Assembly (NCBI GenBank): GCA_009917695.1 | Contig: JAACJG010000008.1 | Coordinates: 124,001 to 188,000, forward strand | Reading direction: 5' to 3' | DNA length: 64,000 bases | DNA from: Candidatus Rifleibacterium amylolyticum | Lineage (GTDB): Bacteria; Muiribacteriota; Ozemobacteria; Ozemobacterales; Ozemobacteraceae | In this document: piece by piece, positions 1 to 64,000 of the stretch | Layout of the letters: every line of letters starts with the position of its first letter | Position numbering within the stretch: the first letter of the stretch is position 1 | Made by a program: the position numbers and the translations under genes | The notes under the pieces: model-generated | The model's input: the letters and a program-made list of their open reading frames with translations, nothing else | Databases searched by the model: none | Told to the model about the DNA's origin: nothing

Positions 1-2757
1 ATCGGCCTGCTTTTTCGCCTTTTTGAGGGCGCCGGCGAATCCTGATTCTGGTTTAACAACGTCTGTCTGAGGCTCTGATTGAGCTTCGACAGGCGTTGTT
101 TTATCAGGCCCGGCAAGCGGACGCCACGCAACGTTGTCGCTTCCGGTTGAAGCGGCGGCAGGCGCAGGCTGTTTTGCCTGACGCTGCAGACGACCCAGCA
201 GAATGCTCAAAAGCGCAGTGCGGCGTTCGGCGATTTCAAAAAACATCAATAACAGCGCAAAAAGCAGCAACCAGTCAGATATATTGCGAAACTGCACTGT
301 AGACGGCATCGACTGCCAGGCCTGCGACAGATCGATAAGCTCGACACCACCCGTAATGGCAGCCATTTCACGCAACGCCTGCGAACCAGCTTCGAGGTGC
401 TGCGGTCGGTATTCCTGAGAATATGGCAGGCAGACCGGGTACAGGCGCAATCTGCGATTGTTGCCGGCCTCGACCATCGAGACGAGAGTTTCGTTTCCAC
501 GTAGTTGCAGACTTGCCGACAGCGAGTCGGCGGTGTCCCAGTTCATCGTCAGATTTTCGCTTACCGGTTCCTGACCGGCAAATGAGCGTAATACAGTGAT
601 TTGCGGATTCTCCCTGAAAATCTCACGTTCACGCTCGGGATCGAGATGCAGAACCGCCTGCCACTGCCCGTTCACTATCGTCTGAGTTACCGGCATGTTG
701 TCGATACTCTGTCGCTCATCTGCAGCTGTCCACAGACAGAGACCCACAAGGATTTCAGAAGCGCCCGCACTGTTTAAAAACGGCTGGCCGAGAGTATCAT
801 CGATAACGCCCATATAACAGGCAACCCGGCCAAGCCCCTGCTGCCAGCCGGCAATCATTGGCGCACTGTTCTCATCAATAGTTTTCATGGCTATCTGTGC
901 TTCCGGGCGGGCATAGCAGAGATTGTAGGCACCGACACTCGAGCGCAACGACAGTGGTTTTCCGGTAAAAACCGCCAGGGCTTCGCTGGTTTCGACACCG
1001 GTCGGCTCATCGAGAAAGGTGCTGCGCGCAGCGACAAAGGTATCTTGAGTAAAAAGGCGGGGCAGTTCGCCCGGGTCGTTGGTAAAGAAAATACGTCCTT
1101 TGCCCTCGGCAGCGATCTTTTTAAGCAGGTTGGCGTCAGAATCAGTCTCGCGGCCAAGTCCGATGACGCTGCAGGTAATACCCGCCCTGCCGGCCTTGTC
1201 GAGCAGCACCCAGTATTGCCCGGGCTGTTCCGAATCAGAAGCATCAGCAAACAAAATGATATGCCTGGTCTTTGCCTTCGACGTCAGCAGCATTTCGCAG
1301 GCTTTACTCAAGCCAGCTTCTACGTATATTCCGCCACCCATCGACTCAACCCGCAAAACCTTGTTGCGCACCGCGTCCTTGTTGGTAAGCGGCTGTAGAT
1401 CAGTAATCACATGCGGTTCAGTGTCAACAGCGAGCAAACCGAATTCATCCAGTGGTGACAACAGATCTATTGTGTTAGCCGCCGCGATATTGGCGAGATC
1501 CATCTTGGTGCGATCGCCCTGAGCCGGTGCCGCCATACTGCCGGAACGGTCGAGAACCAGCACCAGTGCCAGCGCGAGTTTGCGGTGCTCAGAACGCAGT
1601 TCGAGCGAAACCGGCAGAATCGGTTCGAGCACCGACTGGTAGTAGCCGCCATTACCATAAGAATTGCGACCGCCGGTGAGCAGCAGACCTCCGCCAAGAT
1701 GACGAACCCAGGCCGAAAGAACCTGCATGCCATGCATGCCAAGGCGATTAGCCGAAACATTTTCGATGATCACCGCCGAGTAGCCGGCAAGAAACTCAAG
1801 ACTCCAGCTGATGTCAATCGGGCTCATAACTTCTACACGCTGATTCTGTTTTTTGAGCAGACCGGCCAGCGGATTATCGGGATTCTCGCTGACCAGCAGA
1901 AGTGGCATGCGGCCACGCACCTCGGCAAGAGCTGCGGCAATATTGTTCTCTGGCACAGGATCTTTGCCGTGACTGCCGGTTACCCGCAGCTCGTATTTGA
2001 GCACAGAAGCTTCGCCGGAGCTGTGCCGAAAAGTAACGCTGTTACTGCCACGACGAAGCTGACGACTGACGCTGGCTATTGTCTTACCAGCGCAAAGAAG
2101 TTCGATCGTGGCAACCTGTTCGATCGGGGCATATATCTCGGCAGCAAGCATGAAGTTTTCGCCGGGTTCAAGCAACCCGGGCACTTCAAAACGGCTGATT
2201 GCCAGATCGTTGGCGGTATCACGGCTGAGCAGGCGATAGTCGATCGGAACGCCGCGGGCAGCTGCTTTGAATGAAGCCGGAATCGGGTCTTTACCGCTCC
2301 ACAGGCCGTCAGAAACTACAATCAGTCGCGCTGCGAGATCGCCGGGAACCAGAGACAACGCCCGCTCGATTGCTTCACTGAGGTTAGAGGCTTCCGGGTT
2401 GATGGTTGAACTGAAACCAGAAAAAGAGCCACGACCTGGCGGCATTTCCACCCGGACCTCATCAGCGAAGGACAATACCCCGAGTTTCGCATTTCCTGGC
2501 ATCTGCTGGCGCAGCAGCGAAAGAGTTTCAGAAATACGAGTATCAGAGTCGGCCGGCATCGACAGACTGCGGTCGGCAACGACGACCAGCATGCCTTCGC
2601 GGCCGGGCAGGCGTAATTGCATGCCAGCCAGTGCCAGAATTACCAGTATGACAACCAGTATACGCAGCGCCATGATCTTGCGCGAGCGCATACGCAGGGC
2701 AAAAACGGCCCACAGGCCCGGAAAAAGCAGTAACAGCCAATGAGGTTCAGTAAACAT
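1..2757 (-). CDS. Dual-VWA membrane protein with GATase-like middle domain (3' end outside window)
   Basis: An open frame of 919 codons starts at ATG 2757 and has no stop before position 1, so the C-terminus lies outside the window. Two N-terminal membrane helices (about residues 7-21 and 31-46) are followed by a first VWA domain with the MIDAS motif DRSLS at 62-66. Residues about 283-385 resemble the class-I glutamine-amidotransferase-like module (GLLLTGGRNSYGNGGY) found in such proteins. A second VWA domain begins with DRSGS at about 403. Another helix lies near residues 822-840, before an Ala/Pro/Lys-rich cytoplasmic tail. The start overlaps the end of the upstream BatA-like gene by 11 nt. 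It belongs to the MoxR/DUF58/VWA operon. By family knowledge such proteins are metal-dependent adhesion or assembly platforms worked by the MoxR ATPase; the exact substrate is unknown. Confidence 0.85.
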   Translation of the reverse strand, partial: MFTEPHWLLLLFPGLWAVFALRMRSRKIMALRILVVILVILALAGMQLRLPGREGMLVVVADRSLSMPADSDTRISETLSLLRQQMPGNAKLGVLSFADEVRVEMPPGRGSFSGFSSTINPEASNLSEAIERALSLVPGDLAARLIVVSDGLWSGKDPIPASFKAAARGVPIDYRLLSRDTANDLAISRFEVPGLLEPGENFMLAAEIYAPIEQVATIELLCAGKTIASVSRQLRRGSNSVTFRHSSGEASVLKYELRVTGSHGKDPVPENNIAAALAEVRGRMPLLLVSENPDNPLAGLLKKQNQRVEVMSPIDISWSLEFLAGYSAVIIENVSANRLGMHGMQVLSAWVRHLGGGLLLTGGRNSYGNGGYYQSVLEPILPVSLELRSEHRKLALALVLVLDRSGSMAAPAQGDRTKMDLANIAAANTIDLLSPLDEFGLLAVDTEPHVITDLQPLTNKDAVRNKVLRVESMGGGIYVEAGLSKACEMLLTSKAKTRHIILFADASDSEQPGQYWVLLDKAGRAGITCSVIGLGRETDSDANLLKKIAAEGKGRIFFTNDPGELPRLFTQDTFVAARSTFLDEPTGVETSEALAVFTGKPLSLRSSVGAYNLCYARPEAQIAMKTIDENSAPMIAGWQQGLGRVACYMGVIDDTLGQPFLNSAGASEILVGLCLWTAADERQSIDNMPVTQTIVNGQWQAVLHLDPEREREIFRENPQITVLRSFAGQEPVSENLTMNWDTADSLSASLQLRGNETLVSMVEAGNNRRLRLYPVCLPYSQEYRPQHLEAGSQALREMAAITGGVELIDLSQAWQSMPSTVQFRNISDWLLLFALLLMFFEIAERRTALLSILLGRLQRQAKQPAPAAASTGSDNVAWRPLAGPDKTTPVEAQSEPQTDVVKPESGFAGALKKAKKQAD

Positions 2758-4507
2758 GGCCCGGCCTCCCCTGTCGCAGCAGCCACTGATGCAGAATCAG
2801 CAGCAGAAGTGCCGGCACGATAAACCACCAGCGCACATCGGAAAAATAGCGGGAAGCATCACCAGAAGCCAGTTCGATCTCAGGCAGACTGGTCTGTAGA
2901 CCTGTCAAATCTGATTCTTCGACAGAATTCAGATTCGCCGCAGTTTTCCAGTTCATTTCTCCGGCCTGAAGCGAATAAATGCCGGGCTCTCTGACGATAA
3001 ACCCGGCGTTGCGGCGCCAGACCTGTATTTCGGCTTCACGACCAGATGGCGAGATAACCTTGAGGTTTTTAACACCGGTCGGCAGGTTCACTTTCACTTC
3101 CATGCCGCTGCGGTAGTTGAACTGAATTGGCCCTGGATTAGCCTGCTGCCGCCAGTTGAGCAGGTTCCAGAAAAAGACCGGCCAGACAGCTGTAGCATGC
3201 AGATTTGAGCGATCAGCGGTAAGATTCAGAAAAATAGTGCGGTCACCATGTGAATCTTCCGCCGCGATCAACAGCGGCACCCCGGCAACCGACATAAGAG
3301 GCTGACCAGCAACGCTGAAATTGCGATCAAATGCCCAGGCTGCCAGCACTTTCGGCAACCCGCCCAGCAATGGATGATTCTTGTCTACCGCGACTGAGCC
3401 ACGCACCGTTACAGGCTGTGTGGCATTATGGATGACAAAATTCCAGCGGCCGCTAACCGGGGTTATCTCCCCTGCCCCTTCAAAAAAAGCGAGATGACTG
3501 CCAGAAGCGACTACTGCAGCAAGCCCGCTGCTGGTGAGTGTCCGCTCAAGCAGGGGGCGCAACCTGGCCGACAGGCTGGCAAGTTCGACCCTGACCGGCT
3601 CTGGCCGCACCGGCAACAGCCAGGCCTGATTATCATAGTCGATGCCATCGTTTTTGACCAGAGCTCTGATCTCTGCCTCTGTGTCTTTAACCGACAGACG
3701 GACACGTCGATGTGAGCGCGCAGCAAGTTCGAGGTCAAGGCGTTCGAGCACGGTTCCATTGCCGGCATTGACTATTTCGGCCTGAAGCCGCGCCGGAGCC
3801 GTCGCAAAGTTTACGAATTCAAAAAAGCAACGGTCTACGTCACCGAGCGCATAGCGATTGGCTGTAGTTATGGCAATATTGGCGAGCGGCTGACCAAAAG
3901 ACAGCCAGCTGATATTGTCGGCGAGAACCTGTTGGGTTGGTCGGTCAGTAATGACGAGCACTCTGGTATCAGGCGAGCATATTTCTGAAACGTTTCTGAG
4001 AGCAGCATTCAAATCGGAATACGGCGAACGGCAACGCCAGCCTCCAATCAGATGCGATGCTTCGGCCGCTTTCAAATCTGACCGGCCGATAATTTCTGGT
4101 TCAACCCCGGCCCGAATCATGGTCAGCCTGACAAAATTCCGCGTCAGAATATTTTTGTCGAGCCACGTCAGCGCCCGACTGCGGGCAGTTTCGCCGCTGC
4201 CGGCCGACATTGACAGCGAGTCGTCGAGAATCAGAGCAACCGGCACCAGCTGATCGCCGGTAACGGCACGCGGGGTAGCCGCAGCTAGAACCAGCAGAAC
4301 CAGAATAAACAATTCGAGCACCAGCACGAGCGGAATCTGCAGACGGGTAATTTTGCGCCCACCCTCGGCCGGCACCTTGACATGGCTCCAGAACATCAGC
4401 GATGACACCCTGATATTACGCGACTGGCGGCGAAACAGATATATGGCTGTGACCGCTGCCAGTGCCAGAAGTCCCCAGAAAGCCAGAGGGCTCATGAATA
4501 TCGGCAT
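2747..4507 (-). CDS. BatA-like protein with VWA domain
   Basis: The N-terminus has the BatA signature: a first helix (FWGLLALAAVTAIYLF), a short cytoplasmic loop, and a second helix at about 60-78. A VWA domain follows with MIDAS residues DDSLS at about 96-100, counted from the upstream Met. A C-terminal helix (WWFIVPALLLLILHQWLL) anchors the far end, so the VWA domain and the middle region face the periplasm. Two adjacent ATGs exist at 4510 and 4507. The AGGAG at 4514-4518 sits 3 nt from the first and 6 nt from the second, so 4507 is preferred. The gene overlaps DUF58 upstream and the dual-VWA gene downstream, so all three are probably translationally coupled. Bat proteins were named for Bacteroides aerotolerance, but their molecular role is unclear and no aerotolerance role is claimed here. 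Confidence 0.85.
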   Translation of the reverse strand: MPIFMSPLAFWGLLALAAVTAIYLFRRQSRNIRVSSLMFWSHVKVPAEGGRKITRLQIPLVLVLELFILVLLVLAAATPRAVTGDQLVPVALILDDSLSMSAGSGETARSRALTWLDKNILTRNFVRLTMIRAGVEPEIIGRSDLKAAEASHLIGGWRCRSPYSDLNAALRNVSEICSPDTRVLVITDRPTQQVLADNISWLSFGQPLANIAITTANRYALGDVDRCFFEFVNFATAPARLQAEIVNAGNGTVLERLDLELAARSHRRVRLSVKDTEAEIRALVKNDGIDYDNQAWLLPVRPEPVRVELASLSARLRPLLERTLTSSGLAAVVASGSHLAFFEGAGEITPVSGRWNFVIHNATQPVTVRGSVAVDKNHPLLGGLPKVLAAWAFDRNFSVAGQPLMSVAGVPLLIAAEDSHGDRTIFLNLTADRSNLHATAVWPVFFWNLLNWRQQANPGPIQFNYRSGMEVKVNLPTGVKNLKVISPSGREAEIQVWRRNAGFIVREPGIYSLQAGEMNWKTAANLNSVEESDLTGLQTSLPEIELASGDASRYFSDVRWWFIVPALLLLILHQWLLRQGRPGHVY

Positions 4508-4509
4508 CA

Positions 4510-5385
4510 TCAGCTCCTGGTCATTATTATCTCGGTTTTCAGCAGTTCGACCGGCACGAAATCACCGAGCAGCTGCTCTCCAAGACAATGAGTAAATACC
4601 GCTCCATACTTGCTGCAACACTTTTTCCAGTATTCCTGATGCCGGGTAAAGTTGCGTAAATACTCGGCAATCAGGCTTTCATCGGCGATCAGCTCAACTG
4701 CTTCGGCCGTTTCGCAGTCTATAAGCCTGACGTTACCAGCAAAATCGGGAGCGACATCTTCGCGGGCGAGGACCTGTACAACGGTAAGCAGCGCAGCACC
4801 ATCAGAAAGCTGTCGCAGCACCGACACCGGTTCCTGGTTCCAGAAAAGGTCGCTGAGCAGTATGCGGACTGCATTAGTGCGCAGCCTGGGCGGAAACGAG
4901 GTGATGGTTTCGCCGACGTTACCACTGTAATCAAAATCAGCGCCCTGCCATTGGCTAAGTGGCAGAGTCGCCGCCTCAACCTTGCGACAGCGATCTTTGA
5001 GCAACCAGCAGCTCACAGTGTAACCCGAATTTAGCGCTGCCACCCGAAGCATTGCTGCCAGCGCCATGGTTGCTGCGCCTTTATGAAACGTTTCGCCGGC
5101 CATTGACAGTGAAGCATCGATCAGAATATCGAGATGCGGCGAAATCTCTTCACGAAAAAGCTTGACGGTCAGGCGATCGGAACGCGCCATGGCGTTCCAG
5201 TCGATGTGTCTTATGTCATCACCGGGCTGGTATTCTCGATGATCGAGGAATTCGAGAGAATTGCCGGTATTGCGCCCAAAGCGGCTGCCACCCTGCAGCC
5301 CGGAAAACCGCGAAGACACGTTCAGGTAAAAACGCTGACCTGCGATCTCTGCGGCTTCTATGCTGCTTTTAATCAACTTATGCAC
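4510..5385 (-). CDS. DUF58 family protein
   Basis: 291 residues with the diagnostic DUF58 block REYQPGDDIRHIDWNA at residues 50-65, followed by a VWA-like fold whose LIDASLSM segment (about 88-95) keeps a MIDAS-like D-x-S-x-S. No membrane helix is seen, so this is the short cytoplasmic form. The start codon is GTG at 5385, just after the stop of the permease gene; no better in-frame ATG precedes the conserved region. DUF58 proteins almost always sit next to moxR and VWA genes, as here, and are thought to be adaptors between the MoxR ATPase and VWA membrane proteins. The biochemical activity of the family is not established. Confidence 0.88.
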   Translation of the reverse strand: MHKLIKSSIEAAEIAGQRFYLNVSSRFSGLQGGSRFGRNTGNSLEFLDHREYQPGDDIRHIDWNAMARSDRLTVKLFREEISPHLDILIDASLSMAGETFHKGAATMALAAMLRVAALNSGYTVSCWLLKDRCRKVEAATLPLSQWQGADFDYSGNVGETITSFPPRLRTNAVRILLSDLFWNQEPVSVLRQLSDGAALLTVVQVLAREDVAPDFAGNVRLIDCETAEAVELIADESLIAEYLRNFTRHQEYWKKCCSKYGAVFTHCLGEQLLGDFVPVELLKTEIIMTRS

Positions 5386-5390
5386 TGTGA

Positions 5391-6848
5391 TCAGTAATCC
5401 ATTTCCTTGTAATAGTCTCTGAACTGACGAGAAAGCCAGGGGGTGTTGACAATCAGACTTATTATTGCCAGCAAAGCAGCAAACAGCAGAACCGAATCAC
5501 TGCGCCGCACCGCTGTTACGTAAAGCGGATTAGCGATCAGCAGGGTTTCAGAGTCAAGCCCGATGATTCCGCCAGCCAGTATTGGCACAAGCGAAAATAC
5601 GGCACAGGTAAGAAGTGCCACAACCCAGGTATTGCGGATATCTATCTGCTCTGACAGGAATATGCGTCGGATAAAAGACGCCAACAGAGCATAACCCAGC
5701 ATATAACAGTAAAAGCTGCCGGCATAAAGCATATAGTCATTCATCATACCGCGACCATGAGTGAAACCGCTCGGCTGCAAGCCCGCTGCCACAAGAGCGA
5801 TGACAAAGGTGAGAATCTGCATTACCAGAATCCAGGCCAGACCACCGGCAGCCCCACTGAAAAACAGGAAGGCCACACGGGCGCGGAAGAAGCCCTTCGG
5901 TATCTCACGGGCAACCCGTTCGGTAACATAATCCCGCTCAGACACTGCAATCAGACAGGCCATGCTGAGCACGTAACTCGACAGAAAGCCCCATACCACG
6001 AAAATTTCAGAACTCGCACTGATGCCGGCCCAGTAGGCGCAAAGCAGCAGTGTCACCAACCAGAGTATGGTCGAAGCAACCCGCACAGGCAGCATGCGGT
6101 TGGTACCGGCCGGCGCCACAACAGCTGCGGCGGCATGATAAAGCATGTAGATCAGCAGAGACATGAAAACGACGAAAGTCGCCAGCGAAGAAAATAGATA
6201 ACCAGAGTTGAAGGTGCGGTCGAGACCATATCTGATCATCTCGCTGCTCATACCGAGCAGGCTGAAAAAAGTGATAACCTGAAACAGCAGTCCGGCTCCG
6301 CGAAACAGATACATACTGCCGCCCTCACGTGAAAGACTGCCAATACAGATCTGAAACATGGCACCGGCGGCGCTGACAAACAACCCAAGTCCGATAAGAA
6401 TAAAAGTCGCCCAGAGATCGACGCCACTCAAAAAGAAAGTCATCGACATGAAGGGTGCAAATGCACTGTTGATAAGCAATATAATAATAAATGCCGCAGC
6501 AAACTTTCCTCGAATAATCGTTTGCGGCGTAATCGTCGTGATAAAAAGCAGCTCATCGCTGCCCTCGTTGCGTTCACGCGAGAACCTGAAGCCTGAATAG
6601 ATCGGAATTATCGCGAAACTGGCGAGAAACAGCACACCGTAAAGGAACATCAGGGTTTCCTGACCGGCATTACTGTAGCGTGTTTGTTGATCGGCCAACG
6701 ACAGGCTGAGCACGACACACTGAAAACCGAGAAAAAGAATGAGCACGCCCCAGAAGAATTTGCCGCGCACGATCTGGCGCAGTTCCTTGACGATGATCGG
6801 GTTGACCCAGCCGTCGAGCCGGTCAAGAATATTGGCTATGGCTGTCAT
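5391..6848 (-). CDS. ABC-2 type transporter permease
   Basis: 485 residues. The cytoplasmic start (NPIIVKELRQIVRGKFFW) is the usual entry of ABC-2 permeases of the gliding-type/Nod-like families. About twelve hydrophobic segments follow, suggesting a fused or duplicated permease. The gene overlaps the ATPase gene by 4 nt (ATGA at 6845-6848), so the two subunits are made together. It lies between the ATPase and DUF58 inside the MoxR operon. The substrate is not evident. ABC-2 exporters paired with an exported accessory protein, as here with the 576-residue neighbour, recall the GldA/GldF/GldG arrangement, but this is analogy rather than clear homology. Confidence 0.85.
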   Translation of the reverse strand: MTAIANILDRLDGWVNPIIVKELRQIVRGKFFWGVLILFLGFQCVVLSLSLADQQTRYSNAGQETLMFLYGVLFLASFAIIPIYSGFRFSRERNEGSDELLFITTITPQTIIRGKFAAAFIIILLINSAFAPFMSMTFFLSGVDLWATFILIGLGLFVSAAGAMFQICIGSLSREGGSMYLFRGAGLLFQVITFFSLLGMSSEMIRYGLDRTFNSGYLFSSLATFVVFMSLLIYMLYHAAAAVVAPAGTNRMLPVRVASTILWLVTLLLCAYWAGISASSEIFVVWGFLSSYVLSMACLIAVSERDYVTERVAREIPKGFFRARVAFLFFSGAAGGLAWILVMQILTFVIALVAAGLQPSGFTHGRGMMNDYMLYAGSFYCYMLGYALLASFIRRIFLSEQIDIRNTWVVALLTCAVFSLVPILAGGIIGLDSETLLIANPLYVTAVRRSDSVLLFAALLAIISLIVNTPWLSRQFRDYYKEMDY

Positions 6849-7774
6849 TGTACTTCACCCCTGGTAATGTTCATGAATACTGACTCAAGATTCTGCTGGC
6901 GGAACCGGAATTCGATAATCTTTCTGTCGGCCGCCACGATTTCTTTCAGCAGTGCAAAAGCTTCTTCGTCGTTGCCAGCATAGTCGAACTCGACACTTTT
7001 GCCGTTAACCACAAGATTCTCGACACCCGGCAGAAGAATCATGAAATTTGAAAACTCTTCGAGGCTCCCAACTGGCCTGATAATCAGGCGACGATGCGAG
7101 ACTTCGGCTTCGGTAATTTCCTCGATCGAACCAAACTTGAGCATGGCGCCCTGCTCGATGATCAGCGTCGAAGTGCAAATTTCGGAAAGCTCACTGAGAA
7201 TATGCGAACTGATGAGAATACCTTTGCCCTGACGACTCAGCACGCGCAACAGTTCACGCAGTTCTATGCGGGCGCGCGGGTCGAGACCGGCTGCCGGCTC
7301 ATCCATAAGAATAAAGGACGGGTCATGAATCAGAGCCCGGGCAATACTCACCCTTTGCTTCATACCTTTCGACAGTGCAGAAAGCAGCTTTTCTCGAATA
7401 TTAATGAGATTGGTGAATTCCATCAGATCGTGCACCAGCCCGCGCCGCCGCGCCGGTTTTATCGCGTAAGCTCTGGCAAAAAAATCGATATACTCGAATA
7501 CAGTCATGTCATCCTGCGTCGGCAGAGTGTCAGGTACAAACCCTATTTTCTCACGCGCCATCTCAGGATGGCTGACGATCGAATGTCCATCGAGCTCGAT
7601 ACTGCCGGCACTCGGTTCCTCGATGCTGGCCATCATGCGTAGAGTCGTAGTTTTACCAGCGCCATTGGGGCCGACGAAACCGGTAATATCGCCACCATTA
7701 AGCTGAAAATTCAGGCGCTTTACCGCATGAGTATCGCCAAAATTCTTACTGAGGTTTTTGACGCTTAAAATCAT
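6845..7774 (-). CDS. ABC transporter ATP-binding protein
   Basis: 309 residues with Walker A GPNGAGKT at 35-42, signature LSKGMKQ at 134-140, Walker B ILMDEP at 155-160, followed by GLDP and an H-loop (SSHILSE). The roughly 90-residue C-terminal extension is typical of ATPases serving ABC-2 exporters. ATG 7774 overlaps the stop of the upstream gene by 4 nt and the end overlaps the permease start by 4 nt. Together with the permease it should form an ATP-driven exporter at the inner membrane. Its position inside a MoxR/VWA operon suggests that export and VWA-complex function are linked. Confidence 0.93.
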   Translation of the reverse strand: MILSVKNLSKNFGDTHAVKRLNFQLNGGDITGFVGPNGAGKTTTLRMMASIEEPSAGSIELDGHSIVSHPEMAREKIGFVPDTLPTQDDMTVFEYIDFFARAYAIKPARRRGLVHDLMEFTNLINIREKLLSALSKGMKQRVSIARALIHDPSFILMDEPAAGLDPRARIELRELLRVLSRQGKGILISSHILSELSEICTSTLIIEQGAMLKFGSIEEITEAEVSHRRLIIRPVGSLEEFSNFMILLPGVENLVVNGKSVEFDYAGNDEEAFALLKEIVAADRKIIEFRFRQQNLESVFMNITRGEVQ

Positions 7775-9501
7775 GGCTGCGCCTCCTCTTTGAGAATGCC
7801 TATAACGTAAGACTCTTCTGTCTTTTCGGCTGAACTGTCGAGCGCCTGCACCAGAAATGGCGAGGTCTTTATTTTGGCAATGTAGCCTCCAGCCATAAGA
7901 TAGCGCTCAGGCGACTTGTCAAAATCGCGCAATCGCTTGAACCATGGTCCATTGAAGGTCTCCGCCATTGCGCCCGCCTTTTTCCCGGCGAAACGGCCTG
8001 TAGCTGTCAGCACAGCCTGGCGCCCGGCGCCGATATTAGATCCAACAAAGATTCTGCCATCGCTCACCGCCAGGGTAATGCTTTCGATATCTGAACCAAG
8101 GCCGTTGAGCAGTTGCAGATAGCCGTCCTGCCAGCTCAACCCGACGCGTTCACGTCTGGTCTGCAGGGCGCGCAAATGCATGCTGCGCTCTACTTTTGGC
8201 TTGATCCAGCCAGTCGCCAGATGCTGATCTTCATCGAGCACGATAAAGCGACCGCCATCGGCATTTCTGCCGTAATTGCTGCCATAGGTGTAGACTTCGG
8301 TCTGGTTGTCGAAGCGCAGTCCTTCCGGGCGGGAAGACGACGAAAACAGCGAGTAATTGGCGAGAGTCACTGCCCGATTGTTGCGCTCGTCGAGCAAAGT
8401 CAGCGCCTGCCGTTTTACCCGCAGCGTCGAACTCTCAAAAACGAGGTAATAGCCATAAATGAACATGCAGCAGATTGCCGAGGCCACCGGAACGGTAAGA
8501 AACACCAGAATCTTGCGCCCGAGACGATGCAGCACAAATACGTTAACCGGGCCGATAAGAAAGGCAAATATATAAACGATCACCATTAACCAGCGGGTCG
8601 AGAGCGTCTCGGTCTCTTCATAGGCAAAGCGCAGCGGCGAATCGCCTCTGAATTCATAGCTGGCAAACGCATCGCTGAGATAATTCGGAAATACCAGACC
8701 GGAAGGGCTCGACATCGACTTGATCAGATCAGCTTCAGCTTCGATCAATCGACCGAAACCACCCTCGTAAACTTTCAGATTGAATGGTTGATCAACGCGG
8801 TTCTGAGGTATTTGCACAAAATCATCAGGCACCTCGATACTGCCCATGGTCAAAAGACTGCCACCGGCGCGAACATAATCAAAAACCGCCCGGCGCACGG
8901 GATCTGGCATATCGTTGATGCTGCCGGCATAGAAAACCAGCATATGAAACTGCGAGTAACCAAGCCAGTTTTGATAAAGCTGAGCAAGGCTTCCCTCAAA
9001 CTGGTTCATTTCGACATTAAGAGAATTACCTGCACCGGAGCCCCCGAAAGCAGCTTCGAAATCAGTGCGCGAAATCCGCGAATCGACAAGTATCTGCTTG
9101 CGATGGTAATAACCCCGGTTACAGCGAAAATCGCGATGCAAGCTCTGTTCGCGCAGCGGCACGCCATCGAGTTCGACCCGCATGCCCGACGAGTAGAAAT
9201 CCATGATCGGTATCATTAAAGACTCTTCGCGAACTTCGCCAGCTGCGATCTTGAACCCGCGGGAAACATCTTCGAGGGTTCTCGAATACTGTGCGCGCAT
9301 TGAAAGCCTGACGTCACGCTCGCGGTTGGAACTGTTAGTTATTATTACCCGGCAGAATGCGTAACCGAAAAAGCTCTTCGGTTCAAGATCCGGCATGGCA
9401 GTAATACGAACGCCATCGTAATCTATTGTCTGGGCCTGAACGCTCGAAACAGCCCATAACACAACAAAAAAGAAACATAAAATGTGACGCAGTCTGATCA
9501 C
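7771..9501 (-). CDS. Exported membrane protein, probable ABC transporter accessory
   Basis: 576 residues with a clear signal peptide (helix 5-20, cleavage near VQAQT). An extracytoplasmic beta-rich N-terminal half contains a segment (GSINDMPDPVRRAVFDYVRA, then GGSLLTMG) resembling the GATase/GldG-like fold of ABC auxiliary proteins. Two adjacent helices lie around residues 305-350, and a C-terminal soluble part follows. The start is GTG at 9501, overlapping the MoxR stop as GTGA; a GGAGG lies about 14 nt upstream. It is immediately followed by the ABC ATPase and permease, which supports an accessory role for that exporter. I do not recognise a named family with certainty. Confidence 0.75.
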   Translation of the reverse strand: MIRLRHILCFFFVVLWAVSSVQAQTIDYDGVRITAMPDLEPKSFFGYAFCRVIITNSSNRERDVRLSMRAQYSRTLEDVSRGFKIAAGEVREESLMIPIMDFYSSGMRVELDGVPLREQSLHRDFRCNRGYYHRKQILVDSRISRTDFEAAFGGSGAGNSLNVEMNQFEGSLAQLYQNWLGYSQFHMLVFYAGSINDMPDPVRRAVFDYVRAGGSLLTMGSIEVPDDFVQIPQNRVDQPFNLKVYEGGFGRLIEAEADLIKSMSSPSGLVFPNYLSDAFASYEFRGDSPLRFAYEETETLSTRWLMVIVYIFAFLIGPVNVFVLHRLGRKILVFLTVPVASAICCMFIYGYYLVFESSTLRVKRQALTLLDERNNRAVTLANYSLFSSSSRPEGLRFDNQTEVYTYGSNYGRNADGGRFIVLDEDQHLATGWIKPKVERSMHLRALQTRRERVGLSWQDGYLQLLNGLGSDIESITLAVSDGRIFVGSNIGAGRQAVLTATGRFAGKKAGAMAETFNGPWFKRLRDFDKSPERYLMAGGYIAKIKTSPFLVQALDSSAEKTEESYVIGILKEEAQP

Positions 9502-10541
9502 TTGCCTGCTGCCTCCACCACCAGCTCGTCTGCCAGACCAAGGTCGGTCTCTTTAACTGTTTTGACGATCTCTTCAAGCAGAGTTGCTGTGGTAAGCCCC
9601 TCGAATCTTGCCTTGTAGTTGAGAAGAACGCGATGATTGAGCGCCGGCACCAGCACTTCACGAACATCTTCGAAGCCGACCGAAGGCCGGCCAGCCAGTA
9701 ATGCAACGCCACGCGCCGTTTCGGCAACCGCGATAGCAGCACGCGGAGAAGCGCCATATTGCACGAATTCCTGCACCTGACGACTGGAAGCCTTAGAGCC
9801 CGGACTGGTTGCGTTTACCAGGCGCGCAATATATTCGGCAACCGGGCCGGGAAGGTATATTCTATTCATTACATCGAACAGGCTTTCGAGCTCTTCGGCC
9901 GAGACATTGAACGAAGCTGTTGGCGGCTCACCATGCCGGCGCGAAAAGATGATCTCACGTAAAGTTTCAACGTCGGCAGACTTGACTTCGAGTTTGAAGA
10001 CAAAACGGTCGAGCTGGGCTTCTGGCAAAGGATAAGTGCCTTCGAGTTCGATGGGGTTCTGCGAGGCCAGCACGAAAAACGGCAACGGCAGCTTGCGAGT
10101 TGTGCCGAGCAGCGTCACCGATCTTTCCTGCATAGCTTCGAGCAGAGCAGACTGGGTTTTGGGCGAAGCGCGGTTGATTTCGTCAGCCAGCAGAATGTTG
10201 GTAAAAATCGGGCCGGGCTGAAAAACCATTTCGCGCTGGCCGGCCTGATTCTGCTGAAGAATGTGGGCACCGAGAATATCACCAGGCATCAGATCGGGGG
10301 TGAACTGGACCCGGCTGAACTTCAGACTGAGCAGTTCGCCGAGCGTTCGAATCAGAGCAGTCTTGCCAACTCCCGGCAGACCTTCGAGCAGGATGTGGCC
10401 GCGGCTTAATATGCCGATCAGCACCATTCGATGCAGGTCAGAACGACCAATAAGAATACGGTCGAGTTCCTTGAGAATTTTGTGAGCTTTGGCGCTGGCC
10501 GCTGCAAGTTCAGACTGAGATACCAGTGTTTGCTGTTTCAT
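9498..10541 (-). CDS. MoxR-type AAA+ ATPase
   Basis: 347 residues. Walker A GLPGVGKT at 54-61, Walker B ILLADE at about 116-121, the MoxR hallmark ASPKTQSALLEAMQE directly after, and sensor 1 ASQNPIELEGTYPLPEAQLDRF are all present. The C-terminal lid domain is complete. MoxR ATPases act as chaperone-like remodelling machines that work with VWA partners, and the cluster provides three (DUF58, BatA-like, dual-VWA). The start ATG has GGAG 8-10 nt upstream and overlaps the preceding gene by 4 nt. Confidence 0.95.
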   Translation of the reverse strand: MKQQTLVSQSELAAASAKAHKILKELDRILIGRSDLHRMVLIGILSRGHILLEGLPGVGKTALIRTLGELLSLKFSRVQFTPDLMPGDILGAHILQQNQAGQREMVFQPGPIFTNILLADEINRASPKTQSALLEAMQERSVTLLGTTRKLPLPFFVLASQNPIELEGTYPLPEAQLDRFVFKLEVKSADVETLREIIFSRRHGEPPTASFNVSAEELESLFDVMNRIYLPGPVAEYIARLVNATSPGSKASSRQVQEFVQYGASPRAAIAVAETARGVALLAGRPSVGFEDVREVLVPALNHRVLLNYKARFEGLTTATLLEEIVKTVKETDLGLADELVVEAAGK

Positions 10542-12076
10542 TTCTGTCTCCGCTCGGTTGGAACTTTTCTTTCAAAATATCTTTTTACGGCACTACGGTG
10601 CTTAGGCAAGATTACATCAGATTCACCGCCGCTTTTGTCTGATTTCTGCCAGTCGACCGGCCCTGAAGAGCCCTGCCCTTCTGCCGTGTCGATCTGCGGC
10701 GCCGAAATTGCCATGCCGATTGCCACCGAATCTTCGAGATCGGTTGAGGCAGGAGTCGGCAGAGCCTCATCCTTGAATTTAAGACTGTGTTCTGAGCTCT
10801 GACGGTTGAAATTCAGGGGGGCAGTGCCACCGTCGCGACCAGCCTGGCCGCTGGGGCTGCCAGATTGAGGGTCTACAACCATTATCCCTGGCTGACCATC
10901 CTGCGAACCGGAACCTGAACCGCCCTCTCCCTGCTGGTCACCAGACTCTCCGCTTGCGTCACCGCCTTCGTCAGCCGGTGCAATCACCAGATCCGCACCG
11001 GAACCGGGAGCAAGGTCGGCCTCGGTAGCCGGTCGCAGGCGTCCTTCCTGCTTGAGCTTCTCGTAGGTTTTGCGATCGAGCAGGCGGGCCTTAACCAGCT
11101 TTTCAGCGGCAGCGCGCATTTCTTCAGCACGCTGCTGCATGTATTCCTGCAATTGCTGTGCTGCTTCAGCGGCAGCTTCTGTTGATCCTTCGCCGCCTTC
11201 ACCGGCCTGCTGCATTTTATTTTCGAGCGAATCTCCACCTGGCTGCTTCATGCTGGCAGCGTCCAGGCCGCATTCTTCGAGTTTATCACGCAGAGCGTCA
11301 AGAGCCTGCTTCATCTTTTCCTGGCTGTCAGCGTTTTTCAGCTGATCTGCCAGGCTTTGCAAAGTCTGCAGGTTTTCCTGTTCTGACAGCATTTTTTCGG
11401 CGCCAGCAGCACTGTCTTTGCGCATTTTTTCCTGAAGCTGATCGAAAGCTTCGAAAGTCTTTGATGGGTCATTGCGGTCAGAAGCACTGATAATCTGGTC
11501 TATGGTCTCTTTAAGTTCATCTGCTTTCTTCTCATCGATCAGACCGGCTTCTTCAAGAGCTTCAACCTGAGCCATGGCGTTCTGCTGCATTTCCTGGAGA
11601 TCGAGTCGCGGATCGCGGTCTCCGGTTGCCTGACGAACCGGAATAACGACACTGAGCGCCAGGAAGAGCAGTGAAACCAGCAAAGCCGGCAGTCGCCGGT
11701 TCAGCTTGAGCTGCAGTCGAGGAGACTTCAGTGAACCCTGCCGATTTTTCCAGGAATGGTCGCCAGTTTCGAATTCGGCCAGCAACATACCACCACTCGC
11801 GTTATGGCTGTCGATCAGTGCCATGGCACGCTCGTCAGCCAGCTGACTGCGAAAGGCTACGGCGAGAGCAACCAGCAGGCAGACCGGAATTCCTGCCAGG
11901 CTGAAGCCGACGAAATCGATACTGGCAAGGCGAAGCTGGCGCAGGAGCAGAAAGAGAAAACCAGCGATGAAATTGTAGAAAGTCATGAAACGCAAAGCCA
12001 GCAGCAAAGAATAAGACAAAAGATAACGCATTCTCAGAGTTTTAAGTGCCGTTAAACTGTCTTCTGAAGCCTTCAT
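10538..12076 (-). CDS. Membrane protein with acidic coiled coil, first gene of MoxR operon
   Basis: 512 residues. Two N-terminal helices (about 17-47 and 54-76) and a third at about 130-147 precede a long Gln/Glu-rich coiled coil (about 155-330), a low-complexity Gly/Ser/Asp linker, and a conserved-looking end HRSAVKRYFERK. This architecture matches the large coiled-coil proteins (DUF4175-like) often found beside moxR and DUF58 genes, whose C-terminal R-x-Y-F motif is common. The match is by layout and motif, not a proven family assignment. It is the first gene of the operon. No good Shine-Dalgarno precedes ATG 12076; the nearest AGGAT is about 14 nt away. Confidence 0.8.
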   Translation of the reverse strand: MKASEDSLTALKTLRMRYLLSYSLLLALRFMTFYNFIAGFLFLLLRQLRLASIDFVGFSLAGIPVCLLVALAVAFRSQLADERAMALIDSHNASGGMLLAEFETGDHSWKNRQGSLKSPRLQLKLNRRLPALLVSLLFLALSVVIPVRQATGDRDPRLDLQEMQQNAMAQVEALEEAGLIDEKKADELKETIDQIISASDRNDPSKTFEAFDQLQEKMRKDSAAGAEKMLSEQENLQTLQSLADQLKNADSQEKMKQALDALRDKLEECGLDAASMKQPGGDSLENKMQQAGEGGEGSTEAAAEAAQQLQEYMQQRAEEMRAAAEKLVKARLLDRKTYEKLKQEGRLRPATEADLAPGSGADLVIAPADEGGDASGESGDQQGEGGSGSGSQDGQPGIMVVDPQSGSPSGQAGRDGGTAPLNFNRQSSEHSLKFKDEALPTPASTDLEDSVAIGMAISAPQIDTAEGQGSSGPVDWQKSDKSGGESDVILPKHRSAVKRYFERKVPTERRQK

Positions 12077-12202
12077 GATGTTGCAAGATCCTGTTTAATA
12101 TGCTGCATGTCTGCGTTAATACCTGCAAAATTCGTCAGAGCTGACTCCCAAACCCTTATACAGTTTACCGCAACGCCAGCAGAGGCGCCATATTTGTTTT
12201 AG

Positions 12203-12231
12203 TTCTTTTTTGCCGAGAGTTCTGCTAAATT
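12203..12231 (+). promoter_or_regulatory. Candidate sigma70-type promoter giving a leaderless transcript
   Basis: An extended -10, TGC plus TAAATT (12226-12231), has a poor -35 TTCTTT (12203-12208) 17 nt upstream. The expected start of transcription falls on or next to ATG 12238, and there is no Shine-Dalgarno. Judged by eye only. Confidence 0.35.
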
Positions 12232-12237
12232 AGAGTT

Positions 12238-12666
12238 ATGGAAATAAAACAGGTGACAATTGAGCTCAACGAAGAAACCATTCGCAGACTCGAAGAAAAG
12301 GCTTTGCAGTCAGGCAGAAAGCCGGAAACTCTGGCGGCCGATCTGGTGGAAACGGGGTTGAAAAAAGACGTTCCCCCATCTTCACCAGGCTTGCCCGGTG
12401 TTGCCATGCTAAAAGACTCATTCGAACCGGTTCTACAGGTCACAGATAAAACGGGCGGTGATGTTGGCCTGATCAAGGCCTCGACCACACCTTTATCTGG
12501 CCCGGCAAAGACTGAACTGCCGCCGGAAAGACTGCAGCGCAAGGCTGAAATTGAGGCAAAAATGCACGAACTTTCGCTGGTTATCGAAACTGCTGAAGAG
12601 GCTGACAAAGAAAAATATGCCATGCAGTATGCGATTCTGGCGGCTGAACTCGATGCGTTGATCTGA
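12238..12666 (+). CDS. Small protein with ribbon-helix-helix-like N-terminus
   Basis: 142 residues. Residues 4-40 (VTIELNEETIRRLEEKAL onward) have the beta-strand plus two-helix pattern of CopG/Arc ribbon-helix-helix DNA-binding proteins. A proline-rich linker and a C-terminal charged helix (about 95-140) follow. No partner toxin is adjacent, so a toxin-antitoxin role is not supported. The gene stands alone on the plus strand and its TGA abuts the end of the convergent YvyF-like gene with no gap. There is no Shine-Dalgarno; a -10-like element lies just upstream. It could be a transcription factor or a short coiled-coil protein that resembles one. Confidence 0.7.
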   Translation: MEIKQVTIELNEETIRRLEEKALQSGRKPETLAADLVETGLKKDVPPSSPGLPGVAMLKDSFEPVLQVTDKTGGDVGLIKASTTPLSGPAKTELPPERLQRKAEIEAKMHELSLVIETAEEADKEKYAMQYAILAAELDALI

Positions 12667-13176
12667 TCAGCGTATCACTCCGGTGCGACGCCTTGATTTC
12701 CGACCTTTTGAATGCTGTGATAAAGCTTCCATGAGCGCTTCTTTGCGACTGACTGCATCATTATCGCGAACTGGATCAAAAGGGGTCGCATAGCGGCCGC
12801 TGGTTTGCACCTGCCGCCATGGGTGTTCTTCGTGTTCGAGCTTACTGCGCAGATCGATAATGTGTCTGGCAAGTTCATCGTTGCAGCGAGAACAGATGCT
12901 GCCATTATCTATCGGAGTCGAACAGAACCGGCATGGATAAGAAACCGACAGATCGAGTCGTCGAAACGTGCCTTCTTCGGCAAAGTCGAGCAGAACTCTC
13001 TCGGACACGCCACAGATTCGGCCAACTTCTTTGAGCTGCAGCCCGGGCCTTGCCTTAACCAGACCAATCGCATCATTGAGCTGTTGCTGTCGGGCAGCGC
13101 GACAGACCGGGCAAACGCGACCCGCGAACTTAACATAGAGCTTTCCGCAATCAGGACATGACTTTACTTCAGGCAT
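12667..13176 (-). CDS. YvyF-like zinc-ribbon protein (copy 1)
   Basis: 169 residues. An N-terminal CPDCGKLY...CPVC pair, a middle winged-helix-like segment (residues 30-70, LKEVGRICGVSERVLLDFAEEG) and a second CRFC...CSRC pair around residues 82-98 give the domain order of the flagellar-operon protein family TIGR03826 (YvyF). A basic C-terminal tail follows (KGRKSRRR). The start ATG 13176 has GAGGAG 6 nt upstream and a strong promoter behind it. In Firmicutes this family sits beside flgM/flgN, but no flagellar gene is present here. A second member lies at 45391-45759. DNA or RNA binding is plausible; function is unknown. Confidence 0.75.
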   Translation of the reverse strand: MPEVKSCPDCGKLYVKFAGRVCPVCRAARQQQLNDAIGLVKARPGLQLKEVGRICGVSERVLLDFAEEGTFRRLDLSVSYPCRFCSTPIDNGSICSRCNDELARHIIDLRSKLEHEEHPWRQVQTSGRYATPFDPVRDNDAVSRKEALMEALSQHSKGRKSRRRTGVIR

Positions 13177-13220
13177 GCGCCACTCCTCAACAACCCGTCT
13201 GTGTACACCGTTATTTTTAA

Positions 13221-13249
13221 ATTATACCCAAAAAAAGCCGCAATGCCAA
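13221..13249 (-). promoter_or_regulatory. Strong sigma70-type promoter of YvyF-like copy 1
   Basis: On the minus strand, TTGGCA (13244-13249) and a consensus TATAAT (13221-13226) are separated by exactly 17 nt. Transcription would start near 13214 and give a leader of about 38 nt carrying the GAGGAG site before ATG 13176. This is the best -35/-10 pair seen in the window. Confidence 0.7.
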
Positions 13250-13279
13250 ATTTTCTGCACATATTAACAATTTGAGGGC

Positions 13280-13308
13280 TTGTTAAAATCGGCGGGCAGT
13301 GACATAAT
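13280..13308 (+). promoter_or_regulatory. Sigma70-type promoter of the 169-aa gene
   Basis: TTGTTA (13280-13285) and CATAAT (13303-13308) are separated by 17 nt on the plus strand. The expected start is near 13315, about 25 nt before the start codon at 13340. It is divergent from the promoter at 13221-13249, with only about 30 nt between the two -35 elements. Confidence 0.55.
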
Positions 13309-13339
13309 TGGCAACAGAAAGCCATGCAAGGAGAAAATG

Positions 13340-13849
13340 ATGCCCAGACGTAACAGATACAAACAGCTGTGCGAGGCTTATGACCGCGGAGTGTCAGAGT
13401 GCGATCAGTATCGCCGCGAATGTTATGAGTTCGTTCATGAGCTGCGCAATTCAATAATCGAAAGTCTTAACTGCGTCGAAACCAAGGTATTCATGTTCCC
13501 GCCCAGCAGCGGATTCGTCTACAAAAGTCAGATGATTCAGGGCGATGCGCTCGACACCGAGTTTGGCGAAAACGGCACTGCTGCCATAGGTTTTGCCATT
13601 AATGTCAACGGCGAAGATCTCGAAGAAAAGTTTTTCACTTTTATGGTGGTATTCAAGAAGACCGGCTCAAAAATCCGCTTCAGCATGGATGATGAAAAAG
13701 AATTCGTCAACAGCAATGAAGGAGTCAACGACTTCTGCGACTACCTGTTCGAAGTGGCCAGGCGCAATCTGCTCGGGCGACTTTCCAACTTTTTACAGTC
13801 TCCCGGAGAAGAAAGCAAACCAATCGGCTTCAAGGTGCAAAGCAAGTAA
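13340..13849 (+). CDS. Hypothetical cytoplasmic protein
   Basis: 169 residues, no signal peptide or membrane segment. The N-terminus is charged and helical (RRNRYKQLCEAYDRGVSECD), followed by an alpha/beta mix. I do not recognise a family. Two ATGs occur at 13337 and 13340; AAGGAG at 13328-13333 is 3 nt from the first and 6 nt from the second, so the second is taken. A promoter lies at 13280-13308. The TAA abuts the stop of the convergent lipoprotein gene with no intervening base. Confidence 0.75.
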   Translation: MPRRNRYKQLCEAYDRGVSECDQYRRECYEFVHELRNSIIESLNCVETKVFMFPPSSGFVYKSQMIQGDALDTEFGENGTAAIGFAINVNGEDLEEKFFTFMVVFKKTGSKIRFSMDDEKEFVNSNEGVNDFCDYLFEVARRNLLGRLSNFLQSPGEESKPIGFKVQSK

Positions 13850-14476
13850 TCAGTGAAACACCTTGAACGGCCCGTTCGCATTAGCCGGGGGCGGAGTAAG
13901 TGACCGGTTAAAAGTCGCCCGTGGCCGATTGTCCTTGCGTCTGTTCGGCTTTTCGTAGCGAACCGGCTCACGCGAAACCACAACTTCTTTTTTCTTGCGC
14001 TCTACTGTAAGAGTGTCAGGCGGTCGCCCATTTTCTTCAAGATCGAGTATGGTCTCGATGCTGCGCGGCGGATTGCCGGTGTCAAGCCAGTCCCAACCCT
14101 GCTGCGCAAGCCAGGCTAGTCTGGTGTTGTCCTGATAATAGCCTTCATCTATTTTGTCGCCCCAGTAATAACCAAGCGCCATGCGAACATCGCCGGTCAC
14201 CTCGGCAATCACGCCCAGGCGGTAAAAAGCCCAGGTCACCTTCTCCATATCAACTTCGGTGAGCTTGCTCTCCTGGTTGAAGATCATCGAATAAAGCTCA
14301 TGCGCTTTCTTGAAATTTTTCTTCGACAGCGCATATTCTGCCTGGCTCTTGTATTTGGCATAACTGTAACCGCCACAACACCCGGAAACAGACAATATCA
14401 CCAGAGCCAGCATCAGAAATGCCGGCAAAAACATCAATCTGCGCCTGTTTACGGCTCTTTTATCAGGGTGTTGCAT
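13850..14476 (-). CDS. Lipoprotein with TPR-like helical region
   Basis: 208 residues. A hydrophobic signal (FLPAFLMLALVILSV) ends in the lipobox V-S-G-C at about residues 30-33, so export and lipidation are predicted. The mature part begins with helical repeats resembling one or two TPRs (YALSKKNFKKAHELYSMIF) and ends in a proline/arginine-rich tail. The gene overlaps the preceding pseudopilin gene by 14 nt and is the last gene of the second pseudopilin triad. It could be an envelope partner of that tip complex. No named family was recognised. Confidence 0.8.
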   Translation of the reverse strand: MQHPDKRAVNRRRLMFLPAFLMLALVILSVSGCCGGYSYAKYKSQAEYALSKKNFKKAHELYSMIFNQESKLTEVDMEKVTWAFYRLGVIAEVTGDVRMALGYYWGDKIDEGYYQDNTRLAWLAQQGWDWLDTGNPPRSIETILDLEENGRPPDTLTVERKKKEVVVSREPVRYEKPNRRKDNRPRATFNRSLTPPPANANGPFKVFH

Positions 14477-15002
14477 TTATTGCACTCAATGGCTTCCAGA
14501 AACGATCCGGCCCGACCAGGGCAGGAGGATAAATACGTGCCGACCACTCAAAATCGACGGCCTGAGCGGCAGGATCTTTGAAAAGCATGTTCACCAGCAT
14601 GCTGCCAGCATCATATTCGAGAGAAAAATCGGCAAGATACTCGGCGGCAAATCTTTGTTTGCGGCCACCCGACTCAGTCCTGACAAATACCTTGCCGGTT
14701 GCCAGGTCTTCGACAGCGTAATCGACCACCTTGCCACCATGCGTCTGCACCTTGAATTCAGTAGTGCCTTTCCAGATCTTTCCACTCTCAGGCACCAGCA
14801 CGATGCGCTCGCTATCTGATCTCGCAATGTCGTTGCGCATCGTTGAAACGATCCAGGCGGCCTGATTCGCGGCAACGGCGTTAAAACTGCCACGATGAAC
14901 GTTCGAAGCGCCGCGTGTCATCGCGATGATTACGCCACCAGCGATAACCACCACTATACCAACGGCAAACACCAGTTCGGTAAAAGTAAAAGCTCTTTTC
15001 AC
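14463..15002 (-). CDS. Pseudopilin, GspJ-like (second triad)
   Basis: 179 residues. The prepilin leader MKRA is followed by FTFTEL, with Glu at mature position 5 and an unbroken hydrophobic helix. Ala stands at -1 instead of the usual Gly, which prepilin peptidases can tolerate. The globular part is about 140 residues and beta-rich. The start is GTG at 15002 with GGAA 6-8 nt upstream, two bases after the stop of the preceding pseudopilin. Within the triad it is the second Glu5-containing subunit, and its position after a GspI-like gene suggests the J role. That assignment is inference. Confidence 0.8.
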   Translation of the reverse strand: MKRAFTFTELVFAVGIVVVIAGGVIIAMTRGASNVHRGSFNAVAANQAAWIVSTMRNDIARSDSERIVLVPESGKIWKGTTEFKVQTHGGKVVDYAVEDLATGKVFVRTESGGRKQRFAAEYLADFSLEYDAGSMLVNMLFKDPAAQAVDFEWSARIYPPALVGPDRFWKPLSAINATP

Positions 15003-15004
15003 AA

Positions 15005-15451
15005 TCAGTTCCCGCTTACGAAAGTCGAAAGTTCATAATTTTTGATCTCTTCGCCAACCTGTTCCTTGCTTTTATAGTTGAGCTCAAGCGACATGATCTT
15101 GCCGGTTTCAGCACGTGGAGCCGGTGGATACCGCTTGACACTGATTTTACCATCCAGATCGAGATATTCGGGGAAACTCCCGACCTGCACCTCGACCTTT
15201 ATCGCATTGCCAATGCTTATCAGCTTTCCACTCTCGGCTTTGACCGGATAGCTGCCATCAGCAGGAAACCAGCCTTTATTTTCGATCTGTTCGAGAATCT
15301 CGACCGCCAGCTGACTGACCCTGATTTCATCTGCCGACAAAGTGACCTGTTTATGAGACGTGCCCATCAGTCCCCATAGCGGCACCATTGCCGCCACCAT
15401 TATGCCGCTGGCAATAAGTATTTCGAGCAGACTCAGGCCGCGCCTTCTCAT
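15005..15451 (-). CDS. Pseudopilin, GspI-like (second triad)
   Basis: 148 residues. Short leader MRRRG then LSLLEILIAS, a canonical cleavage site (Gly -1, Glu +5) and N-terminal helix. The globular domain is compact (about 110 residues) as in GspI/PilV-type minor pilins. ATG 15451 overlaps the end of the large GspK-like gene by 4 nt. Needs prepilin peptidase and assembly ATPase encoded elsewhere; none is in the window. Confidence 0.85.
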   Translation of the reverse strand: MRRRGLSLLEILIASGIMVAAMVPLWGLMGTSHKQVTLSADEIRVSQLAVEILEQIENKGWFPADGSYPVKAESGKLISIGNAIKVEVQVGSFPEYLDLDGKISVKRYPPAPRAETGKIMSLELNYKSKEQVGEEIKNYELSTFVSGN

Positions 15452-17580
15452 ATATCGCCTCCGGCCGGCCCGATTACGACGCCGACATATTTACTGGTAA
15501 ACGCCGGGTTGACCGGGTCGAGATTGATATTGTAGGTAAGACTGCCGCCACCGGCGATGTTGGCCGGATTAAGCGTGTTGGCAGCTATGCCCCCAACCAG
15601 ATTTATCGGAGAGTTGGGATTGGAATATCTGATTTCACCAGCAGTTTTGTCGAGGGCCATCAGATAAGCCAGAGTGCTGTTTGTCCCGTTGTTCTTGATA
15701 GTGATTGCGCCCTTCTCGGCAGTGATCATCAGGGGTGGTTCAAAGGCAGAATCAGCCTGCTCGAAGGTTCCGACCGTGATCGGGCCGTCAACGATCAGAT
15801 TGCCGCCGGTGTGCCGCCCAAGACCATCCGCCAGCGTCATACCGGCATTGTTGCCGGTCACGACCTTGAGCACGGCATTACCAAGATTCAGACGAAGTGA
15901 ATTGTCATGACAGAAGTGCTCTTTGAGCAGTGCAAATGCGTCTTCACCAGCGCCGACCTTAACTTCGTAACAGATGCGGCGGGCCATGCCCAGCGTTGTA
16001 TCATCGCTATCAGCGATTTTGTCGATCTCGATATTGCGGGTGTCTATTCCATTGATTTCTTCAAGGAAAAGCCTTTCGCTGGTCAGCGGTGCGGCGTCAC
16101 TCGGCGGGATATCGATTTTCTGGTTGGTTGAAGTATATTGCGCGATCATATCGTAAATCTCGTTATAAGAGCAGTCATCGACCTTGCTCATAATGGTGTA
16201 ATAGCAAAGACTGCCGTCGGTGCTCAACCATGGAATCGAAAGGAAAAGCGGCTCGAGCTCATGCATATCCTGAACCCCAAGCGCAGATGGGCCATTCGGC
16301 ATATGAACAAGTTTGTTTTCGACAAACAGAGTCGACATGCCGGCAATATTCGAAGCCTGGCTGGTAGCCGCTCTATACTCATTAGAACCCATCGAAATCA
16401 TGGCACCGACAGGAACTTTTGTCGAGGCGTCGGCAAGATAACAGATTTCGAGGAAACGGTCTTTGACATCACCGGTCACACGGGTGTGACTGATCATTGA
16501 AGCCCCGTTATCAGTGGCGCTGGCACCAAAAAGATGCAGGCATGTGCTGGCCCATCGGCTTTTGGCGGTTGCTGGCGGGTATCTGGTAAAATCGCGTTTC
16601 AGAACCTTTTCCCATAACTGGCCGTGTGTGCCACTGTAAACGGTGTCGGCAAAACCCCAGCGCGCTACGCTGAAGCACACCTGATGAGTGCCAACCGGCC
16701 AGGGGCCAAAATTAAAGATCAGCGTAATCGGCTTGTCGGCAGAGGGAAAATACGAATGAAAATTCTGGCCGTAAGCACCAGTTCCAGCTGCGCGATTCAA
16801 CAACAGCGGACCCCCGCCGAGATAAACCCAGCCCCGTTTTTTCCAGACATCTTCGGGTGTGCTTGAGGTGGTTGGCTCACCATTGATCAATACCAGAGGA
16901 CGCGGCGAATTTGCGATAACTTCGCCAGTATCTGGTGTGGCGATGGTAACTGTGTTGAATTTGGTTTCGTCGCCGCCAGAAGCATCACGCAGATAAAGAT
17001 TGAACTTGGTTATCGGCAGCGGAAACGGCATGACAACCCGGAATGGGCGGGTCTCTTCCCAGGTTTCGACGGCCTTGTCAACCTGAACTGATACAGAGAT
17101 CGTGATTTTGCCCGATTTTTCGAAGCTCAGGTAAAAGCCTTTGCCATCGTCGAGCGATTTGACATCGCTGACCTCAAAATTTGTCTGAACGCTTACTTCA
17201 TAAGGCTGATTTCCGGTAAGTCCTGCGCGCAGATCGCTGATACCGATCTGCGGAAACCAGTTGGCAATTATATTGTCTCTGATACCTGAAGCGCTGTTTT
17301 CGCGGAAAGCCGCGCGGAGAATCTGTCCGGAAGAGTTGGAGTCAGTTCCCGGATCGACAAGATCGAGTTTCATCCGGCCGATGATATAGCGGCTTATTGA
17401 CTGGGCGCATTTCATCGCGCGTAAATGCTTGAGCAGTTCGCGACTTTCGTTGAATTTGCCGCGGACCAGGTGATTGTAAGACATGATGAGAATGCTCAGA
17501 ATGAATATGCCACCCAGCACAACGAACAACACTATTCCGGCACGGTTGTTGTTGCTGTTCATCTGACCGTTTTTATTCAT
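15448..17580 (-). CDS. Large pseudopilin without Glu5, GspK/PilX-like (second triad)
   Basis: 710 residues from ATG 17580. The leader ends NNNRAG and the mature helix starts IVLFVVLGG. There is no Glu at mature position 5, as in GspK and PilX. The soluble part is far longer than GspK (about 300 residues) and contains beta-rich regions plus a C-terminal segment rich in Ala, Asn and Gly (about residues 590-710). The chosen start has GGAG 9 nt upstream and overlaps the TAXI gene end by 8 nt; a Met 15 codons upstream in the same frame is less likely. It may form the tip of a pseudopilus. Confidence 0.8.
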   Translation of the reverse strand: MNKNGQMNSNNNRAGIVLFVVLGGIFILSILIMSYNHLVRGKFNESRELLKHLRAMKCAQSISRYIIGRMKLDLVDPGTDSNSSGQILRAAFRENSASGIRDNIIANWFPQIGISDLRAGLTGNQPYEVSVQTNFEVSDVKSLDDGKGFYLSFEKSGKITISVSVQVDKAVETWEETRPFRVVMPFPLPITKFNLYLRDASGGDETKFNTVTIATPDTGEVIANSPRPLVLINGEPTTSSTPEDVWKKRGWVYLGGGPLLLNRAAGTGAYGQNFHSYFPSADKPITLIFNFGPWPVGTHQVCFSVARWGFADTVYSGTHGQLWEKVLKRDFTRYPPATAKSRWASTCLHLFGASATDNGASMISHTRVTGDVKDRFLEICYLADASTKVPVGAMISMGSNEYRAATSQASNIAGMSTLFVENKLVHMPNGPSALGVQDMHELEPLFLSIPWLSTDGSLCYYTIMSKVDDCSYNEIYDMIAQYTSTNQKIDIPPSDAAPLTSERLFLEEINGIDTRNIEIDKIADSDDTTLGMARRICYEVKVGAGEDAFALLKEHFCHDNSLRLNLGNAVLKVVTGNNAGMTLADGLGRHTGGNLIVDGPITVGTFEQADSAFEPPLMITAEKGAITIKNNGTNSTLAYLMALDKTAGEIRYSNPNSPINLVGGIAANTLNPANIAGGGSLTYNINLDPVNPAFTSKYVGVVIGPAGGDI

Positions 17581-18625
17581 CGGCAGCGTCTCCGGTTTCG
17601 ACGGCAGCATGCCTGCCCTTAGCATTTTTTTCGATCCAGGCCAGAGTGCCCGGATGTATTGGTACGCCAGCTTCCTGCATTATTTTTAGCGCGACTTCAG
17701 GATCGACAGGAATATTGCCAATTGCCTGATGATGCAATCTGAGATGAGAAGCGCCCTTGGCTATGCTGTCGATGATAAGCCCTACCGCTTCATCAGAAGT
17801 TTCGACACTTGCTACCAACATATTTGGCAACCCAACAGTGTGTATCTCTGGCTGAGATTCTCCATAAAACCCGGCAGCAATGTTGACTCGTCTGGAGGTG
17901 GAAACCTTCTGCAGGATTTTTTCGATCTCTGCATCGCTGAGGCTTACCAGGGAACAGCCATGAAAGTTGACTGCATCAGAGACAGTGCGATTGGGCATGC
18001 CGGCCTGGATGGTGGCATAACCGATACTGCCATTGGCAAGCGAGTTAAGCACAGCCTCGATCGGGATCTCAGCGCTGGTCTTGCGTCGGTAAAGGCCAAG
18101 TGCGTCGATGATTTCGAGCGAAGTGCGGCGAGTCGAAGAATTAAGCTGACCAAGAAAGACATTGAGTTGCCCCGGAAAACTCTCTCCTGGGTCAAAGCGT
18201 TCAGGTGCGCGCAGAATATGTACGACATCGTTCCATAGTGGCCATACCAGGCGCAAGGGCGAAGAGGCGTTTTCAGCCATGTTTTCTTTGATGATGCGGC
18301 TCTCTGCCATTGCCAGCATGACCTTGCCCTGAATTATCAGACGCACGTTGTCGATTGAACCGTTGGTCTCAATGGGTTTGAAAACTCCCTCACTGCCGAG
18401 CTGTGAATTGATCCATTTTGACAAGACATTACCGACAGGATAATAGGTTCCAAGCCGGTTACCGGTGCCAATCAGCTGAAATGACGACGAATAGAGTTGA
18501 GGGGGAATCGGAGCCTCGGCGCGGGGCGGTTCTGGAACAGCAAGCAGAAGAAGCGCCAGAGTTGCCATCACCAGGGCAATCGGCCAGACAAAGCTTGGCA
18601 AAATTCCGCGTCTGTTGTTGTTCAT
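17573..18625 (-). CDS. TAXI-family solute-binding protein, orphan
   Basis: 350 residues. An N-terminal hydrophobic segment (FVWPIALVMATLALLLLAV) acts as signal or anchor. The motif IGTGNRLGTYYPVGN at about residues 51-65 is the hallmark of TAXI TRAP-type binding proteins, and the rest follows that two-lobe fold (ETNGSIDNVRLI, PEIHTVGLPNMLV). No TRAP permease gene is nearby. It is instead coupled by an 8-nt overlap to the pseudopilin genes downstream. ATG 18625 has no Shine-Dalgarno and lies 6 nt after a -10 element. It may have been recruited as a sensor or surface protein. Confidence 0.85.
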   Translation of the reverse strand: MNNNRRGILPSFVWPIALVMATLALLLLAVPEPPRAEAPIPPQLYSSSFQLIGTGNRLGTYYPVGNVLSKWINSQLGSEGVFKPIETNGSIDNVRLIIQGKVMLAMAESRIIKENMAENASSPLRLVWPLWNDVVHILRAPERFDPGESFPGQLNVFLGQLNSSTRRTSLEIIDALGLYRRKTSAEIPIEAVLNSLANGSIGYATIQAGMPNRTVSDAVNFHGCSLVSLSDAEIEKILQKVSTSRRVNIAAGFYGESQPEIHTVGLPNMLVASVETSDEAVGLIIDSIAKGASHLRLHHQAIGNIPVDPEVALKIMQEAGVPIHPGTLAWIEKNAKGRHAAVETGDAADE

Positions 18626-18631
18626 CAGCTA

Positions 18632-18660
18632 AGTGTATCGTTTTTATTTATATATGGCAA
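18632..18660 (-). promoter_or_regulatory. Sigma70-type promoter, probably leaderless, for TAXI/pseudopilin genes
   Basis: TTGCCA (18655-18660) and TACACT (18632-18637) are separated by 17 nt on the minus strand. Only six bases (18626-18631) separate the -10 from ATG 18625, so transcription should start at or beside the A of the start codon. No Shine-Dalgarno exists in that space. Confidence 0.6.
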
Positions 18661-18684
18661 GCATGAAAACTGAGCCGGTAATGG

Positions 18685-19152
18685 TTATGGCACGCTCTCT
18701 CCTTCGACTTTATAGCCATAAGTAAGCCAGCCCGGAATGCCCGCCTGAAACTCCAGAATGCTCATATAACCTAGCTTGCGGAGTTCTCCAATCATTTCTA
18801 CAATATCGCCACCTTCGACACCTTTATAGATGATGATCAACCGGTCTTTCGCCGGCAGCTGACCGGTCATGCTGGCAATAACCACATCATCGCAAACAAC
18901 CAGAGCGCCGGGAATCTTTAAAGCACTCTTCTGCGCTGCAGTTCGGCATTCGATCAGACAAACATCACCAGACTTCAGCAAAATAGCCAGAGTATCCGGC
19001 GAAATAACCGATCTTGGAATATCGAAAGTGACCGAAGCAAGTCCGCAGGTTCCTTCTGGACAATTGCCCACACAGGCAAAAGATCTGGCATAACTGCCGG
19101 CGACTGCCACAAGCAGAAGTAGAAGAATTGCATTATTTCTTATTCTTGGCAT
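18685..19152 (-). CDS. Secreted rhodanese-like protein lacking the catalytic Cys
   Basis: 155 residues with a signal peptide (ILLLLLVAVAGSYA). The first mature residues carry CVGNCPEGTC, a short Cys-rich loop. The rest follows the rhodanese fold: ISPDTLAILLKSGDVCLIECR, then RLIIIYKGVEGGD, then LRKLGY and the WLTYGY end. The active-site loop position after the strand IIIY carries no Cys, so it is unlikely to be a sulfurtransferase and may only bind. ATG 19152 overlaps the end of the ankyrin gene by 20 nt. Confidence 0.75.
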   Translation of the reverse strand: MPRIRNNAILLLLLVAVAGSYARSFACVGNCPEGTCGLASVTFDIPRSVISPDTLAILLKSGDVCLIECRTAAQKSALKIPGALVVCDDVVIASMTGQLPAKDRLIIIYKGVEGGDIVEMIGELRKLGYMSILEFQAGIPGWLTYGYKVEGESVP

Positions 19153-19840
19153 CGAATTGCACTAACATGTTTATCAAAAGCAGATTGCCCAGTGCTTTTG
19201 CGCGCTCAATCGGCCTGGTACCATCTGCGGCCACGGCCTCCAGCTCCGCGCCATGCAACAGCAGAACCTGAGCGGTAATATGGGGAAGTGGTCCACCAAC
19301 CAGATGCAACGGAGTTTCGCCCGCCTTGTTGCGAATATTGGGGTCGCCACCGGCCAGCAGAAGATTGGCGAGCACACCGACAAGACCATTGCGGGCCGCG
19401 ATATGCAAGGGGGTTTCGCCCTTGTCATTCTGCTGGTTAACGTCTACACCAGCTGAAGCCAGCATGGCGGGAACAGTAAGCGGGCAGATGGTAACAGAAC
19501 TTCTTGGTGGTTCAGGATCGAGACAAAGAGCGCCCATATTGACGGCATAATGCAGGGCATTATTGCCGGCATTGCAAGTCTGGGAGGCCACGGCACCCTT
19601 TTTCAGCAGGGCCTCTACCATTTCAACGGCTCCCAGAGAACAGGCATAATGCAACGCGGTCATGCCAGAACTATCGGTGGCAGTAAGATCAGGTTGCGTT
19701 TCGATAAGCCGGTTGAACATTTTGAGATCGAGACTGCGCACAGCAATATGCATGGGATCTGCATGAACTGGAGCAGCAACCAGCATTATCAGCAAAACCA
19801 CGACAAACCCAGATCTAGCATTTATGCCAACAATGTCCAT
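19133..19840 (-). CDS. Secreted ankyrin-repeat protein
   Basis: 235 residues from ATG 19840, which has GGAG 6 nt upstream; an in-frame Met 4 codons earlier lacks one. A signal peptide (SGFVVVLLIMLVAAPVHA) precedes about five ankyrin repeats, the clearest being SGMTALHYACSLGAVEMVEALL, KGETPLHIAARNGLVGVLANLL and AGETPLHLVG. It is periplasmic or secreted and probably a protein-binding scaffold. It sits between two other small exported proteins of the pseudopilin region. Confidence 0.85.
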   Translation of the reverse strand: MDIVGINARSGFVVVLLIMLVAAPVHADPMHIAVRSLDLKMFNRLIETQPDLTATDSSGMTALHYACSLGAVEMVEALLKKGAVASQTCNAGNNALHYAVNMGALCLDPEPPRSSVTICPLTVPAMLASAGVDVNQQNDKGETPLHIAARNGLVGVLANLLLAGGDPNIRNKAGETPLHLVGGPLPHITAQVLLLHGAELEAVAADGTRPIERAKALGNLLLINMLVQFDAKNKK

Positions 19841-19879
19841 CAAAAACTCCATTCAATCAAGATCTACCGCGCCAGCACC

Positions 19880-20653
19880 TCAGTCGGTAACAGGACCCAA
19901 CTGAAATTCCGGCAGAGGCGGGGTCGGTGACGGCTGGCGAAATGCGTCATTCTGTCGCAGCACATGTTCACCACCCTCGACAAGAGGCCCAAAATCAAGC
20001 AGAAGCGGGCAGGCAGTATTTTTCTCGAACCTTATGATATAGCCGCCAACAGGAGAAATTATTGGATCAACAATGATCGTCGGCGAAACCGTTATTTCAT
20101 CGATGAATATTGCAGTGCCCTCAGCGTCGGCCACTCGCAGAAACACCTTGAGTTCTTCGCGCAGCACACAACGATACAGCTGATACAACCAGAAATTAAG
20201 ATCTATCTGATTGATATAACTGCTGCGGGCGCCAGAAACAATTATCATTGCCGTGTAAGATTTTTTGCCGGCTTTTTCTGCAGCCTTCATCAGAGCATCG
20301 ACGTCCTGTGCCGATCTAACCAGCTCTGCCTCGGGCAAAATAGCAGCATCACGCCAGATTAACTCAACCGACTGTTCAAGAACAGCTCTGGTTGGCGAAG
20401 CCATTATATTCTGCTCGTCACCGTCAAAGGCACCGACGAAGGTCAACGGTAACACTGGCAGGTTACAAGCAGACAGCTCAGTGTGAAACTTTTCGCGCAA
20501 TTGATACATGGCGTCTGAGAGGGCAAAAACACCTGGAGCTCCGGCAAAATCTTGTGTTTCGACAGTTCGCCAGACACTGGGCTCCATCGTACAGGCGAAC
20601 AAAGGATTGGCTGACAACAAAATCGATAAAAGAATTATAAAAAATGATCTCAT
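19880..20653 (-). CDS. Exported hypothetical protein
   Basis: 257 residues. The signal peptide MRSFFIILLSILLSANPLFAC ends in a Cys, but the -2 residue (Phe) is not standard for a lipobox, so lipoprotein status is uncertain. The mature part is mixed alpha/beta with a strand-rich C-terminal half and a proline-rich tail. ATG 20653 overlaps the preceding pseudopilin stop by 4 nt. I recognise no family; the coupling suggests a role linked to the first pseudopilin triad. Confidence 0.7.
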   Translation of the reverse strand: MRSFFIILLSILLSANPLFACTMEPSVWRTVETQDFAGAPGVFALSDAMYQLREKFHTELSACNLPVLPLTFVGAFDGDEQNIMASPTRAVLEQSVELIWRDAAILPEAELVRSAQDVDALMKAAEKAGKKSYTAMIIVSGARSSYINQIDLNFWLYQLYRCVLREELKVFLRVADAEGTAIFIDEITVSPTIIVDPIISPVGGYIIRFEKNTACPLLLDFGPLVEGGEHVLRQNDAFRQPSPTPPLPEFQLGPVTD

Positions 20654-21423
20654 GGGATTGCAAAGCTTCCGGTCGGAAAGACCCTTATTTCATCGAGTTT
20701 TCGATCAACAATCGAAGCTGTCATGCGTTCGGTAATCATGGCCTTCTGCCTGGATCGAGGGTTTTCCATAACCAGCTCGATCGTAAGAAAGATCGCCGGG
20801 CGGCCAATATCGGTAGTCTGCGTTGCCGCGACGGCAAAAACGCCGATTGCTGCGACATCGTCCAGTGTCATGGCAAAATCACCTTCGGTATGCCCGAACT
20901 CAAATTTGTCGAGATCGGGAGAACCTACGTCTATGGGGGTATGAGCCGGCATATCATCCCACTTACCGTTCATATACATTTTAAGTTTCTGGTCTTTACA
21001 ATCAAGGCCGACGCCTTTCCAGACACCCTTGCGCTCAGTCTGACCAAGATCGACCTGCTCGGGAACATAAGGAGAAATTATCGAAAAATAAAGCACGCCA
21101 TTATTGGTAGAACTGGCAAGGTTATTGAACCAGGCCTGATTGACTACAATTGGCCTGTCTGCCGTTCTTTGCGTGGCTCCATTCGGGGCAATGGCATAAG
21201 CATGATTGCTGCGTTCAAGCAGGTCTTTTAGCCGCAGCAGAAAAGTCTGTGCGTGCTTTTGCCGCTGAATCCGCCAGGATCCGGTCTCAAAACTGGCCCT
21301 GCTGTATTCGAAAACACCAAAAACGCTGAGCATGAACAAGGCAAAAACACTGGTGGCAATAAGAATTTCGACCAGGGTAACAGCAGAACGATAAGTAATT
21401 GTTCTCATTATTTGGACTTTCAT
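20650..21423 (-). CDS. Pseudopilin, GspJ-like (first triad)
   Basis: 257 residues. The mature helix starts VTLVEILIATSVF with Glu at position 5; Ala precedes it in place of Gly. About 200 residues of beta-rich globular domain follow, the size of GspJ. ATG 21423 is one base after the preceding stop; an ATG six codons in (21408) would give a shorter leader and neither has a clear Shine-Dalgarno. Third member of the first triad. Confidence 0.8.
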   Translation of the reverse strand: MKVQIMRTITYRSAVTLVEILIATSVFALFMLSVFGVFEYSRASFETGSWRIQRQKHAQTFLLRLKDLLERSNHAYAIAPNGATQRTADRPIVVNQAWFNNLASSTNNGVLYFSIISPYVPEQVDLGQTERKGVWKGVGLDCKDQKLKMYMNGKWDDMPAHTPIDVGSPDLDKFEFGHTEGDFAMTLDDVAAIGVFAVAATQTTDIGRPAIFLTIELVMENPRSRQKAMITERMTASIVDRKLDEIRVFPTGSFAIP

Positions 21424-21424
21424 A

Positions 21425-21997
21425 TCATAGTTCTGAAGTCTGGCTCGCGTCCAGGCTCATTTTATAATGTCCGACATTGTCGCGGCCTGCCATCTGAACA
21501 TGAACGTCAATTTCAATAAAAGCTCGGTTAAAGTCCTCAGACGACCTGAGATTGAAGGTCGTCGACCAGGTTGCAATATTCAATGGCTCGGTGAAACCCC
21601 AGGCAGCGTCATCCCCGGGCGACAGATGATGAAGAATATCGTTAGTGCGACCGCTGTATACGCCAGTAAACTTCTCAAAGGGCGAAATGCTTTCAAATGG
21701 TCTGATTGGCTCAGGAACACTGGTATCGCCAGATTCTCGCCGTTTCTTGTAAACGTGATAACGATAGGAGCGCAGAAAAAAGTCAGGAAACCGCTTAACC
21801 TTGAACAGTGCGATATTTTGAATGCCGCGGGCGAAGAATTCTGCCTGTAAATGATCGATCTGCAGCCTGGTAACATGGGTAGTCTGAGAAAACGTGCGAA
21901 GATATACGATTCCCAGGACGAGCAGAATGGCAGAAAAAGCCAGCACAATCACCAGTGCCATGCCGTTCCGCCTTGAATTGTCAGACCTGGTATGCAT
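21425..21997 (-). CDS. Pseudopilin without Glu5, GspK/PilX-like (first triad)
   Basis: 190 residues. Leader MHTRSDNSRRNG is followed by MALVIVLAFSAILLVLG, a prepilin-like helix without Glu at mature position 5. This is the pattern of PilX and GspK. The soluble part is about 150 residues. It abuts the preceding pseudopilin gene exactly (21997/21998). Within the triad it is the only member lacking Glu5. Confidence 0.75.
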   Translation of the reverse strand: MHTRSDNSRRNGMALVIVLAFSAILLVLGIVYLRTFSQTTHVTRLQIDHLQAEFFARGIQNIALFKVKRFPDFFLRSYRYHVYKKRRESGDTSVPEPIRPFESISPFEKFTGVYSGRTNDILHHLSPGDDAAWGFTEPLNIATWSTTFNLRSSEDFNRAFIEIDVHVQMAGRDNVGHYKMSLDASQTSEL

Positions 21998-22555
21998 TTA
22001 ACTCTCCATGTCGGCTACAAAGCTGACCAGAGTAAATTCGCGCTCATCTGTCATTCCACCTACCGGCTTTGCTGTCACCGTGATTTTTATGATCTTGAAA
22101 GGGTTGCTGCCGCCAGGAAAAGATTCTGCCGGTCTATCTCTGAAAATCCAGGTGGAAGGCGATGCGGGATTGTAATCCAGATTGGGGAAAGACAGCTCCA
22201 TCAGCGAGTCAAATACAATTCTCTGGCGCTTCAGAGTAGCATGGATACGATAAGTATGCTTTTCGATCTGCACCTCGTCGCCGAGAATAACTCCTTCTAT
22301 CGGATTGTTGAAGGTATATTCGTTGCCTCCTGCTGCTGTCAAAAAAGAATCAAGAGACCTATACGGCATATTCATCAGCTTGTTCATGCGATCGACCAGA
22401 ATCTGAATAGACTCGACCTGGCGGAAATCAGCAACGGTGCCACGATGACCGTAGCTGATTACGCCAGCCGCCGAGAAGGCAGCGACGACAAGAATAAGAA
22501 ATGAGAGCATTATCTCGGTCAGAGTTATTCCGGCGTTTCTGCGAATGTTGCTCAT
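21998..22555 (-). CDS. Pseudopilin, GspI/PilV-like (first triad)
   Basis: 185 residues. MSNIRRNAG then ITLTEIMLSFLILVV is a standard prepilin cleavage site (Gly -1, Glu +5) and helix. The soluble part is about 150 residues. ATG 22555 overlaps the end of the 1462-residue secreted protein by 4 nt, so the two are translationally coupled. It is the first gene of the first pseudopilin triad. Confidence 0.82.
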   Translation of the reverse strand: MSNIRRNAGITLTEIMLSFLILVVAAFSAAGVISYGHRGTVADFRQVESIQILVDRMNKLMNMPYRSLDSFLTAAGGNEYTFNNPIEGVILGDEVQIEKHTYRIHATLKRQRIVFDSLMELSFPNLDYNPASPSTWIFRDRPAESFPGGSNPFKIIKITVTAKPVGGMTDEREFTLVSFVADMES

Positions 22556-25500
22556 TGTCCTGTTCGGCGTCGTTCAATAACCCTGTAATCGAGACGGGTC
22601 GGAACGACCTTGAATACAGCCTGCACCTTTCTTTTGTTCTTTTCATTGGTCACGAGCGGGTCACCGGCGCCATCCGGTAGATAAACCGCAGGATTACCAG
22701 GCCAGCTCACGGCGTTGTCCTCAACTTCGGCGAGAATCTTGTATTCTCCGGGCTCTCTGAAGATATACTGCAGAGCAGCTGAATCAGTACTGTCATACAA
22801 AAGAACATCGTTGGCATCATAGAGCTTATAGCTGACTGTTGCCACATCGCCGGCGTTATCAGCTGTTATCAGATCGAATCTGACCGGCACGTCAACTTCA
22901 AGATCGTCGCCTTCAGGAAACAGAACATTGGTAACTGACATTGTGGCGACCATTCTAAATCGACTGTCAAAGGCAACCGAAATATCGTCTGCCTCCCAGG
23001 ATTCAGGGCCATTGTTGGCAGCACCCGGCATGAGGCCGTTGGCATACTGCACCCACTTCGCCGGCAGTGTGTTTTCCTTGATATTGCTTGGCGACCTGTA
23101 TGCCTGATCTGGCTTCTTGTCATGACGGGCTGCGATGAATACGTTCGGGCGATCGTTGTCACGCACGATAATCTGGCCAACCTGCTGTGGCTCAACCATG
23201 AGAATATTGGTAGGAGAAGCGTAACAGGCCTCGTTCCAGCCCAGACCATACATCAGACTGCGGTAATCATTGCTGTTATTAGCGTGATCCGGGTGCATGT
23301 TCGGATTCCAGGCGCCGGTATAATCCCAGGTTCCGCCGCTGTCTACCAGCTCCTTTGAGAAGTGCTCGACATCACTCAGATTGATCGTATAAACACGATA
23401 AGAAAACGCCTTGCAATATTTTCCGGTGGTGCCGGTGAGTGTGTTGAACTGTGTTTCACCAGTCACGTGTGCCGCTGTAACCTTAGAAGCCTCGCCAAAT
23501 CCGGTGGTATAATGCCGGCGCAATTTTTTCATATCTTCGGTCTCTACCTCATCTTTTACAACAGGCGGCGGCATTAGACCAAAGCGGGTCTGATATGAAA
23601 AGGTTGCAATCTGGTTGCTGGATTTGAAATTAATTTTTGTTCTCGCTTTAACACTGGCAACAGAAGCATGAAAGCTGTCATAGCCGCCGTTGGCAAAGTT
23701 TTGATTAGCCATCGGGTTGTTATCGGCAACCACAAACATCAGCGTTGAAGGATTTGCAGCCTTGGGGTTCTCGGTCGCCCACAAGGGCTCACCCGTGGTT
23801 CCGTAAAGTATCGGATTGCTGACGAAAAAGGCTTCAACCACATCTGCGTCTGCCCCTTCAGGATTAGAAAGATGGGTAGCGGGTGGAGTATTATCGGTAA
23901 CCAGTATTTCAGCACCGCCGGTAATTTTCATGTGAACGGCGCGTGGTATGCGCACGCGCAAACTACCGACAAGCTCGCCATCAATATAGCGCGGGATTTC
24001 CTGCCAGACCTCATAGCGATAAGTCCGTGTAAACTCAACGTTCAACGTGTAACTTGAAGGCTCTGAAGGAACCGGGAAAAGCGAGCGCAGCTGCGTAAGA
24101 TTAAGCAGAGGTGAAGAAGTCACCTGCTGTTTGTTGACAACGGTCTCACTGCCACGCAAAAGCTCGGCAGTCCAGGTGACCGAAGGGCCACCGGCCCAGA
24201 CCAGCGTTCCTTCAATGAGATCAGGATCATTGGGTCTTGGCGGTTCAGTGGCCGTCATTGACGCGATTCGGTCGACGCCACGGGAGAGATTGTAGTTCGA
24301 CTCGCGCAGGCGCAAACTCCAGTGAACAGCGTCATCTGAGTATACCTTCTTCCAGGTTTCTGTTGTCTTGTCATACTCTGGCGGTTGCGGCACCAGGCTT
24401 TTGCCGTCGATAACAAACCTGGGAACCGGCAAAGTCGTAGTGGCCGGATTACACTGAGCATGACCACAGGTATTGTTATCCCAGCCGGCATTGGCACAGC
24501 CAAAGCCAAGAATATGCTGAGGGCCCGGACGATAGTTCACCAGCATATCTGAGCCAACCGAACCATCTTCGCAGATACCGCTCATAATTATGCCGCGATC
24601 ACCGGGATTTTCAGGAGGAGTGACGATTTTGATAGTAAATGGCTCAGACCAGGCATAACCCGATTCGCCGGGGTCGCCCGCTGCCACCAGAGGTGGCTGA
24701 TCGAGCGGAGGATAGAGAACATCGCCCTTGCGGTTAGACAGAGCTCCAACCGGCAGTTTGGTATAGTCGTAATAACGATAGATAACCTTTACGCCAACTT
24801 TGAAAGTACCGGCGGTGGGCGGGAAAAGCAGAAGATAGTCGCCAGAGGAGCCTTCTGATTCCATATCGAGAATAGTGGCTGGTTCGGTCTCGCCAAAACG
24901 ATTGTGAGTCTGAACTATTTTCCAGTAAAATTTGACACTGGAAAATTGAATAGTAGTTGGGAACTGCCCGACTGGCCCGCCGTTAGGATTGTCGCCGACG
25001 TTGCCTATGTTAACTTCGTTGGCATCAGGAGATGGGGCATTTTCGACCATGAACCAGTAATCATTATCATCAGGCAGCGAACCATCAGGTTCTTTCACAG
25101 CGTCTGAAAAGCCGCTGCCGCCAAGCACAAGCGGGCCCCATACGTCGGTCTGAGCGTCAAGATTGCCAGGACGCGGAGGCGTCGGAGAATTGATAACACC
25201 CAGTTCGGTTTTCACATTGGCATCGACTATAGGAGCAAACTGCCCATAGGGCGAGACCCACGCCCATGTTGAGATATCAGCTGGATCGCTGGCAAAAAAA
25301 TCACGGTAATAAACGTTCGTTCCCAATAAAACCCGGCCCGGAATACGATTGATTGCACCGGTATAGTAGTCGCGCACAAAAACGCTCTTGTAAACCTTTT
25401 GTTCGAATTCAGCACGATAACGTTCAATACCGCCGGCGAGAATATCAGAAAGATAGCTTCTGGTCTGAGTGCCTGCTACAAATGCAGAAGTACTGGCCGG

Positions 25501-26940
25501 CTCGTATTCGGTTCGCATAAGGTACAGCGAGCCAAAGCCGTCGGCACCGATCTTGTCGGGCAGTATACCGTCGGTTTGCACGTCAATTTCAGTAGGAATG
25601 CCGTTGTCACCGGTCTCGTTGCGCACAAAACGATATACTGTACCCTTGGTTGCATCATAAGCATATACGATACCACCGGTCTGCCACCACTGGTCTGATA
25701 CAGCAACGTCTGACAGTTCGTTCAACAGCATGCCTGCCGGAGCATTGGCTGCTGTCAGCCAGTTGTTTATCTGATTCAGTCCGAGAAGATAGACATAGTT
25801 ACCAGTTTCGTTACGCGAGCTGATGCCAAGAAATTTACAGGTCGTGTCGGAACCGACACCGACAAGACGGTCATTGAGATTCACACCGTCAAGCGTAAAC
25901 TGCGTGCTGCCCTGATCGCGGCGATAAAGATACGTGCGATCCACTATGGCTGAATATACGCAAGACAGATGCGGGCTTGGAACTCCGGGCATGGCAGCGC
26001 CGTCGACACGTGCGATACAACCGTCGCAGCATTCGCCGTTCATATCCATGGTGCCGGTCACTCGTGCCAGAACGTTGGCAACGTCACGTACGCGGGTTGG
26101 CGAAGTCGCGCCAGAATCGATGCGGTATCGAAAAAGTTTAAGATTGCGGTAGGCACCAAAAAGGTTTTCGCGGATCAGGCGGCGAACCCAGCCACCGCGG
26201 ATCCAGCCGTTCTGAGGCCGGTTACCGGCACAGCATGCGGCCCACGGCCCTCTGGTCGGGGGATAACCATCTGTTCTCTGGTTATACTGTTCTGACACAG
26301 GCGGCGGGTTGCTAAGAGGCCGTCTGTTAGCGCCGCCGTAGGTCCAGTTACTCCAGACAACTACATCGGCAGCGTGATAAAAGCCCTGCCCGACCGGGTA
26401 CCAGTAATAGCCGGGCATACCAGATACGGCCTCAGGAACTCGATTACATGGGTAATCTATACCACCGAAAAGAGCACTGATGGTGCCGCTGGGGTGATTG
26501 CCGCGGCCGGTCGGGCTGGCGTTTGGCTGCCCGTGAAAACGATGCACTGTCGCCGGGGGAACCTCATTGAATCCGTAAATATTGGTTGTGGCAGACATTA
26601 TGATGCGACGCTGCACTTTGGTGCCGGTCAATGGAGTCAGATCGCCTTCAACCCCGGAAAAAGTGAAAAGGTCTTTCTCTGCTACTTCCGAGGTGTAATT
26701 CCATTTCTGCGATGCTGTAAGACCGTAAGCCTCGAACGGATCATACAGTTTCTGCGAAATGCCTGTGGTGAGATTGTTCAAAGCCCATACCGCACGCTCT
26801 GAGCCTTCGCCGACCAGAAGATAACAGTCGCCATTCTGCTCATAAAAAGGGTGCAGACGTATTTCTTCAGCAAAACCGCCGCCTGCAATAAGCAGAAACA
26901 CAAATACGCCGGCAAGAACCTTCGATAAGTTCGTTTTCAT
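22552..26940 (-). CDS. Giant secreted protein (1462 aa), candidate surface or tip protein
   Basis: The signal peptide MKTNLSKVLAGVFVFLLIAGGGFAE is cleaved near residue 24. The long extracellular part is rich in Tyr, Trp, Asn and Gly. The N-terminal half has paired Cys (CCAGN, ECCDGC) and stretches that recall beta-propeller repeats, and the C-terminal half has Ig/PKD-like strands (REPGEYKILAEVEDNA). No enzyme motif or anchor is visible. An ideal AGGAGG lies 7 nt before ATG 26940, so it should be well translated. It is coupled to the first pseudopilin triad, suggesting a secreted substrate or a PilY1-like tip component; that is inference. Confidence 0.75.
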   Translation of the reverse strand: MKTNLSKVLAGVFVFLLIAGGGFAEEIRLHPFYEQNGDCYLLVGEGSERAVWALNNLTTGISQKLYDPFEAYGLTASQKWNYTSEVAEKDLFTFSGVEGDLTPLTGTKVQRRIIMSATTNIYGFNEVPPATVHRFHGQPNASPTGRGNHPSGTISALFGGIDYPCNRVPEAVSGMPGYYWYPVGQGFYHAADVVVWSNWTYGGANRRPLSNPPPVSEQYNQRTDGYPPTRGPWAACCAGNRPQNGWIRGGWVRRLIRENLFGAYRNLKLFRYRIDSGATSPTRVRDVANVLARVTGTMDMNGECCDGCIARVDGAAMPGVPSPHLSCVYSAIVDRTYLYRRDQGSTQFTLDGVNLNDRLVGVGSDTTCKFLGISSRNETGNYVYLLGLNQINNWLTAANAPAGMLLNELSDVAVSDQWWQTGGIVYAYDATKGTVYRFVRNETGDNGIPTEIDVQTDGILPDKIGADGFGSLYLMRTEYEPASTSAFVAGTQTRSYLSDILAGGIERYRAEFEQKVYKSVFVRDYYTGAINRIPGRVLLGTNVYYRDFFASDPADISTWAWVSPYGQFAPIVDANVKTELGVINSPTPPRPGNLDAQTDVWGPLVLGGSGFSDAVKEPDGSLPDDNDYWFMVENAPSPDANEVNIGNVGDNPNGGPVGQFPTTIQFSSVKFYWKIVQTHNRFGETEPATILDMESEGSSGDYLLLFPPTAGTFKVGVKVIYRYYDYTKLPVGALSNRKGDVLYPPLDQPPLVAAGDPGESGYAWSEPFTIKIVTPPENPGDRGIIMSGICEDGSVGSDMLVNYRPGPQHILGFGCANAGWDNNTCGHAQCNPATTTLPVPRFVIDGKSLVPQPPEYDKTTETWKKVYSDDAVHWSLRLRESNYNLSRGVDRIASMTATEPPRPNDPDLIEGTLVWAGGPSVTWTAELLRGSETVVNKQQVTSSPLLNLTQLRSLFPVPSEPSSYTLNVEFTRTYRYEVWQEIPRYIDGELVGSLRVRIPRAVHMKITGGAEILVTDNTPPATHLSNPEGADADVVEAFFVSNPILYGTTGEPLWATENPKAANPSTLMFVVADNNPMANQNFANGGYDSFHASVASVKARTKINFKSSNQIATFSYQTRFGLMPPPVVKDEVETEDMKKLRRHYTTGFGEASKVTAAHVTGETQFNTLTGTTGKYCKAFSYRVYTINLSDVEHFSKELVDSGGTWDYTGAWNPNMHPDHANNSNDYRSLMYGLGWNEACYASPTNILMVEPQQVGQIIVRDNDRPNVFIAARHDKKPDQAYRSPSNIKENTLPAKWVQYANGLMPGAANNGPESWEADDISVAFDSRFRMVATMSVTNVLFPEGDDLEVDVPVRFDLITADNAGDVATVSYKLYDANDVLLYDSTDSAALQYIFREPGEYKILAEVEDNAVSWPGNPAVYLPDGAGDPLVTNEKNKRKVQAVFKVVPTRLDYRVIERRRTGQ

Positions 26941-26973
26941 ACGTTACCTCCTGACATTCAGAGCAGAACGGTT

Positions 26974-28155
26974 TCAGTATTCTCTCTCACGTTGAACCGG
27001 GTCTTTTTCGACGTCCAGATACTCTCTGAGCACCTGCATAAAGGAATTCCTGACGAGCTCTGGAACTTTATAGCGCTCGAAAAGCTGGCGGGCCACCCAG
27101 GGCGTAAGGTCGGTGCCGCCGGTCAGAAAAGGCCTGCCACCGGTAAAATCAGCTACTTTCTCGGGCATGTAGTTGCGAAATTCAAGATACTGTTTCAAAT
27201 TACTGCGCATACCCAGGGAACGCCCGACCACAAGATGTTCGGGCGGCAGTGGAGAACCGTCAGGGCCGGTGAGATTCTTCTCAAGATATGGGTTGATGGT
27301 CAGATTGGCAAATGAATGAAAAAGCGAGGCGGAAACAACATCCGGAGCTTCATCAACAGCGGGAATCATTGCCAGCTTGTCTTTGCGAACCCGGGAACGC
27401 ATAGCGAAAGACGAGTCCATCACTACAGCAATTTTACTCTCCTGGGCGGCCTGCTGAATCAGAGAAGTAATTTCGTCTTTGATCTTTTTCAGCCTGGCAT
27501 CGGTTTCTTCGCCAGTCAGATAAACTGCTGTAATTGCCTTATCCTCGATTTTAACGATCTGATCGGCAATTTCTGCTATCGAACTGTTCAGCTCATCAAT
27601 CTGCTGTTGCAACTTTTCGGCCTGAGCCTGGCGCTGTTTCTCCGTGCCACTGTCGGTCAGGTGTTGCTGAATGGCTTCGAGTCGTCGCATGATATCGGCC
27701 TTTCTGGCCCGGTAAATTTTCTCTGAATTGCGATCGGTCGGACTCTGCCTCTCCAGTTCCTTGTATGCAGTCTGAAGTTCGATCTTGTTACGTTCGAGTC
27801 TTTCAAGATCACCCGGAGCAAGTACCTGTAGAGCTCGAGCCTTCTGTTGCATCAGAGCAAAACGGTCCTGCATGAGTTTCTTCTGCTTTTCACGCAGAGG
27901 CGCACATTCTTTTTCTCCTGCTTCACGCGCCTTTTTGAGGTCGGCGACAACTTTGTTAATATCTTTATCAAGCTTTTTATCGCGAAAGAACCGACCATTG
28001 GAATAATCAAAAGCAGCCATATCAGGATGCAGCATCAGCAGAATTCTGGTATCGACGCTGGCCCAGCCGCCTTCTGTTTGGCAATCAGCGATTGCAGGCG
28101 CAAACAGGCTCAGTATAACTGTTGCAATTACAATTAAGAACAGGTTGGTTTTCAT
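26974..28155 (-). CDS. Exported coiled-coil protein, Skp/OmpH-like (copy 1)
   Basis: 393 residues with signal peptide (LIVIATVILSLFAPAIA). An early motif VDTRILLMLHPDMAAFDY is followed by a long charged coiled coil (about residues 60-200) and the Skp-like end of such a coil (SKIAVVMDSSFAM at about 245-257). A roughly 140-residue extension follows. The layout resembles OmpH/Skp periplasmic chaperones but is much longer. It shares its N-terminal motif with the next gene upstream in the operon, so the two are probably paralogues. ATG overlaps the upstream stop by 4 nt. Confidence 0.75.
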   Translation of the reverse strand: MKTNLFLIVIATVILSLFAPAIADCQTEGGWASVDTRILLMLHPDMAAFDYSNGRFFRDKKLDKDINKVVADLKKAREAGEKECAPLREKQKKLMQDRFALMQQKARALQVLAPGDLERLERNKIELQTAYKELERQSPTDRNSEKIYRARKADIMRRLEAIQQHLTDSGTEKQRQAQAEKLQQQIDELNSSIAEIADQIVKIEDKAITAVYLTGEETDARLKKIKDEITSLIQQAAQESKIAVVMDSSFAMRSRVRKDKLAMIPAVDEAPDVVSASLFHSFANLTINPYLEKNLTGPDGSPLPPEHLVVGRSLGMRSNLKQYLEFRNYMPEKVADFTGGRPFLTGGTDLTPWVARQLFERYKVPELVRNSFMQVLREYLDVEKDPVQREREY

Positions 28156-28907
28156 TTATTCTGCCCCTTTGTCCGCTCCTCGAGCAATTTTATGGCTTCA
28201 AGTCTGACGTCGGTAACGCCAACAGGAAAAATCTGCGCATCGACACCCAGTTGCCCTGCCCAGAATTCGCTGGCTTCGGCCAGCCACTCATGTATTCGCG
28301 CATCGGGTTTGTCATTTTTCCAGATTCCGGCATGCAGGTTCTTTACCAGCAATTCTGAGCGCAACCCGCGTGGATCAGCAACCGGCAGGAAGTCGCAGAC
28401 ATCGATGACCAGTTCAGTCTGGCGTCTCTCTTTCAGCTGCTTGATTACGGCTCTGACATCAGACATAATCTGGTTGACCTGCGGGTAGATCGAAGCGGCA
28501 GGAGTAACTCCAGGTTGCCCGGGCACCAGACGGGCCATATATGCCCGCATCTTCATTTCGCCGACACGCTTCTCTTTTTCGCGTTTTTCGGCAAGAAAGT
28601 TGCGCTCGACCAGCATACGATCGGGCAGCGGAACATCTTTCAGCCTTTCCCGCAGTATCTGGGGAGCTTGCGACAGCCATTTATCAATGTTCTGAATTTC
28701 GGCAACCAGCTCGTCGACGCCACGCTGGCCACCATCAACATATTCTGACGGGGTATTGCGGAAGCGGTTCGTGGCGTAATCGAACTGAGCAAACAAAGGA
28801 TGAGCAAGAAAAAGCAGCCTGGTATCAAGCATTACCGGGTCACCGGCTAGCAAAATACTCGGCAGACAAAACAAAAACGCGACCACCAGTAAGTTTCGGT
28901 TCGACAC
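28152..28907 (-). CDS. Exported helical protein, Skp/OmpH-like (copy 2)
   Basis: About 251 residues with signal peptide (NLLVVAFLFCLPSILLAG). MLDTRLLFLAHPLFAQFDY near the mature start matches the motif of the 393-residue neighbour. A helical region with many Lys, Arg and Glu follows, and ELVIDVCDF is the counterpart of the Skp-like VxDxxF end. Two GTGs are possible: at 28916 the Shine-Dalgarno GAGG would overlap the codon, while at 28907 it is 8 nt upstream, so 28907 is chosen. It begins the export operon that continues to the pseudopilins. Confidence 0.72.
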   Translation of the reverse strand: MSNRNLLVVAFLFCLPSILLAGDPVMLDTRLLFLAHPLFAQFDYATNRFRNTPSEYVDGGQRGVDELVAEIQNIDKWLSQAPQILRERLKDVPLPDRMLVERNFLAEKREKEKRVGEMKMRAYMARLVPGQPGVTPAASIYPQVNQIMSDVRAVIKQLKERRQTELVIDVCDFLPVADPRGLRSELLVKNLHAGIWKNDKPDARIHEWLAEASEFWAGQLGVDAQIFPVGVTDVRLEAIKLLEERTKGQNK

Positions 28908-28999
28908 TGCTGGCACCTCTAATTCTGATATATATACAGTTACACCCGTCCTATTATCATCTTAACAAGGTAGACAATATGCGGCAATGAAAAATATTT

Positions 29000-29791
29000 T
29001 TACGGTGTAACAAAATACTTTTCTGCCAGCAATAACTTTTTCATGGCAGAAAATTCATTGTATAGCGTGAGATAGGCGGTAAGGGTTTGCCGACTGAAAG
29101 CCCCGCCGTCAGCAGAGGCGGATTCTTTAAGTCGCTTGAAATTATCCGCCAGCGAAGCAGCTTTTTCTTTTATGTCGACAGTCTCCGGCAAATTCAGACC
29201 AGTCAGAGCTGTTATAAAATCGGCATTGGCAATTGCGTTGCGACTCTGCTCGAAAAATAGCGGCAGAGGCCGCAAGCCCAGCAGAAGTATTTCAAAGCCG
29301 AGAAACTGCTTCATACGCTGGTTCCCGTTGATCATGGCGGCCAGCAGAGACATGCGACTGACACATATTTCGAGCCGGTCATGAACGTCTTCAAGTTGAC
29401 GCGCTGCAATCTGCTGGCGAACGAAACCAAGGTCACGTGATATATCCACGAGCAGAGAACTGAATCCGGCATCTTCAGCCGCCTGTCCGGGCGGATTTGA
29501 AGTAATCTGAGCAGCCACATAAAGCCAGCTGTCCATGGCCTCATGATGTAATTTTTCGGCAGCAGCATGATTAAATGCCTGCGACAGGGTTGCGGTCACC
29601 TGCATTTTGCTCGAAATCACCAGCAGTTTTTCGTTAATTTCCGCCTGTGCGCTCGAACCTGTCATCAACTCGAGCAGGGTGTTATCGCATGCGGGCAATC
29701 TGAATGGAAAAATGAAGACCAGATACAAAAAAAACAACAACGTCGGGATCTTTGCCGGCACTGCCAATCTGCTGAAGACTTGCTCCATCAC
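29000..29791 (-). CDS. Exported helical hypothetical protein
   Basis: 263 residues. An N-terminal hydrophobic stretch (IPTLLFFLYLVFIFPF) serves as signal or anchor, and a Cys appears soon after (PACDN). The rest is nearly all alpha-helical, with no recognised domain. ATG 29791 overlaps the end of the TPR gene by 4 nt, so the two are coupled. A helical periplasmic protein is the most that can be said. Confidence 0.7.
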   Translation of the reverse strand: MMEQVFSRLAVPAKIPTLLFFLYLVFIFPFRLPACDNTLLELMTGSSAQAEINEKLLVISSKMQVTATLSQAFNHAAAEKLHHEAMDSWLYVAAQITSNPPGQAAEDAGFSSLLVDISRDLGFVRQQIAARQLEDVHDRLEICVSRMSLLAAMINGNQRMKQFLGFEILLLGLRPLPLFFEQSRNAIANADFITALTGLNLPETVDIKEKAASLADNFKRLKESASADGGAFSRQTLTAYLTLYNEFSAMKKLLLAEKYFVTP

Positions 29792-31383
29792 AACCCTGGA
29801 ATCGGCGGCCCGGGTGTAACTGCTGGCAGAATCTCAGCCTGCGACAATCTGGTGATATCAGCCTGAATTCCTTCCGCGAGGGAAGATTCGGGAAATTTTT
29901 CTACGATCTTCTCATAGGCCTTCAGCGCCCCGGCATTGTCCGAGACCGATTCGAGATACATGGCATATTTCAGATGGGCTGAAGGCAGGCCGGCGGCGCC
30001 ATCAAGATACTTTTTCCAGTGAGTTTTTGCCTGTTCGTGGTCACCCGCTGCAGCCGCCATAGTTGCTCGCAGATAATCGATCTGAGGTGACGGTGCAACA
30101 GCGGCGGCAGCCTCGATATGGCTGGCAGCGGCAGAGGTGTTTCCTGCCATGATCATTCCTTCGGCAAGAACCAGTCTTGCTTCGACGAAATCTGGCCAGA
30201 CATCGAGAATCTGCTGAGCCTCCTGCATGGCCGGTTCTACCTGAAAATTGCGCAGCATTGCCAATGCGTAGTTCAGCCTGTATTCAGGGTTGCCGGGAGA
30301 ACCGTCATATGCCGCCCGCGCTTCGGCAAGGGCTTCTGAATACAGACGATTCTCCATGAGAATCTGCGATCTGACATATCTTGCGCGAGTATTAGAAGGG
30401 TTATCACTCAAAACCTTGTTAACAATCTCAGCCGATTCTTCAATCAATCCCTGGGCCAGCTTAACCAGAGCCAGACCAACTTTTGCTTCTGTATAATCAG
30501 GGTTGGCCTTGATAACCGACTGGTACATCTGCTCAGATTCGCCTGGGCGGCTGGTTCTGATGTATATGTCGGCCAGGTTGATCCGGGCAAAAGCATCGTC
30601 TTTTATCTTTAAAGCCTGTTCGAAATGCTTTTCAGCCTGAGCAAGCATCTGTCGATTGAGATAACTTGAACCGGCAAAAAAACAGGCATCGAAATTGTCG
30701 GGTTTTAGTTTTAGCGAGGCCTCGAAATGATCGGTGGCAGCAGCAAATTCGCCCTGGTTGAAATGAAGCATGCCAAGGTAATATTTTGCCGCAGCGTTTT
30801 CCGGTTCAGCGGCTATCAGCTTTGTCAGCTCTTCAGAAGCTTGGTCGTAACGCTCATCTTCGATCATTTCTGCTATCCGTTCGATAAGGGTGAGCGGCCT
30901 GGGCGCCGACTTGCTGCGACGCATCTCGCGCGGACGACTTACCGGCGGGGTATAAACTTTATACTCGGGCTCTGCTGGTTGCGATGAATACTCATTCAGC
31001 AAAACCGACTGCTGTTGTTCACCAAGCATGCGCTGGCTGAATTCAGCGATAAGATCAAGATAAAGTCGGTGCCCGGGATACCTGGCAGCCAGCACCCTGG
31101 CGTGCTCAAGTGCCTTTTCATGCTCGCCAACCAGAGAATAACTGTAAGCAAGATAATACCTTGCCTGATCGTGTTCGGGCATCATCTGAACGATCTGGCC
31201 AAGGTAATCTATCGCACTGCGATAATCACCGTCGGCATAGTGTTCTATACCCTGGTTATAGATGTTGTTGGCCAGAGAAAGATTCTGCGCAGACAAAGAT
31301 GGAACCAGCGCACTTGCAAGCAGCACCAGAACCATAATAAAGCGGACAGGAAAACAGCTCAATACAGCATGATTATTGCTCAT
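29788..31383 (-). CDS. Exported TPR protein
   Basis: 531 residues with signal peptide (FIMVLVLLASALVPSLSA). At least nine tetratricopeptide repeats run from about residue 35 to 510 (for example AKYYLGMLHFNQGEFAAATD and ARINLADIYIRTSRPGESEQ), interrupted by a Pro/Arg/Ser segment at about 145-165. It is probably periplasmic and a scaffold. ATG 31383 has no Shine-Dalgarno and lies 8 nt after a -10 element, so its transcript may be leaderless. It is followed by the coupled 263-residue gene. Confidence 0.85.
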   Translation of the reverse strand: MSNNHAVLSCFPVRFIMVLVLLASALVPSLSAQNLSLANNIYNQGIEHYADGDYRSAIDYLGQIVQMMPEHDQARYYLAYSYSLVGEHEKALEHARVLAARYPGHRLYLDLIAEFSQRMLGEQQQSVLLNEYSSQPAEPEYKVYTPPVSRPREMRRSKSAPRPLTLIERIAEMIEDERYDQASEELTKLIAAEPENAAAKYYLGMLHFNQGEFAAATDHFEASLKLKPDNFDACFFAGSSYLNRQMLAQAEKHFEQALKIKDDAFARINLADIYIRTSRPGESEQMYQSVIKANPDYTEAKVGLALVKLAQGLIEESAEIVNKVLSDNPSNTRARYVRSQILMENRLYSEALAEARAAYDGSPGNPEYRLNYALAMLRNFQVEPAMQEAQQILDVWPDFVEARLVLAEGMIMAGNTSAAASHIEAAAAVAPSPQIDYLRATMAAAAGDHEQAKTHWKKYLDGAAGLPSAHLKYAMYLESVSDNAGALKAYEKIVEKFPESSLAEGIQADITRLSQAEILPAVTPGPPIPGL

Positions 31384-31391
31384 TGCTGATA

Positions 31392-31420
31392 AGCTTAACC
31401 GAAAGGGTGGCTGCTGTCAA
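31392..31420 (-). promoter_or_regulatory. Sigma70-type promoter of the exported TPR gene, probably leaderless
   Basis: A perfect -35 TTGACA (31415-31420) is followed, 17 nt on, by a weaker -10 TAAGCT (31392-31397) on the minus strand. ATG 31383 is 8 nt downstream of the -10, so transcription would start within about two bases of it. No Shine-Dalgarno is present. Confidence 0.5.
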
Positions 31421-31429
31421 ACAGACAAC

Positions 31430-32158
31430 TTATTTTACAATTATGCGATAATTGCGCGGCATTTTGAATTCATACTTCTGAACTTCGGTCTGCTCAGAGC
31501 CTTTTTCAGAAGCAGATTCAAGCGAAGTCTCGGTGTTGGTAGAAGGGGTTGAAGGCTTTGCATAACTGCCAGAAGATTTCGGGGCGCTTTCGACACTGCT
31601 TTCAAGAGCTGCCTTACTCTGAGTAAGCAGCTCAGAAGAGCTCACGGTCATAGATTCGCTGTTGGAGTGTGATGTTTCAGGCAATTGCGCCTTCCTGTCG
31701 TTTGGATGATCGTTTTCAGGGGCAGACACAGGCTCTTCTGAGCCCTTAACGTCATTTTCTGCCGCTTCTTTGGCTTTCATAACCTTGACAAGAGTGAATA
31801 CAGTTTTCTGGGTTCTATAATTGGTCAGCGCCTTTTCAAGCATGGCTCCAGGCTGATAATCAGCAGGGAATTGCTCTGATTGTGGAACGGAGACCCGCCA
31901 ATGTGCCAAAGAATCATCGGTGGCATCAGGTTTTCCGTAGACACTGGTGCGGTATCGCGTCAGTACAGATTGCAACTCGCGGCCAGGAACATATTGTCCG
32001 TCAGTCGATTCATTATCTTCGATCTGCAGGCTCTGGCTTACCCTGGCCCGCATTTCTTCGATGGCGGCACGTGCTTCCAGAGAAAGCGCGGCATCAGTGC
32101 GGGCTGTAAAAAAAAGGATAATCGCAGTTAAAATAATGATAAATCTGCTGTGTTTCAA
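31430..32158 (-). CDS. Exported hypothetical protein with Ser/Glu-rich tail
   Basis: 242 residues with signal peptide (FIIILTAIILFFTARTDA). The mature part starts with a short helix (LSLEARAAIEEMRARVSQSL), has no recognised domain, and ends in a Ser/Thr/Glu-rich low-complexity stretch (about 140-225) before a basic end. The start codon is TTG 32158, preceded by GGGGGA at 8-9 nt, and a promoter lies just upstream (32194-32222). It is not coupled to the neighbours. Confidence 0.7.
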   Translation of the reverse strand: MKHSRFIIILTAIILFFTARTDAALSLEARAAIEEMRARVSQSLQIEDNESTDGQYVPGRELQSVLTRYRTSVYGKPDATDDSLAHWRVSVPQSEQFPADYQPGAMLEKALTNYRTQKTVFTLVKVMKAKEAAENDVKGSEEPVSAPENDHPNDRKAQLPETSHSNSESMTVSSSELLTQSKAALESSVESAPKSSGSYAKPSTPSTNTETSLESASEKGSEQTEVQKYEFKMPRNYRIIVK

Positions 32159-32193
32159 GACTCATTCCCCCGATTTTATGTACACTCTGTCTG

Positions 32194-32222
32194 ATATTAA
32201 ATCTAAAAAAAAACGGATGCAA
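32194..32222 (-). promoter_or_regulatory. Sigma70-type promoter of the 242-aa gene
   Basis: TTGCAT (32217-32222) and TAATAT (32194-32199) are separated by 17 nt on the minus strand, in the gap after the cyclase gene. The expected start is about 30 nt before the TTG start codon at 32158. Confidence 0.45.
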
Positions 32223-32239
32223 CTAAAATTTTGTGATTA

Positions 32240-34372
32240 TCAGAAGATCGGCATGCCACACTTTGTGCAGAATTTTTCCTGCATATCGTTTTCATGGCCG
32301 CAGTTCTGACATTCGATTTTCTTAACCTGATCGAGCTTGATATTCTGCTTCATGTCCTCTTCCTTCATGCCTGGAGGAGGTTTTACCGGCACGGGTTCCT
32401 GCGCGGGCTGAGGCTTTTCTGACTCGATTCCAGAGGCGATATGAACGATGCTCTTGCCCAGAAGTTCGCTGAAATCGACATCAGGCTTAACTCCTGTCAC
32501 TTGAAAGATCTCGATGGGCATAGATTTACCCTTAACCATTATCGATTCGCGCTGGGTTATCTCAAAATAGGGCTCGACTCTCTCATAGGTCGAGCGGGTT
32601 ATAAACAGTTCCATCGGTTTTGCCGCGGACATAACACGCGCAGCCAGGTTGACGTTATCGCCGATAACCGTGTATGAAAGCTGCTTTTCACTGCCCATAT
32701 AACCTGCCGTAACTATGCCGGTATTGATACCAATACCAATGCTGATAACTGGTTTGCCCTGCTCTTTCCACATTTCCTGTAGTTCTCGCAGAGCGTCAAG
32801 CATGTGAACACCGGTAAGAACAGCTCGAATCGGGTCATCGTCGCGCGCTACCGGGGCGCCAAACAATGCCATGAGTTCGTCGCCTACATATTTGTCGAGG
32901 GTGCCGTCCAGTTCCATCAGAATATCTGTCATACGCGTGAAATAGACGTTAAGCTGTTCAACTATGTCGGTTGGATCCATACCTTCAGACATTTTGGTAA
33001 AACCGCGAATGTCGGAGAAAAACATGGTGACTTCGCACTTGCTGCCGCCAAGCTTGAGACCAGAGGGATCCGACATGATCAGTTCGGCAACGCTTGGCGA
33101 AACGATACGGGAAAGGCTGCCCTTGAGTTCTTCGTTTTTCTTGAGCTGGTCTTCGCTCAATTTCTGCGCCGATACCAGATCAGCCATGGTGGCCGAATAC
33201 AACTTGGCGTTTTTCATAACGAGGCCGGCGATATCTGCACAGGTTGACAACAGGTTCTGGTCGTCACGCGTATAATCAGGATTAGCCATCTGCTCAACAT
33301 TGATTACGGCAAACATCTTGCCTTCGGCATAGATAGGCGCACACAAAATCGATTTTACCGTGCCCTGACCGACCAGTCCCTTGGTTTTCGGATCCATTTC
33401 GCACTCTTTTACCCCAAGAGCTCCGGCGCCGCCAGTGACTTCGTTCACCTTCTGATGAAGAAGATGAGTTATCATACAGGTTTCCTCATGTGGAATTTCG
33501 AGGTCCTTGTAATCTTTCGGCTTCATTCCGGCAGCAGTAACTATTCTGAATTTGCCTTCTTTATCGTCATTGATCAACAGCTGAACTTTGGTGGCATCGA
33601 GACCTTTGGTAATAATTTCGATGATGTTGTTGAATATCTGATCGCGATCAAGGCTTTTGGCCAGGTTTTTAATACGCATCAGCGTAGTTCCAAGGCGCAT
33701 CGAACGCTTGCTGAATTCATCCTTGATTTCGCGCATTTCTCTTTCCATGCGCTCTTCAGCTGTCTCATCGGGGCGCGCCGCTGGTTTGCCGCCGGCAGCT
33801 GCCGCCTTGGCATCTGCAGCCTTCGGTTCAGCCGGTTTGACCCCAGCCTTTTTATCGAGATCACCCATTGTGTTATCTTTGGCAGCGCTCTTCTTTTCTT
33901 GTTCTTCGCGATATTTGGCTGCTGCCGTCGGATCTACTCTTGTTTTAAGCGGGCCACCACCGCCACCGCCACTGCCTGATCTGCCACCACCCGAAAGTTT
34001 TGCCTGTTCGTATCTGAAAAAAAGAAACACGACAAAACCCGCAGAGAACAGCACCAGAATGGAATATACTTCCCACCAGTCTTCGATCGGGTATTGCTGT
34101 GGCTTGAATTTGAACGCCAGCGTAGCCGCCGCCAACAACAGGGGCAGAAAAAACGAAAGTAACGTGGTCGCGGCTTTTTCGCCAAGAACGCCGAGTACGC
34201 CAACAATAGCAAGAATGTAAAAATAAGAAAAAATCACCCCAAGATTCTTGGGAAGCTTATCGGTAAATACCATGTAAGCAACGCCAATAACCGCAACACT
34301 GCCAAGAAATCCGAGGATATCCGGCAGGCGGTCCTTGAGGGTTTTGGGTTGATCGGAAATCAGATCGGCCAT
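32240..34372 (-). CDS. Adenylate/guanylate cyclase with GAF domain and zinc ribbon
   Basis: 710 residues. About four N-terminal helices (20-130) are followed by a charged linker, a GAF domain (about 235-395) and a class III cyclase domain (about 440-640). Its two metal-binding Asp residues lie in FFSDIRGFT and YVGDELMALFG, and the NLAARV segment carries the expected Asn and Arg. A C-terminal zinc ribbon CQNCG...CTKCG (about 685-708) is unusual for a cyclase. It should make cAMP or cGMP from ATP or GTP in response to a GAF ligand; substrate specificity cannot be read from the sequence by eye. Confidence 0.9.
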   Translation of the reverse strand: MADLISDQPKTLKDRLPDILGFLGSVAVIGVAYMVFTDKLPKNLGVIFSYFYILAIVGVLGVLGEKAATTLLSFFLPLLLAAATLAFKFKPQQYPIEDWWEVYSILVLFSAGFVVFLFFRYEQAKLSGGGRSGSGGGGGGPLKTRVDPTAAAKYREEQEKKSAAKDNTMGDLDKKAGVKPAEPKAADAKAAAAGGKPAARPDETAEERMEREMREIKDEFSKRSMRLGTTLMRIKNLAKSLDRDQIFNNIIEIITKGLDATKVQLLINDDKEGKFRIVTAAGMKPKDYKDLEIPHEETCMITHLLHQKVNEVTGGAGALGVKECEMDPKTKGLVGQGTVKSILCAPIYAEGKMFAVINVEQMANPDYTRDDQNLLSTCADIAGLVMKNAKLYSATMADLVSAQKLSEDQLKKNEELKGSLSRIVSPSVAELIMSDPSGLKLGGSKCEVTMFFSDIRGFTKMSEGMDPTDIVEQLNVYFTRMTDILMELDGTLDKYVGDELMALFGAPVARDDDPIRAVLTGVHMLDALRELQEMWKEQGKPVISIGIGINTGIVTAGYMGSEKQLSYTVIGDNVNLAARVMSAAKPMELFITRSTYERVEPYFEITQRESIMVKGKSMPIEIFQVTGVKPDVDFSELLGKSIVHIASGIESEKPQPAQEPVPVKPPPGMKEEDMKQNIKLDQVKKIECQNCGHENDMQEKFCTKCGMPIF

Positions 34373-34479
34373 CTTGCACCACTAGCGTTTGATCAAGTCA
34401 GCAGGCCGCCGCAGTTATGAGTAAAGGAATTGCATTTCGGCAGACTTCTACTTAATTCTTGCACGAATTGCCGACAAAT

Positions 34480-36534
34480 TCAAGAGGAAGAAGTAACCTC
34501 AGACATCAACCTGTTGGCATCATGGCTGTCAGGAGCCATTTTTGGCAGCAACTCTTCAGCTCTGGCAAATTCCCCGGCCAGGCAAAGCAGATGGCCATAC
34601 CAGGCAAATGCCCGGCTATTTCTGAGTTTGCCGCTACAGGCCTTTTCTGCTAAAGCAAGTGCTTCGCTGGTTTTATTCTCTGACTGTGCCATTATCGATA
34701 AAATAACGGTTTTATACGAAGTCACCAGCGGCCCACCAGCCAGAGAAGAAATCTTATCTTTGAGCTTTAAGAGAGCGTCTTTTGACTTAAGATTAAAGTC
34801 AAGCTCAGCAATCTCAACCATGGCCTCAGCTTTGATCAGTGGCATCCTTGCGCTGTTAAAAGCCTTCACCAGTTCGATATGCGCCTGCACGTTTTCTCCA
34901 CAAGAGAGTGCGCATCGACCAAGAATCAACAGCGAAAGAGCTGTTTCATCAGGCGAAAAACTCTTGACTCTATGTTCAGGCAGTCCCCGGATCAACTTTA
35001 GAGCGCCGCCAAAGTCGCCCTTGCGCGCCTTGAGAAAAGCTTCATACAATTGCCCGGACTCTAAAGCATTGTGTTTTTTGAAAACCTCAAGAAATTCACC
35101 AAGTTGCTGCTGAGCCTCCAGGTATTCTTCACGGGCAATAAGAGCAAAAATATAGGCTTTCCACATCATTGGAAAAGTCTGGCGATCATAGCTGCCCAGA
35201 ACTTTACGGGAAGCCAGGACAGCCTGTTCGTAATCATCATTCTCGATAAGTTTCCAGGCCCTGGTTTCGAGTATTTTGGCGTCAGTAAAGCTTATACCGT
35301 TGGAGTTACGAAGATCATTATGGCTTACCGAAGCAAGATCGCCATAACCAAGCAGAGAAGTTATTTTAAAAATTACAAAGCGGCCAAGCGGCATAAAAAA
35401 TGACGTGATCGCTGACATAACAAAAGTTGCGGCCATAAGTGCCATTCTTGTGCCAAAACCAATGCGACTCTGAAACACCAGCACAAATGCCATGAAAAAC
35501 CAGCAGAAAAACCAGATGCCGAAAAGCTCATGGCGTTTGGGTTTTTGAGATTCCGGCAGCAATAAAAATGAGGGAAAAACAGCAAAGAGGGCAAAAGCGA
35601 TAAAGTGCCCACCAATAAGCATGCGGGGGATTATCCAGACCGAATCGAACAGCGAAAATTCATCCTGCAGGATCGCTACGTAAAATTCTCGTTTCATCAT
35701 CACCTGAGCGACGACGACAGAAACGACGCCAAGAATAACGAAAATGACATTGTGCCAGAGGGCAGAAGGAGAGGTCAGCCTTGTCGCCAGAAACAGCAGA
35801 CCACTGAAAAGCACCGCGAAATAAAGTGCGCAGAGCACATAACTCAGGCCGAGAGGGAGACAGGAAAGAAAAATTGCCGGAGTTGAAACGAGAATTTGCG
35901 AAATAAAACCACTGTCGCCACCGGATCCTGAGGAAAGACGCGAAATCTCGGAGCTCGTATGCATGGCTCGGCCGAAATTTCCCAGCTCCAGATCCATCAT
36001 CAGCGCCAGACGGAGCTCTGGCAGAGCAAGCCCGGCAAAATTATCATAATCGCGCAATAGCTCGTCAGCGCGACTGCTCATTCCCAACAGTTGATTGACC
36101 ATAGCCAGACGGATTCTGGCAACGTCGTTTTTTTCATAAGCCTTTAACGAACGCGAATACGCCGAGGCAGCATCTTCAACTGAGCCACGTGCAATTGCTA
36201 TTCTACCCATAAGAAGATGAACTTCCGACTGCCCGGCAGCCGGAAGTTTTTCTACTGGAATATCTCCGAGCAGTTCAGCTGCCCGGTCATACATACCTAC
36301 CTTGACCAGAGCTTTACCCCAGAGCATGAGAGGCAAGACGTTCTTGGGGTAGGTGTTGTAGGCCTCTTCGTAAATCGCTACAGCATCTTCGATTTCACCC
36401 TTCTGCTCAAATCTCTGCGCTTTCTGAACAAGAATCTGAGATTTCTTGAGGAGAACAGCTTCGTCCTCCGAGGCTCCAATGGCCGGAATGGAGACAACAA
36501 GCAACAAACAAAGAAGAGTGAGCCTCTTTAGCAA
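34480..36534 (-). CDS. TPR membrane protein
   Basis: 684 residues. Signal peptide (LTLLCLLLVVSIPAIGA), N-terminal TPRs to about residue 185, roughly six membrane helices between about 200 and 400, and a second helical-repeat region to the end. The sandwich of TPR, membrane and TPR suggests a scaffold with repeat domains on one or both faces of the inner membrane. The start is TTG 36534 with GGAGG 5 nt upstream. It directly follows the DUF3006-like mini-gene. Confidence 0.82.
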   Translation of the reverse strand: MLKRLTLLCLLLVVSIPAIGASEDEAVLLKKSQILVQKAQRFEQKGEIEDAVAIYEEAYNTYPKNVLPLMLWGKALVKVGMYDRAAELLGDIPVEKLPAAGQSEVHLLMGRIAIARGSVEDAASAYSRSLKAYEKNDVARIRLAMVNQLLGMSSRADELLRDYDNFAGLALPELRLALMMDLELGNFGRAMHTSSEISRLSSGSGGDSGFISQILVSTPAIFLSCLPLGLSYVLCALYFAVLFSGLLFLATRLTSPSALWHNVIFVILGVVSVVVAQVMMKREFYVAILQDEFSLFDSVWIIPRMLIGGHFIAFALFAVFPSFLLLPESQKPKRHELFGIWFFCWFFMAFVLVFQSRIGFGTRMALMAATFVMSAITSFFMPLGRFVIFKITSLLGYGDLASVSHNDLRNSNGISFTDAKILETRAWKLIENDDYEQAVLASRKVLGSYDRQTFPMMWKAYIFALIAREEYLEAQQQLGEFLEVFKKHNALESGQLYEAFLKARKGDFGGALKLIRGLPEHRVKSFSPDETALSLLILGRCALSCGENVQAHIELVKAFNSARMPLIKAEAMVEIAELDFNLKSKDALLKLKDKISSLAGGPLVTSYKTVILSIMAQSENKTSEALALAEKACSGKLRNSRAFAWYGHLLCLAGEFARAEELLPKMAPDSHDANRLMSEVTSSS

Positions 36535-36553
36535 AATTTCCTCCAGAAAAGGG

Positions 36554-36733
36554 CTATTTCATCAGCTCCTGCTGTTTGGCGCTGGCTTCGTTGTCTTTGG
36601 CAAAACTGACTTTGACGATGTCACCAATACCGATCTCGTCGCTCAATTCATTCTTGTAAACATTGATTACATCGCCATTTTCGAGAAGACAGCGGAAATA
36701 GTCACCATGTTTTGAATCTACTACAGCCTGCAT
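36554..36733 (-). CDS. DUF3006-like small protein
   Basis: 59 residues, with an excellent AGGAGG five bases before ATG 36733. The pattern MQAVVDSKHGDYFRCLLENG, then DVINVYKNELSDEIGIGD and IVKVSFAKD, matches the small beta-barrel DUF3006 family (VVDR.EGDYAVLLLEDGE). The C-terminal helical tail is typical too. Function is unknown. It lies between the 117-residue gene and the TPR gene, 20 nt from each, and is probably transcribed with the aminoacyl-tRNA synthetase operon. Confidence 0.75.
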   Translation of the reverse strand: MQAVVDSKHGDYFRCLLENGDVINVYKNELSDEIGIGDIVKVSFAKDNEASAKQQELMK

Positions 36734-36754
36734 ATAACCCTCCTAAGATGGATA

Positions 36755-37108
36755 TTAGAAACCGAGCTGCGCCAGATAGCTCTGAACGAAACGGTGAATC
36801 TCATCTACCGCGCCATCATGCTGCGAAGCTTCGAGAAAGGCGATCTTGTTACCGCGCATGTCGCCCTCGCGTGTTTTGTAAACCTCGATACGATAAACAA
36901 GCTCATTCGAAAAGTTCTTGTGCGGAAACGTCTTGACCAGAAGACGCGTCTCATCGAGCAGACGCAACACCATCGATTCCTGAAGAGGGCTGGCCTGAAG
37001 TGTTACATCCAGGCCGAGGTCCTCGTTTTTGCGGAAAAGATAACGCTGCGTTATGCGAAAGATAAGGTCGCCAACGTCTCTTAAACTCAGATTGACAGTT
37101 TTTTCCAT
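36755..37108 (-). CDS. Hypothetical small protein downstream of thrS
   Basis: 117 residues, soluble, alpha/beta, with no recognised family. The start ATG lies inside the last codons of thrS (22-nt overlap), so it is coupled to that synthetase. An N-terminal helix-rich part (LSLRDVGDLIFRITQRYLF) is followed by strands and a C-terminal helix. Its coupling to thrS is the only clue to function. Confidence 0.75.
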   Translation of the reverse strand: MEKTVNLSLRDVGDLIFRITQRYLFRKNEDLGLDVTLQASPLQESMVLRLLDETRLLVKTFPHKNFSNELVYRIEVYKTREGDMRGNKIAFLEASQHDGAVDEIHRFVQSYLAQLGF

Positions 37109-39003
37109 TCCTGCTCCCTGATGAAATCTGCGAGGGCAATTCCGGTAAGATTCTCGCCATTGCGCAGGCGAACGGTGATTTTACCTTCGTCTGCCTCGTT
37201 GTCACCGAGAATCAGCATAAAGGGAATCTTCTGCAACTGCGCATTGCGAATACGATAACCGATCTTGTCATTGCGGTCATCGAGCTCAACACGGATATCG
37301 TGTCGTTTCATGCTGTCGATCACCTTGCGCGCATAATCATGATGCTTTTCGGTAACCGGTATGACTACCGCCTGTACCGGTGCCAGCCAGAGCGGCATGG
37401 CGCCGCTGTGATGCTCGATCAGGACTCCGAAGAAGCGCTCGATCGAGCCAAGCAGAGCACGGTGAACCATATAGGGGCGATGCCGCTGGCCATCAGCACC
37501 CACATAGGTCATGTCAAAACGTTCGGGTAGATTGAAATCGAACTGAATGGTGGTAACCTGCCATTCACGGCCGATTGCATCTTTGACCTTGAGGTCGATT
37601 TTCGGTCCGTAAAAAGCGCCGCCGCCGTCATCGACTTCGCACTCGAGACCTTCTGCCGCGACGGCTTTGCGTAAAGAATCTATGGCGGTTGCCCAGCGCG
37701 ATTCTTCGCCTACAGCCTTTTCCGGGCGGGTAGCGAGATAAGCCTTGACTTCTTTGAATTCAAAAGCCTTCCAGATACCAAGACTGAAGCGCAGAACTTC
37801 GCGAATTTCATCTTCAATCTGCTCAGGCGTGCAGATGATGTGAGCATCATCCTGAGTGAAGCCGCGCACGCGCATCAGGCCATGCAAAACGCCGCTTTTC
37901 TCGTAGCGGTAGACAGTGCCGAGTTCGGCCCAGCGCAGAGGCAGATCGCGATACGAACGCATCTGCGATTTGTAGATCATGATATGGAACGGGCAGTTCA
38001 TCGGCTTGATGAAGTAATCGGCCTCGTCAATTTCCATCGGGCTGTACATAGATTCTTTATAGAAATCGAGATGACCGCTGGTCTCCCACAGCCACTTCTG
38101 ACCGATATGAGGAGTGTTGATCAGTTCGTAGCCATTGCGATAATGCTGATCTTTCCAGAAGGATTCGATAATGTGTCTGATTCGGGCTCCCTTAGGATGC
38201 CAGAAAACAAGACCTGGCCCGACTTCTTCGTGAATCGAATAAAGGTCGAGTTCTTTGCCGAGCTTTCGATGATCTCGCTTTTTCGCTTCTTCCAGGCGTT
38301 CAAGATGCTCTTTGAGTTCTTCTTTGCTGGCAAAAGCGGTGCCGTAGACTCGCTGCAGCATCGGTCTCTTTTCGTCGCCACGCCAGTAGGCGCCGGCAAC
38401 GCTGAGCAGTTTAAAGTGCTTAACGGCCCCGGAATCCTGGACGTGCGGGCCACGACAGAGGTCAGTGAAACCACCATGCGTGAAAGTAGTGATCGTCTGA
38501 TCACCAAGCTCATTGATCAATTCGACCTTGAAAGGCTGATTGGTTTCGCTGAAGTATTTTATCGCTTCTTCTTTACTCAGTTCTTTTCTGACGAATGGCG
38601 ATTTTGCCTTGATGCCTGCTTCCATCTCTTTTTCGATGGCTTCAAGATCTTCGACGGTCAAGGCGCGCGGCAGTTTGAAGTCGTAGTAAAAACCGGTTTC
38701 GATGGCAGGGCCGATGCCAAACTGCGCATCGGGAAACATCTTGAGCACTGCTTCTGCCATAATGTGCGCCATTGAATGGCGGCAGACATCATTGGCTTCG
38801 GGCGACTTCGAAGTGATTATTTCGAGATCGGCAGAGCTGGTAACGGGAGTGCGCAGGTCAGTGACCTCGCCATTTATCTTACCAGCCAGAGCGGCTTTAG
38901 CCAGCCCTGGTCCTATTTTCGCGGCGGCATCCAGAACGGTTGCGCCTGACTCCAGCTCAATGATTTTTCCATCAGGAAGTTTAAGCTGAATCATCTGTGA
39001 CAT
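37087..39003 (-). CDS. thrS: Threonine-tRNA ligase
   Basis: 638 residues, full length. TGS domain 1-62; the editing domain carries HSMAH with H76 and H80, plus C183 and H187 in LCRGPH; the class II catalytic core has C337 in MNCPFH and H388 in QDDAH for the catalytic zinc. The C-terminal anticodon-binding domain follows. It charges tRNA-Thr. ATG 39003 has GGAG 5 nt upstream. The gene is 31 nt downstream of tyrS and overlaps the following small gene. No T-box leader motif is visible upstream. Confidence 0.97.
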   Translation of the reverse strand: MSQMIQLKLPDGKIIELESGATVLDAAAKIGPGLAKAALAGKINGEVTDLRTPVTSSADLEIITSKSPEANDVCRHSMAHIMAEAVLKMFPDAQFGIGPAIETGFYYDFKLPRALTVEDLEAIEKEMEAGIKAKSPFVRKELSKEEAIKYFSETNQPFKVELINELGDQTITTFTHGGFTDLCRGPHVQDSGAVKHFKLLSVAGAYWRGDEKRPMLQRVYGTAFASKEELKEHLERLEEAKKRDHRKLGKELDLYSIHEEVGPGLVFWHPKGARIRHIIESFWKDQHYRNGYELINTPHIGQKWLWETSGHLDFYKESMYSPMEIDEADYFIKPMNCPFHIMIYKSQMRSYRDLPLRWAELGTVYRYEKSGVLHGLMRVRGFTQDDAHIICTPEQIEDEIREVLRFSLGIWKAFEFKEVKAYLATRPEKAVGEESRWATAIDSLRKAVAAEGLECEVDDGGGAFYGPKIDLKVKDAIGREWQVTTIQFDFNLPERFDMTYVGADGQRHRPYMVHRALLGSIERFFGVLIEHHSGAMPLWLAPVQAVVIPVTEKHHDYARKVIDSMKRHDIRVELDDRNDKIGYRIRNAQLQKIPFMLILGDNEADEGKITVRLRNGENLTGIALADFIREQEWKKLSI

Positions 39004-39034
39004 ATTGTCTCCTTGGTTCTATGCGGTCAGGCCT

Positions 39035-40261
39035 TTATTCGGGCCTGAGAGTGAGTTTTTTAAATTTTCTTTTGCCGGCTTGAACAATGAATGACGAGCC
39101 GGCCGTAAACATTTTCTGACCGTCTGTGACCTTTTCCTGGTCAATCTTGATCCCGCCCTGCTGCAGCAGGCGTCTTGCTTCGCCGCCGCTTTCGGCGAGA
39201 CCGCCAAGGGTCAGTAGCCGCATAAGCGGCAGACCTCCGGTCGGAACCGGTAATTCGAGTTCTTCAATCTCGTCAGGCAGGCCGTCGCCAGTTTTGCCGA
39301 ACATCTTTTCGAATTCGGCTTCGGCAACGGCACCAGCTTCTTCGCCGTGATACTGTGCCGTTATCTGACGGGCCAGACGCATCTTGATCGCTTTGGGTTC
39401 CTGTAAAATGCGGTCTCTTATCGCCTTGAGCTCAGCCAGATCGAGGCTGGTCAGCAGCTCATAGTATTTCATCATCAATTCATCGGGAATCGACATGAGC
39501 TTGCCATAAATCTGGCCGGGGTCTTCATTGATTCCCACGTAGTTGCCGAGACTTTTCGACATTTTCTCTTTGCCATCGAGACCTTCGAGAATCGGCATGG
39601 TCAAAGTAACCTGTGGCGCCTGACCATAAGAACGCTGCAGTTCGCGACCCACCAACAGATTGAAGGTCTGATCGACACCGCCAAGCTCTACGTCTGATTT
39701 GAGCGCGACCGAATCATAGCCCTGCATGAGCGGATACATGAATTCTACGACACTTATCGGAATCTGATTCTTGAACCTGTTCGAAAAATCGTCGCGTTCG
39801 AGCATGCGGGCGACTGTATACTGACCACAAAGTTTGAGAACATCAGCAAAAGTCATGTTGCCGAGCCAGTCAGAGTTAAAAACAATCTGTATCTTATCGA
39901 GGTCAAGAATCTTGCCAATCTGCGTTTTGTAGGTCTCGGCATTGGCCATGATTTCTTCTTCGCAAAGAGCCGGGCGGGTCTTTTTCTTGCCGGTCGGGTC
40001 GCCGATGCGGCCGGTGAAGTCACCGATCAGAAAGACGACCTGATGGCCAAGCATCTGAAACTGGCGCAGTTTCTGAATGACCACGGTATGACCGAGATGA
40101 ATGTCGGGCGCGGAAGGATCGGCGCCAAACTTTACTATCAGCGGCTTGCCGGTGGTATATGACTTTTCGAATTTTTTGAGCAGTTCGTCACGCGAGACAA
40201 TATCAGCCGCACCAGTTGCCACGATTTCGAGCTGTTCCTGAGGGGTTGCGCTGAATTTCAC
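39035..40261 (-). CDS. tyrS: Tyrosine-tRNA ligase
   Basis: 408 residues. The class I motif HLGH is at 55-58, KMSKS is at 233-237, GGVDQTFNLLVG lies between them, and an S4 RNA-binding domain closes the protein (about 345-405). This is the longer TyrRS type with a C-terminal S4 domain. The start is GTG 40261, two bases after the valS stop, with AGGAG about 9 nt upstream inside the valS end, so translation is coupled. It charges tRNA-Tyr. Confidence 0.97.
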   Translation of the reverse strand: MKFSATPQEQLEIVATGAADIVSRDELLKKFEKSYTTGKPLIVKFGADPSAPDIHLGHTVVIQKLRQFQMLGHQVVFLIGDFTGRIGDPTGKKKTRPALCEEEIMANAETYKTQIGKILDLDKIQIVFNSDWLGNMTFADVLKLCGQYTVARMLERDDFSNRFKNQIPISVVEFMYPLMQGYDSVALKSDVELGGVDQTFNLLVGRELQRSYGQAPQVTLTMPILEGLDGKEKMSKSLGNYVGINEDPGQIYGKLMSIPDELMMKYYELLTSLDLAELKAIRDRILQEPKAIKMRLARQITAQYHGEEAGAVAEAEFEKMFGKTGDGLPDEIEELELPVPTGGLPLMRLLTLGGLAESGGEARRLLQQGGIKIDQEKVTDGQKMFTAGSSFIVQAGKRKFKKLTLRPE

Positions 40262-40263
40262 TT

Positions 40264-42933
40264 TCAGATGCTCCTGAGTTCTTTCTGGTATTCCTTGAGT
40301 TTGGCTATCTGCTGCTGATAAGCATCGATGCCCTCGCGGATTTTGTCGACCACTTCGGCCGGCGCTTTGCTGACAAAATCAGCATTTTCGAGCTTGACCG
40401 AGATTTTGGCCATTTCTTTTTCGATTTTTCCGAGTTCGTTATCGACACGCGCCAGTTCGACCGGAACGTCGATCAGACCAGCGAGATCGAGACATACTTC
40501 GCAGGCACCCATCAGGCCAACGAGATGGCCGGAAGGCTTGCCATCGGCCAGACTCAGGCTTTCGACACCGGCGAGTGAGCGAATCATGTCGGCGTGATTG
40601 ATGAAAGCTTCACTGGTTTTATCGTTTTTAACGACTCTGACCGTAACTTTTTTGGCAGGCGAAATATTAGCGGAGGCTCGCAGATTGCGGATTACGCGCA
40701 CGGCCTCCATCAGCTCGCCGATTTCTTGTTCGAGCGGAACATTTACTCTTGCAGCATCTGCCACCGGGAAAGCGGCCTGCATGAGGAAGCCTTCGCTGCC
40801 CGGCAGTTTCTGCCAGATTTCTTCGGTGACGAATGGCATGAATGGATGCAGAATGCGCAGAGCGCCGTCGAGACAACTTACGAGAACCTGCAAGGTCAGG
40901 GCTTTGCGCTCGGCATCTTTGCCGAAAAGCACCGGCTTGCACATTTCGATATACCAGTCACAGAAGTCGTTCCAGATGAATTCGTAGGCGACTTTAAGCG
41001 CGTCGTTGAAGCGGAACTGGCCTTCGGCGAGATTGGCACTGACCTGTTCAATCGCGTAGTTCATGCGCGAAACGATCCAGTTGTCGATAGGGCTGAGACG
41101 CGAAGCTTCGGGCAGACCGGCCTTGATCGAGCAGCTGGCACCCTCAAGATTCATCATCACGAAGCGCGAGGCGTTCCAGAGTTTGTTGGCGAAGTTGCGG
41201 CCAATTTCGACCTTGTTCTCAGCAAATCTGATATCCTGACCAACCGGGGCCAGAGATATGACGGTATAGCGAAGAGCATCGGCACCATATTTGCCGATGA
41301 TTTCGAGCGGGTCGGGCGAGTTGCCAAGCGATTTGCTCATCTTGCGCCCCTTCATGTCTCTGACGATACTGGTGAAGTACACATCATGGAACGGGCATTC
41401 ACCGACGAAATAGTAGCCGGCCATGACCATTCTGGCGACCCAGAAGAAGATGATGTCGGGACCGGTAACCAGAGTGTCAGTCGGATAAAATCGGCGCAGA
41501 GTTTCGGTCTGTTCGGGCCATCCCATGGTCGAGAAGGGCCAGAGCCAGGAGGAGAACCAGGTATCAAGGACGTCTTCGTCTTGAGTGATACCCTGAGTGG
41601 CGCCACATTTATCGCATTTGTCGGGACAATCTGAGGCAACCATCACATGCCGACAGGAGCCGCAGGTATAAGCCGGGATGCGATGCCCCCACCAGAGCTG
41701 GCGACTGATACACCAGTCTCTTATGTTTTCCATCCAGTGCAGATAAACGCCAACCCAGCGGTTTGGCGTAAAGCGCAGTTTGCCACTCTTAACCGCTTCA
41801 ATAGCCTTTTCGGCCAGAGGTTTCATTTTAACGAACCACTGATCTGAGAGGTATGGCTCGATTACCGTTTTGCAACGCTCGCAATGGCCAACGGCAAGCT
41901 GGTGATCTTCGATCTTTTCGAGCAGACCAAGTTCTTCGAGTTCCTCGACAATCGCCTTGCGCGCAGCAAAACGTTCCATGCCCTTGAACTTGCCGGCCAG
42001 CTCGTTCATCACCCCACCCTCGTCCATTACTATTACCTGATCAAGGTTATGGCGGCGTCCCATTTCGAAATCATTGGGATCATGCGCTGGCGTAATCTTG
42101 ACGGCACCGGTGCCGAAGGTCTTATCGACGAAATCATCGACAAGAACTGGTATTTCACGATTTACGAATGGCAGAATCAGAGTCTTGCCGATAAGATCGG
42201 CATAGCGCTCATCATGAGGATTTACGGCAACGGCAACATCGCCAAGCATGGTTTCGGGGCGAGTGGTAGCAACTACAACGTGACCCTTGCCGTCTTTACG
42301 CGGGTATCTGATATACCAGAGACTGCCGTTGGTATCTTCGGGAATTTTCTCTTCGTCTGACAGAGCAGTTCGGCAGCGTGGGCACCAGTTGATGATGTAT
42401 TTGCCCTTGTAGATCAGGCCATCCTGGTAAAGTTTGATGAAACTGCGCTGCACAGCCTGACTGAGACCTTCATCCATGGTAAAGCGCTCGCGTTCCCAGT
42501 CGCATGAACAGCCTAATTTTTTGAGCTGACTGAGGATAATGCCGCCGTATTTTTCTTTCCAGCTCCAGACGCGGTCGAGAAACTTTTCTCGGCCGAGATC
42601 GTGGCGCGACAGCTTTTCTTTGGCGAGCGCCTTTTCGACGACGTTCTGAGTGGCGATGCCGGCATGGTCGGTGCCCGGCAGCCAGAGAGTTTCGCGGCCA
42701 AGCATGCGCTGATGGCGGATAAGAATATCCTGCAGCGTGTTGTTGAGAACATGCCCCATGGTCAGCATACCGGTAACGTTAGGCGGCGGTATGACAATAC
42801 AGTATTTCTCGCGATCGCTGTCGGGGTTGGCTGCGAAACAGCGGCTGCTTTCCCATTTCTGGTAGATTGAATTTTCGACTATCGCGGGATCATAAGCCTT
42901 AGGAAGAGCTTCAGAACTGGAATTCTGTGACAT
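40264..42933 (-). CDS. valS: Valine-tRNA ligase
   Basis: 889 residues. PPPNVTGMLTMGH (49-61) contains the class I HIGH-equivalent, KMSKS lies near residue 533, the editing (CP1) region lies between them, and the C-terminal end is the coiled-coil arm expected of ValRS. Zinc-type Cys pairs appear at CPRCRTAL and CGSCRHVM. It charges tRNA-Val and edits mischarged Thr. Start ATG 42933 follows the coiled-coil gene by 24 nt. It is first of three synthetase genes in a row. Confidence 0.97.
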   Translation of the reverse strand: MSQNSSSEALPKAYDPAIVENSIYQKWESSRCFAANPDSDREKYCIVIPPPNVTGMLTMGHVLNNTLQDILIRHQRMLGRETLWLPGTDHAGIATQNVVEKALAKEKLSRHDLGREKFLDRVWSWKEKYGGIILSQLKKLGCSCDWERERFTMDEGLSQAVQRSFIKLYQDGLIYKGKYIINWCPRCRTALSDEEKIPEDTNGSLWYIRYPRKDGKGHVVVATTRPETMLGDVAVAVNPHDERYADLIGKTLILPFVNREIPVLVDDFVDKTFGTGAVKITPAHDPNDFEMGRRHNLDQVIVMDEGGVMNELAGKFKGMERFAARKAIVEELEELGLLEKIEDHQLAVGHCERCKTVIEPYLSDQWFVKMKPLAEKAIEAVKSGKLRFTPNRWVGVYLHWMENIRDWCISRQLWWGHRIPAYTCGSCRHVMVASDCPDKCDKCGATQGITQDEDVLDTWFSSWLWPFSTMGWPEQTETLRRFYPTDTLVTGPDIIFFWVARMVMAGYYFVGECPFHDVYFTSIVRDMKGRKMSKSLGNSPDPLEIIGKYGADALRYTVISLAPVGQDIRFAENKVEIGRNFANKLWNASRFVMMNLEGASCSIKAGLPEASRLSPIDNWIVSRMNYAIEQVSANLAEGQFRFNDALKVAYEFIWNDFCDWYIEMCKPVLFGKDAERKALTLQVLVSCLDGALRILHPFMPFVTEEIWQKLPGSEGFLMQAAFPVADAARVNVPLEQEIGELMEAVRVIRNLRASANISPAKKVTVRVVKNDKTSEAFINHADMIRSLAGVESLSLADGKPSGHLVGLMGACEVCLDLAGLIDVPVELARVDNELGKIEKEMAKISVKLENADFVSKAPAEVVDKIREGIDAYQQQIAKLKEYQKELRSI

Positions 42934-42957
42934 AATTGGTTCCTGTTGTGGTGAGTG

Positions 42958-45075
42958 TTACTTTTGAATCAGGTTCAGCAGCTTTTCGAATTCTTCCGGG
43001 GCAAGCTTGAGACTCTGAGCCTGCTTGAAGATATTCAGCTTGGTTTCTATAGCCTGGATCATTTCCTTGGTCTTGGCGTCCGGCTTGATGGTATTCGCCT
43101 TCTGCAGGAGCTCGAGAGCTTCTTCAAACTTCGACTCATGCGCCAGAATGTCGGCAAGGCGGGTCATGATCGGAGCGAAATTGCCGTCAAGATCGAGACC
43201 GGCCATCAGATATTCTCTTGCCTTGTCGGAATCACCATGACGCAACATACTGTCGGCAAAACGCTGATAAGTAATCGGCGTCGGCTCGAATTCAGGCAGG
43301 CTGTCAACCGGCAATCCGTTGGGAGCAGTAATCTTGGCGCCACACATGTGGCAGAAGCGGCTGTCGGGGTTGCTCTGGGTCGCATGACATGAATTACAGT
43401 CATAAAGATTCTGCACTACCCAAACCTTGGACTTTTTGATAACCGAATCACCCTTCAGATAACCCTTTTCGACTTCGAAAACAATGCATCTTTCCGGGAA
43501 TTTGTCAGAGCGGAAATAGTCGGTAGCATAATGTTTCTGCGAATCGTAAGCCTCAGCGATAACGGGCATATAGCTGATCTGGTTGGGTATGATCAGACGA
43601 TCGAGCAGCTTCTGGTGCAGCATCTGAAGTTCTGGCACCGGATTTTTGGCAATGACTGAATCGAGTCCATCAAAAAAGTCGATAAAGCTGGAAACGATAT
43701 CGCTGTCGCCTTCGACCTTGATGACCTTTTCTTCGACCGGGGCCTCATTTCCGCCCAATCTTGCCTTGAGGTTTTCAACTTCGAGAGTCTTTGCCTCAAG
43801 CTGCTCACGCGTTTTGCTCAAAATGCCTTCAAAATTCTGAATAGCCAGCATCTGATCAGCAACCTGCTGAGTCAGCTGCTCGACTTCTTCGCGAATAGCA
43901 GGATCATTCATGCTTTCATCCTGGCGAGATTCGAGAGAAACGCGCAGTCTGGCCAGCTCATCTTCGCGCTGCTGCAAAGTCTCACGCAGTTTTACAATTT
44001 CAAGCTTGTATGCCCCGACGTCTTCGGTCGAAGCTTCACTGGCGCCAGCCTTCAAAGTCTCGTTCTCGGCTACGAGTTTTTCGCGCTCAAGCTCAAGTGC
44101 TGCGAGTTTTTCGTTCAGCTGCGCACAGTCAGATTCAAGAACAGTCACCTTCATGGCCGTCTCGGTAAAAGCGTCAGCGTCTTTTTGCAGCGCCGCCAGC
44201 TTTGCATTGGCTTCGGCCAGCTCCGAACTATCCTGACGCAGACGCTCAATTTCATCGATATTGATGCCTGGCTGCATACTGCCCGCTTCGAGCTCAGCAA
44301 CTTTTGCGCGTAACTGCTCAAGCTCAAGCTGATCGACGGTCATACCGTCGCCCTCAGATCTTTCAGCCAAAAGGTTTTTAAGATTCAAGACATCCTGCTC
44401 TAGCTCCTGAATCTTGTTCTGGTAAGCGACAACATCGGCCGAAGAGTTTTCTCCACCAGCCTGCAACTGCGCTGACATCTGCTGCATGGCTGCATTAGAC
44501 TGTTCCAGTTCAGCCCGGGCAACTTCGACAGCCTGTTTGAGGCTTTCTATCTCAGCGCTGCTGCCAGATGCCGAGGCAAGCTCAGCCCGCAGTTGTTCAA
44601 TTTCACTTTTTAATGCGGCTGTTTCGTCAGTGCCTGAGGCTCCTGATGAAGACTCGGCCGCCATTCGCGCCTGCTTTTCAGCTTCGAGCTCTTCACGCAG
44701 GCTTGACACAAGCATTTCCAGCTCTGGAACCCGCGAATCTTCAATGACTTCGGTCGAGGCTCCGCCGACCTGCTGTTCTTCCAGCAATTGACTCAGGGTT
44801 TTGATCTGATCGTTTTTCTGCTGTTCAAGGGCTGCAAACTGTTCTTTCTGGCCATTCAGTTCAGACAGCAGGCGGTCGGCTTCCTCGGACTTCTCTTCGA
44901 GAGCCCGTTTAAGCTCTTCAACACCTTCACCACCTGTGCCACCTGATTCCAGCTGTGTCTTGAGATTTCTGATCTGGAGCTGCAGCAACTTTATCAGATT
45001 ATCCTTCTGGACAATCTGCTGATTCAATTTCTTGAAAAATTCGTTACTGATCTCCCCATTACTTTCTAGATTCAT
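42958..45075 (-). CDS. Coiled-coil protein with GrpE-like domain, zinc ribbon and TPRs
   Basis: 705 residues. A very long acidic coiled coil (about 8-455) is followed by a region (about 462-552) that looks like the GrpE head: GLDSVIAKNP, then AYDSQKHYATDYF, then EVEKGYLKGDSVIKKSKVWV, which parallels GrpE's EVLQKGYKLGDRVLRPA. A zinc ribbon (CNSCH...CHMCG, about 558-582) and two or three TPRs (595-690) close the protein. No dnaK or dnaJ is nearby. ATG 45075 has AGGGAG 6 nt upstream and a promoter with a 190-nt leader. Function is unknown; a chaperone adaptor is possible. Confidence 0.78.
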   Translation of the reverse strand: MNLESNGEISNEFFKKLNQQIVQKDNLIKLLQLQIRNLKTQLESGGTGGEGVEELKRALEEKSEEADRLLSELNGQKEQFAALEQQKNDQIKTLSQLLEEQQVGGASTEVIEDSRVPELEMLVSSLREELEAEKQARMAAESSSGASGTDETAALKSEIEQLRAELASASGSSAEIESLKQAVEVARAELEQSNAAMQQMSAQLQAGGENSSADVVAYQNKIQELEQDVLNLKNLLAERSEGDGMTVDQLELEQLRAKVAELEAGSMQPGINIDEIERLRQDSSELAEANAKLAALQKDADAFTETAMKVTVLESDCAQLNEKLAALELEREKLVAENETLKAGASEASTEDVGAYKLEIVKLRETLQQREDELARLRVSLESRQDESMNDPAIREEVEQLTQQVADQMLAIQNFEGILSKTREQLEAKTLEVENLKARLGGNEAPVEEKVIKVEGDSDIVSSFIDFFDGLDSVIAKNPVPELQMLHQKLLDRLIIPNQISYMPVIAEAYDSQKHYATDYFRSDKFPERCIVFEVEKGYLKGDSVIKKSKVWVVQNLYDCNSCHATQSNPDSRFCHMCGAKITAPNGLPVDSLPEFEPTPITYQRFADSMLRHGDSDKAREYLMAGLDLDGNFAPIMTRLADILAHESKFEEALELLQKANTIKPDAKTKEMIQAIETKLNIFKQAQSLKLAPEEFEKLLNLIQK

Positions 45076-45390
45076 ACCGTCTCCCTAAAATCAATACAGA
45101 ATAACGTTTCAGGCAACTCTCCCAAAACAGCGCCAAATCAAACCAATAAGATTCATGCGCTGACAAAAAGCACGCAGTCACAGCATTTAGCCGACAACCG
45201 CCCCACAAAAGCGCCCTGTCATGCGAAAAGCAGAACGAACCACCATTCGCCCACCGGGTCTCTAAACCAAGAAAGTCTAGCACAGAGTCAGAGGCAATGC
45301 AACATTCTGAATGTGCGACAAAGAAATTATCTACAACGTCGCCCAGAAGACGACAAGCTTGATCTGAAACAAGACTTTCAGCAGACAGAC
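45076..45390 (-). other. Gene-free 315-nt stretch with promoter and long leader
   Basis: No believable gene is seen. It holds a promoter for the coiled-coil gene (45274-45302), giving a leader of about 190 nt before ATG 45075, and a small CTGAAA/TTTCAG hairpin without a T-run after the YvyF-like gene's stop. No T-box motif or known riboswitch was recognised in the leader. Confidence 0.4.
45274..45302 (-). promoter_or_regulatory. Candidate promoter of the coiled-coil/valS region
   Basis: TTGCAT (45297-45302) and TAGACT (45274-45279) with a TGC extension are 17 nt apart on the minus strand. It would start near 45267, about 190 nt before ATG 45075. Confidence 0.5.
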
Positions 45391-45759
45391 CTATTTCTGT
45401 TCAGGTTTTGAGCTGTCCCTGAGCATTTTAACCTGCTCTTTCAATGTCTTTTTACATTCAGCACAGACAACCCCGTCGTAAATCGTTGCCTGACAAAGCT
45501 GACATGGATGAGCCACCCGCTTGACTCCGGCTCTTTCAAGGCGACCGGAACGAATCAGCGCTTCAACATGATCTATATCGCAGGAGGCGTGTTTGGCCAC
45601 TTCTTCTAATGTCGCTCCTGGATTAGCTTTCAGAAAGTTCTTAACTTTCTGAAACAACTGTTCTTCTTCCTGAAAGCACTTTGGACAAACGTCGCGCGCC
45701 AGTTTGACCATTATCAGACCACACACCCTGCAAGCAATCAATTTTGAATCCTGTGGCAT
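45391..45759 (-). CDS. YvyF-like zinc-ribbon protein (copy 2)
   Basis: 122 residues from ATG 45759, which has AGGAG 7 nt upstream; an upstream in-frame Met would add 20 residues without a good ribosome site. The order is CRVCG...CPKC (about 10-28), a winged-helix-like segment LEEVAKHASCDIDHVEALIRSGRL, then CQLC...CAEC (about 83-100). This is the TIGR03826 (YvyF) layout, close to the 169-residue copy at 12667. No flagellar gene is nearby. Two perfect palindromes lie just upstream of its start. Confidence 0.8.
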   Translation of the reverse strand: MPQDSKLIACRVCGLIMVKLARDVCPKCFQEEEQLFQKVKNFLKANPGATLEEVAKHASCDIDHVEALIRSGRLERAGVKRVAHPCQLCQATIYDGVVCAECKKTLKEQVKMLRDSSKPEQK

Positions 45760-45773
45760 CTTGCTACTCCTGG

Positions 45774-45785
45774 CATACATGTATG
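45774..45785. promoter_or_regulatory. Perfect 12-bp palindrome, candidate operator
   Basis: CATACATGTATG is a perfect palindrome, placed just upstream of the Shine-Dalgarno of YvyF-like copy 2 (ATG 45759), so it would lie in the leader or overlap the promoter. It is 36 bp centre to centre from the palindrome at 45810-45821. Confidence 0.4.
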
Positions 45786-45809
45786 ATGTACAGAAATTTG
45801 CAGAAACAA

Positions 45810-45821
45810 AAGTGTACACTT
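45810..45821. promoter_or_regulatory. Perfect 12-bp palindrome, candidate operator
   Basis: AAGTGTACACTT is a perfect palindrome upstream of YvyF-like copy 2. With the site at 45774-45785 it forms a pair of different palindromes. The protein that binds is unknown. Confidence 0.4.
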
Positions 45822-45944
45822 CTGCGTATTAATCTATAGGAAAAAATTTATTTATTCAATAAATATTTGTTCTGATGCCCGTTTCCGTCGCCCCGAAACG
45901 AAATTTAGCTTCTTTTCCTGTTCGGGCAGGGCTGTCATTTTTCA

Positions 45945-45963
45945 TAATAATGTTCTATTATTA
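45945..45963. repeat. AT-rich inverted repeat before the Ser/Gly-rich gene
   Basis: TAATAAT and ATTATTA form a perfect 7-bp inverted repeat around a 5-nt loop, about 40 nt before the start codon at 46003. It has no T-run and may overlap the promoter, so an operator is as likely as a hairpin. Confidence 0.4.
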
Positions 45964-46002
45964 ATTCAGAGGTTTATACCCGAGAGTGCAAGGGAGTTGA
46001 AT

Positions 46003-48456
46003 ATGAAAAAACTGCTATCAGGCCTGGTCATCTTACTGCTTATGCTGTCGGCACAATGTCCGGCAGGCGCTGCCGATATTGAGTTTGACTCCTTCAAGGA
46101 AGCTGAGGCAGCTGCCCAGAGACGCGCCCAGGAATACCAGCAGAAAATGGACGAACACATGAAAAACGTCCAGGAAGAATGGGAAGAACAGCAGAGAGAC
46201 CTCGGCGCCGACAATGCCAACCCCGATATTACCAAGATAACCGGCAGCAGCAGCGGCGAAAGAAGCTCTGACAACGAAGCGGCTGACAGCATGGAAAACG
46301 CGGTAAATTCAAGCGTTAACAACCTCAAAAACACCATGATCAATACAGCCGGTCCGAATTCCACCGGATTCGCAGGCGGTGGCGCCGGCTATCAGTGGAG
46401 CGTCAAATACGTCGGCGGCAAGTATGTTCTGTCAGACTCATACAACGAAGCCGATTTTGGCACTGGCAAGAAAAAAGACAAACCGACTGCTACAACCCCC
46501 ACCCCGGCAGCACAGGGCGAAGACAGCGCCACAACTCAGGTCGCCGCCAAAGCACCTGAAAAACCGGCAACTCCAGCCAATGAACCCACAAGCACGAGCG
46601 AAGAACCGGCACCGACTCAGGTGGCAAAGGTTCCCGACAACCAGCCGTCTTCCGGCTCAAGCAGCAATCCAGGCGGTTCCAGCACACCCGGTTCTTCTTC
46701 CAGCTCACCTTCAACTGCGGCTACTCCAGGCAGCAGCGGCTCGTCAAGCTCATCCAGCTCTTCGACTCCTGCCACTCCTGACAAACCAGGACAATCAGCA
46801 ACCGCGCCGACCTCGCCCGGCATAGATCCAGCCCCGGCCAATCTTCCTCCTCCCAAAGTCAGACTTGTTATTCAGCATCCGACTGATTTCAGCGAAGAAG
46901 TATTTGCCAGTAATACTGACAACGAAAGCGCCAGTGACTATGGCCTGGAAAAGTTCAGAATCCCCGAAGATACGCGCGTGAAAATTGCAGTCGAAGTATC
47001 TGATGACGTTGACCCGGAAGACGTATCGCTGGTCATCGTCGATGAAGAAGGCGAACGCGATCCGGTTACAGCATCACGAATGGGCAACTACCGTCACATG
47101 TTCAGGGTTCCCTCAGAAGGATCATACTCCGCTAACGTTTACGTTACCGACAAAGATAAGCCCGGCAACCAGAAAAAGAAGCTGATGCAGGTCAAGATAC
47201 CTGTCACCAAAGTAGATTTTGACAGCAGAACAATCGACAACCAGCGCGGCGGCAGATCATCCGACGGCTCATCTTCATCATCGATGAGTTCCTCATCTTC
47301 TACTTCTTCGTCAGGCAGCGTGGGCGGGTATTCTCATTCGACTCACAGCCAGTCTCAGCAGGTCGATCTCTCAGATTTGTATTCTGATCCCGACGCGGAC
47401 TCTTCCTCGGGCTCTGAAGCAGGCGGAGCAGCGGGCGCCGGGGCATCCGGCTACGCTTCCGGTGGCGGTTCTCAAACAGCCGGCTACAGTGGCTCCGCCG
47501 GCTCATCTGGTTCGTCCGCTGCAGCAGGCTCATCTGACTCCGGCTACTCTTCAGAAAATACCGGCTCAGCTGGCTACTCAAACGCCTCGGCGCAGGGCGG
47601 ATCCAGCGCTCAGAGCTACTCATCTGGTGGAGCAGCCGGCACTGCCGGCAGCTCAAGTGGCGAAGGCGATGCCACAGCCGGCAACAGCGACAGCAGTCAG
47701 TACGGCAATGACAGTGGCTACACTGGTGCCGGTAACGGCTCAGCTGGCAGCCATGGAGGCTCACAGGGCGATTCTACATACTCTGGCGAAGGCGGTTCGA
47801 CTGATGCCGGCAACAATTATGGCGCGGCCGAGGGCAGCGAATACGCGACTGGCGACAGTTCCGGCTACGCCGCCAGCGGTGGCGAACGCCATGCTGATGG
47901 CAGCTACGGTGCAGGATCTTCCAGACCCGGCGACGACCAGGCCGGCAGCAACCAGGAAGGCAACACCGATCCCGACAAGGCAAATGCAGGCAGCGAGTAT
48001 TACGGTGACTATGCCTCAGCCCAGAGCATGTCGTCATCTGCCGGCAACAAGGCCCAGAGCTCTTCCGGCTCGGCTGCTGCGGCTGCCACAGAAGACCAGG
48101 AAGAAGAACCCGTAGAAGAAGACAGCTTCATTCTGTCAATAGGTCTTCGCTCAGAGGCTCATAAGATATACCAGTCATTCGACTTTACCGAAGACCCGGT
48201 ACAGACTGCGACTACTTTGCCGGCCGACAGCGAAATTATCTTCAACATTGTGCTCGGCAAGCAGGTTGAATTTGACAGTGTAAACATCAAAATGGCCGAT
48301 GGCGGTGAGGAATTTGGCGGCAACCTGAGAACCATGGGCGAAGCTTTTGCCTACAGCTTTAAGAACCCCTCTCCCGAATCTTACATACAGGTCTCTGGCC
48401 GAGCTGGCGGACAGTCATTCAGTTACCGCGTAAAAACCCCAGTTTCAAAGAAATAA
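46003..48456 (+). CDS. Secreted Ser/Gly-rich protein with two Ig-like domains
   Basis: 817 residues from ATG 46003, with AGGGAG 6 nt upstream. Signal peptide LLSGLVILLLMLSAQCPAGA; short coiled coil (about 30-70); Pro/Ala/Thr/Ser linker (about 150-285); a beta-rich Ig-like domain (about 287-415); a long Ser/Gly/Ala/Tyr-rich stretch (about 420-700); and a second beta-rich domain (about 705-817). No enzyme motif or anchor. The low-complexity stretch looks like a flexible extracellular spacer. It has its own terminator just downstream and stands alone. Confidence 0.8.
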   Translation: MKKLLSGLVILLLMLSAQCPAGAADIEFDSFKEAEAAAQRRAQEYQQKMDEHMKNVQEEWEEQQRDLGADNANPDITKITGSSSGERSSDNEAADSMENAVNSSVNNLKNTMINTAGPNSTGFAGGGAGYQWSVKYVGGKYVLSDSYNEADFGTGKKKDKPTATTPTPAAQGEDSATTQVAAKAPEKPATPANEPTSTSEEPAPTQVAKVPDNQPSSGSSSNPGGSSTPGSSSSSPSTAATPGSSGSSSSSSSSTPATPDKPGQSATAPTSPGIDPAPANLPPPKVRLVIQHPTDFSEEVFASNTDNESASDYGLEKFRIPEDTRVKIAVEVSDDVDPEDVSLVIVDEEGERDPVTASRMGNYRHMFRVPSEGSYSANVYVTDKDKPGNQKKKLMQVKIPVTKVDFDSRTIDNQRGGRSSDGSSSSSMSSSSSTSSSGSVGGYSHSTHSQSQQVDLSDLYSDPDADSSSGSEAGGAAGAGASGYASGGGSQTAGYSGSAGSSGSSAAAGSSDSGYSSENTGSAGYSNASAQGGSSAQSYSSGGAAGTAGSSSGEGDATAGNSDSSQYGNDSGYTGAGNGSAGSHGGSQGDSTYSGEGGSTDAGNNYGAAEGSEYATGDSSGYAASGGERHADGSYGAGSSRPGDDQAGSNQEGNTDPDKANAGSEYYGDYASAQSMSSSAGNKAQSSSGSAAAAATEDQEEEPVEEDSFILSIGLRSEAHKIYQSFDFTEDPVQTATTLPADSEIIFNIVLGKQVEFDSVNIKMADGGEEFGGNLRTMGEAFAYSFKNPSPESYIQVSGRAGGQSFSYRVKTPVSKK

Positions 48457-48459
48457 TAA

Positions 48460-49233
48460 TCAAAAAAGAGGTTTAAGAGTTGCCGACACGAGTCGGCAAC
48501 TTTTTTTATCGCCTGAGTCAACCAACAGCGAGCCATCAGCCGTGATGGCAAGAGGCAGTCCGCAAAACTCCCGGCTGGCGCCGCACGAAAACGAAAATCT
48601 TGTCTGCCAGAAAACTGAAGCGGCCTTAGACCAGCTTTCGACAAGGCTGTCAGCACTTTCTAACAATAGACCTGCAAAGCTCGAGAAAAATTCACAGAGA
48701 ACCTCTTCGGGATCTAAGCCCTCAGATATCTCACTAAGACTGGCAGCGGTAAATTCTGTGTTCTGCAGAGGAACAAGATTGATACCTACGCCAACGACCC
48801 AATTCTGCCGGCTGCTGATCGAACAGCCTTCACACAAAACACCTGCCAGCTTGCCACGATTGAGCCAGACATCATTAGGCCATTTCAACCATAAGCCAGC
48901 CTTTTCATTTTTTGTCAGACTCCGAATGGCATTGTACAAGGCGAGACCGGCGATCATAGACAGAGGAAATGAACTCTGTATCTCTGTCAGAGAAAATGAG
49001 AACAGCAACGATTGCCCTGGAGCAGCATGCCAACTGCGGCCCGACTGGCCTCGACCGGCTGTCTGATAACCTGCAATTCGGATCTGCGGAGTTATCTCTG
49101 GCAGACTCCAGCTTTGTTTAAGATCATCGTTGGTAGAAACCGTCTCCTGCACCCAGCTGATTCTGTGCCCGCTGAAAACAGGTGACAATGCCAAAGCCCG
49201 ACTGAGCCGCTTACAGCTGAATTCGACAGTCAT
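48460..49233 (-). CDS. birA: Biotin-[acetyl-CoA-carboxylase] ligase (BirA catalytic core)
   Basis: 257 residues. The biotin-ATP motif GRGQSGRSW is intact, with STNDDLK ahead and KWPNDVWLNRGKLAG after it, and the C-terminal SH3-like end DGSLLVDSGDKKSCRLVSATL is present. There is no N-terminal DNA-binding helix-turn-helix, so it is a class I ligase without repressor function. It biotinylates carboxyl carrier proteins. ATG 49233 overlaps surE's stop by 4 nt. Its last codons contain the terminator of the convergent gene. Confidence 0.92.
   Translation of the reverse strand: MTVEFSCKRLSRALALSPVFSGHRISWVQETVSTNDDLKQSWSLPEITPQIRIAGYQTAGRGQSGRSWHAAPGQSLLFSFSLTEIQSSFPLSMIAGLALYNAIRSLTKNEKAGLWLKWPNDVWLNRGKLAGVLCEGCSISSRQNWVVGVGINLVPLQNTEFTAASLSEISEGLDPEEVLCEFFSSFAGLLLESADSLVESWSKAASVFWQTRFSFSCGASREFCGLPLAITADGSLLVDSGDKKSCRLVSATLKPLF
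48479..48507 (+). terminator. Rho-independent terminator inside the birA 3' end
   Basis: A 9-bp stem GTTGCCGAC/GTCGGCAAC with loop ACGA is followed by seven T on the plus strand. It ends transcription of the Ser/Gly-rich gene. The same bases encode the last residues of BirA on the minus strand. Confidence 0.85.
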
Positions 49234-50000
49234 TTTTCCGGCAGAGGAATTTTTCCAGCGAGGGCTGCTAAAAGAGCCGAATCGGTCAAATCAGCCTTCA
49301 ATGGCGTCAGCGAGACATAGCCAGCCTTGACCGCGACTATATCGCAGTCTGGTGCCGGATCAATTATCTCTGGATTACCCTTGAGCCAGTAATAAGACCT
49401 GCCATGCGGGTCGTGGCGATGATCGTATTCTTCGCGATAATCGATCGTACCAGTTCTCGTCAATTTTACGCCACGAACATCGTTTTCTGGAATGCATGGT
49501 ACATTGATGTTGTAAACTCTTGCCGGCTCTACTTCAGCATCAATAAGCATTCTCAGACAGCGTACCGCCCACTTTGCCGCCACCGAAAAATCTGCTCTGG
49601 GGGAATAACTGTCGAGCGACACTGCCGCCGAAAGAATGCCTCTAAAAGCTCCTTCGAAGGCGGCGGCAACCGTTCCCGAATAAAATATATCGACGCACAT
49701 GTTAGGGCCGCAATTAATACCTGAAACGACCAGATCCGGCTTCTCGGGCAACAGAGTAGAAAGCCCTATTTTGGCACAGTCAGCAGGAGTACCGGAAATG
49801 GCGTAAGCCTTTTCCACAGGGGCCGGAAAAGTGACCTCGCGTACACGCAGCGGATGCGCAAGAGTCAGCGAATTGCTGGCCGCGCTCCTCTCTGAATCGG
49901 GAGCGACTACGATAACCTGACCAAGACTACAGAGCTCGGCAGCGAGAGCGGTGATACCGGGAGCATTAATCCCATCATCGTTACAAACCAGAATTCGCAT
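49230..50000 (-). CDS. surE: 5'/3'-nucleotidase SurE
   Basis: 256 residues with the SurE signature: NDDG at 7-10 (metal-binding D8, D9), S38 in VAPDSERSAASN, and SGINCGPN plus YSGTVAAAFEGAF further on. These are the expected metal and active-site positions. SurE hydrolyses nucleoside monophosphates and acts in stationary-phase survival in E. coli. ATG 50000 has GGAGG 5 nt upstream. The gene is divergent from ptsI and coupled to birA. Confidence 0.95.
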   Translation of the reverse strand: MRILVCNDDGINAPGITALAAELCSLGQVIVVAPDSERSAASNSLTLAHPLRVREVTFPAPVEKAYAISGTPADCAKIGLSTLLPEKPDLVVSGINCGPNMCVDIFYSGTVAAAFEGAFRGILSAAVSLDSYSPRADFSVAAKWAVRCLRMLIDAEVEPARVYNINVPCIPENDVRGVKLTRTGTIDYREEYDHRHDPHGRSYYWLKGNPEIIDPAPDCDIVAVKAGYVSLTPLKADLTDSALLAALAGKIPLPEK

Positions 50001-50055
50001 ACTACCTCCAGTGCTTCAAACGTGCTGTGAATGGGCGCTGTATAACTAAAAAAAC

Positions 50056-50084
50056 TTGCGGCTTACATCAGATCATGATATGAT
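50056..50084 (+). promoter_or_regulatory. Candidate sigma70-type promoter of ptsI
   Basis: TTGCGG (50056-50061) and TATGAT (50079-50084) are 17 nt apart. Transcription would start near 50091, about 20 nt before ATG 50113. A palindrome overlaps the spacer and -10. Confidence 0.5.
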
Positions 50085-50086
50085 GT
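50065..50086. promoter_or_regulatory. 22-bp near-perfect palindrome over the ptsI promoter
   Basis: From 50065 to 50086 the sequence reads the same on both strands apart from one mismatched pair (20 of 22 bases symmetric). The half-sites are ACATCA and TGATGT, with core ATCATGAT. It covers the spacer and -10 of the ptsI promoter, the position of a repressor operator. The regulator is not in view. Confidence 0.6.
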
Positions 50087-50112
50087 CGTAACTTTGAATT
50101 CAAGGTTTTTTC

Positions 50113-51858
50113 ATGTTAAAAGGGCTGGCTATTTCCCCAGGCTATGCATTGGGGCAGATTCATTGTCTCAGGCACATCCAGCTTGAGAGCATCGAAAGCA
50201 GTACAATTCCTGCAAGTGAAGTCGACCCTGAAATAGAACGCTTTAAAAACGCTATTGAAGTATCGCGCAGCGAGATAAACCAGCTGCTCGAACTGCCGCA
50301 GATCAAGAGCAGCCTCGAAATCTCCAATATTTTTCAGGCGCACCTGACGTTGATCGACGACCCCGATCTGCAAAAAGAAGTTACCAAAAGAATTCGCGAG
50401 CAGATGCATGATGTACAATCGGTAGTGGGCAGCGTAATCAAAGATTACAGCAATTTTTTCAGAAATCTGCCCGATCCGCAGTTTCAGGGCAAGGCCATCG
50501 ATATAATGGACGTCGGTAAGCGCATTTTAAAAAACTGCTGCAAACGCAAAACCTCGACACCCATACACAGGCATTATGATGATGGTATCATCATCGTGGC
50601 CGAAGACCTCACACCATCCGAAATAGTGGGTTTCAACCCCAACCGCATCAAAGGCATCGCTATCGAAGAGGGCACCCCAACCTCACACGCTTCTATTCTG
50701 GCACGCTCTCTCGGAATACCCGCCCTGATTCAGGTCAAAGATTTGATGCAGAAGGCCCACAGCGGCAGTTATGCTATTATCGACGGCAGCACCGGCCAGC
50801 TGATCATCAACCCTGATGAACATCTGCGTCTCAAGTATACCGGCGAGCTCGAAAATTTTCGCCAGCGTCAGCAGAAAATTCTGGCCAGCCTCTCTGAGCC
50901 ATCGGTAACGACCGATGGGGTTCAGATTTCACTCAAGGCCAATATCGGCCAGTTAAGCGACCTTGACGCAGTAAATGCCAATCGGGCAGATGGAATAGGC
51001 CTGTATCGCACTGAGTTCGCCTATCTGACACGCCGTTCTTTTCCAACAGAGAACGAGCTTTTTCAGGCATATTCAGAGGTTATCAGCAAAATTAATGGCG
51101 CCAGCATAACGATCAGAACAATCGATATCGGTGGCGACAAGATTTCGCATCTGATGGGCAACGCGATGGAACGCAACCCAGAACTTGGCTGGAGAGCTGT
51201 CAGAATGGCACTCGACTGCCAGGAAGTCTTCATTACTCAGATTCGCGCCATTCTTCGCGCGGCCGCGCTGGCAAAGTCAGGCCAGGTCGGAATACTTTTC
51301 CCGATGATTTCGAACATAGAAGAACTGCGCAAGATAAAGCAGCTGCTCAATCAGGCGCACGAGGAACTTATAAAAGCCGGCGAGCCCAACCCGGAAAACC
51401 TCAAAATCGGAATCATGGTCGAAATCCCGTCGGTGGCTCTGCTGGCCGAGAAATTCGCCAAAGAGGTCGATTTTTTTGCGATCGGCAGCAATGACCTGGT
51501 GCAATACACTCTGGCAGTTGACCGCACCAATTCAAAAGTTTCGCATCTTTATCAGCCAGCTAACCCGGCCGTAATACAGCTGATAGCTCATGTTATAAAA
51601 GTCGCCCGCCAGCACAACGTCAAAGTCAGTCTGTGCGGCGAGATTGCTGGCGACATTCGTTATACTGTTCTACTGCTGGGCCTCGGCCTGCGTGAACTCT
51701 CGATGAACTCGATTCTGATACCCTCTGTCAAACAGATTGTGCGCAGCGTTTCATTTGTTGAAGCAGAAAAGCTTATCGAACCTCTCGTGCATCTCGATAC
51801 TTCTGAAGAAATTGAACGGGCTCTCGACAAAATAAACGTAAAACTCGGATTACAGTGA
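50113..51858 (+). CDS. ptsI: PEP-protein phosphotransferase (PTS enzyme I)
   Basis: 581 residues, full length for enzyme I. The phosphorylated His is H192 in GTPTSHASILARSLGIPA; the PEP-binding barrel has FFAIGSNDLVQYTLAVDR and the C-terminal Cys motif SLCGEIAGD. It transfers phosphate from PEP to HPr. No ptsH or sugar-specific EII gene is in the window. Start ATG 50113 has AAGG upstream. The next gene overlaps its stop. A palindrome sits on its promoter. Confidence 0.95.
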   Translation: MLKGLAISPGYALGQIHCLRHIQLESIESSTIPASEVDPEIERFKNAIEVSRSEINQLLELPQIKSSLEISNIFQAHLTLIDDPDLQKEVTKRIREQMHDVQSVVGSVIKDYSNFFRNLPDPQFQGKAIDIMDVGKRILKNCCKRKTSTPIHRHYDDGIIIVAEDLTPSEIVGFNPNRIKGIAIEEGTPTSHASILARSLGIPALIQVKDLMQKAHSGSYAIIDGSTGQLIINPDEHLRLKYTGELENFRQRQQKILASLSEPSVTTDGVQISLKANIGQLSDLDAVNANRADGIGLYRTEFAYLTRRSFPTENELFQAYSEVISKINGASITIRTIDIGGDKISHLMGNAMERNPELGWRAVRMALDCQEVFITQIRAILRAAALAKSGQVGILFPMISNIEELRKIKQLLNQAHEELIKAGEPNPENLKIGIMVEIPSVALLAEKFAKEVDFFAIGSNDLVQYTLAVDRTNSKVSHLYQPANPAVIQLIAHVIKVARQHNVKVSLCGEIAGDIRYTVLLLGLGLRELSMNSILIPSVKQIVRSVSFVEAEKLIEPLVHLDTSEEIERALDKINVKLGLQ

Positions 51859-52394
51859 AACTGAATGAATTATTAAAAGGATCTTTCTGCAAAGCGGTTA
51901 TGGCTGCTCTGCTTTTGCTGACAGGGTTTCTGGTGGCCTGCCGCAGCGATGCCCTCGCCGAATCGTCGGCAAATACTTCTGACAACTCGGCTCAGATACT
52001 TCAGACAGTCGATGCTCGTCTGGGCGGCAATTCGCTCAGGATCTGGCTGGCGAGAACCCATCAGGAAAAAGCCAAAGGTCTGATGTTTTTTGATTCGATG
52101 GCAGACGATCAGGGCATGTTATTTGTCTACGAATCGCCGCATTTCATGTCATTCTGGATGAAAAATACCAAAATCCCGCTTGACCTCGTATTTTTCACGG
52201 AAAACCTTGAAATCAATGGCTGGATCAAAGGCATGCAGCCCGGCTATGGTCTGCCGGAAAGAGATCTGGAGCACTATAGTTCTGAACTTCCGGCTCAATA
52301 CGCGCTGGAACTAAATGCCGGCAGTATCGAGAGACTGTCATTAAAGCATGGAGACCGACTCGAAATCCCAATAACGCTGCTTTACTCAGATTAG
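51855..52394 (+). CDS. DUF192 lipoprotein
   Basis: 179 residues. GTG 51855 overlaps the ptsI stop. A hydrophobic signal ends in the lipobox L-V-A-C (about residues 26-29). The DUF192 domain follows (about 50-175), with the family's typical GLMFFDSMADDQGMLFVY and MSFWMKNTKIPLDLVF. The family is exported and of unknown function. An internal ATG at codon 16 would still leave the lipobox but has a poor ribosome site. Confidence 0.85.
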   Translation: MKLNELLKGSFCKAVMAALLLLTGFLVACRSDALAESSANTSDNSAQILQTVDARLGGNSLRIWLARTHQEKAKGLMFFDSMADDQGMLFVYESPHFMSFWMKNTKIPLDLVFFTENLEINGWIKGMQPGYGLPERDLEHYSSELPAQYALELNAGSIERLSLKHGDRLEIPITLLYSD

Positions 52395-52396
52395 CC

Positions 52397-54982
52397 ATGC
52401 TACCAGCTTCACTTAATAATCTGCTGAGAATAAGCGGGATAATTGTCTCTGCTTTTCTTGCAGTGCTGCCATGGCTGATAACTCCAGACTCCGATGATCC
52501 TTTTCTCTTTCATGGCTGGGTAGTCTATGCCGCAACTGCAGTATCCATCTGTCTTCTGTCGGTAATTTTCTTATTTTTCAGACCACGCCAGAATCAGATT
52601 CCCTACGCCAGATCATTTTTGCTGCTGTTTGCAGTCATTACGGCCACGACACTGATGTCGAATTTTATCGTAAGTTTGCGCACATCATTGACCTGGCTCA
52701 GTCTGATGGTGCTTGTTGGTTTTCTGAGGTTAAGCAGGCATGAAAGCGACAATCTCAACGTTGCAGCAATGGTTGCGCTGAGCGGATGTCTGATGGCCGT
52801 TTATGGGCTTATTCAAGCCGCCGGATATGATGTAATAAGCTGGTCTTCGCCTTACCTTATGGTAGGCACTCTCTCCAACCCCAATTTTTTTACGGCATAT
52901 CTCTCGCTGACCTCTATCGTCAGCCTGGGACTGGCAATGAACCAGGCTTATCGTTACAAGCTCACCCGCCTGATATTCTGGAGTATGACCGCATTACAGA
53001 TATCAGCAGTAGTTCTGGCAGGTCGTGCCGGCAGCCTGCTCACGCTCGGCTTCGGTATATTTCTTCTGACCACCTCATTCTGGGAAGTAAGACCAGGAAA
53101 ACTGCTGCGCCGGTCTGCCTTTATTTCGGGCCTGCTGCTTGCGATCGTTTTAACCGGAGCATACGGCCTGGTCTACTATGCAACCTCGACCTACCCATGG
53201 GAAACATCTACCAGGTTTTCCCACAGCGATTTTCCCGTAATAACCAGAATCATCAACTGGCAGATGGGTTACGGAATATTCCTCAAAAATCCTCTTCTCG
53301 GCATGGGTCCGGGCTCCACCCCTTACGTCATGCCTCTGCAGCGCCCTCCAACCGGCTCTGCAATGGGTCTGAAAGAATATAATGATGATCCGCATTCGTG
53401 GCCTGTCACCATACTTGCCGAGACTGGCTTCGCAGGACTCTTTGGATTTGCCAGTATTCTGGCCATCGTTTATGGCTGCGGAACCTGGCGGCGTTTTAAA
53501 AATCAGCAACTCGAAGATGCCATAAATCGAAGCCAGGATGCCGAAACAGAGAAAGACAGTCTTGGCTTTGCCGATGGCCACCTTTCCTGGAAAGCGGTGC
53601 TGATAGTTGTTTCAGCAGCTCCTGTATGCTACCTGTCCGGGCTGATTGGATCAGGAACCCTCATCTATTCTTTTCCGGCGGCCATCATTTTATTCGGGCT
53701 GCACAACCTTTTTATCACAATGTCAGCCGGTGCAGCGCCAACACGGCCTGCCAACCTCGCCAAAACGACGCTGGCGGCGCTTCTGACGTTTGCCTTTAAC
53801 GGGCTTTTTAACAACAGCTTTTCAATTCTGCCTCTGATGGTATTTGCAGCACTGCTGTTAAGTCTGCATTTTTCAGTCTGTCTGCGCAACGTCGCCTGGA
53901 AAAGACGCTTCTCATTTCTGTCTCTTGTTTTCATCTGTCTGCCCGCCATGTATGTGTTCACGGCCTACAATTTTCAGATCGCCTACCATCGCGAACAGGT
54001 AAATCTCTCTCTTGGTGAAAGAATGCTGCAAAGCCAGAATTTTTCTGAGAGCCAGACAGCTTTTGAAGCTGCGATTCAGGCGAACCCACAATCTCTCAAA
54101 GCACATTATGGTCTGGCAAGGGCTCTGGAACAGCAGAATCGTCTGGATGAGACACAGGATATTCTGAGGCGCCTCGACTCAATGGTTCCCAATGTTTTTA
54201 ATACCAATTTTGAGCTGGCCAGAATTTTATTTGAGCGCCAGCAGATCATCGAGGCTCATAAGTATGCACTTAAAAGCCTGCAATGGAACCAGTCTCCCAG
54301 AATATACGATCTGCTCGGCCGCATATTGCTTATGGAAGGCAGACAGATGGAGGCCGAAAAGATTTTTGAAGAAGGCTTGCAGCTGATTCCGCCTTATGAT
54401 CAGGAGATTGTCGCGATCGATCGCATCAGACTGAATCTGGCGGCATTGCTGGCGAGTCGGGGAAACTACGATAAGTGCCAGGAATATCTGGAGCAGATCA
54501 AAAGCGAGCTTAGAGAAAACATTGATTACATGTACCTTCAGGGTATGGTTCTTTCGCGCAATCAGAAACAGCAGGAGGCGCTCGAACTTTTCGAAAAGGC
54601 GCTGGAAAAAGACCCGCAAAACACACGCCTGATGAATGCCGTTGGCTTCATCCTGACTCTTCAGAATAGCGATCTTGACAGAGCTGCCAATCTTCTGGAA
54701 TCAGCATATCAAAACATCAAGCGCAGTGGCGCACCGCCGCAATCGGATTTTCTGATGATAGTTCACAGCCTTGGCAACCTCTACTGGAAACTGGGAAAGC
54801 TGGCAGAAGCCCGTGAAATGTTGGAACTCGCCTGGAGCCAATGCCCGCCTGAGTGGCAGAAGCTAAAAAGCGAGCGCCTTGAAAGCCTCAAACAGTTTTA
54901 CCAGGAAACGGGCATGCAAAATGAACTCGAAAGCCTGGAACAGAAGGATGCTCTGCCCCAGGAACCACGGGAGCATGAATGA
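52397..54982 (+). CDS. O-antigen ligase-like membrane protein fused to TPRs
   Basis: 861 residues. About twelve membrane helices (10-520) form a Wzy/WaaL-like core: LMVGTLSNPNFFTAYLSL and LLGMGPGSTPYVMPLQ resemble the O-antigen ligase family's periplasmic loop region. TPRs follow (about 530-840), such as AHYGLARALEQQNRLDET. Such fusions are common in polysaccharide ligases and polymerases. The exact sugar substrate cannot be deduced, and no glycan biosynthesis genes are alongside. ATG 52397 comes 2 nt after the DUF192 stop. Confidence 0.82.
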   Translation: MLPASLNNLLRISGIIVSAFLAVLPWLITPDSDDPFLFHGWVVYAATAVSICLLSVIFLFFRPRQNQIPYARSFLLLFAVITATTLMSNFIVSLRTSLTWLSLMVLVGFLRLSRHESDNLNVAAMVALSGCLMAVYGLIQAAGYDVISWSSPYLMVGTLSNPNFFTAYLSLTSIVSLGLAMNQAYRYKLTRLIFWSMTALQISAVVLAGRAGSLLTLGFGIFLLTTSFWEVRPGKLLRRSAFISGLLLAIVLTGAYGLVYYATSTYPWETSTRFSHSDFPVITRIINWQMGYGIFLKNPLLGMGPGSTPYVMPLQRPPTGSAMGLKEYNDDPHSWPVTILAETGFAGLFGFASILAIVYGCGTWRRFKNQQLEDAINRSQDAETEKDSLGFADGHLSWKAVLIVVSAAPVCYLSGLIGSGTLIYSFPAAIILFGLHNLFITMSAGAAPTRPANLAKTTLAALLTFAFNGLFNNSFSILPLMVFAALLLSLHFSVCLRNVAWKRRFSFLSLVFICLPAMYVFTAYNFQIAYHREQVNLSLGERMLQSQNFSESQTAFEAAIQANPQSLKAHYGLARALEQQNRLDETQDILRRLDSMVPNVFNTNFELARILFERQQIIEAHKYALKSLQWNQSPRIYDLLGRILLMEGRQMEAEKIFEEGLQLIPPYDQEIVAIDRIRLNLAALLASRGNYDKCQEYLEQIKSELRENIDYMYLQGMVLSRNQKQQEALELFEKALEKDPQNTRLMNAVGFILTLQNSDLDRAANLLESAYQNIKRSGAPPQSDFLMIVHSLGNLYWKLGKLAEAREMLELAWSQCPPEWQKLKSERLESLKQFYQETGMQNELESLEQKDALPQEPREHE

Positions 54983-56211
54983 TGCAAGGCCTGGCAATTT
55001 CAATTGCGCTATTTATACTGATTGTCGCAATAACTGCAGGTAAATCAGCCGCCCCCCCAAAAAAAGACAGGGAAATCCTGCAATCATTAACCAGCGCTCA
55101 TTTTGAAGAATCCATTTTTCCTACAGCGATATTTGATGGTAACTTAAGCGTTGTTCTGATGAACAAAAACTTCCGCGACAAATTCCTTGGAGATTGTCAG
55201 CAAAAGCCAGCTTCAATAGCAGACGTAACCAGATTGTGGCAGACAACAGAAGGAAAGACACTTCTGACACAGCTGCAGAAATCTTCTAATCTGCCGCAAA
55301 ACCCGGTGTTTATTCATATTGATTTCGCTAACGACAGAAACGAAAAAGAAAGCTACATCACCGTATTCAGATATTTCGAAGGCAGTTCGAAGGCAGATCC
55401 GTTCTTCTCTCTTACTGCAGTTGACAGCAGGCATACTGCAAGTATCGCCGACGATCTCGTTGCCAGAATAGCTGAGAAAGACAGTAATCTGAAGAAACTG
55501 GAGGAGGTCGATCGCCTCAAATCCGAGTTTCTCGCCACACTCAGTCATGAGCTTAAAACCCCGCTGGTATCTATCAAAGGCTATCTCGACCTCATCGCCA
55601 GCGAAAAAATGGGTCCTCTCACAGAAAAACAGACTAAGGCTCTGCAGGTTACTCTCAAAAATGCTTCGCACCTTAACTCGATGATTTCTTCCATGCTCAA
55701 TTTTGCAAGAATGGAAGCAGGCAAACTGATGTTCGATCTGGTTCACCAGAAACTGCCCCAGCGGATAGCTGAAACAGTCGACTCTATGCGACCGATTGCC
55801 GATAACCGCAACATTACAATACAGACGGTGCTTGAAAAAGATCTGCCAGCAGTTATTGTAGATCCTGAGCTGATTCACCGGGTAATGTGCAATCTGATAG
55901 AAAATTCTATCAAATTTTCAGCGACCGGTTCAGAGGTTACTGTTGAAGCCTCTCGATTTTCGCCGCAGCTGATCAAGGTTCAAGTTGTTGACAAGGGCTG
56001 TGGAATCGCGGCAGATAAGCTTGAATTGATCAAGACGCCATTTTATCAGATCGTCAAATCAGACACGCGCCCAAGCAGCGGACTTGGCCTTGGACTGGCA
56101 ATCTGTGAAAAAATACTGGTCGGGCACGGTACGAGCCTGCATATAGAGTCTCGCGAAGGCCAGGGAACAACCTGCAGCTTTAACCTCAGAGTCGTCGATT
56201 CACAAGGCTGA
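54979..56211 (+). CDS. Sensor histidine kinase with PAS-like input
   Basis: 410 residues. One N-terminal helix (about 4-20), a PAS-like region (about 40-150), a coiled linker, HisKA with H190 in TLSHELKTPL, and HATPase with N-box CNLIENSIKFS, DKGCGIA and GLGLGLAICEK. Only a short N-terminal anchor is present, so sensing is probably cytoplasmic. No response regulator is adjacent on the same strand; the NtrC-type one converges from the other side. ATG 54979 overlaps the TPR gene stop; the second ATG at 54982 is equally possible. Confidence 0.9.
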   Translation: MMQGLAISIALFILIVAITAGKSAAPPKKDREILQSLTSAHFEESIFPTAIFDGNLSVVLMNKNFRDKFLGDCQQKPASIADVTRLWQTTEGKTLLTQLQKSSNLPQNPVFIHIDFANDRNEKESYITVFRYFEGSSKADPFFSLTAVDSRHTASIADDLVARIAEKDSNLKKLEEVDRLKSEFLATLSHELKTPLVSIKGYLDLIASEKMGPLTEKQTKALQVTLKNASHLNSMISSMLNFARMEAGKLMFDLVHQKLPQRIAETVDSMRPIADNRNITIQTVLEKDLPAVIVDPELIHRVMCNLIENSIKFSATGSEVTVEASRFSPQLIKVQVVDKGCGIAADKLELIKTPFYQIVKSDTRPSSGLGLGLAICEKILVGHGTSLHIESREGQGTTCSFNLRVVDSQG

Positions 56212-56234
56212 ATCTTTGCCCTAAGGCTTCAAGA

Positions 56235-57638
56235 TTACTCGATACCGAGTTCCTTGAGTTTCAGATAAAGATTTTTACGGTGCATACCTGCTATTCTCGC
56301 CGCTTCAGACATGTTTCCACCCGCCTTTTCGAGCAATCCTTCAAAATACTTACGCTCGAATGACTTGAGAAGCAGCTCTTTGGCTTCTTTGTATTTCATC
56401 GCCATCATGCCTTCTTCAATGAACTTCTCGTTTTCGAGCCGGGAGCGCATGGCAAAGCGATTTGAATCATTCTGAAAGACATTTTCATCTTCGAGAATAA
56501 TGACCTTTTCAATCAGATTCTGCAATTCGCGCACATTTCCCGGCCAGCTGTACTGCACCAGGCGACCCATAAAGCCATCAGAAAAGCTTTCGAACTTGCG
56601 ACCAAGCTTTTCGGCATACTTACGGGCAAAAGAATCGACCAGAGCGGGAATATCGCCAAGACGCTCGCGCAAGGGCGGAAGATGGATATTTATGACATTT
56701 AATCGATAATAAAGGTCTTCGCGAAAAACCCCGTCGGCTATGCCTTTTACCAGATCTCGATTGGTTGCAGTAATTACTCTGGTATCGACCTGAATGGTGT
56801 GATTGCCGCCAATACGCTCGAATTCGCGTTCCTGAAGGATACGCAGAATTTTTGTCTGCGTGGCCATGCTCATTTCACCAATTTCATCGAGAAAAATCGT
56901 GCCTGAATCAGCGATCTCGAACTTGCCGAGTCGCCGACCGACCGCTCCGGTAAAAGCGCCACGCTCATAGCCAAAAAGCTCACTTTCGATGAGATTTTCG
57001 GGCAACGCAGCACAATTAACTCTGACGAAGGGATTGCTGCGTCTGGGGCTGTGGCTGTGAATAGCGTTGGCCACCAGCTCCTTGCCGGTACCTGATTCCC
57101 CGGTAATCAGCACGGTAACGTCGTTTGGGCCAACCCTCTCGATCAAGTCGTAAATGTTCTGCATGCATTCGCTCGATCCGATAAGCGCCGCCAGACCTTC
57201 GCGCTGATTCAGCTGCTGTCTGAGCTGCTGATTTTCGAGGCGCAGAGAAACTTTTTCAAGAGCCCGCCGTACCGTTAAACGCAGTTCATCGTTCGAAAAC
57301 GGCTTGGGCATATAATCGTAGGCCCCGCGCTTCATTGCCTCGACTGCAACCGCCTCTGAACCATAGGCGGTAATCATGATAACAAGAATGTCAGGGCGAA
57401 CGGCAATAAGCTTTTCAAGCAATGTCATGCCCGATTCGCCCGGCATGGTCAGATCGGTGATGACAAGATCAAACGATTCGAGCTGAAACAGCTGATATGC
57501 CTCTTCGGCCGAAGAAGCGCGCACAATCTGGTAACCTTCTGGCTTGAGAATCGCCTCAAGCGTATATAATACCGATGCTTCATCGTCTACAAGAAGAATC
57601 GAAGGTTTTTTTCCTTTTTTAACTATTGGCCTTACCAT
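56235..57638 (-). CDS. NtrC-type sigma-54 response regulator
   Basis: 467 residues. Receiver domain with D62 as phosphoacceptor (VITDLTMPG) and K112; AAA+ domain with Walker A GESGTGKE at 180-187, GAFTGA at 227-232, which contacts sigma-54, and Walker B FLDEIG at about 249-254; C-terminal Fis-type helix-turn-helix (NMSEAARIAGMHRKNLYLKL). It activates sigma-54 promoters when phosphorylated. ATG 57638 has GGAG 6 nt upstream and overlaps the kinase gene by 20 nt, so the kinase is the likely partner. Confidence 0.95.
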   Translation of the reverse strand: MVRPIVKKGKKPSILLVDDEASVLYTLEAILKPEGYQIVRASSAEEAYQLFQLESFDLVITDLTMPGESGMTLLEKLIAVRPDILVIMITAYGSEAVAVEAMKRGAYDYMPKPFSNDELRLTVRRALEKVSLRLENQQLRQQLNQREGLAALIGSSECMQNIYDLIERVGPNDVTVLITGESGTGKELVANAIHSHSPRRSNPFVRVNCAALPENLIESELFGYERGAFTGAVGRRLGKFEIADSGTIFLDEIGEMSMATQTKILRILQEREFERIGGNHTIQVDTRVITATNRDLVKGIADGVFREDLYYRLNVINIHLPPLRERLGDIPALVDSFARKYAEKLGRKFESFSDGFMGRLVQYSWPGNVRELQNLIEKVIILEDENVFQNDSNRFAMRSRLENEKFIEEGMMAMKYKEAKELLLKSFERKYFEGLLEKAGGNMSEAARIAGMHRKNLYLKLKELGIE

Positions 57639-59892
57639 GAGCTTCTCCGTGTGGCAATATTATTCTGAATAGTGTCAGGTCAGCACCGGACTCCAGTTCC
57701 ATCCGGCCTCCATGCAATTCTACAATTTTTCGGGTAATTGCCAGGCCCAGACCAGTTCCACTTGTTTTTGTCGTAAAAAATGGTTCAAAAATTCTTTCGC
57801 GCAGCTCAGCAGGAATCTCCGGACCGTTATTGGAAATCGTTATCGTAAGAAACTCTGGTGTATCTGCGAGCGATATGTCGATTTCTCCTCCGTCCTTGAG
57901 AGATTGAATAGCATTCAGAACAATGTTGAGTATGGCCTGCTTGATCTTTTCAGCATCAATATGGATTTTACCAAGAACTTCAGGGAAACTGACTTTTATT
58001 TTTACACCGCTGCGTGATGCTTCGTGCCGAATCAACAACATAAGCTCATTGATTATATCCTTAAGGTCGCACGAGCGCAAATTCGCCATTTCAGGCCGAA
58101 CCATGCTGAGCAGTTCGGTGACAACACGGTTTAACCGATGCACTTCACCAAGAACGACACGAGCATGCTCTTTAAGGTCTCCCTGCACTTCTTCGCCGAT
58201 AATCTCGACAAGGCTCTTGATTGCCACCAGAGGATTTCGAATTTCATGCGCTACAGAAGCGGCGAGACGACCGAGCACCGCCCATTTTTCAGTTTCGATC
58301 ATCTGTTGCTCGCGATTTTTCTGTTCACTGATATCATTTATCACGATAAGAGCACCCCGAACATCGTAATTCGAGTAAAGTGGAGACAAAAGGATTTCTA
58401 CGATGCGGCGCCCAGAAGGAGTCTGTAGTTCCAACTCCCGACAGGTGCGTGATTTATTCTGTTCGGCCGCAAAAATATCATTCAGATAACTTTCAACGGC
58501 TTCTTTGAAAACGGCAGAGAAATCGCGATCGGGAAGACTGTCGCAGAATTCCCTGAGACTTGTACCCGCAGTTATCTGACCCGCTGTCCCTGTTATCTTG
58601 AGCAGACGCTCGTTGTTGATAATAAAATTGGCTTTTCGGTCTATGGCGAACAGTCCAGAACTGATACTGGCCAGAATGTTCTGCATGTGCTGATTCCAGC
58701 TTGCCAGCTCTTCATAGAGGGAAGCGTTTTCGATCAGCGATGCGGCGACAGGCGCGATCGTCTCAAGAAACCGACGAATCCCGTCAGAATAGCCGTGGCT
58801 ATCCTTTTTGCCAAGAAACAGAACACCCTTGACCCGGCTTGCCGTCAGCAGAGGAACAAAGATCAGCGAACACCCATCTGTTTCAGTCGAAATCGTAGCA
58901 GCTTCCAGAAAACATGTGTTCAGAGCATTTTCGTAAATTTCATGGTGGTCGACCTGTAGTGAAGCTTCGCTGCTTACTGCCGGCTCAAGCTTTTGACTAT
59001 AGCGATTCTGTAGAATTATGCGGCCATAACAGCTGAATGAAAGAGTCTGCGCCTTTTCCAGAAACTGCTCAAGAATCACGCGAAACTCAACGCTCAGACT
59101 CATATTGCGCGTCAGCTCATAAATTTCCCACAGCTCCTGAAGCTTTTCATCAATAACTCTATTGCGCTGCAGATTTTCGCGAAAGGTTTCCTGAACCTTA
59201 AGGGCCATTATGTTGAAAGAGTCTGCCAGTTCTCTGATTTCGCCACTGCCATTATTAGAGACCTGCACGGAGTAGTCTCCCCTGCCAAAAGCGTTGATAC
59301 TGTCGGTAAGATGCCCGAGCTGTTCAAGCAATGAACGCGAAAGCAGAATAGCGGCTGAAACGCCGATAATTGAGCCCAGCACCAGTATCAGCATGAACTC
59401 GCTGCCGGTAGCCCTGACTCTTAACAGATCAACCCGGGGAATGCCGATGCCGACCATACCCAGAATACGTTTACCGTCGCCAAGCGGAAAAAGCATCTCG
59501 CGATCAATAATACCGCTGCCGTTGAGAACATCACCGGCACGCACAAGACTCATGTCGGGAAAGCCCTCGGGTGGGATACGGGCTTCATCGCCCCATAGAC
59601 GCCACCAGTTGGCGTCATATAAAGTCAGTTTGAGTTTTGCCGAAATGCCGGTGCGGTAGCGAAAAATGCGATCCATGGTCTCAGAATTACCGCTTTCGAA
59701 ATAGGCAACGCCGGGTCGCTGCATTATGCTGCCGAGAAAAACGGCTGCGTCAACTGCATCATTGGCGGTATAGATATTCTCGCGCGAAAAGGCTACCAGA
59801 GCAAAAAGACCGTTGGTTACTATAACCAGAGCAAAAAAGATAAGTATGAACTTACCCTGCAGGCTCGAAGGCAACAACATTAACCTGCTCAC
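57619..59892 (-). CDS. Membrane histidine kinase with HAMP, GAF and PAS domains
   Basis: 757 residues. Two helices (about 13-33 and 168-188) bracket an extracytoplasmic sensor region; HAMP (about 190-245), GAF (about 265-400), PAS (about 410-530), HisKA with H549 (SVAHEIRNP), and HATPase end (NNGPEI, TSGTGLGLAITRKIVE). It is the probable cognate kinase of the NtrC-type regulator it overlaps. Start is GTG 59892, overlapping the upstream kinase's stop; an ATG four codons in is possible. Confidence 0.92.
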   Translation of the reverse strand: MSRLMLLPSSLQGKFILIFFALVIVTNGLFALVAFSRENIYTANDAVDAAVFLGSIMQRPGVAYFESGNSETMDRIFRYRTGISAKLKLTLYDANWWRLWGDEARIPPEGFPDMSLVRAGDVLNGSGIIDREMLFPLGDGKRILGMVGIGIPRVDLLRVRATGSEFMLILVLGSIIGVSAAILLSRSLLEQLGHLTDSINAFGRGDYSVQVSNNGSGEIRELADSFNIMALKVQETFRENLQRNRVIDEKLQELWEIYELTRNMSLSVEFRVILEQFLEKAQTLSFSCYGRIILQNRYSQKLEPAVSSEASLQVDHHEIYENALNTCFLEAATISTETDGCSLIFVPLLTASRVKGVLFLGKKDSHGYSDGIRRFLETIAPVAASLIENASLYEELASWNQHMQNILASISSGLFAIDRKANFIINNERLLKITGTAGQITAGTSLREFCDSLPDRDFSAVFKEAVESYLNDIFAAEQNKSRTCRELELQTPSGRRIVEILLSPLYSNYDVRGALIVINDISEQKNREQQMIETEKWAVLGRLAASVAHEIRNPLVAIKSLVEIIGEEVQGDLKEHARVVLGEVHRLNRVVTELLSMVRPEMANLRSCDLKDIINELMLLIRHEASRSGVKIKVSFPEVLGKIHIDAEKIKQAILNIVLNAIQSLKDGGEIDISLADTPEFLTITISNNGPEIPAELRERIFEPFFTTKTSGTGLGLAITRKIVELHGGRMELESGADLTLFRIILPHGEAHGKANS

Positions 59893-60887
59893 CCCAGCGG
59901 CACCCAGAATGAAACTACCGTTCCGGAACCAGAATCTGACACAATCGAGAATTCGCCGCCAGACAGCCGGATTCGTTCTTCCATGCTTATCAGTCCGAGT
60001 TTTTTAAGATTGCCATAAACTCTTCTGGTTTCAGCTACATCAAAGCCGCTGCCATCATCTTTGATTACAACAGAAAGACGTTGCTTATGGGCATCGAACT
60101 TTAAAAAGATATGGACCGAATTCGGGTTGGAATGGCGCAAAGCATTGTTGGTGGCTTCCTGGATTACGCGAAAAACCGCAAGTTCTTTGTCACCGCCGAG
60201 AAATGCACGCTCACCATCAGTGTCTATATATACTGGAACTCCGGTGCGGTTTTTGAAGCCGCCGATGAACTGTTCGAGAGTCGGCAACAGCCCAAGATCA
60301 TCCAGCGCCATCGGGCGCAGATCAAAAATAAAGCGCCTGATATCTTTGAGGCTTCTGATTACAGATTCCTTAAGTTCCTTCAGCTCATCTACGAGAGGCT
60401 GTGGCAGTCCCGGCTGTTCAAGGCAATAGTCTATGCGCATCGTCAGACTCGCAAGCGTCTGCGCCGGCCCATCATGAATCTCGCGAGAAATACGTTTGCG
60501 CTCTTCTTCCTGGGCAAGAATGATGCCGTTGGCATTAGCAGGTGAGTTGATAAGCAGAAGAAGCGCCGATACCCGACGAAGAATAGAATTACCCTGCATG
60601 TTAAGGCGCGTGCTGACCTGAAGCAACTCGTCGTCTTCGGGCTGGGCATATATGCCCAGAGCTGCCTGCAACTTTTTAAAGGCGGATCTGGCCATTTCTG
60701 AAACATGCGGAGGCATGGTTGCAGAGGCTGAAATAATGACGTTTTCGAGATCTGCCAGACTGGCCGTCAAATTGCTCTGCCGGCTTTGTTTGGAATTTTG
60801 TTCAGCGACAATTTTTTGCAATTGCTGCAGAGAATTACGAAAGACTTCAAGTTCATGTGTAAGGGCATCTAGTGATGATTCTGGCAT
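59889..60887 (-). CDS. Soluble DegS/NarX-type histidine kinase
   Basis: 332 residues, no membrane helix. The N-terminal half is helical; HisKA_3 has H138 in EEERKRISREIHDGPAQTL, and the HATPase domain has EATNNALRH and KDDGSGF. This family normally pairs with LuxR-type regulators, and none is in the window. It overlaps the HAMP/GAF/PAS kinase by 4 nt (GTGA). It may act in the same pathway as its neighbours or on a distant regulator. Confidence 0.9.
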   Translation of the reverse strand: MPESSLDALTHELEVFRNSLQQLQKIVAEQNSKQSRQSNLTASLADLENVIISASATMPPHVSEMARSAFKKLQAALGIYAQPEDDELLQVSTRLNMQGNSILRRVSALLLLINSPANANGIILAQEEERKRISREIHDGPAQTLASLTMRIDYCLEQPGLPQPLVDELKELKESVIRSLKDIRRFIFDLRPMALDDLGLLPTLEQFIGGFKNRTGVPVYIDTDGERAFLGGDKELAVFRVIQEATNNALRHSNPNSVHIFLKFDAHKQRLSVVIKDDGSGFDVAETRRVYGNLKKLGLISMEERIRLSGGEFSIVSDSGSGTVVSFWVPLG

Positions 60888-60905
60888 TGACTATTCCTGT
60901 TGCTG

Positions 60906-63470
60906 TTACTGTTTTCTGCTTCTGATCTTTTGCATTTCAAGCTCGGCACGCCGTCTGACTGCGTAAGAATCGCCACTGGCGCGCACAATTTTTTCGAGTT
61001 CCCTCAAGGCTATTTCTTCACGACCGTTGGCTTCGAGACAGCGGGCGTATCTGATGCGCAGGTCTACGCGATGCGGTATTTTCTGAAGGGCGTGATAAAG
61101 ATAGTATTCACCCTTCTTGAAATCACCGTTAACTTCTGCCAGACGACCGAGTTTGGCAAGGGTCGCCGAATCCCGCATACCCATCTTGTATGCATGTTCG
61201 ACAGCATCGAAAGCATCCTGGCTCATTGACAGCTTTTCAAAAATCAGACCGACTATATCATAGGTCTGAGCATCCTTCTGTTCTTTTAAAATATTCAGAT
61301 AGTGAGGCAAAGCCGCTTCCCAGTTTCCACGTGAGAATTCATAAGAACCCTTCTGGCGAAATTCTTCGATCCGGTTGCGCTTATTTTCAACCTTGCGCGC
61401 GGGAGCGGCAACCGCAACGGTATCGCGTAGCTCGTTCACATCAGGCTCTGCTTCTTTTTTCATGACTTCAAGTTCTGAAATACCACTGCTTTTGGCAACT
61501 TTTGTGTCTACCGGAATCGGCTCAGCCACCAGCGCTTTTTCTTCGGTCACATCTACAGCAGGCACAGGATTCTGTTCAACTGTAGTCTCCTGGGGTGTTG
61601 GCACAACAGTCGCTACCGGCTCAACAGGGGTCTTTTCAACTACAACCGACTGAACGGGCTCAGTTTCAATATCATCCGTAACTACTTCTGAAACATTTTC
61701 AGCATCAGGACTGGTATAAAGAACTTTGCCAGTTTGCTGCACCGGCGGGTCTTCTCGATTCTTTTCGACAACCCTCGACTCTGTCTTGCCCATGACAACA
61801 AGAACCTGATTATCATCAGTATCAGCTGCGCTGAATGCCATGGCCATTTCAGGGCGGGCCGCGGCAATGGCCTGCCGGGCTTCTTTATCATCTGGAGCCA
61901 GACTGCTGACACGCTGATAATATTTTACGGCTTCCTGCGTCTTGCCAGCGGCGGCTAGAGATCGCGCCAGCATCCGATTGAATTCAATATTCAATGGCTC
62001 AAGATTGACTGCCCGGGTCAGGTAGAGAGCAGAATCTTCATAGAGCTTAAGGTCACTATAGATTGAACCAAGCAGAAAATTACCCCTGACGTTGTCAGGA
62101 TCTGCCTTGAGCCCGCCGGCTATGGCCTGCGCTGCCTGTACCAACTCGTTTCTGTCATACAACAGCTTGCCCAGATTCAGCCATGCGGCCGAATCGTTGC
62201 CATGCGTTTTCAGGTAACGGCGCAGGTTCATCTCATAAGCAACCTTGTTGTCAGTGCGATAAAAAGTATTGAGAACGATTTTCCAGCTGTCTTCTGATGG
62301 CTCTGCAGTCTGCAGATCTGCTTCGAACAGTGCGGCGGCGGCGGCCAGATCACCATTACGCGCGAGTTCAAGCCCTTTCAGGAAAGGAGGTTCGGGAGCT
62401 TTGACAATCGGCTCATCAACCGTCGTAACGACTTGAGTTGCTGTTGGAGTGGATTCGGGAAGGGGCTCAGCTGAAGCCGCCAGAGAAACAGCCGGCTTAA
62501 TACTGCCTTCTGAGCTGGCAATACCTGCAACGACTGATGTCGCGGAATCAGGCTCGCTTAACAATGAACTTGAGGTCGAACCGGGCTGGGCGATCACGCC
62601 TGATTTATTGCCAATCTCGGCTGAAACTGCAAAAAGAGTCGAATCGCTTCCTGTTGTCGTTATTTTTTCTGACTGGCGATTGTTGAACCAGACCCCTATC
62701 AGAATAAAAATCGCTATCAGGCCGGCGTAAAGTCGCCATGAACTGCCATATGCACTTATCGCCTCAAAATCCCGGCCTGAAACAACGTGTGCTGTCTCAG
62801 ATTTTTCTTCCTGACGCCGCTTATCAAGTTTTTTCGGCTGAGTCTTGCGGTCGATGCGAAATTCAAGAACATCAGCCTCTTCAGCGTCAGCCGCGACAGA
62901 TGCCGACGCTGCCGTTGCGGCCTCGGGAACGACAGAAGAATCTGCCGCCGAGTCGGCTTTATCTACAGAATCTCGGGCATAAACAGGCGACGGTGAAGGT
63001 TTGGGAGATTCGTCGTAGTCGCCACTGCCTTCAGTTATCAGTTCGGCTGACGGGCCGGTGAGAAGACTGCCAGGCTGTTCCTTGAGAATTGGCAGAAGCA
63101 CTCTCTCGACTTCGAACCAGTCTCTAAAGCTGGCAAACAACGAAAGATAATATGCGTCCTTGATGTTGTAGATCCATAGAAGAATAAAAAACACAGACGC
63201 GACATAGCTGAACATTATGATAAGGTGCGCGCCAAGATATGGAAAAAGGGTTTCATAGAGAATGCCGTTGCTGTAAAGGCTGTATGCCGAAAAGATACCT
63301 GAGAAATGAAAACCCATCAGCATAATTCCGCGGTCAATATGGCCAGCATAGATCTGGCCCATACCCATTACAAAAAAAGACATCAAAGCCGCTGCGCCAG
63401 GATTGCGTGCGGTGCTCTGCAGCCGTTCTCTCCTCAGATCGTTCAACCAGTTATCGTTTGAGTTTTTCAA
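60906..63470 (-). CDS. TM2-domain and TPR membrane protein
   Basis: 854 residues. An N-terminal TM2-like pair (about 24-120, ALMSFFVMGMGQIYAGHIDRG), a Pro/Ser/Ala-rich linker, a third helix (about 245-262, LYAGLIAIFILIGVWF), TPRs (about 365-540), a long Val/Pro/Glu-rich linker (about 560-690) and a second TPR block (about 700-840). Probably an inner-membrane scaffold. It starts 8 nt after the upstream gene and ends 18 nt before the soluble kinase. Confidence 0.82.
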   Translation of the reverse strand: MKNSNDNWLNDLRRERLQSTARNPGAAALMSFFVMGMGQIYAGHIDRGIMLMGFHFSGIFSAYSLYSNGILYETLFPYLGAHLIIMFSYVASVFFILLWIYNIKDAYYLSLFASFRDWFEVERVLLPILKEQPGSLLTGPSAELITEGSGDYDESPKPSPSPVYARDSVDKADSAADSSVVPEAATAASASVAADAEEADVLEFRIDRKTQPKKLDKRRQEEKSETAHVVSGRDFEAISAYGSSWRLYAGLIAIFILIGVWFNNRQSEKITTTGSDSTLFAVSAEIGNKSGVIAQPGSTSSSLLSEPDSATSVVAGIASSEGSIKPAVSLAASAEPLPESTPTATQVVTTVDEPIVKAPEPPFLKGLELARNGDLAAAAALFEADLQTAEPSEDSWKIVLNTFYRTDNKVAYEMNLRRYLKTHGNDSAAWLNLGKLLYDRNELVQAAQAIAGGLKADPDNVRGNFLLGSIYSDLKLYEDSALYLTRAVNLEPLNIEFNRMLARSLAAAGKTQEAVKYYQRVSSLAPDDKEARQAIAAARPEMAMAFSAADTDDNQVLVVMGKTESRVVEKNREDPPVQQTGKVLYTSPDAENVSEVVTDDIETEPVQSVVVEKTPVEPVATVVPTPQETTVEQNPVPAVDVTEEKALVAEPIPVDTKVAKSSGISELEVMKKEAEPDVNELRDTVAVAAPARKVENKRNRIEEFRQKGSYEFSRGNWEAALPHYLNILKEQKDAQTYDIVGLIFEKLSMSQDAFDAVEHAYKMGMRDSATLAKLGRLAEVNGDFKKGEYYLYHALQKIPHRVDLRIRYARCLEANGREEIALRELEKIVRASGDSYAVRRRAELEMQKIRSRKQ

Positions 63471-63478
63471 CGTTTATT

Positions 63479-64000
63479 CTACTCCAGTATGTCTATGAGA
63501 CAACCACTCTTGACCAGGCAAAGCTTAACCTGCCTCTGTAGACACTGCTCAACCAGATCGGTCTTTTCGTAATTTGCGATGATCATGCCACGAATGCCAA
63601 CAGCCTTGTATTGTCCCTCAGTGAGCTCACTGCCGAAAGCTCCGATGTTTGCCCGCAGGTAGTCGAGCAGTTCGAGAGCTTCGCTGACCTGCCCCGGATC
63701 TGGACTGAACAAAGACTGAACCGCGATCAGCACCCCTTTGCGATCCTGGCAGAGAAGGTCGATGCGACGTTTGCGTCCACCCTGCCAGGTAACGGTATAA
63801 TTGCGATGAATCACCCGCATGCCTTTTTCAAACAACGATGAATGTTCGGCGACCCATGACTCGAACTCCTTCTTTGAATTGAAAAAGCTGTTGGAAGTAA
63901 ACTGCTCAAACAGTGATTCAAGCATGTTTACCTGTTCTTTGAGTCGGCGGTTCTCCTCCTGAAAATTGGCGATTCTTTCCCAGAGTTTTTTATTCTCTTC
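63479..64000 (-). CDS. Coiled-coil protein with degenerate nuclease-like domain (5' end outside window)
   Basis: The frame stays open to the right edge, reading a coiled coil (KKLWERIANFQEENRRLKEQ) before the first internal Met (63925), so the start probably lies outside the window. The C-terminal domain (about 148 residues) has RRIDLLCQDRKGVLIAV, the core strand pair of NucS/DUF91-type PD-(D/E)XK nucleases, but the E-x-K that should follow is replaced by Q-S-L. It is therefore probably inactive or only binds. It lies 8 nt upstream of the TM2/TPR gene. Confidence 0.7.
   Translation of the reverse strand, partial: EENKKLWERIANFQEENRRLKEQVNMLESLFEQFTSNSFFNSKKEFESWVAEHSSLFEKGMRVIHRNYTVTWQGGRKRRIDLLCQDRKGVLIAVQSLFSPDPGQVSEALELLDYLRANIGAFGSELTEGQYKAVGIRGMIIANYEKTDLVEQCLQRQVKLCLVKSGCLIDILE

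Follow-up and report, generated by a model that had tools for sequence, protein, structure and literature searches.

The window analysed here, a 64,000-nt stretch of DNA whose host is a member of Candidatus Riflebacteria (Ozemobacteraceae-like), carries two sets of three minor-pseudopilin genes, each set lying among genes for exported proteins (Table 1). The six open reading frames that a preliminary description had assigned to these two triads are present, all on the minus strand, and the mature N-termini bear out its statement that each triad combines two pseudopilins with Glu at position 5 (Glu5) and one without. Secreted proteins had been placed in both operons as well, and signal peptides, a lipobox and a TAXI-type binding protein were found there. 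The proposed resemblance to GspI/GspJ/GspK or PilV/PilW/PilX in composition is likewise supported, with Glu5 in the I-like and J-like members and none in the K-like member; GspK and PilX themselves have no Glu5 (PMC7541494).

Table 1. Genes of the two triads and their neighbours (positions in the window; N-termini as residue -1/mature sequence)
Feature	Position	Strand	Characteristics
Exported protein p254, triad 1 module	28152..28916	-	conserved order p254-OmpH-giant
OmpH/Skp-like exported coiled-coil protein, triad 1 module	26974..28155	-	signal peptide; weak OmpH match, E 0.0037
Giant Sec-exported protein, 1462 aa	22552..26940	-	signal peptide; conserved centre, C-terminal PKD/Ig-like
Triad 1 I-like minor pseudopilin, Glu5	21998..22555	-	G/ITLTEIMLSF
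Triad 1 K-like minor pseudopilin without Glu5 (Ile5)	21425..21997	-	G/MALVIVLAF
Triad 1 J-like minor pseudopilin, Glu5	20650..21423	-	A/VTLVEILIAT; Ala at -1
Exported protein immediately following triad 1 J	19880..20653	-	orthologue conserved behind J
TAXI/NMT1-like solute-binding protein, upstream of triad 2	17573..18625	-	Pfam NMT1_3 2.8e-37, TRAP_TAXI 2.5e-33
Triad 2 large K-like pseudopilin without Glu5 (Val5)	15448..17580	-	G/IVLFVVLGG
Triad 2 I-like minor pseudopilin, Glu5	15005..15451	-	G/LSLLEILIAS; Pro19
Triad 2 J-like minor pseudopilin, Glu5	14463..15002	-	A/FTFTELVFAV; Ala at -1
Lipoprotein closing the triad 2 operon	13850..14476	-	lipobox VSGC; 14-nt overlap with triad 2 J

Triad 1 belongs to a small-K type in which the gene order is mostly I-K-J. 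An AF2 model of its K (pLDDT 80.5) comprises a 62-residue α1, a helix and a three-stranded antiparallel sheet; unlike GspK, in which a pilin core is joined to a large helical domain, this subunit is too small for the helical domain and is modelled as a minimal pilin-like fold. Residue 5 is not Glu in any of ten K orthologues (10/10), J orthologues were found in relatives, and orthologues of the I-like subunit adjoin the giant gene or a giant-gene module. The giant belongs to a Sec-exported family of 1,400-1,600 aa, with 11 relatives found and weak PKD matches in 6 of 12 family members, and each of its four copies in the genome adjoins a small-K triad. Pfam profiles detected no PilY1 (Neisseria PilC) domain in the giant, and its alignment profile had no credible match among PDB sequences. 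We propose that the giant is either a tip-borne partner of triad 1, analogous to PilY1, or its cargo. The position of the OmpH-like gene beside the giant gene is conserved, with related neighbours at C10 and C4, and the exported protein encoded after triad 1 J has an orthologue in the same place at five related loci (L144, L145, L149, L150 and L151). Signal peptides are also visible on the products of 19133-19852 and 18685-19152.

In triad 2, which is of the large-K type, a TAXI-type binding protein is encoded ahead of the pseudopilins. In the AF2 model of its K (pLDDT 79.2), α1 (12-75) and a sheet (129-183) are followed by a large head, so that about 500 aa lie beyond the pilin-like part; the protein matched no Pfam or NCBIfam family, and a Foldseek search of the PDB gave no significant match that would assign the head to a known fold. 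An alternative start at 17625 is possible for this reading frame; the start at 17580, which overlaps the TAXI stop by 8 nt, is plausible. The TAXI gene lies upstream of K in seven relatives (L156-L161 and L174), and all seven K orthologues in this context (7/7) lack Glu5. Searches with K gave four matches in the genome that encodes it and as many as 12 in a single genome of the family. Orthologues of the I-like subunit were found in relatives, and the J-like subunit, with a GTG start and a 4-residue leader, retains Ala at -1 in its orthologues. Each triad has a fixed, private exported partner in relatives, in line with the earlier suggestion that each serves substrates of its own.

When the six proteins were searched alone against Pfam and NCBIfam, the matches were N-terminal and sub-threshold only. 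Triad 1 K matched the GspK N-terminus (E 3.7e-4; 20.1 bits against a curated cut-off of 130), as did 9 of the 17 members of its alignment, and triad 1 J matched the GspJ N-terminus (E 0.037; 13.8 bits, cut-off 64.85). In profile searches triad 1 I matched the ComGE N-terminus (E 0.017), and its paralogue class matches PilV/GspI/ComGE; triad 2 I matched XpsI (E 5.4e-4; 20 bits, cut-off 150), ComGE (0.0029) and PilV (0.15). By class, I members match PilV, GspI and ComGE, J members GspJ and ComGF, and small K members the GspK N-terminus. None of the curated cut-offs for GspI/J/K, PilV/W/X, PilY1 or Verru_Chthon was passed, Pfam detected no PilX N-terminal domain in either K, and profile searches of the K-A and K-B alignments against PDB sequences gave no credible match. 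Foldseek likewise found no significant match to either K model in the PDB, a result that carries little weight given the long α1 of the models and the scarcity of full-length minor pilins in that database. An H/FimU adaptor was not found in the triads or their clusters, each triad having two, not three, Glu5 members, and neither GspH nor the T2SS machine genes covered (T2SSE, T2SSF and secretin) were found beside the triads within the window. The HMM check suggested at the outset gave a divided result. None of the six proteins was placed in an unrelated family, the outcome that would have spoken against the proposal, yet all of them stayed below the curated I/J/K cut-offs. In view of these scores and of the missing H/FimU, we do not assign the triads to any of these families.

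Membership in the Verru_Chthon families was considered because J-class proteins matched Verru_Chthon C (TIGR02599), weakly and in 12 of 41 cases. Proteins of the Verru_Chthon cassette were described from Verrucomicrobia; a literature search found no description of the cassette. Its proteins A-D (TIGR02600, TIGR02598, TIGR02599, TIGR02596) resemble the triads in pairing one very large protein with prepilin-like proteins in multiple copies, and five of the six weak matches to protein A in the genome fall on the N-terminus of a triad gene. No triad protein, however, exceeded a cut-off, and membership was rejected on the best score for protein A in the genome, 16.3 bits against 332.3. The shared architecture of a large protein with Glu5 pseudopilins, together with these weak matches, could also mean that the triads form standalone envelope assemblies, short stubs or membrane-anchored complexes that never serve as alternative tips on pilus machines. 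The protein A score argues against this, as does the retention of the I/J/K composition with co-inheritance, and to our knowledge there is no precedent for such a sub-machine assembly without a platform or an ATPase; we consider it distinctly improbable.

The preliminary description spoke of two alternative tips, a count that was far too low. In this genome 127 genes encode Glu5 prepilin-like proteins, and the triads number at least 46, each with one non-Glu5 member; an initial pass scored 150 of 167 candidates, and 44 triads were found automatically and two (L071 and L110) added by eye. Triads were sought within stretches around N_methyl matches, so the total is a lower bound that N_methyl-less triads would escape. 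A literature search found no description of pilin amplification in Riflebacteria. Residue 5 of K is Glu in none of the triads, and residue -1 of K is Gly in 43 of 44; Ala occupies -1 in many I and J members, and Gly at this position has been described as invariant in bacteria (PMC4471445). The triad genes overlap (median gap -4 nt), and mature K ranges from 130 to 990 aa, most being large; many Riflebacteria triads have a large K instead of a separate giant. A non-Glu5 prepilin-like reading frame (score >=4.9) is the third gene in 40 of 44 Glu5-pair cassettes compared to 2.0% of 505 other genes, about 45 times the base rate, and a chance origin of these members was rejected on this comparison.

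The similarities of I, J and K co-vary when the N-terminal 30 residues are excluded (Mantel r 0.48, 0.24 and 0.19; P<=0.002), and best partners are concordant in 21-22 of 43 triads with 1 expected. The triads are inherited as units. Of the 20 sigma-70-family (sigma-70 r2) genes, eight are no more than 3 kb away from a triad, where 1.5 would be expected (P 7e-5). Recent tandem copies at C2:352 and C2:355 kb, 62-74% identical, and the high overall divergence among triads are what would be expected of decayed or neutral duplicates of a single minor-pilin operon with no separate functions; however, the reading frames are intact, the order and partners of triads 1 and 2 are conserved across several genera, and both the co-inheritance of I, J and K and the nearby sigma-factor genes make that explanation hardly credible.

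T2SSE, T2SSF and secretin profiles had no match inside the window, in agreement with the expectation that the machine is encoded elsewhere. The expectation of one machine was not supported as stated: the genome has about six platforms of the PilC/GspF type and three of the Tad type, and each of the six assembly-type ATPases compared has a higher score for PilB than for GspE. PilB above its cut-off, many PilT-type ATPases, PilQ/GspD-type secretins and PilM are encoded, so that a T4aP machine set (PilB, PilT, PilC-type, PilM, PilQ-type) is present. Because several platforms exist, sharing of machines is inferred from the ratio of tips to platforms.

Taken together, these data favor, with a probability of roughly 0.6, a reading of the triads as cognate minor-pilin tip (priming) complexes that would provide alternative caps for machines used in common, most of them type IV pilus-like. 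In such a complex the Glu5-bearing I and J would form a staggered base capped by K, which could do without Glu5 because no subunit would stand above it. Each complex would initiate and top filaments of type IV pilus-like machines encoded elsewhere, and a small number of machines in one cell could be fitted with many different tips, with adhesive, sensory or export roles. For triad 1, K would have a minimal head and the functional part would be a separate giant carried by the tip, as PilX carries PilY1; in triad 2 the functional part would be the head within K, working with the TAXI-type binding protein. Several observations count against this reading: the family matches are N-terminal and below cut-off, neither K model has a significant PDB match, H/FimU and a PilY1 domain were not found, and many I and J members have Ala rather than Gly at -1.

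The T2SS GspH-I-J-K tip is similar in having Glu5 in I and J but not in K, and K forms the cap there as is proposed for the triads (PMC6211770, PMC4471445, PMC7541494). The triads differ from it in the absence of H, in a gene order of I-K-J or K-I-J, in machine genes that are not adjacent, and in profile matches that are N-terminal only and below cut-off. If they were nonetheless pseudopilus tips, they would act as substrate-selective adaptors pushing the giant, the OmpH-like protein and the TAXI protein through a secretin, and these neighbours would be substrates rather than tip parts. The GspK-like small K, the exported neighbours as fixed partners, and a machine locus at C6:302-310 kb that combines an ATPase, a platform, four Glu5 pseudopilins and a small K all fit this alternative, which we regard as unlikely given the PilB-like ATPases, the many PilT-type ATPases and the unmet GspI/J/K cut-offs. 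The two readings overlap, since PilY1 has in turn been described as analogous to the substrates of the T2SS (PMC7541494).

The tip reading has a counterpart in Myxococcus xanthus, in which three differentially expressed minor-pilin/PilY1 clusters with a Glu5-less PilX are served by one T4aP machine (PMC7541494; PMC13190605). Similar to these fimU-pilV-pilW-pilX-pilY1 clusters, the triads would provide several full tip sets per genome with a Glu5-less K/PilX, and a Sec-exported giant partner is encoded beside the pilins; however, at least 46 sets are present here compared to three, FimU is found there and not here, the giant has no PilY1 domain, and a large K often replaces a separate giant. 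In Synechocystis, the pilA5-pilA6 and pilA9-pilA12 sets have similarly been proposed as condition-dependent tip complexes (PMC12288463), although only a few operons exist there and a giant partner is absent.

As a tentative extension, held at somewhat below even odds, Riflebacteria may possess a pilus system of modular design, each genome encoding some 46 or more cognate tips of two kinds (a small K with a separate giant, or a large K with a built-in head), some probably switched by adjacent sigma factors, and few shared machines, such that a single filament engine would carry out binding or export tasks by the dozen. The question of how one machine comes to perform different tasks through its minor pilins has so far been studied with about three sets per genome. 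A genome in which 46 or more sets are co-inherited, several of them with a fixed partner that can be recognised, would make it a comparative one; the paralogues could reveal cognate I/J/K specificity, the choice of tip for loading and the binding targets of the heads, and a testable role would be at hand for numerous proteins that lack annotation in a phylum that has received little study. Altogether, these data suggest that an uncultured bacterium keeps a large repertoire of interchangeable tips, each with its own partner, for a handful of machines.

The open reading frames of both triads were present on the minus strand of the window (6/6), with overlapping or abutting genes within each triad. 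The preliminary description had assigned to each triad a pair of prepilin-like proteins carrying Glu at position 5 of the mature chain (Glu5; I and J) and one lacking it (K), and this was borne out by the mature N-termini of all six; its secreted proteins were likewise visible as exported neighbours in each operon. Profile searches with single proteins gave weak, N-terminal matches below the cut-off for T1_K against GspK (E 3.7e-4), T2_I against XpsI (E 5.4e-4) and T1_J against GspJ (E 0.037), and no family match for T2_K. In the T1_K model (17-sequence alignment, pLDDT 80.5), a 62-residue alpha1 leads into another helix and an antiparallel sheet of three strands, the predicted order matching that of a minimal type IV pilin; in the T2_K model (20 sequences, pLDDT 79.2), alpha1 spans residues 12-75, and short helices and a sheet of three strands (129-183) come before a head of ~500 residues. 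Neither model had a significant PDB match, so that K is read as pilin-like from the order of its secondary-structure elements rather than from a fold match.

Pseudopilins of triads 1 (T1) and 2 (T2), with the -1 residue and mature N-terminus, and genomic copies of the giant exported protein
Feature	Position	Strand	Remark
T1_I	21998-22555	-	G/ITLTEIML, Glu5
T1_K	21425-21997	-	G/MALVIVLA, no Glu5
T1_J	20650-21423	-	A/VTLVEILI, Glu5
T2_K	15448-17580	-	G/IVLFVVLG, no Glu5
T2_I	15005-15451	-	G/LSLLEILI, Glu5
T2_J	14463-15002	-	A/FTFTELVF, Glu5
Giant copy	C8 (window 22552-26940)		adjoins small-K triad (triad 1)
Giant copy	C10:150 kb		adjoins small-K triad
Giant copy	C4:17.6 kb		adjoins small-K triad at C4:13 kb
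Giant copy	C4:148.9 kb		adjoins small-K triad at C4:145 kb

The genome (5.39 Mb, 35 contigs; window at C8:124001-188000) gave 126 matches to PF07963 (N_methyl) at E<=1, chiefly as adjacent pairs, and related genomes of the phylum gave 30 to 137 each. Triads were sought in stretches fetched around these matches. These stretches held 127 Glu5 prepilin-like ORFs, grouped into 66 chains, and yielded 44 triads whose third gene was prepilin-like but lacked Glu5; at least two further triads (L071, L110) were added by eye, and the small K of L086 was read straight from the sequence. One of the 44, at C6:306 kb, belongs to a machine locus. A K-like ORF was the third gene in 40/44, versus a base rate of 2.0% in other genes, and gene orders were KEE (18), EEK (15), EKE (8) and KxEE (3). 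Residue 5 of K was Leu, Ile, Val, Met, Thr, Phe or Ala, and Glu in none of the 44; mature K lengths fell into two groups, of about 130-340 and 380-990 aa. Gly, called invariant at -1 for bacterial pilins (PMC4471445), occupied that position in 43/44 K; Ala replaced it in 13/44 I-class, 13/44 J-class and 1/44 K proteins, as well as in T1_J and T2_J of the window, and T2_J orthologues retain it. Adjoining one triad, a YSYADYLTWDDD-type protein of 208-214 aa occurs in three tandem copies, 80-92% identical (C10:16.8-20.3 kb, L107).

At E<=0.1, the I-class (n=40) matched PilV (24), ComGE (24) and GspI (23), and the J-class (n=41) matched PRK10557 (21), GspJ (20) and ComGF (15). In the small-K alignment, 9/17 members matched the GspK N-terminus. 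Pro stood at mature position 19 in 27/44 first versus 6/44 second Glu5 genes. With the N-terminal 30 residues cut off beforehand, I-I, J-J and K-K similarities co-varied across 43 triads (Mantel r 0.48 for I-J, 0.24 for I-K, 0.19 for J-K; P<=0.002), values that owe part to recent duplicates, such as C2:353/356 kb. The nearest K partner was the nearest I partner in 22/43 and the nearest J partner in 21/43, where one was expected. Judged by these similarities, triads are duplicated and kept as sets, as expected of cognate complexes.

Triad 1 belongs to the small-K family, and T1_K orthologues were non-Glu5 in 10/10. Its surroundings are kept in relatives, in the order p254 (an exported protein), OmpH/Skp-like protein, giant, I, K, J and an exported protein of 257 aa; the order differs in L152 and L153, where the I-K-J block lies upstream of p254-OmpH-giant. 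The giant's relatives come mostly from Candidatus Riflebacteria, with one from Candidatus Ozemobacteraceae; all four members in this genome adjoin small-K triads, and the family shares a central region, with weak PKD matches in 6/12. The MoxR genes near the window triads (7771-12076) and adjoining the C10 small-K triad (L112, 597-4702) are 44% identical, with DUF58 and BatA/VWA genes downstream of the latter. A protein encoded upstream of the module that holds triad 1 (32240-34372) combines GAF and class III nucleotide cyclase domains with a zinc ribbon at its C-terminus, and is kept at 84-91% in L144 and L149. Relatives also carry, after a rhodanese-like gene, three genes that are MacB-like by eye and missing from the window, encoding a 236-239 aa protein between two membrane-type proteins of about 410-434 aa (L144 18217-21532; L145 12084-15348).

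Triad 2 represents the large-K design: proteins resembling T2_K, about 700 aa long, were found in every family genome searched, with up to 12 matches per genome. The closest T2_K orthologues have a TAXI-type binding protein upstream, and I and J downstream wherever the stretch extends that far. This solute-binding protein (17573-18625) is tied to a pilin triad, with no recognised TRAP permease among the neighbouring genes scanned.

The window held no match to T2SSE, T2SSF or secretin, in agreement with the proposal that the machine is encoded elsewhere; the closest one, at C8:235-244 kb, consists of a Tad-like set. All six assembly ATPases tested scored best as PilB, the one at C6:136.9 kb exceeding the PilB cut-off and adjoining a PilT-type ATPase and a pilin-like gene. 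PilQ/GspD-type secretins and PilM were also found in the genome, and the machinery at hand therefore resembles that of type IV pili more closely than that of type II secretion. C2, C5 and C6 together carry about nine PilT-type ATPases (350-394 aa), several as adjacent pairs, and seven near-tandem Glu5 pseudopilins (231-276 aa), unlike the triads, lie beside a secretin and a GspF/PilC-type gene at C4:260696-280695 (L090). T2SSF matches yielded about six PilC/GspF-type platforms, five of which measure about 390-430 aa and a further one 323 aa, as well as three Tad-type pairs, so that triads are several-fold more numerous than platforms. The earlier picture of alternative tips on one machine is accordingly retained in part, but it must accommodate at least 46 triads rather than two, and several platforms rather than one.

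In GspIJK, a staggered I-J pair recruits K, the filament cap (PMC4471445), and P. aeruginosa XcpX (GspK) is placed at the top (PMC6211770); Glu5 is absent from both PilX and GspK (PMC7541494). M. xanthus has three clusters, each with PilY1 and minor pilins, of which cluster 3 is by itself enough for pili (PMC7541494), and these clusters are expressed differentially (PMC13190605). By these analogies, triad 1 together with the giant, and likewise the large-K triad 2, are probably alternative tips on shared machines, where they may serve adhesion, sensing or export. The triads resemble the GspIJK tip in the Glu5 of I and J and its absence from K, but H/FimU is missing from them and would have to be shared or unneeded; the counterpart of the exported PilY1 with Glu5-less PilX would be the giant with K. 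Sigma70_r2 genes lay <=3 kb from triads in 8/20 cases (1.5 expected from triads and 3 kb flanks making up 7.7% of the genome; P 7e-5), and the three triad-adjacent sigma genes scanned had the region 2/region 4 make-up of ECF-type factors, a FecR-domain protein neighbouring one of them. This closeness fits with individual triads being switched separately. Altogether, the triads are best read as a variant of known minor-pilin tip sets, expanded in two designs to no fewer than 46 per genome.
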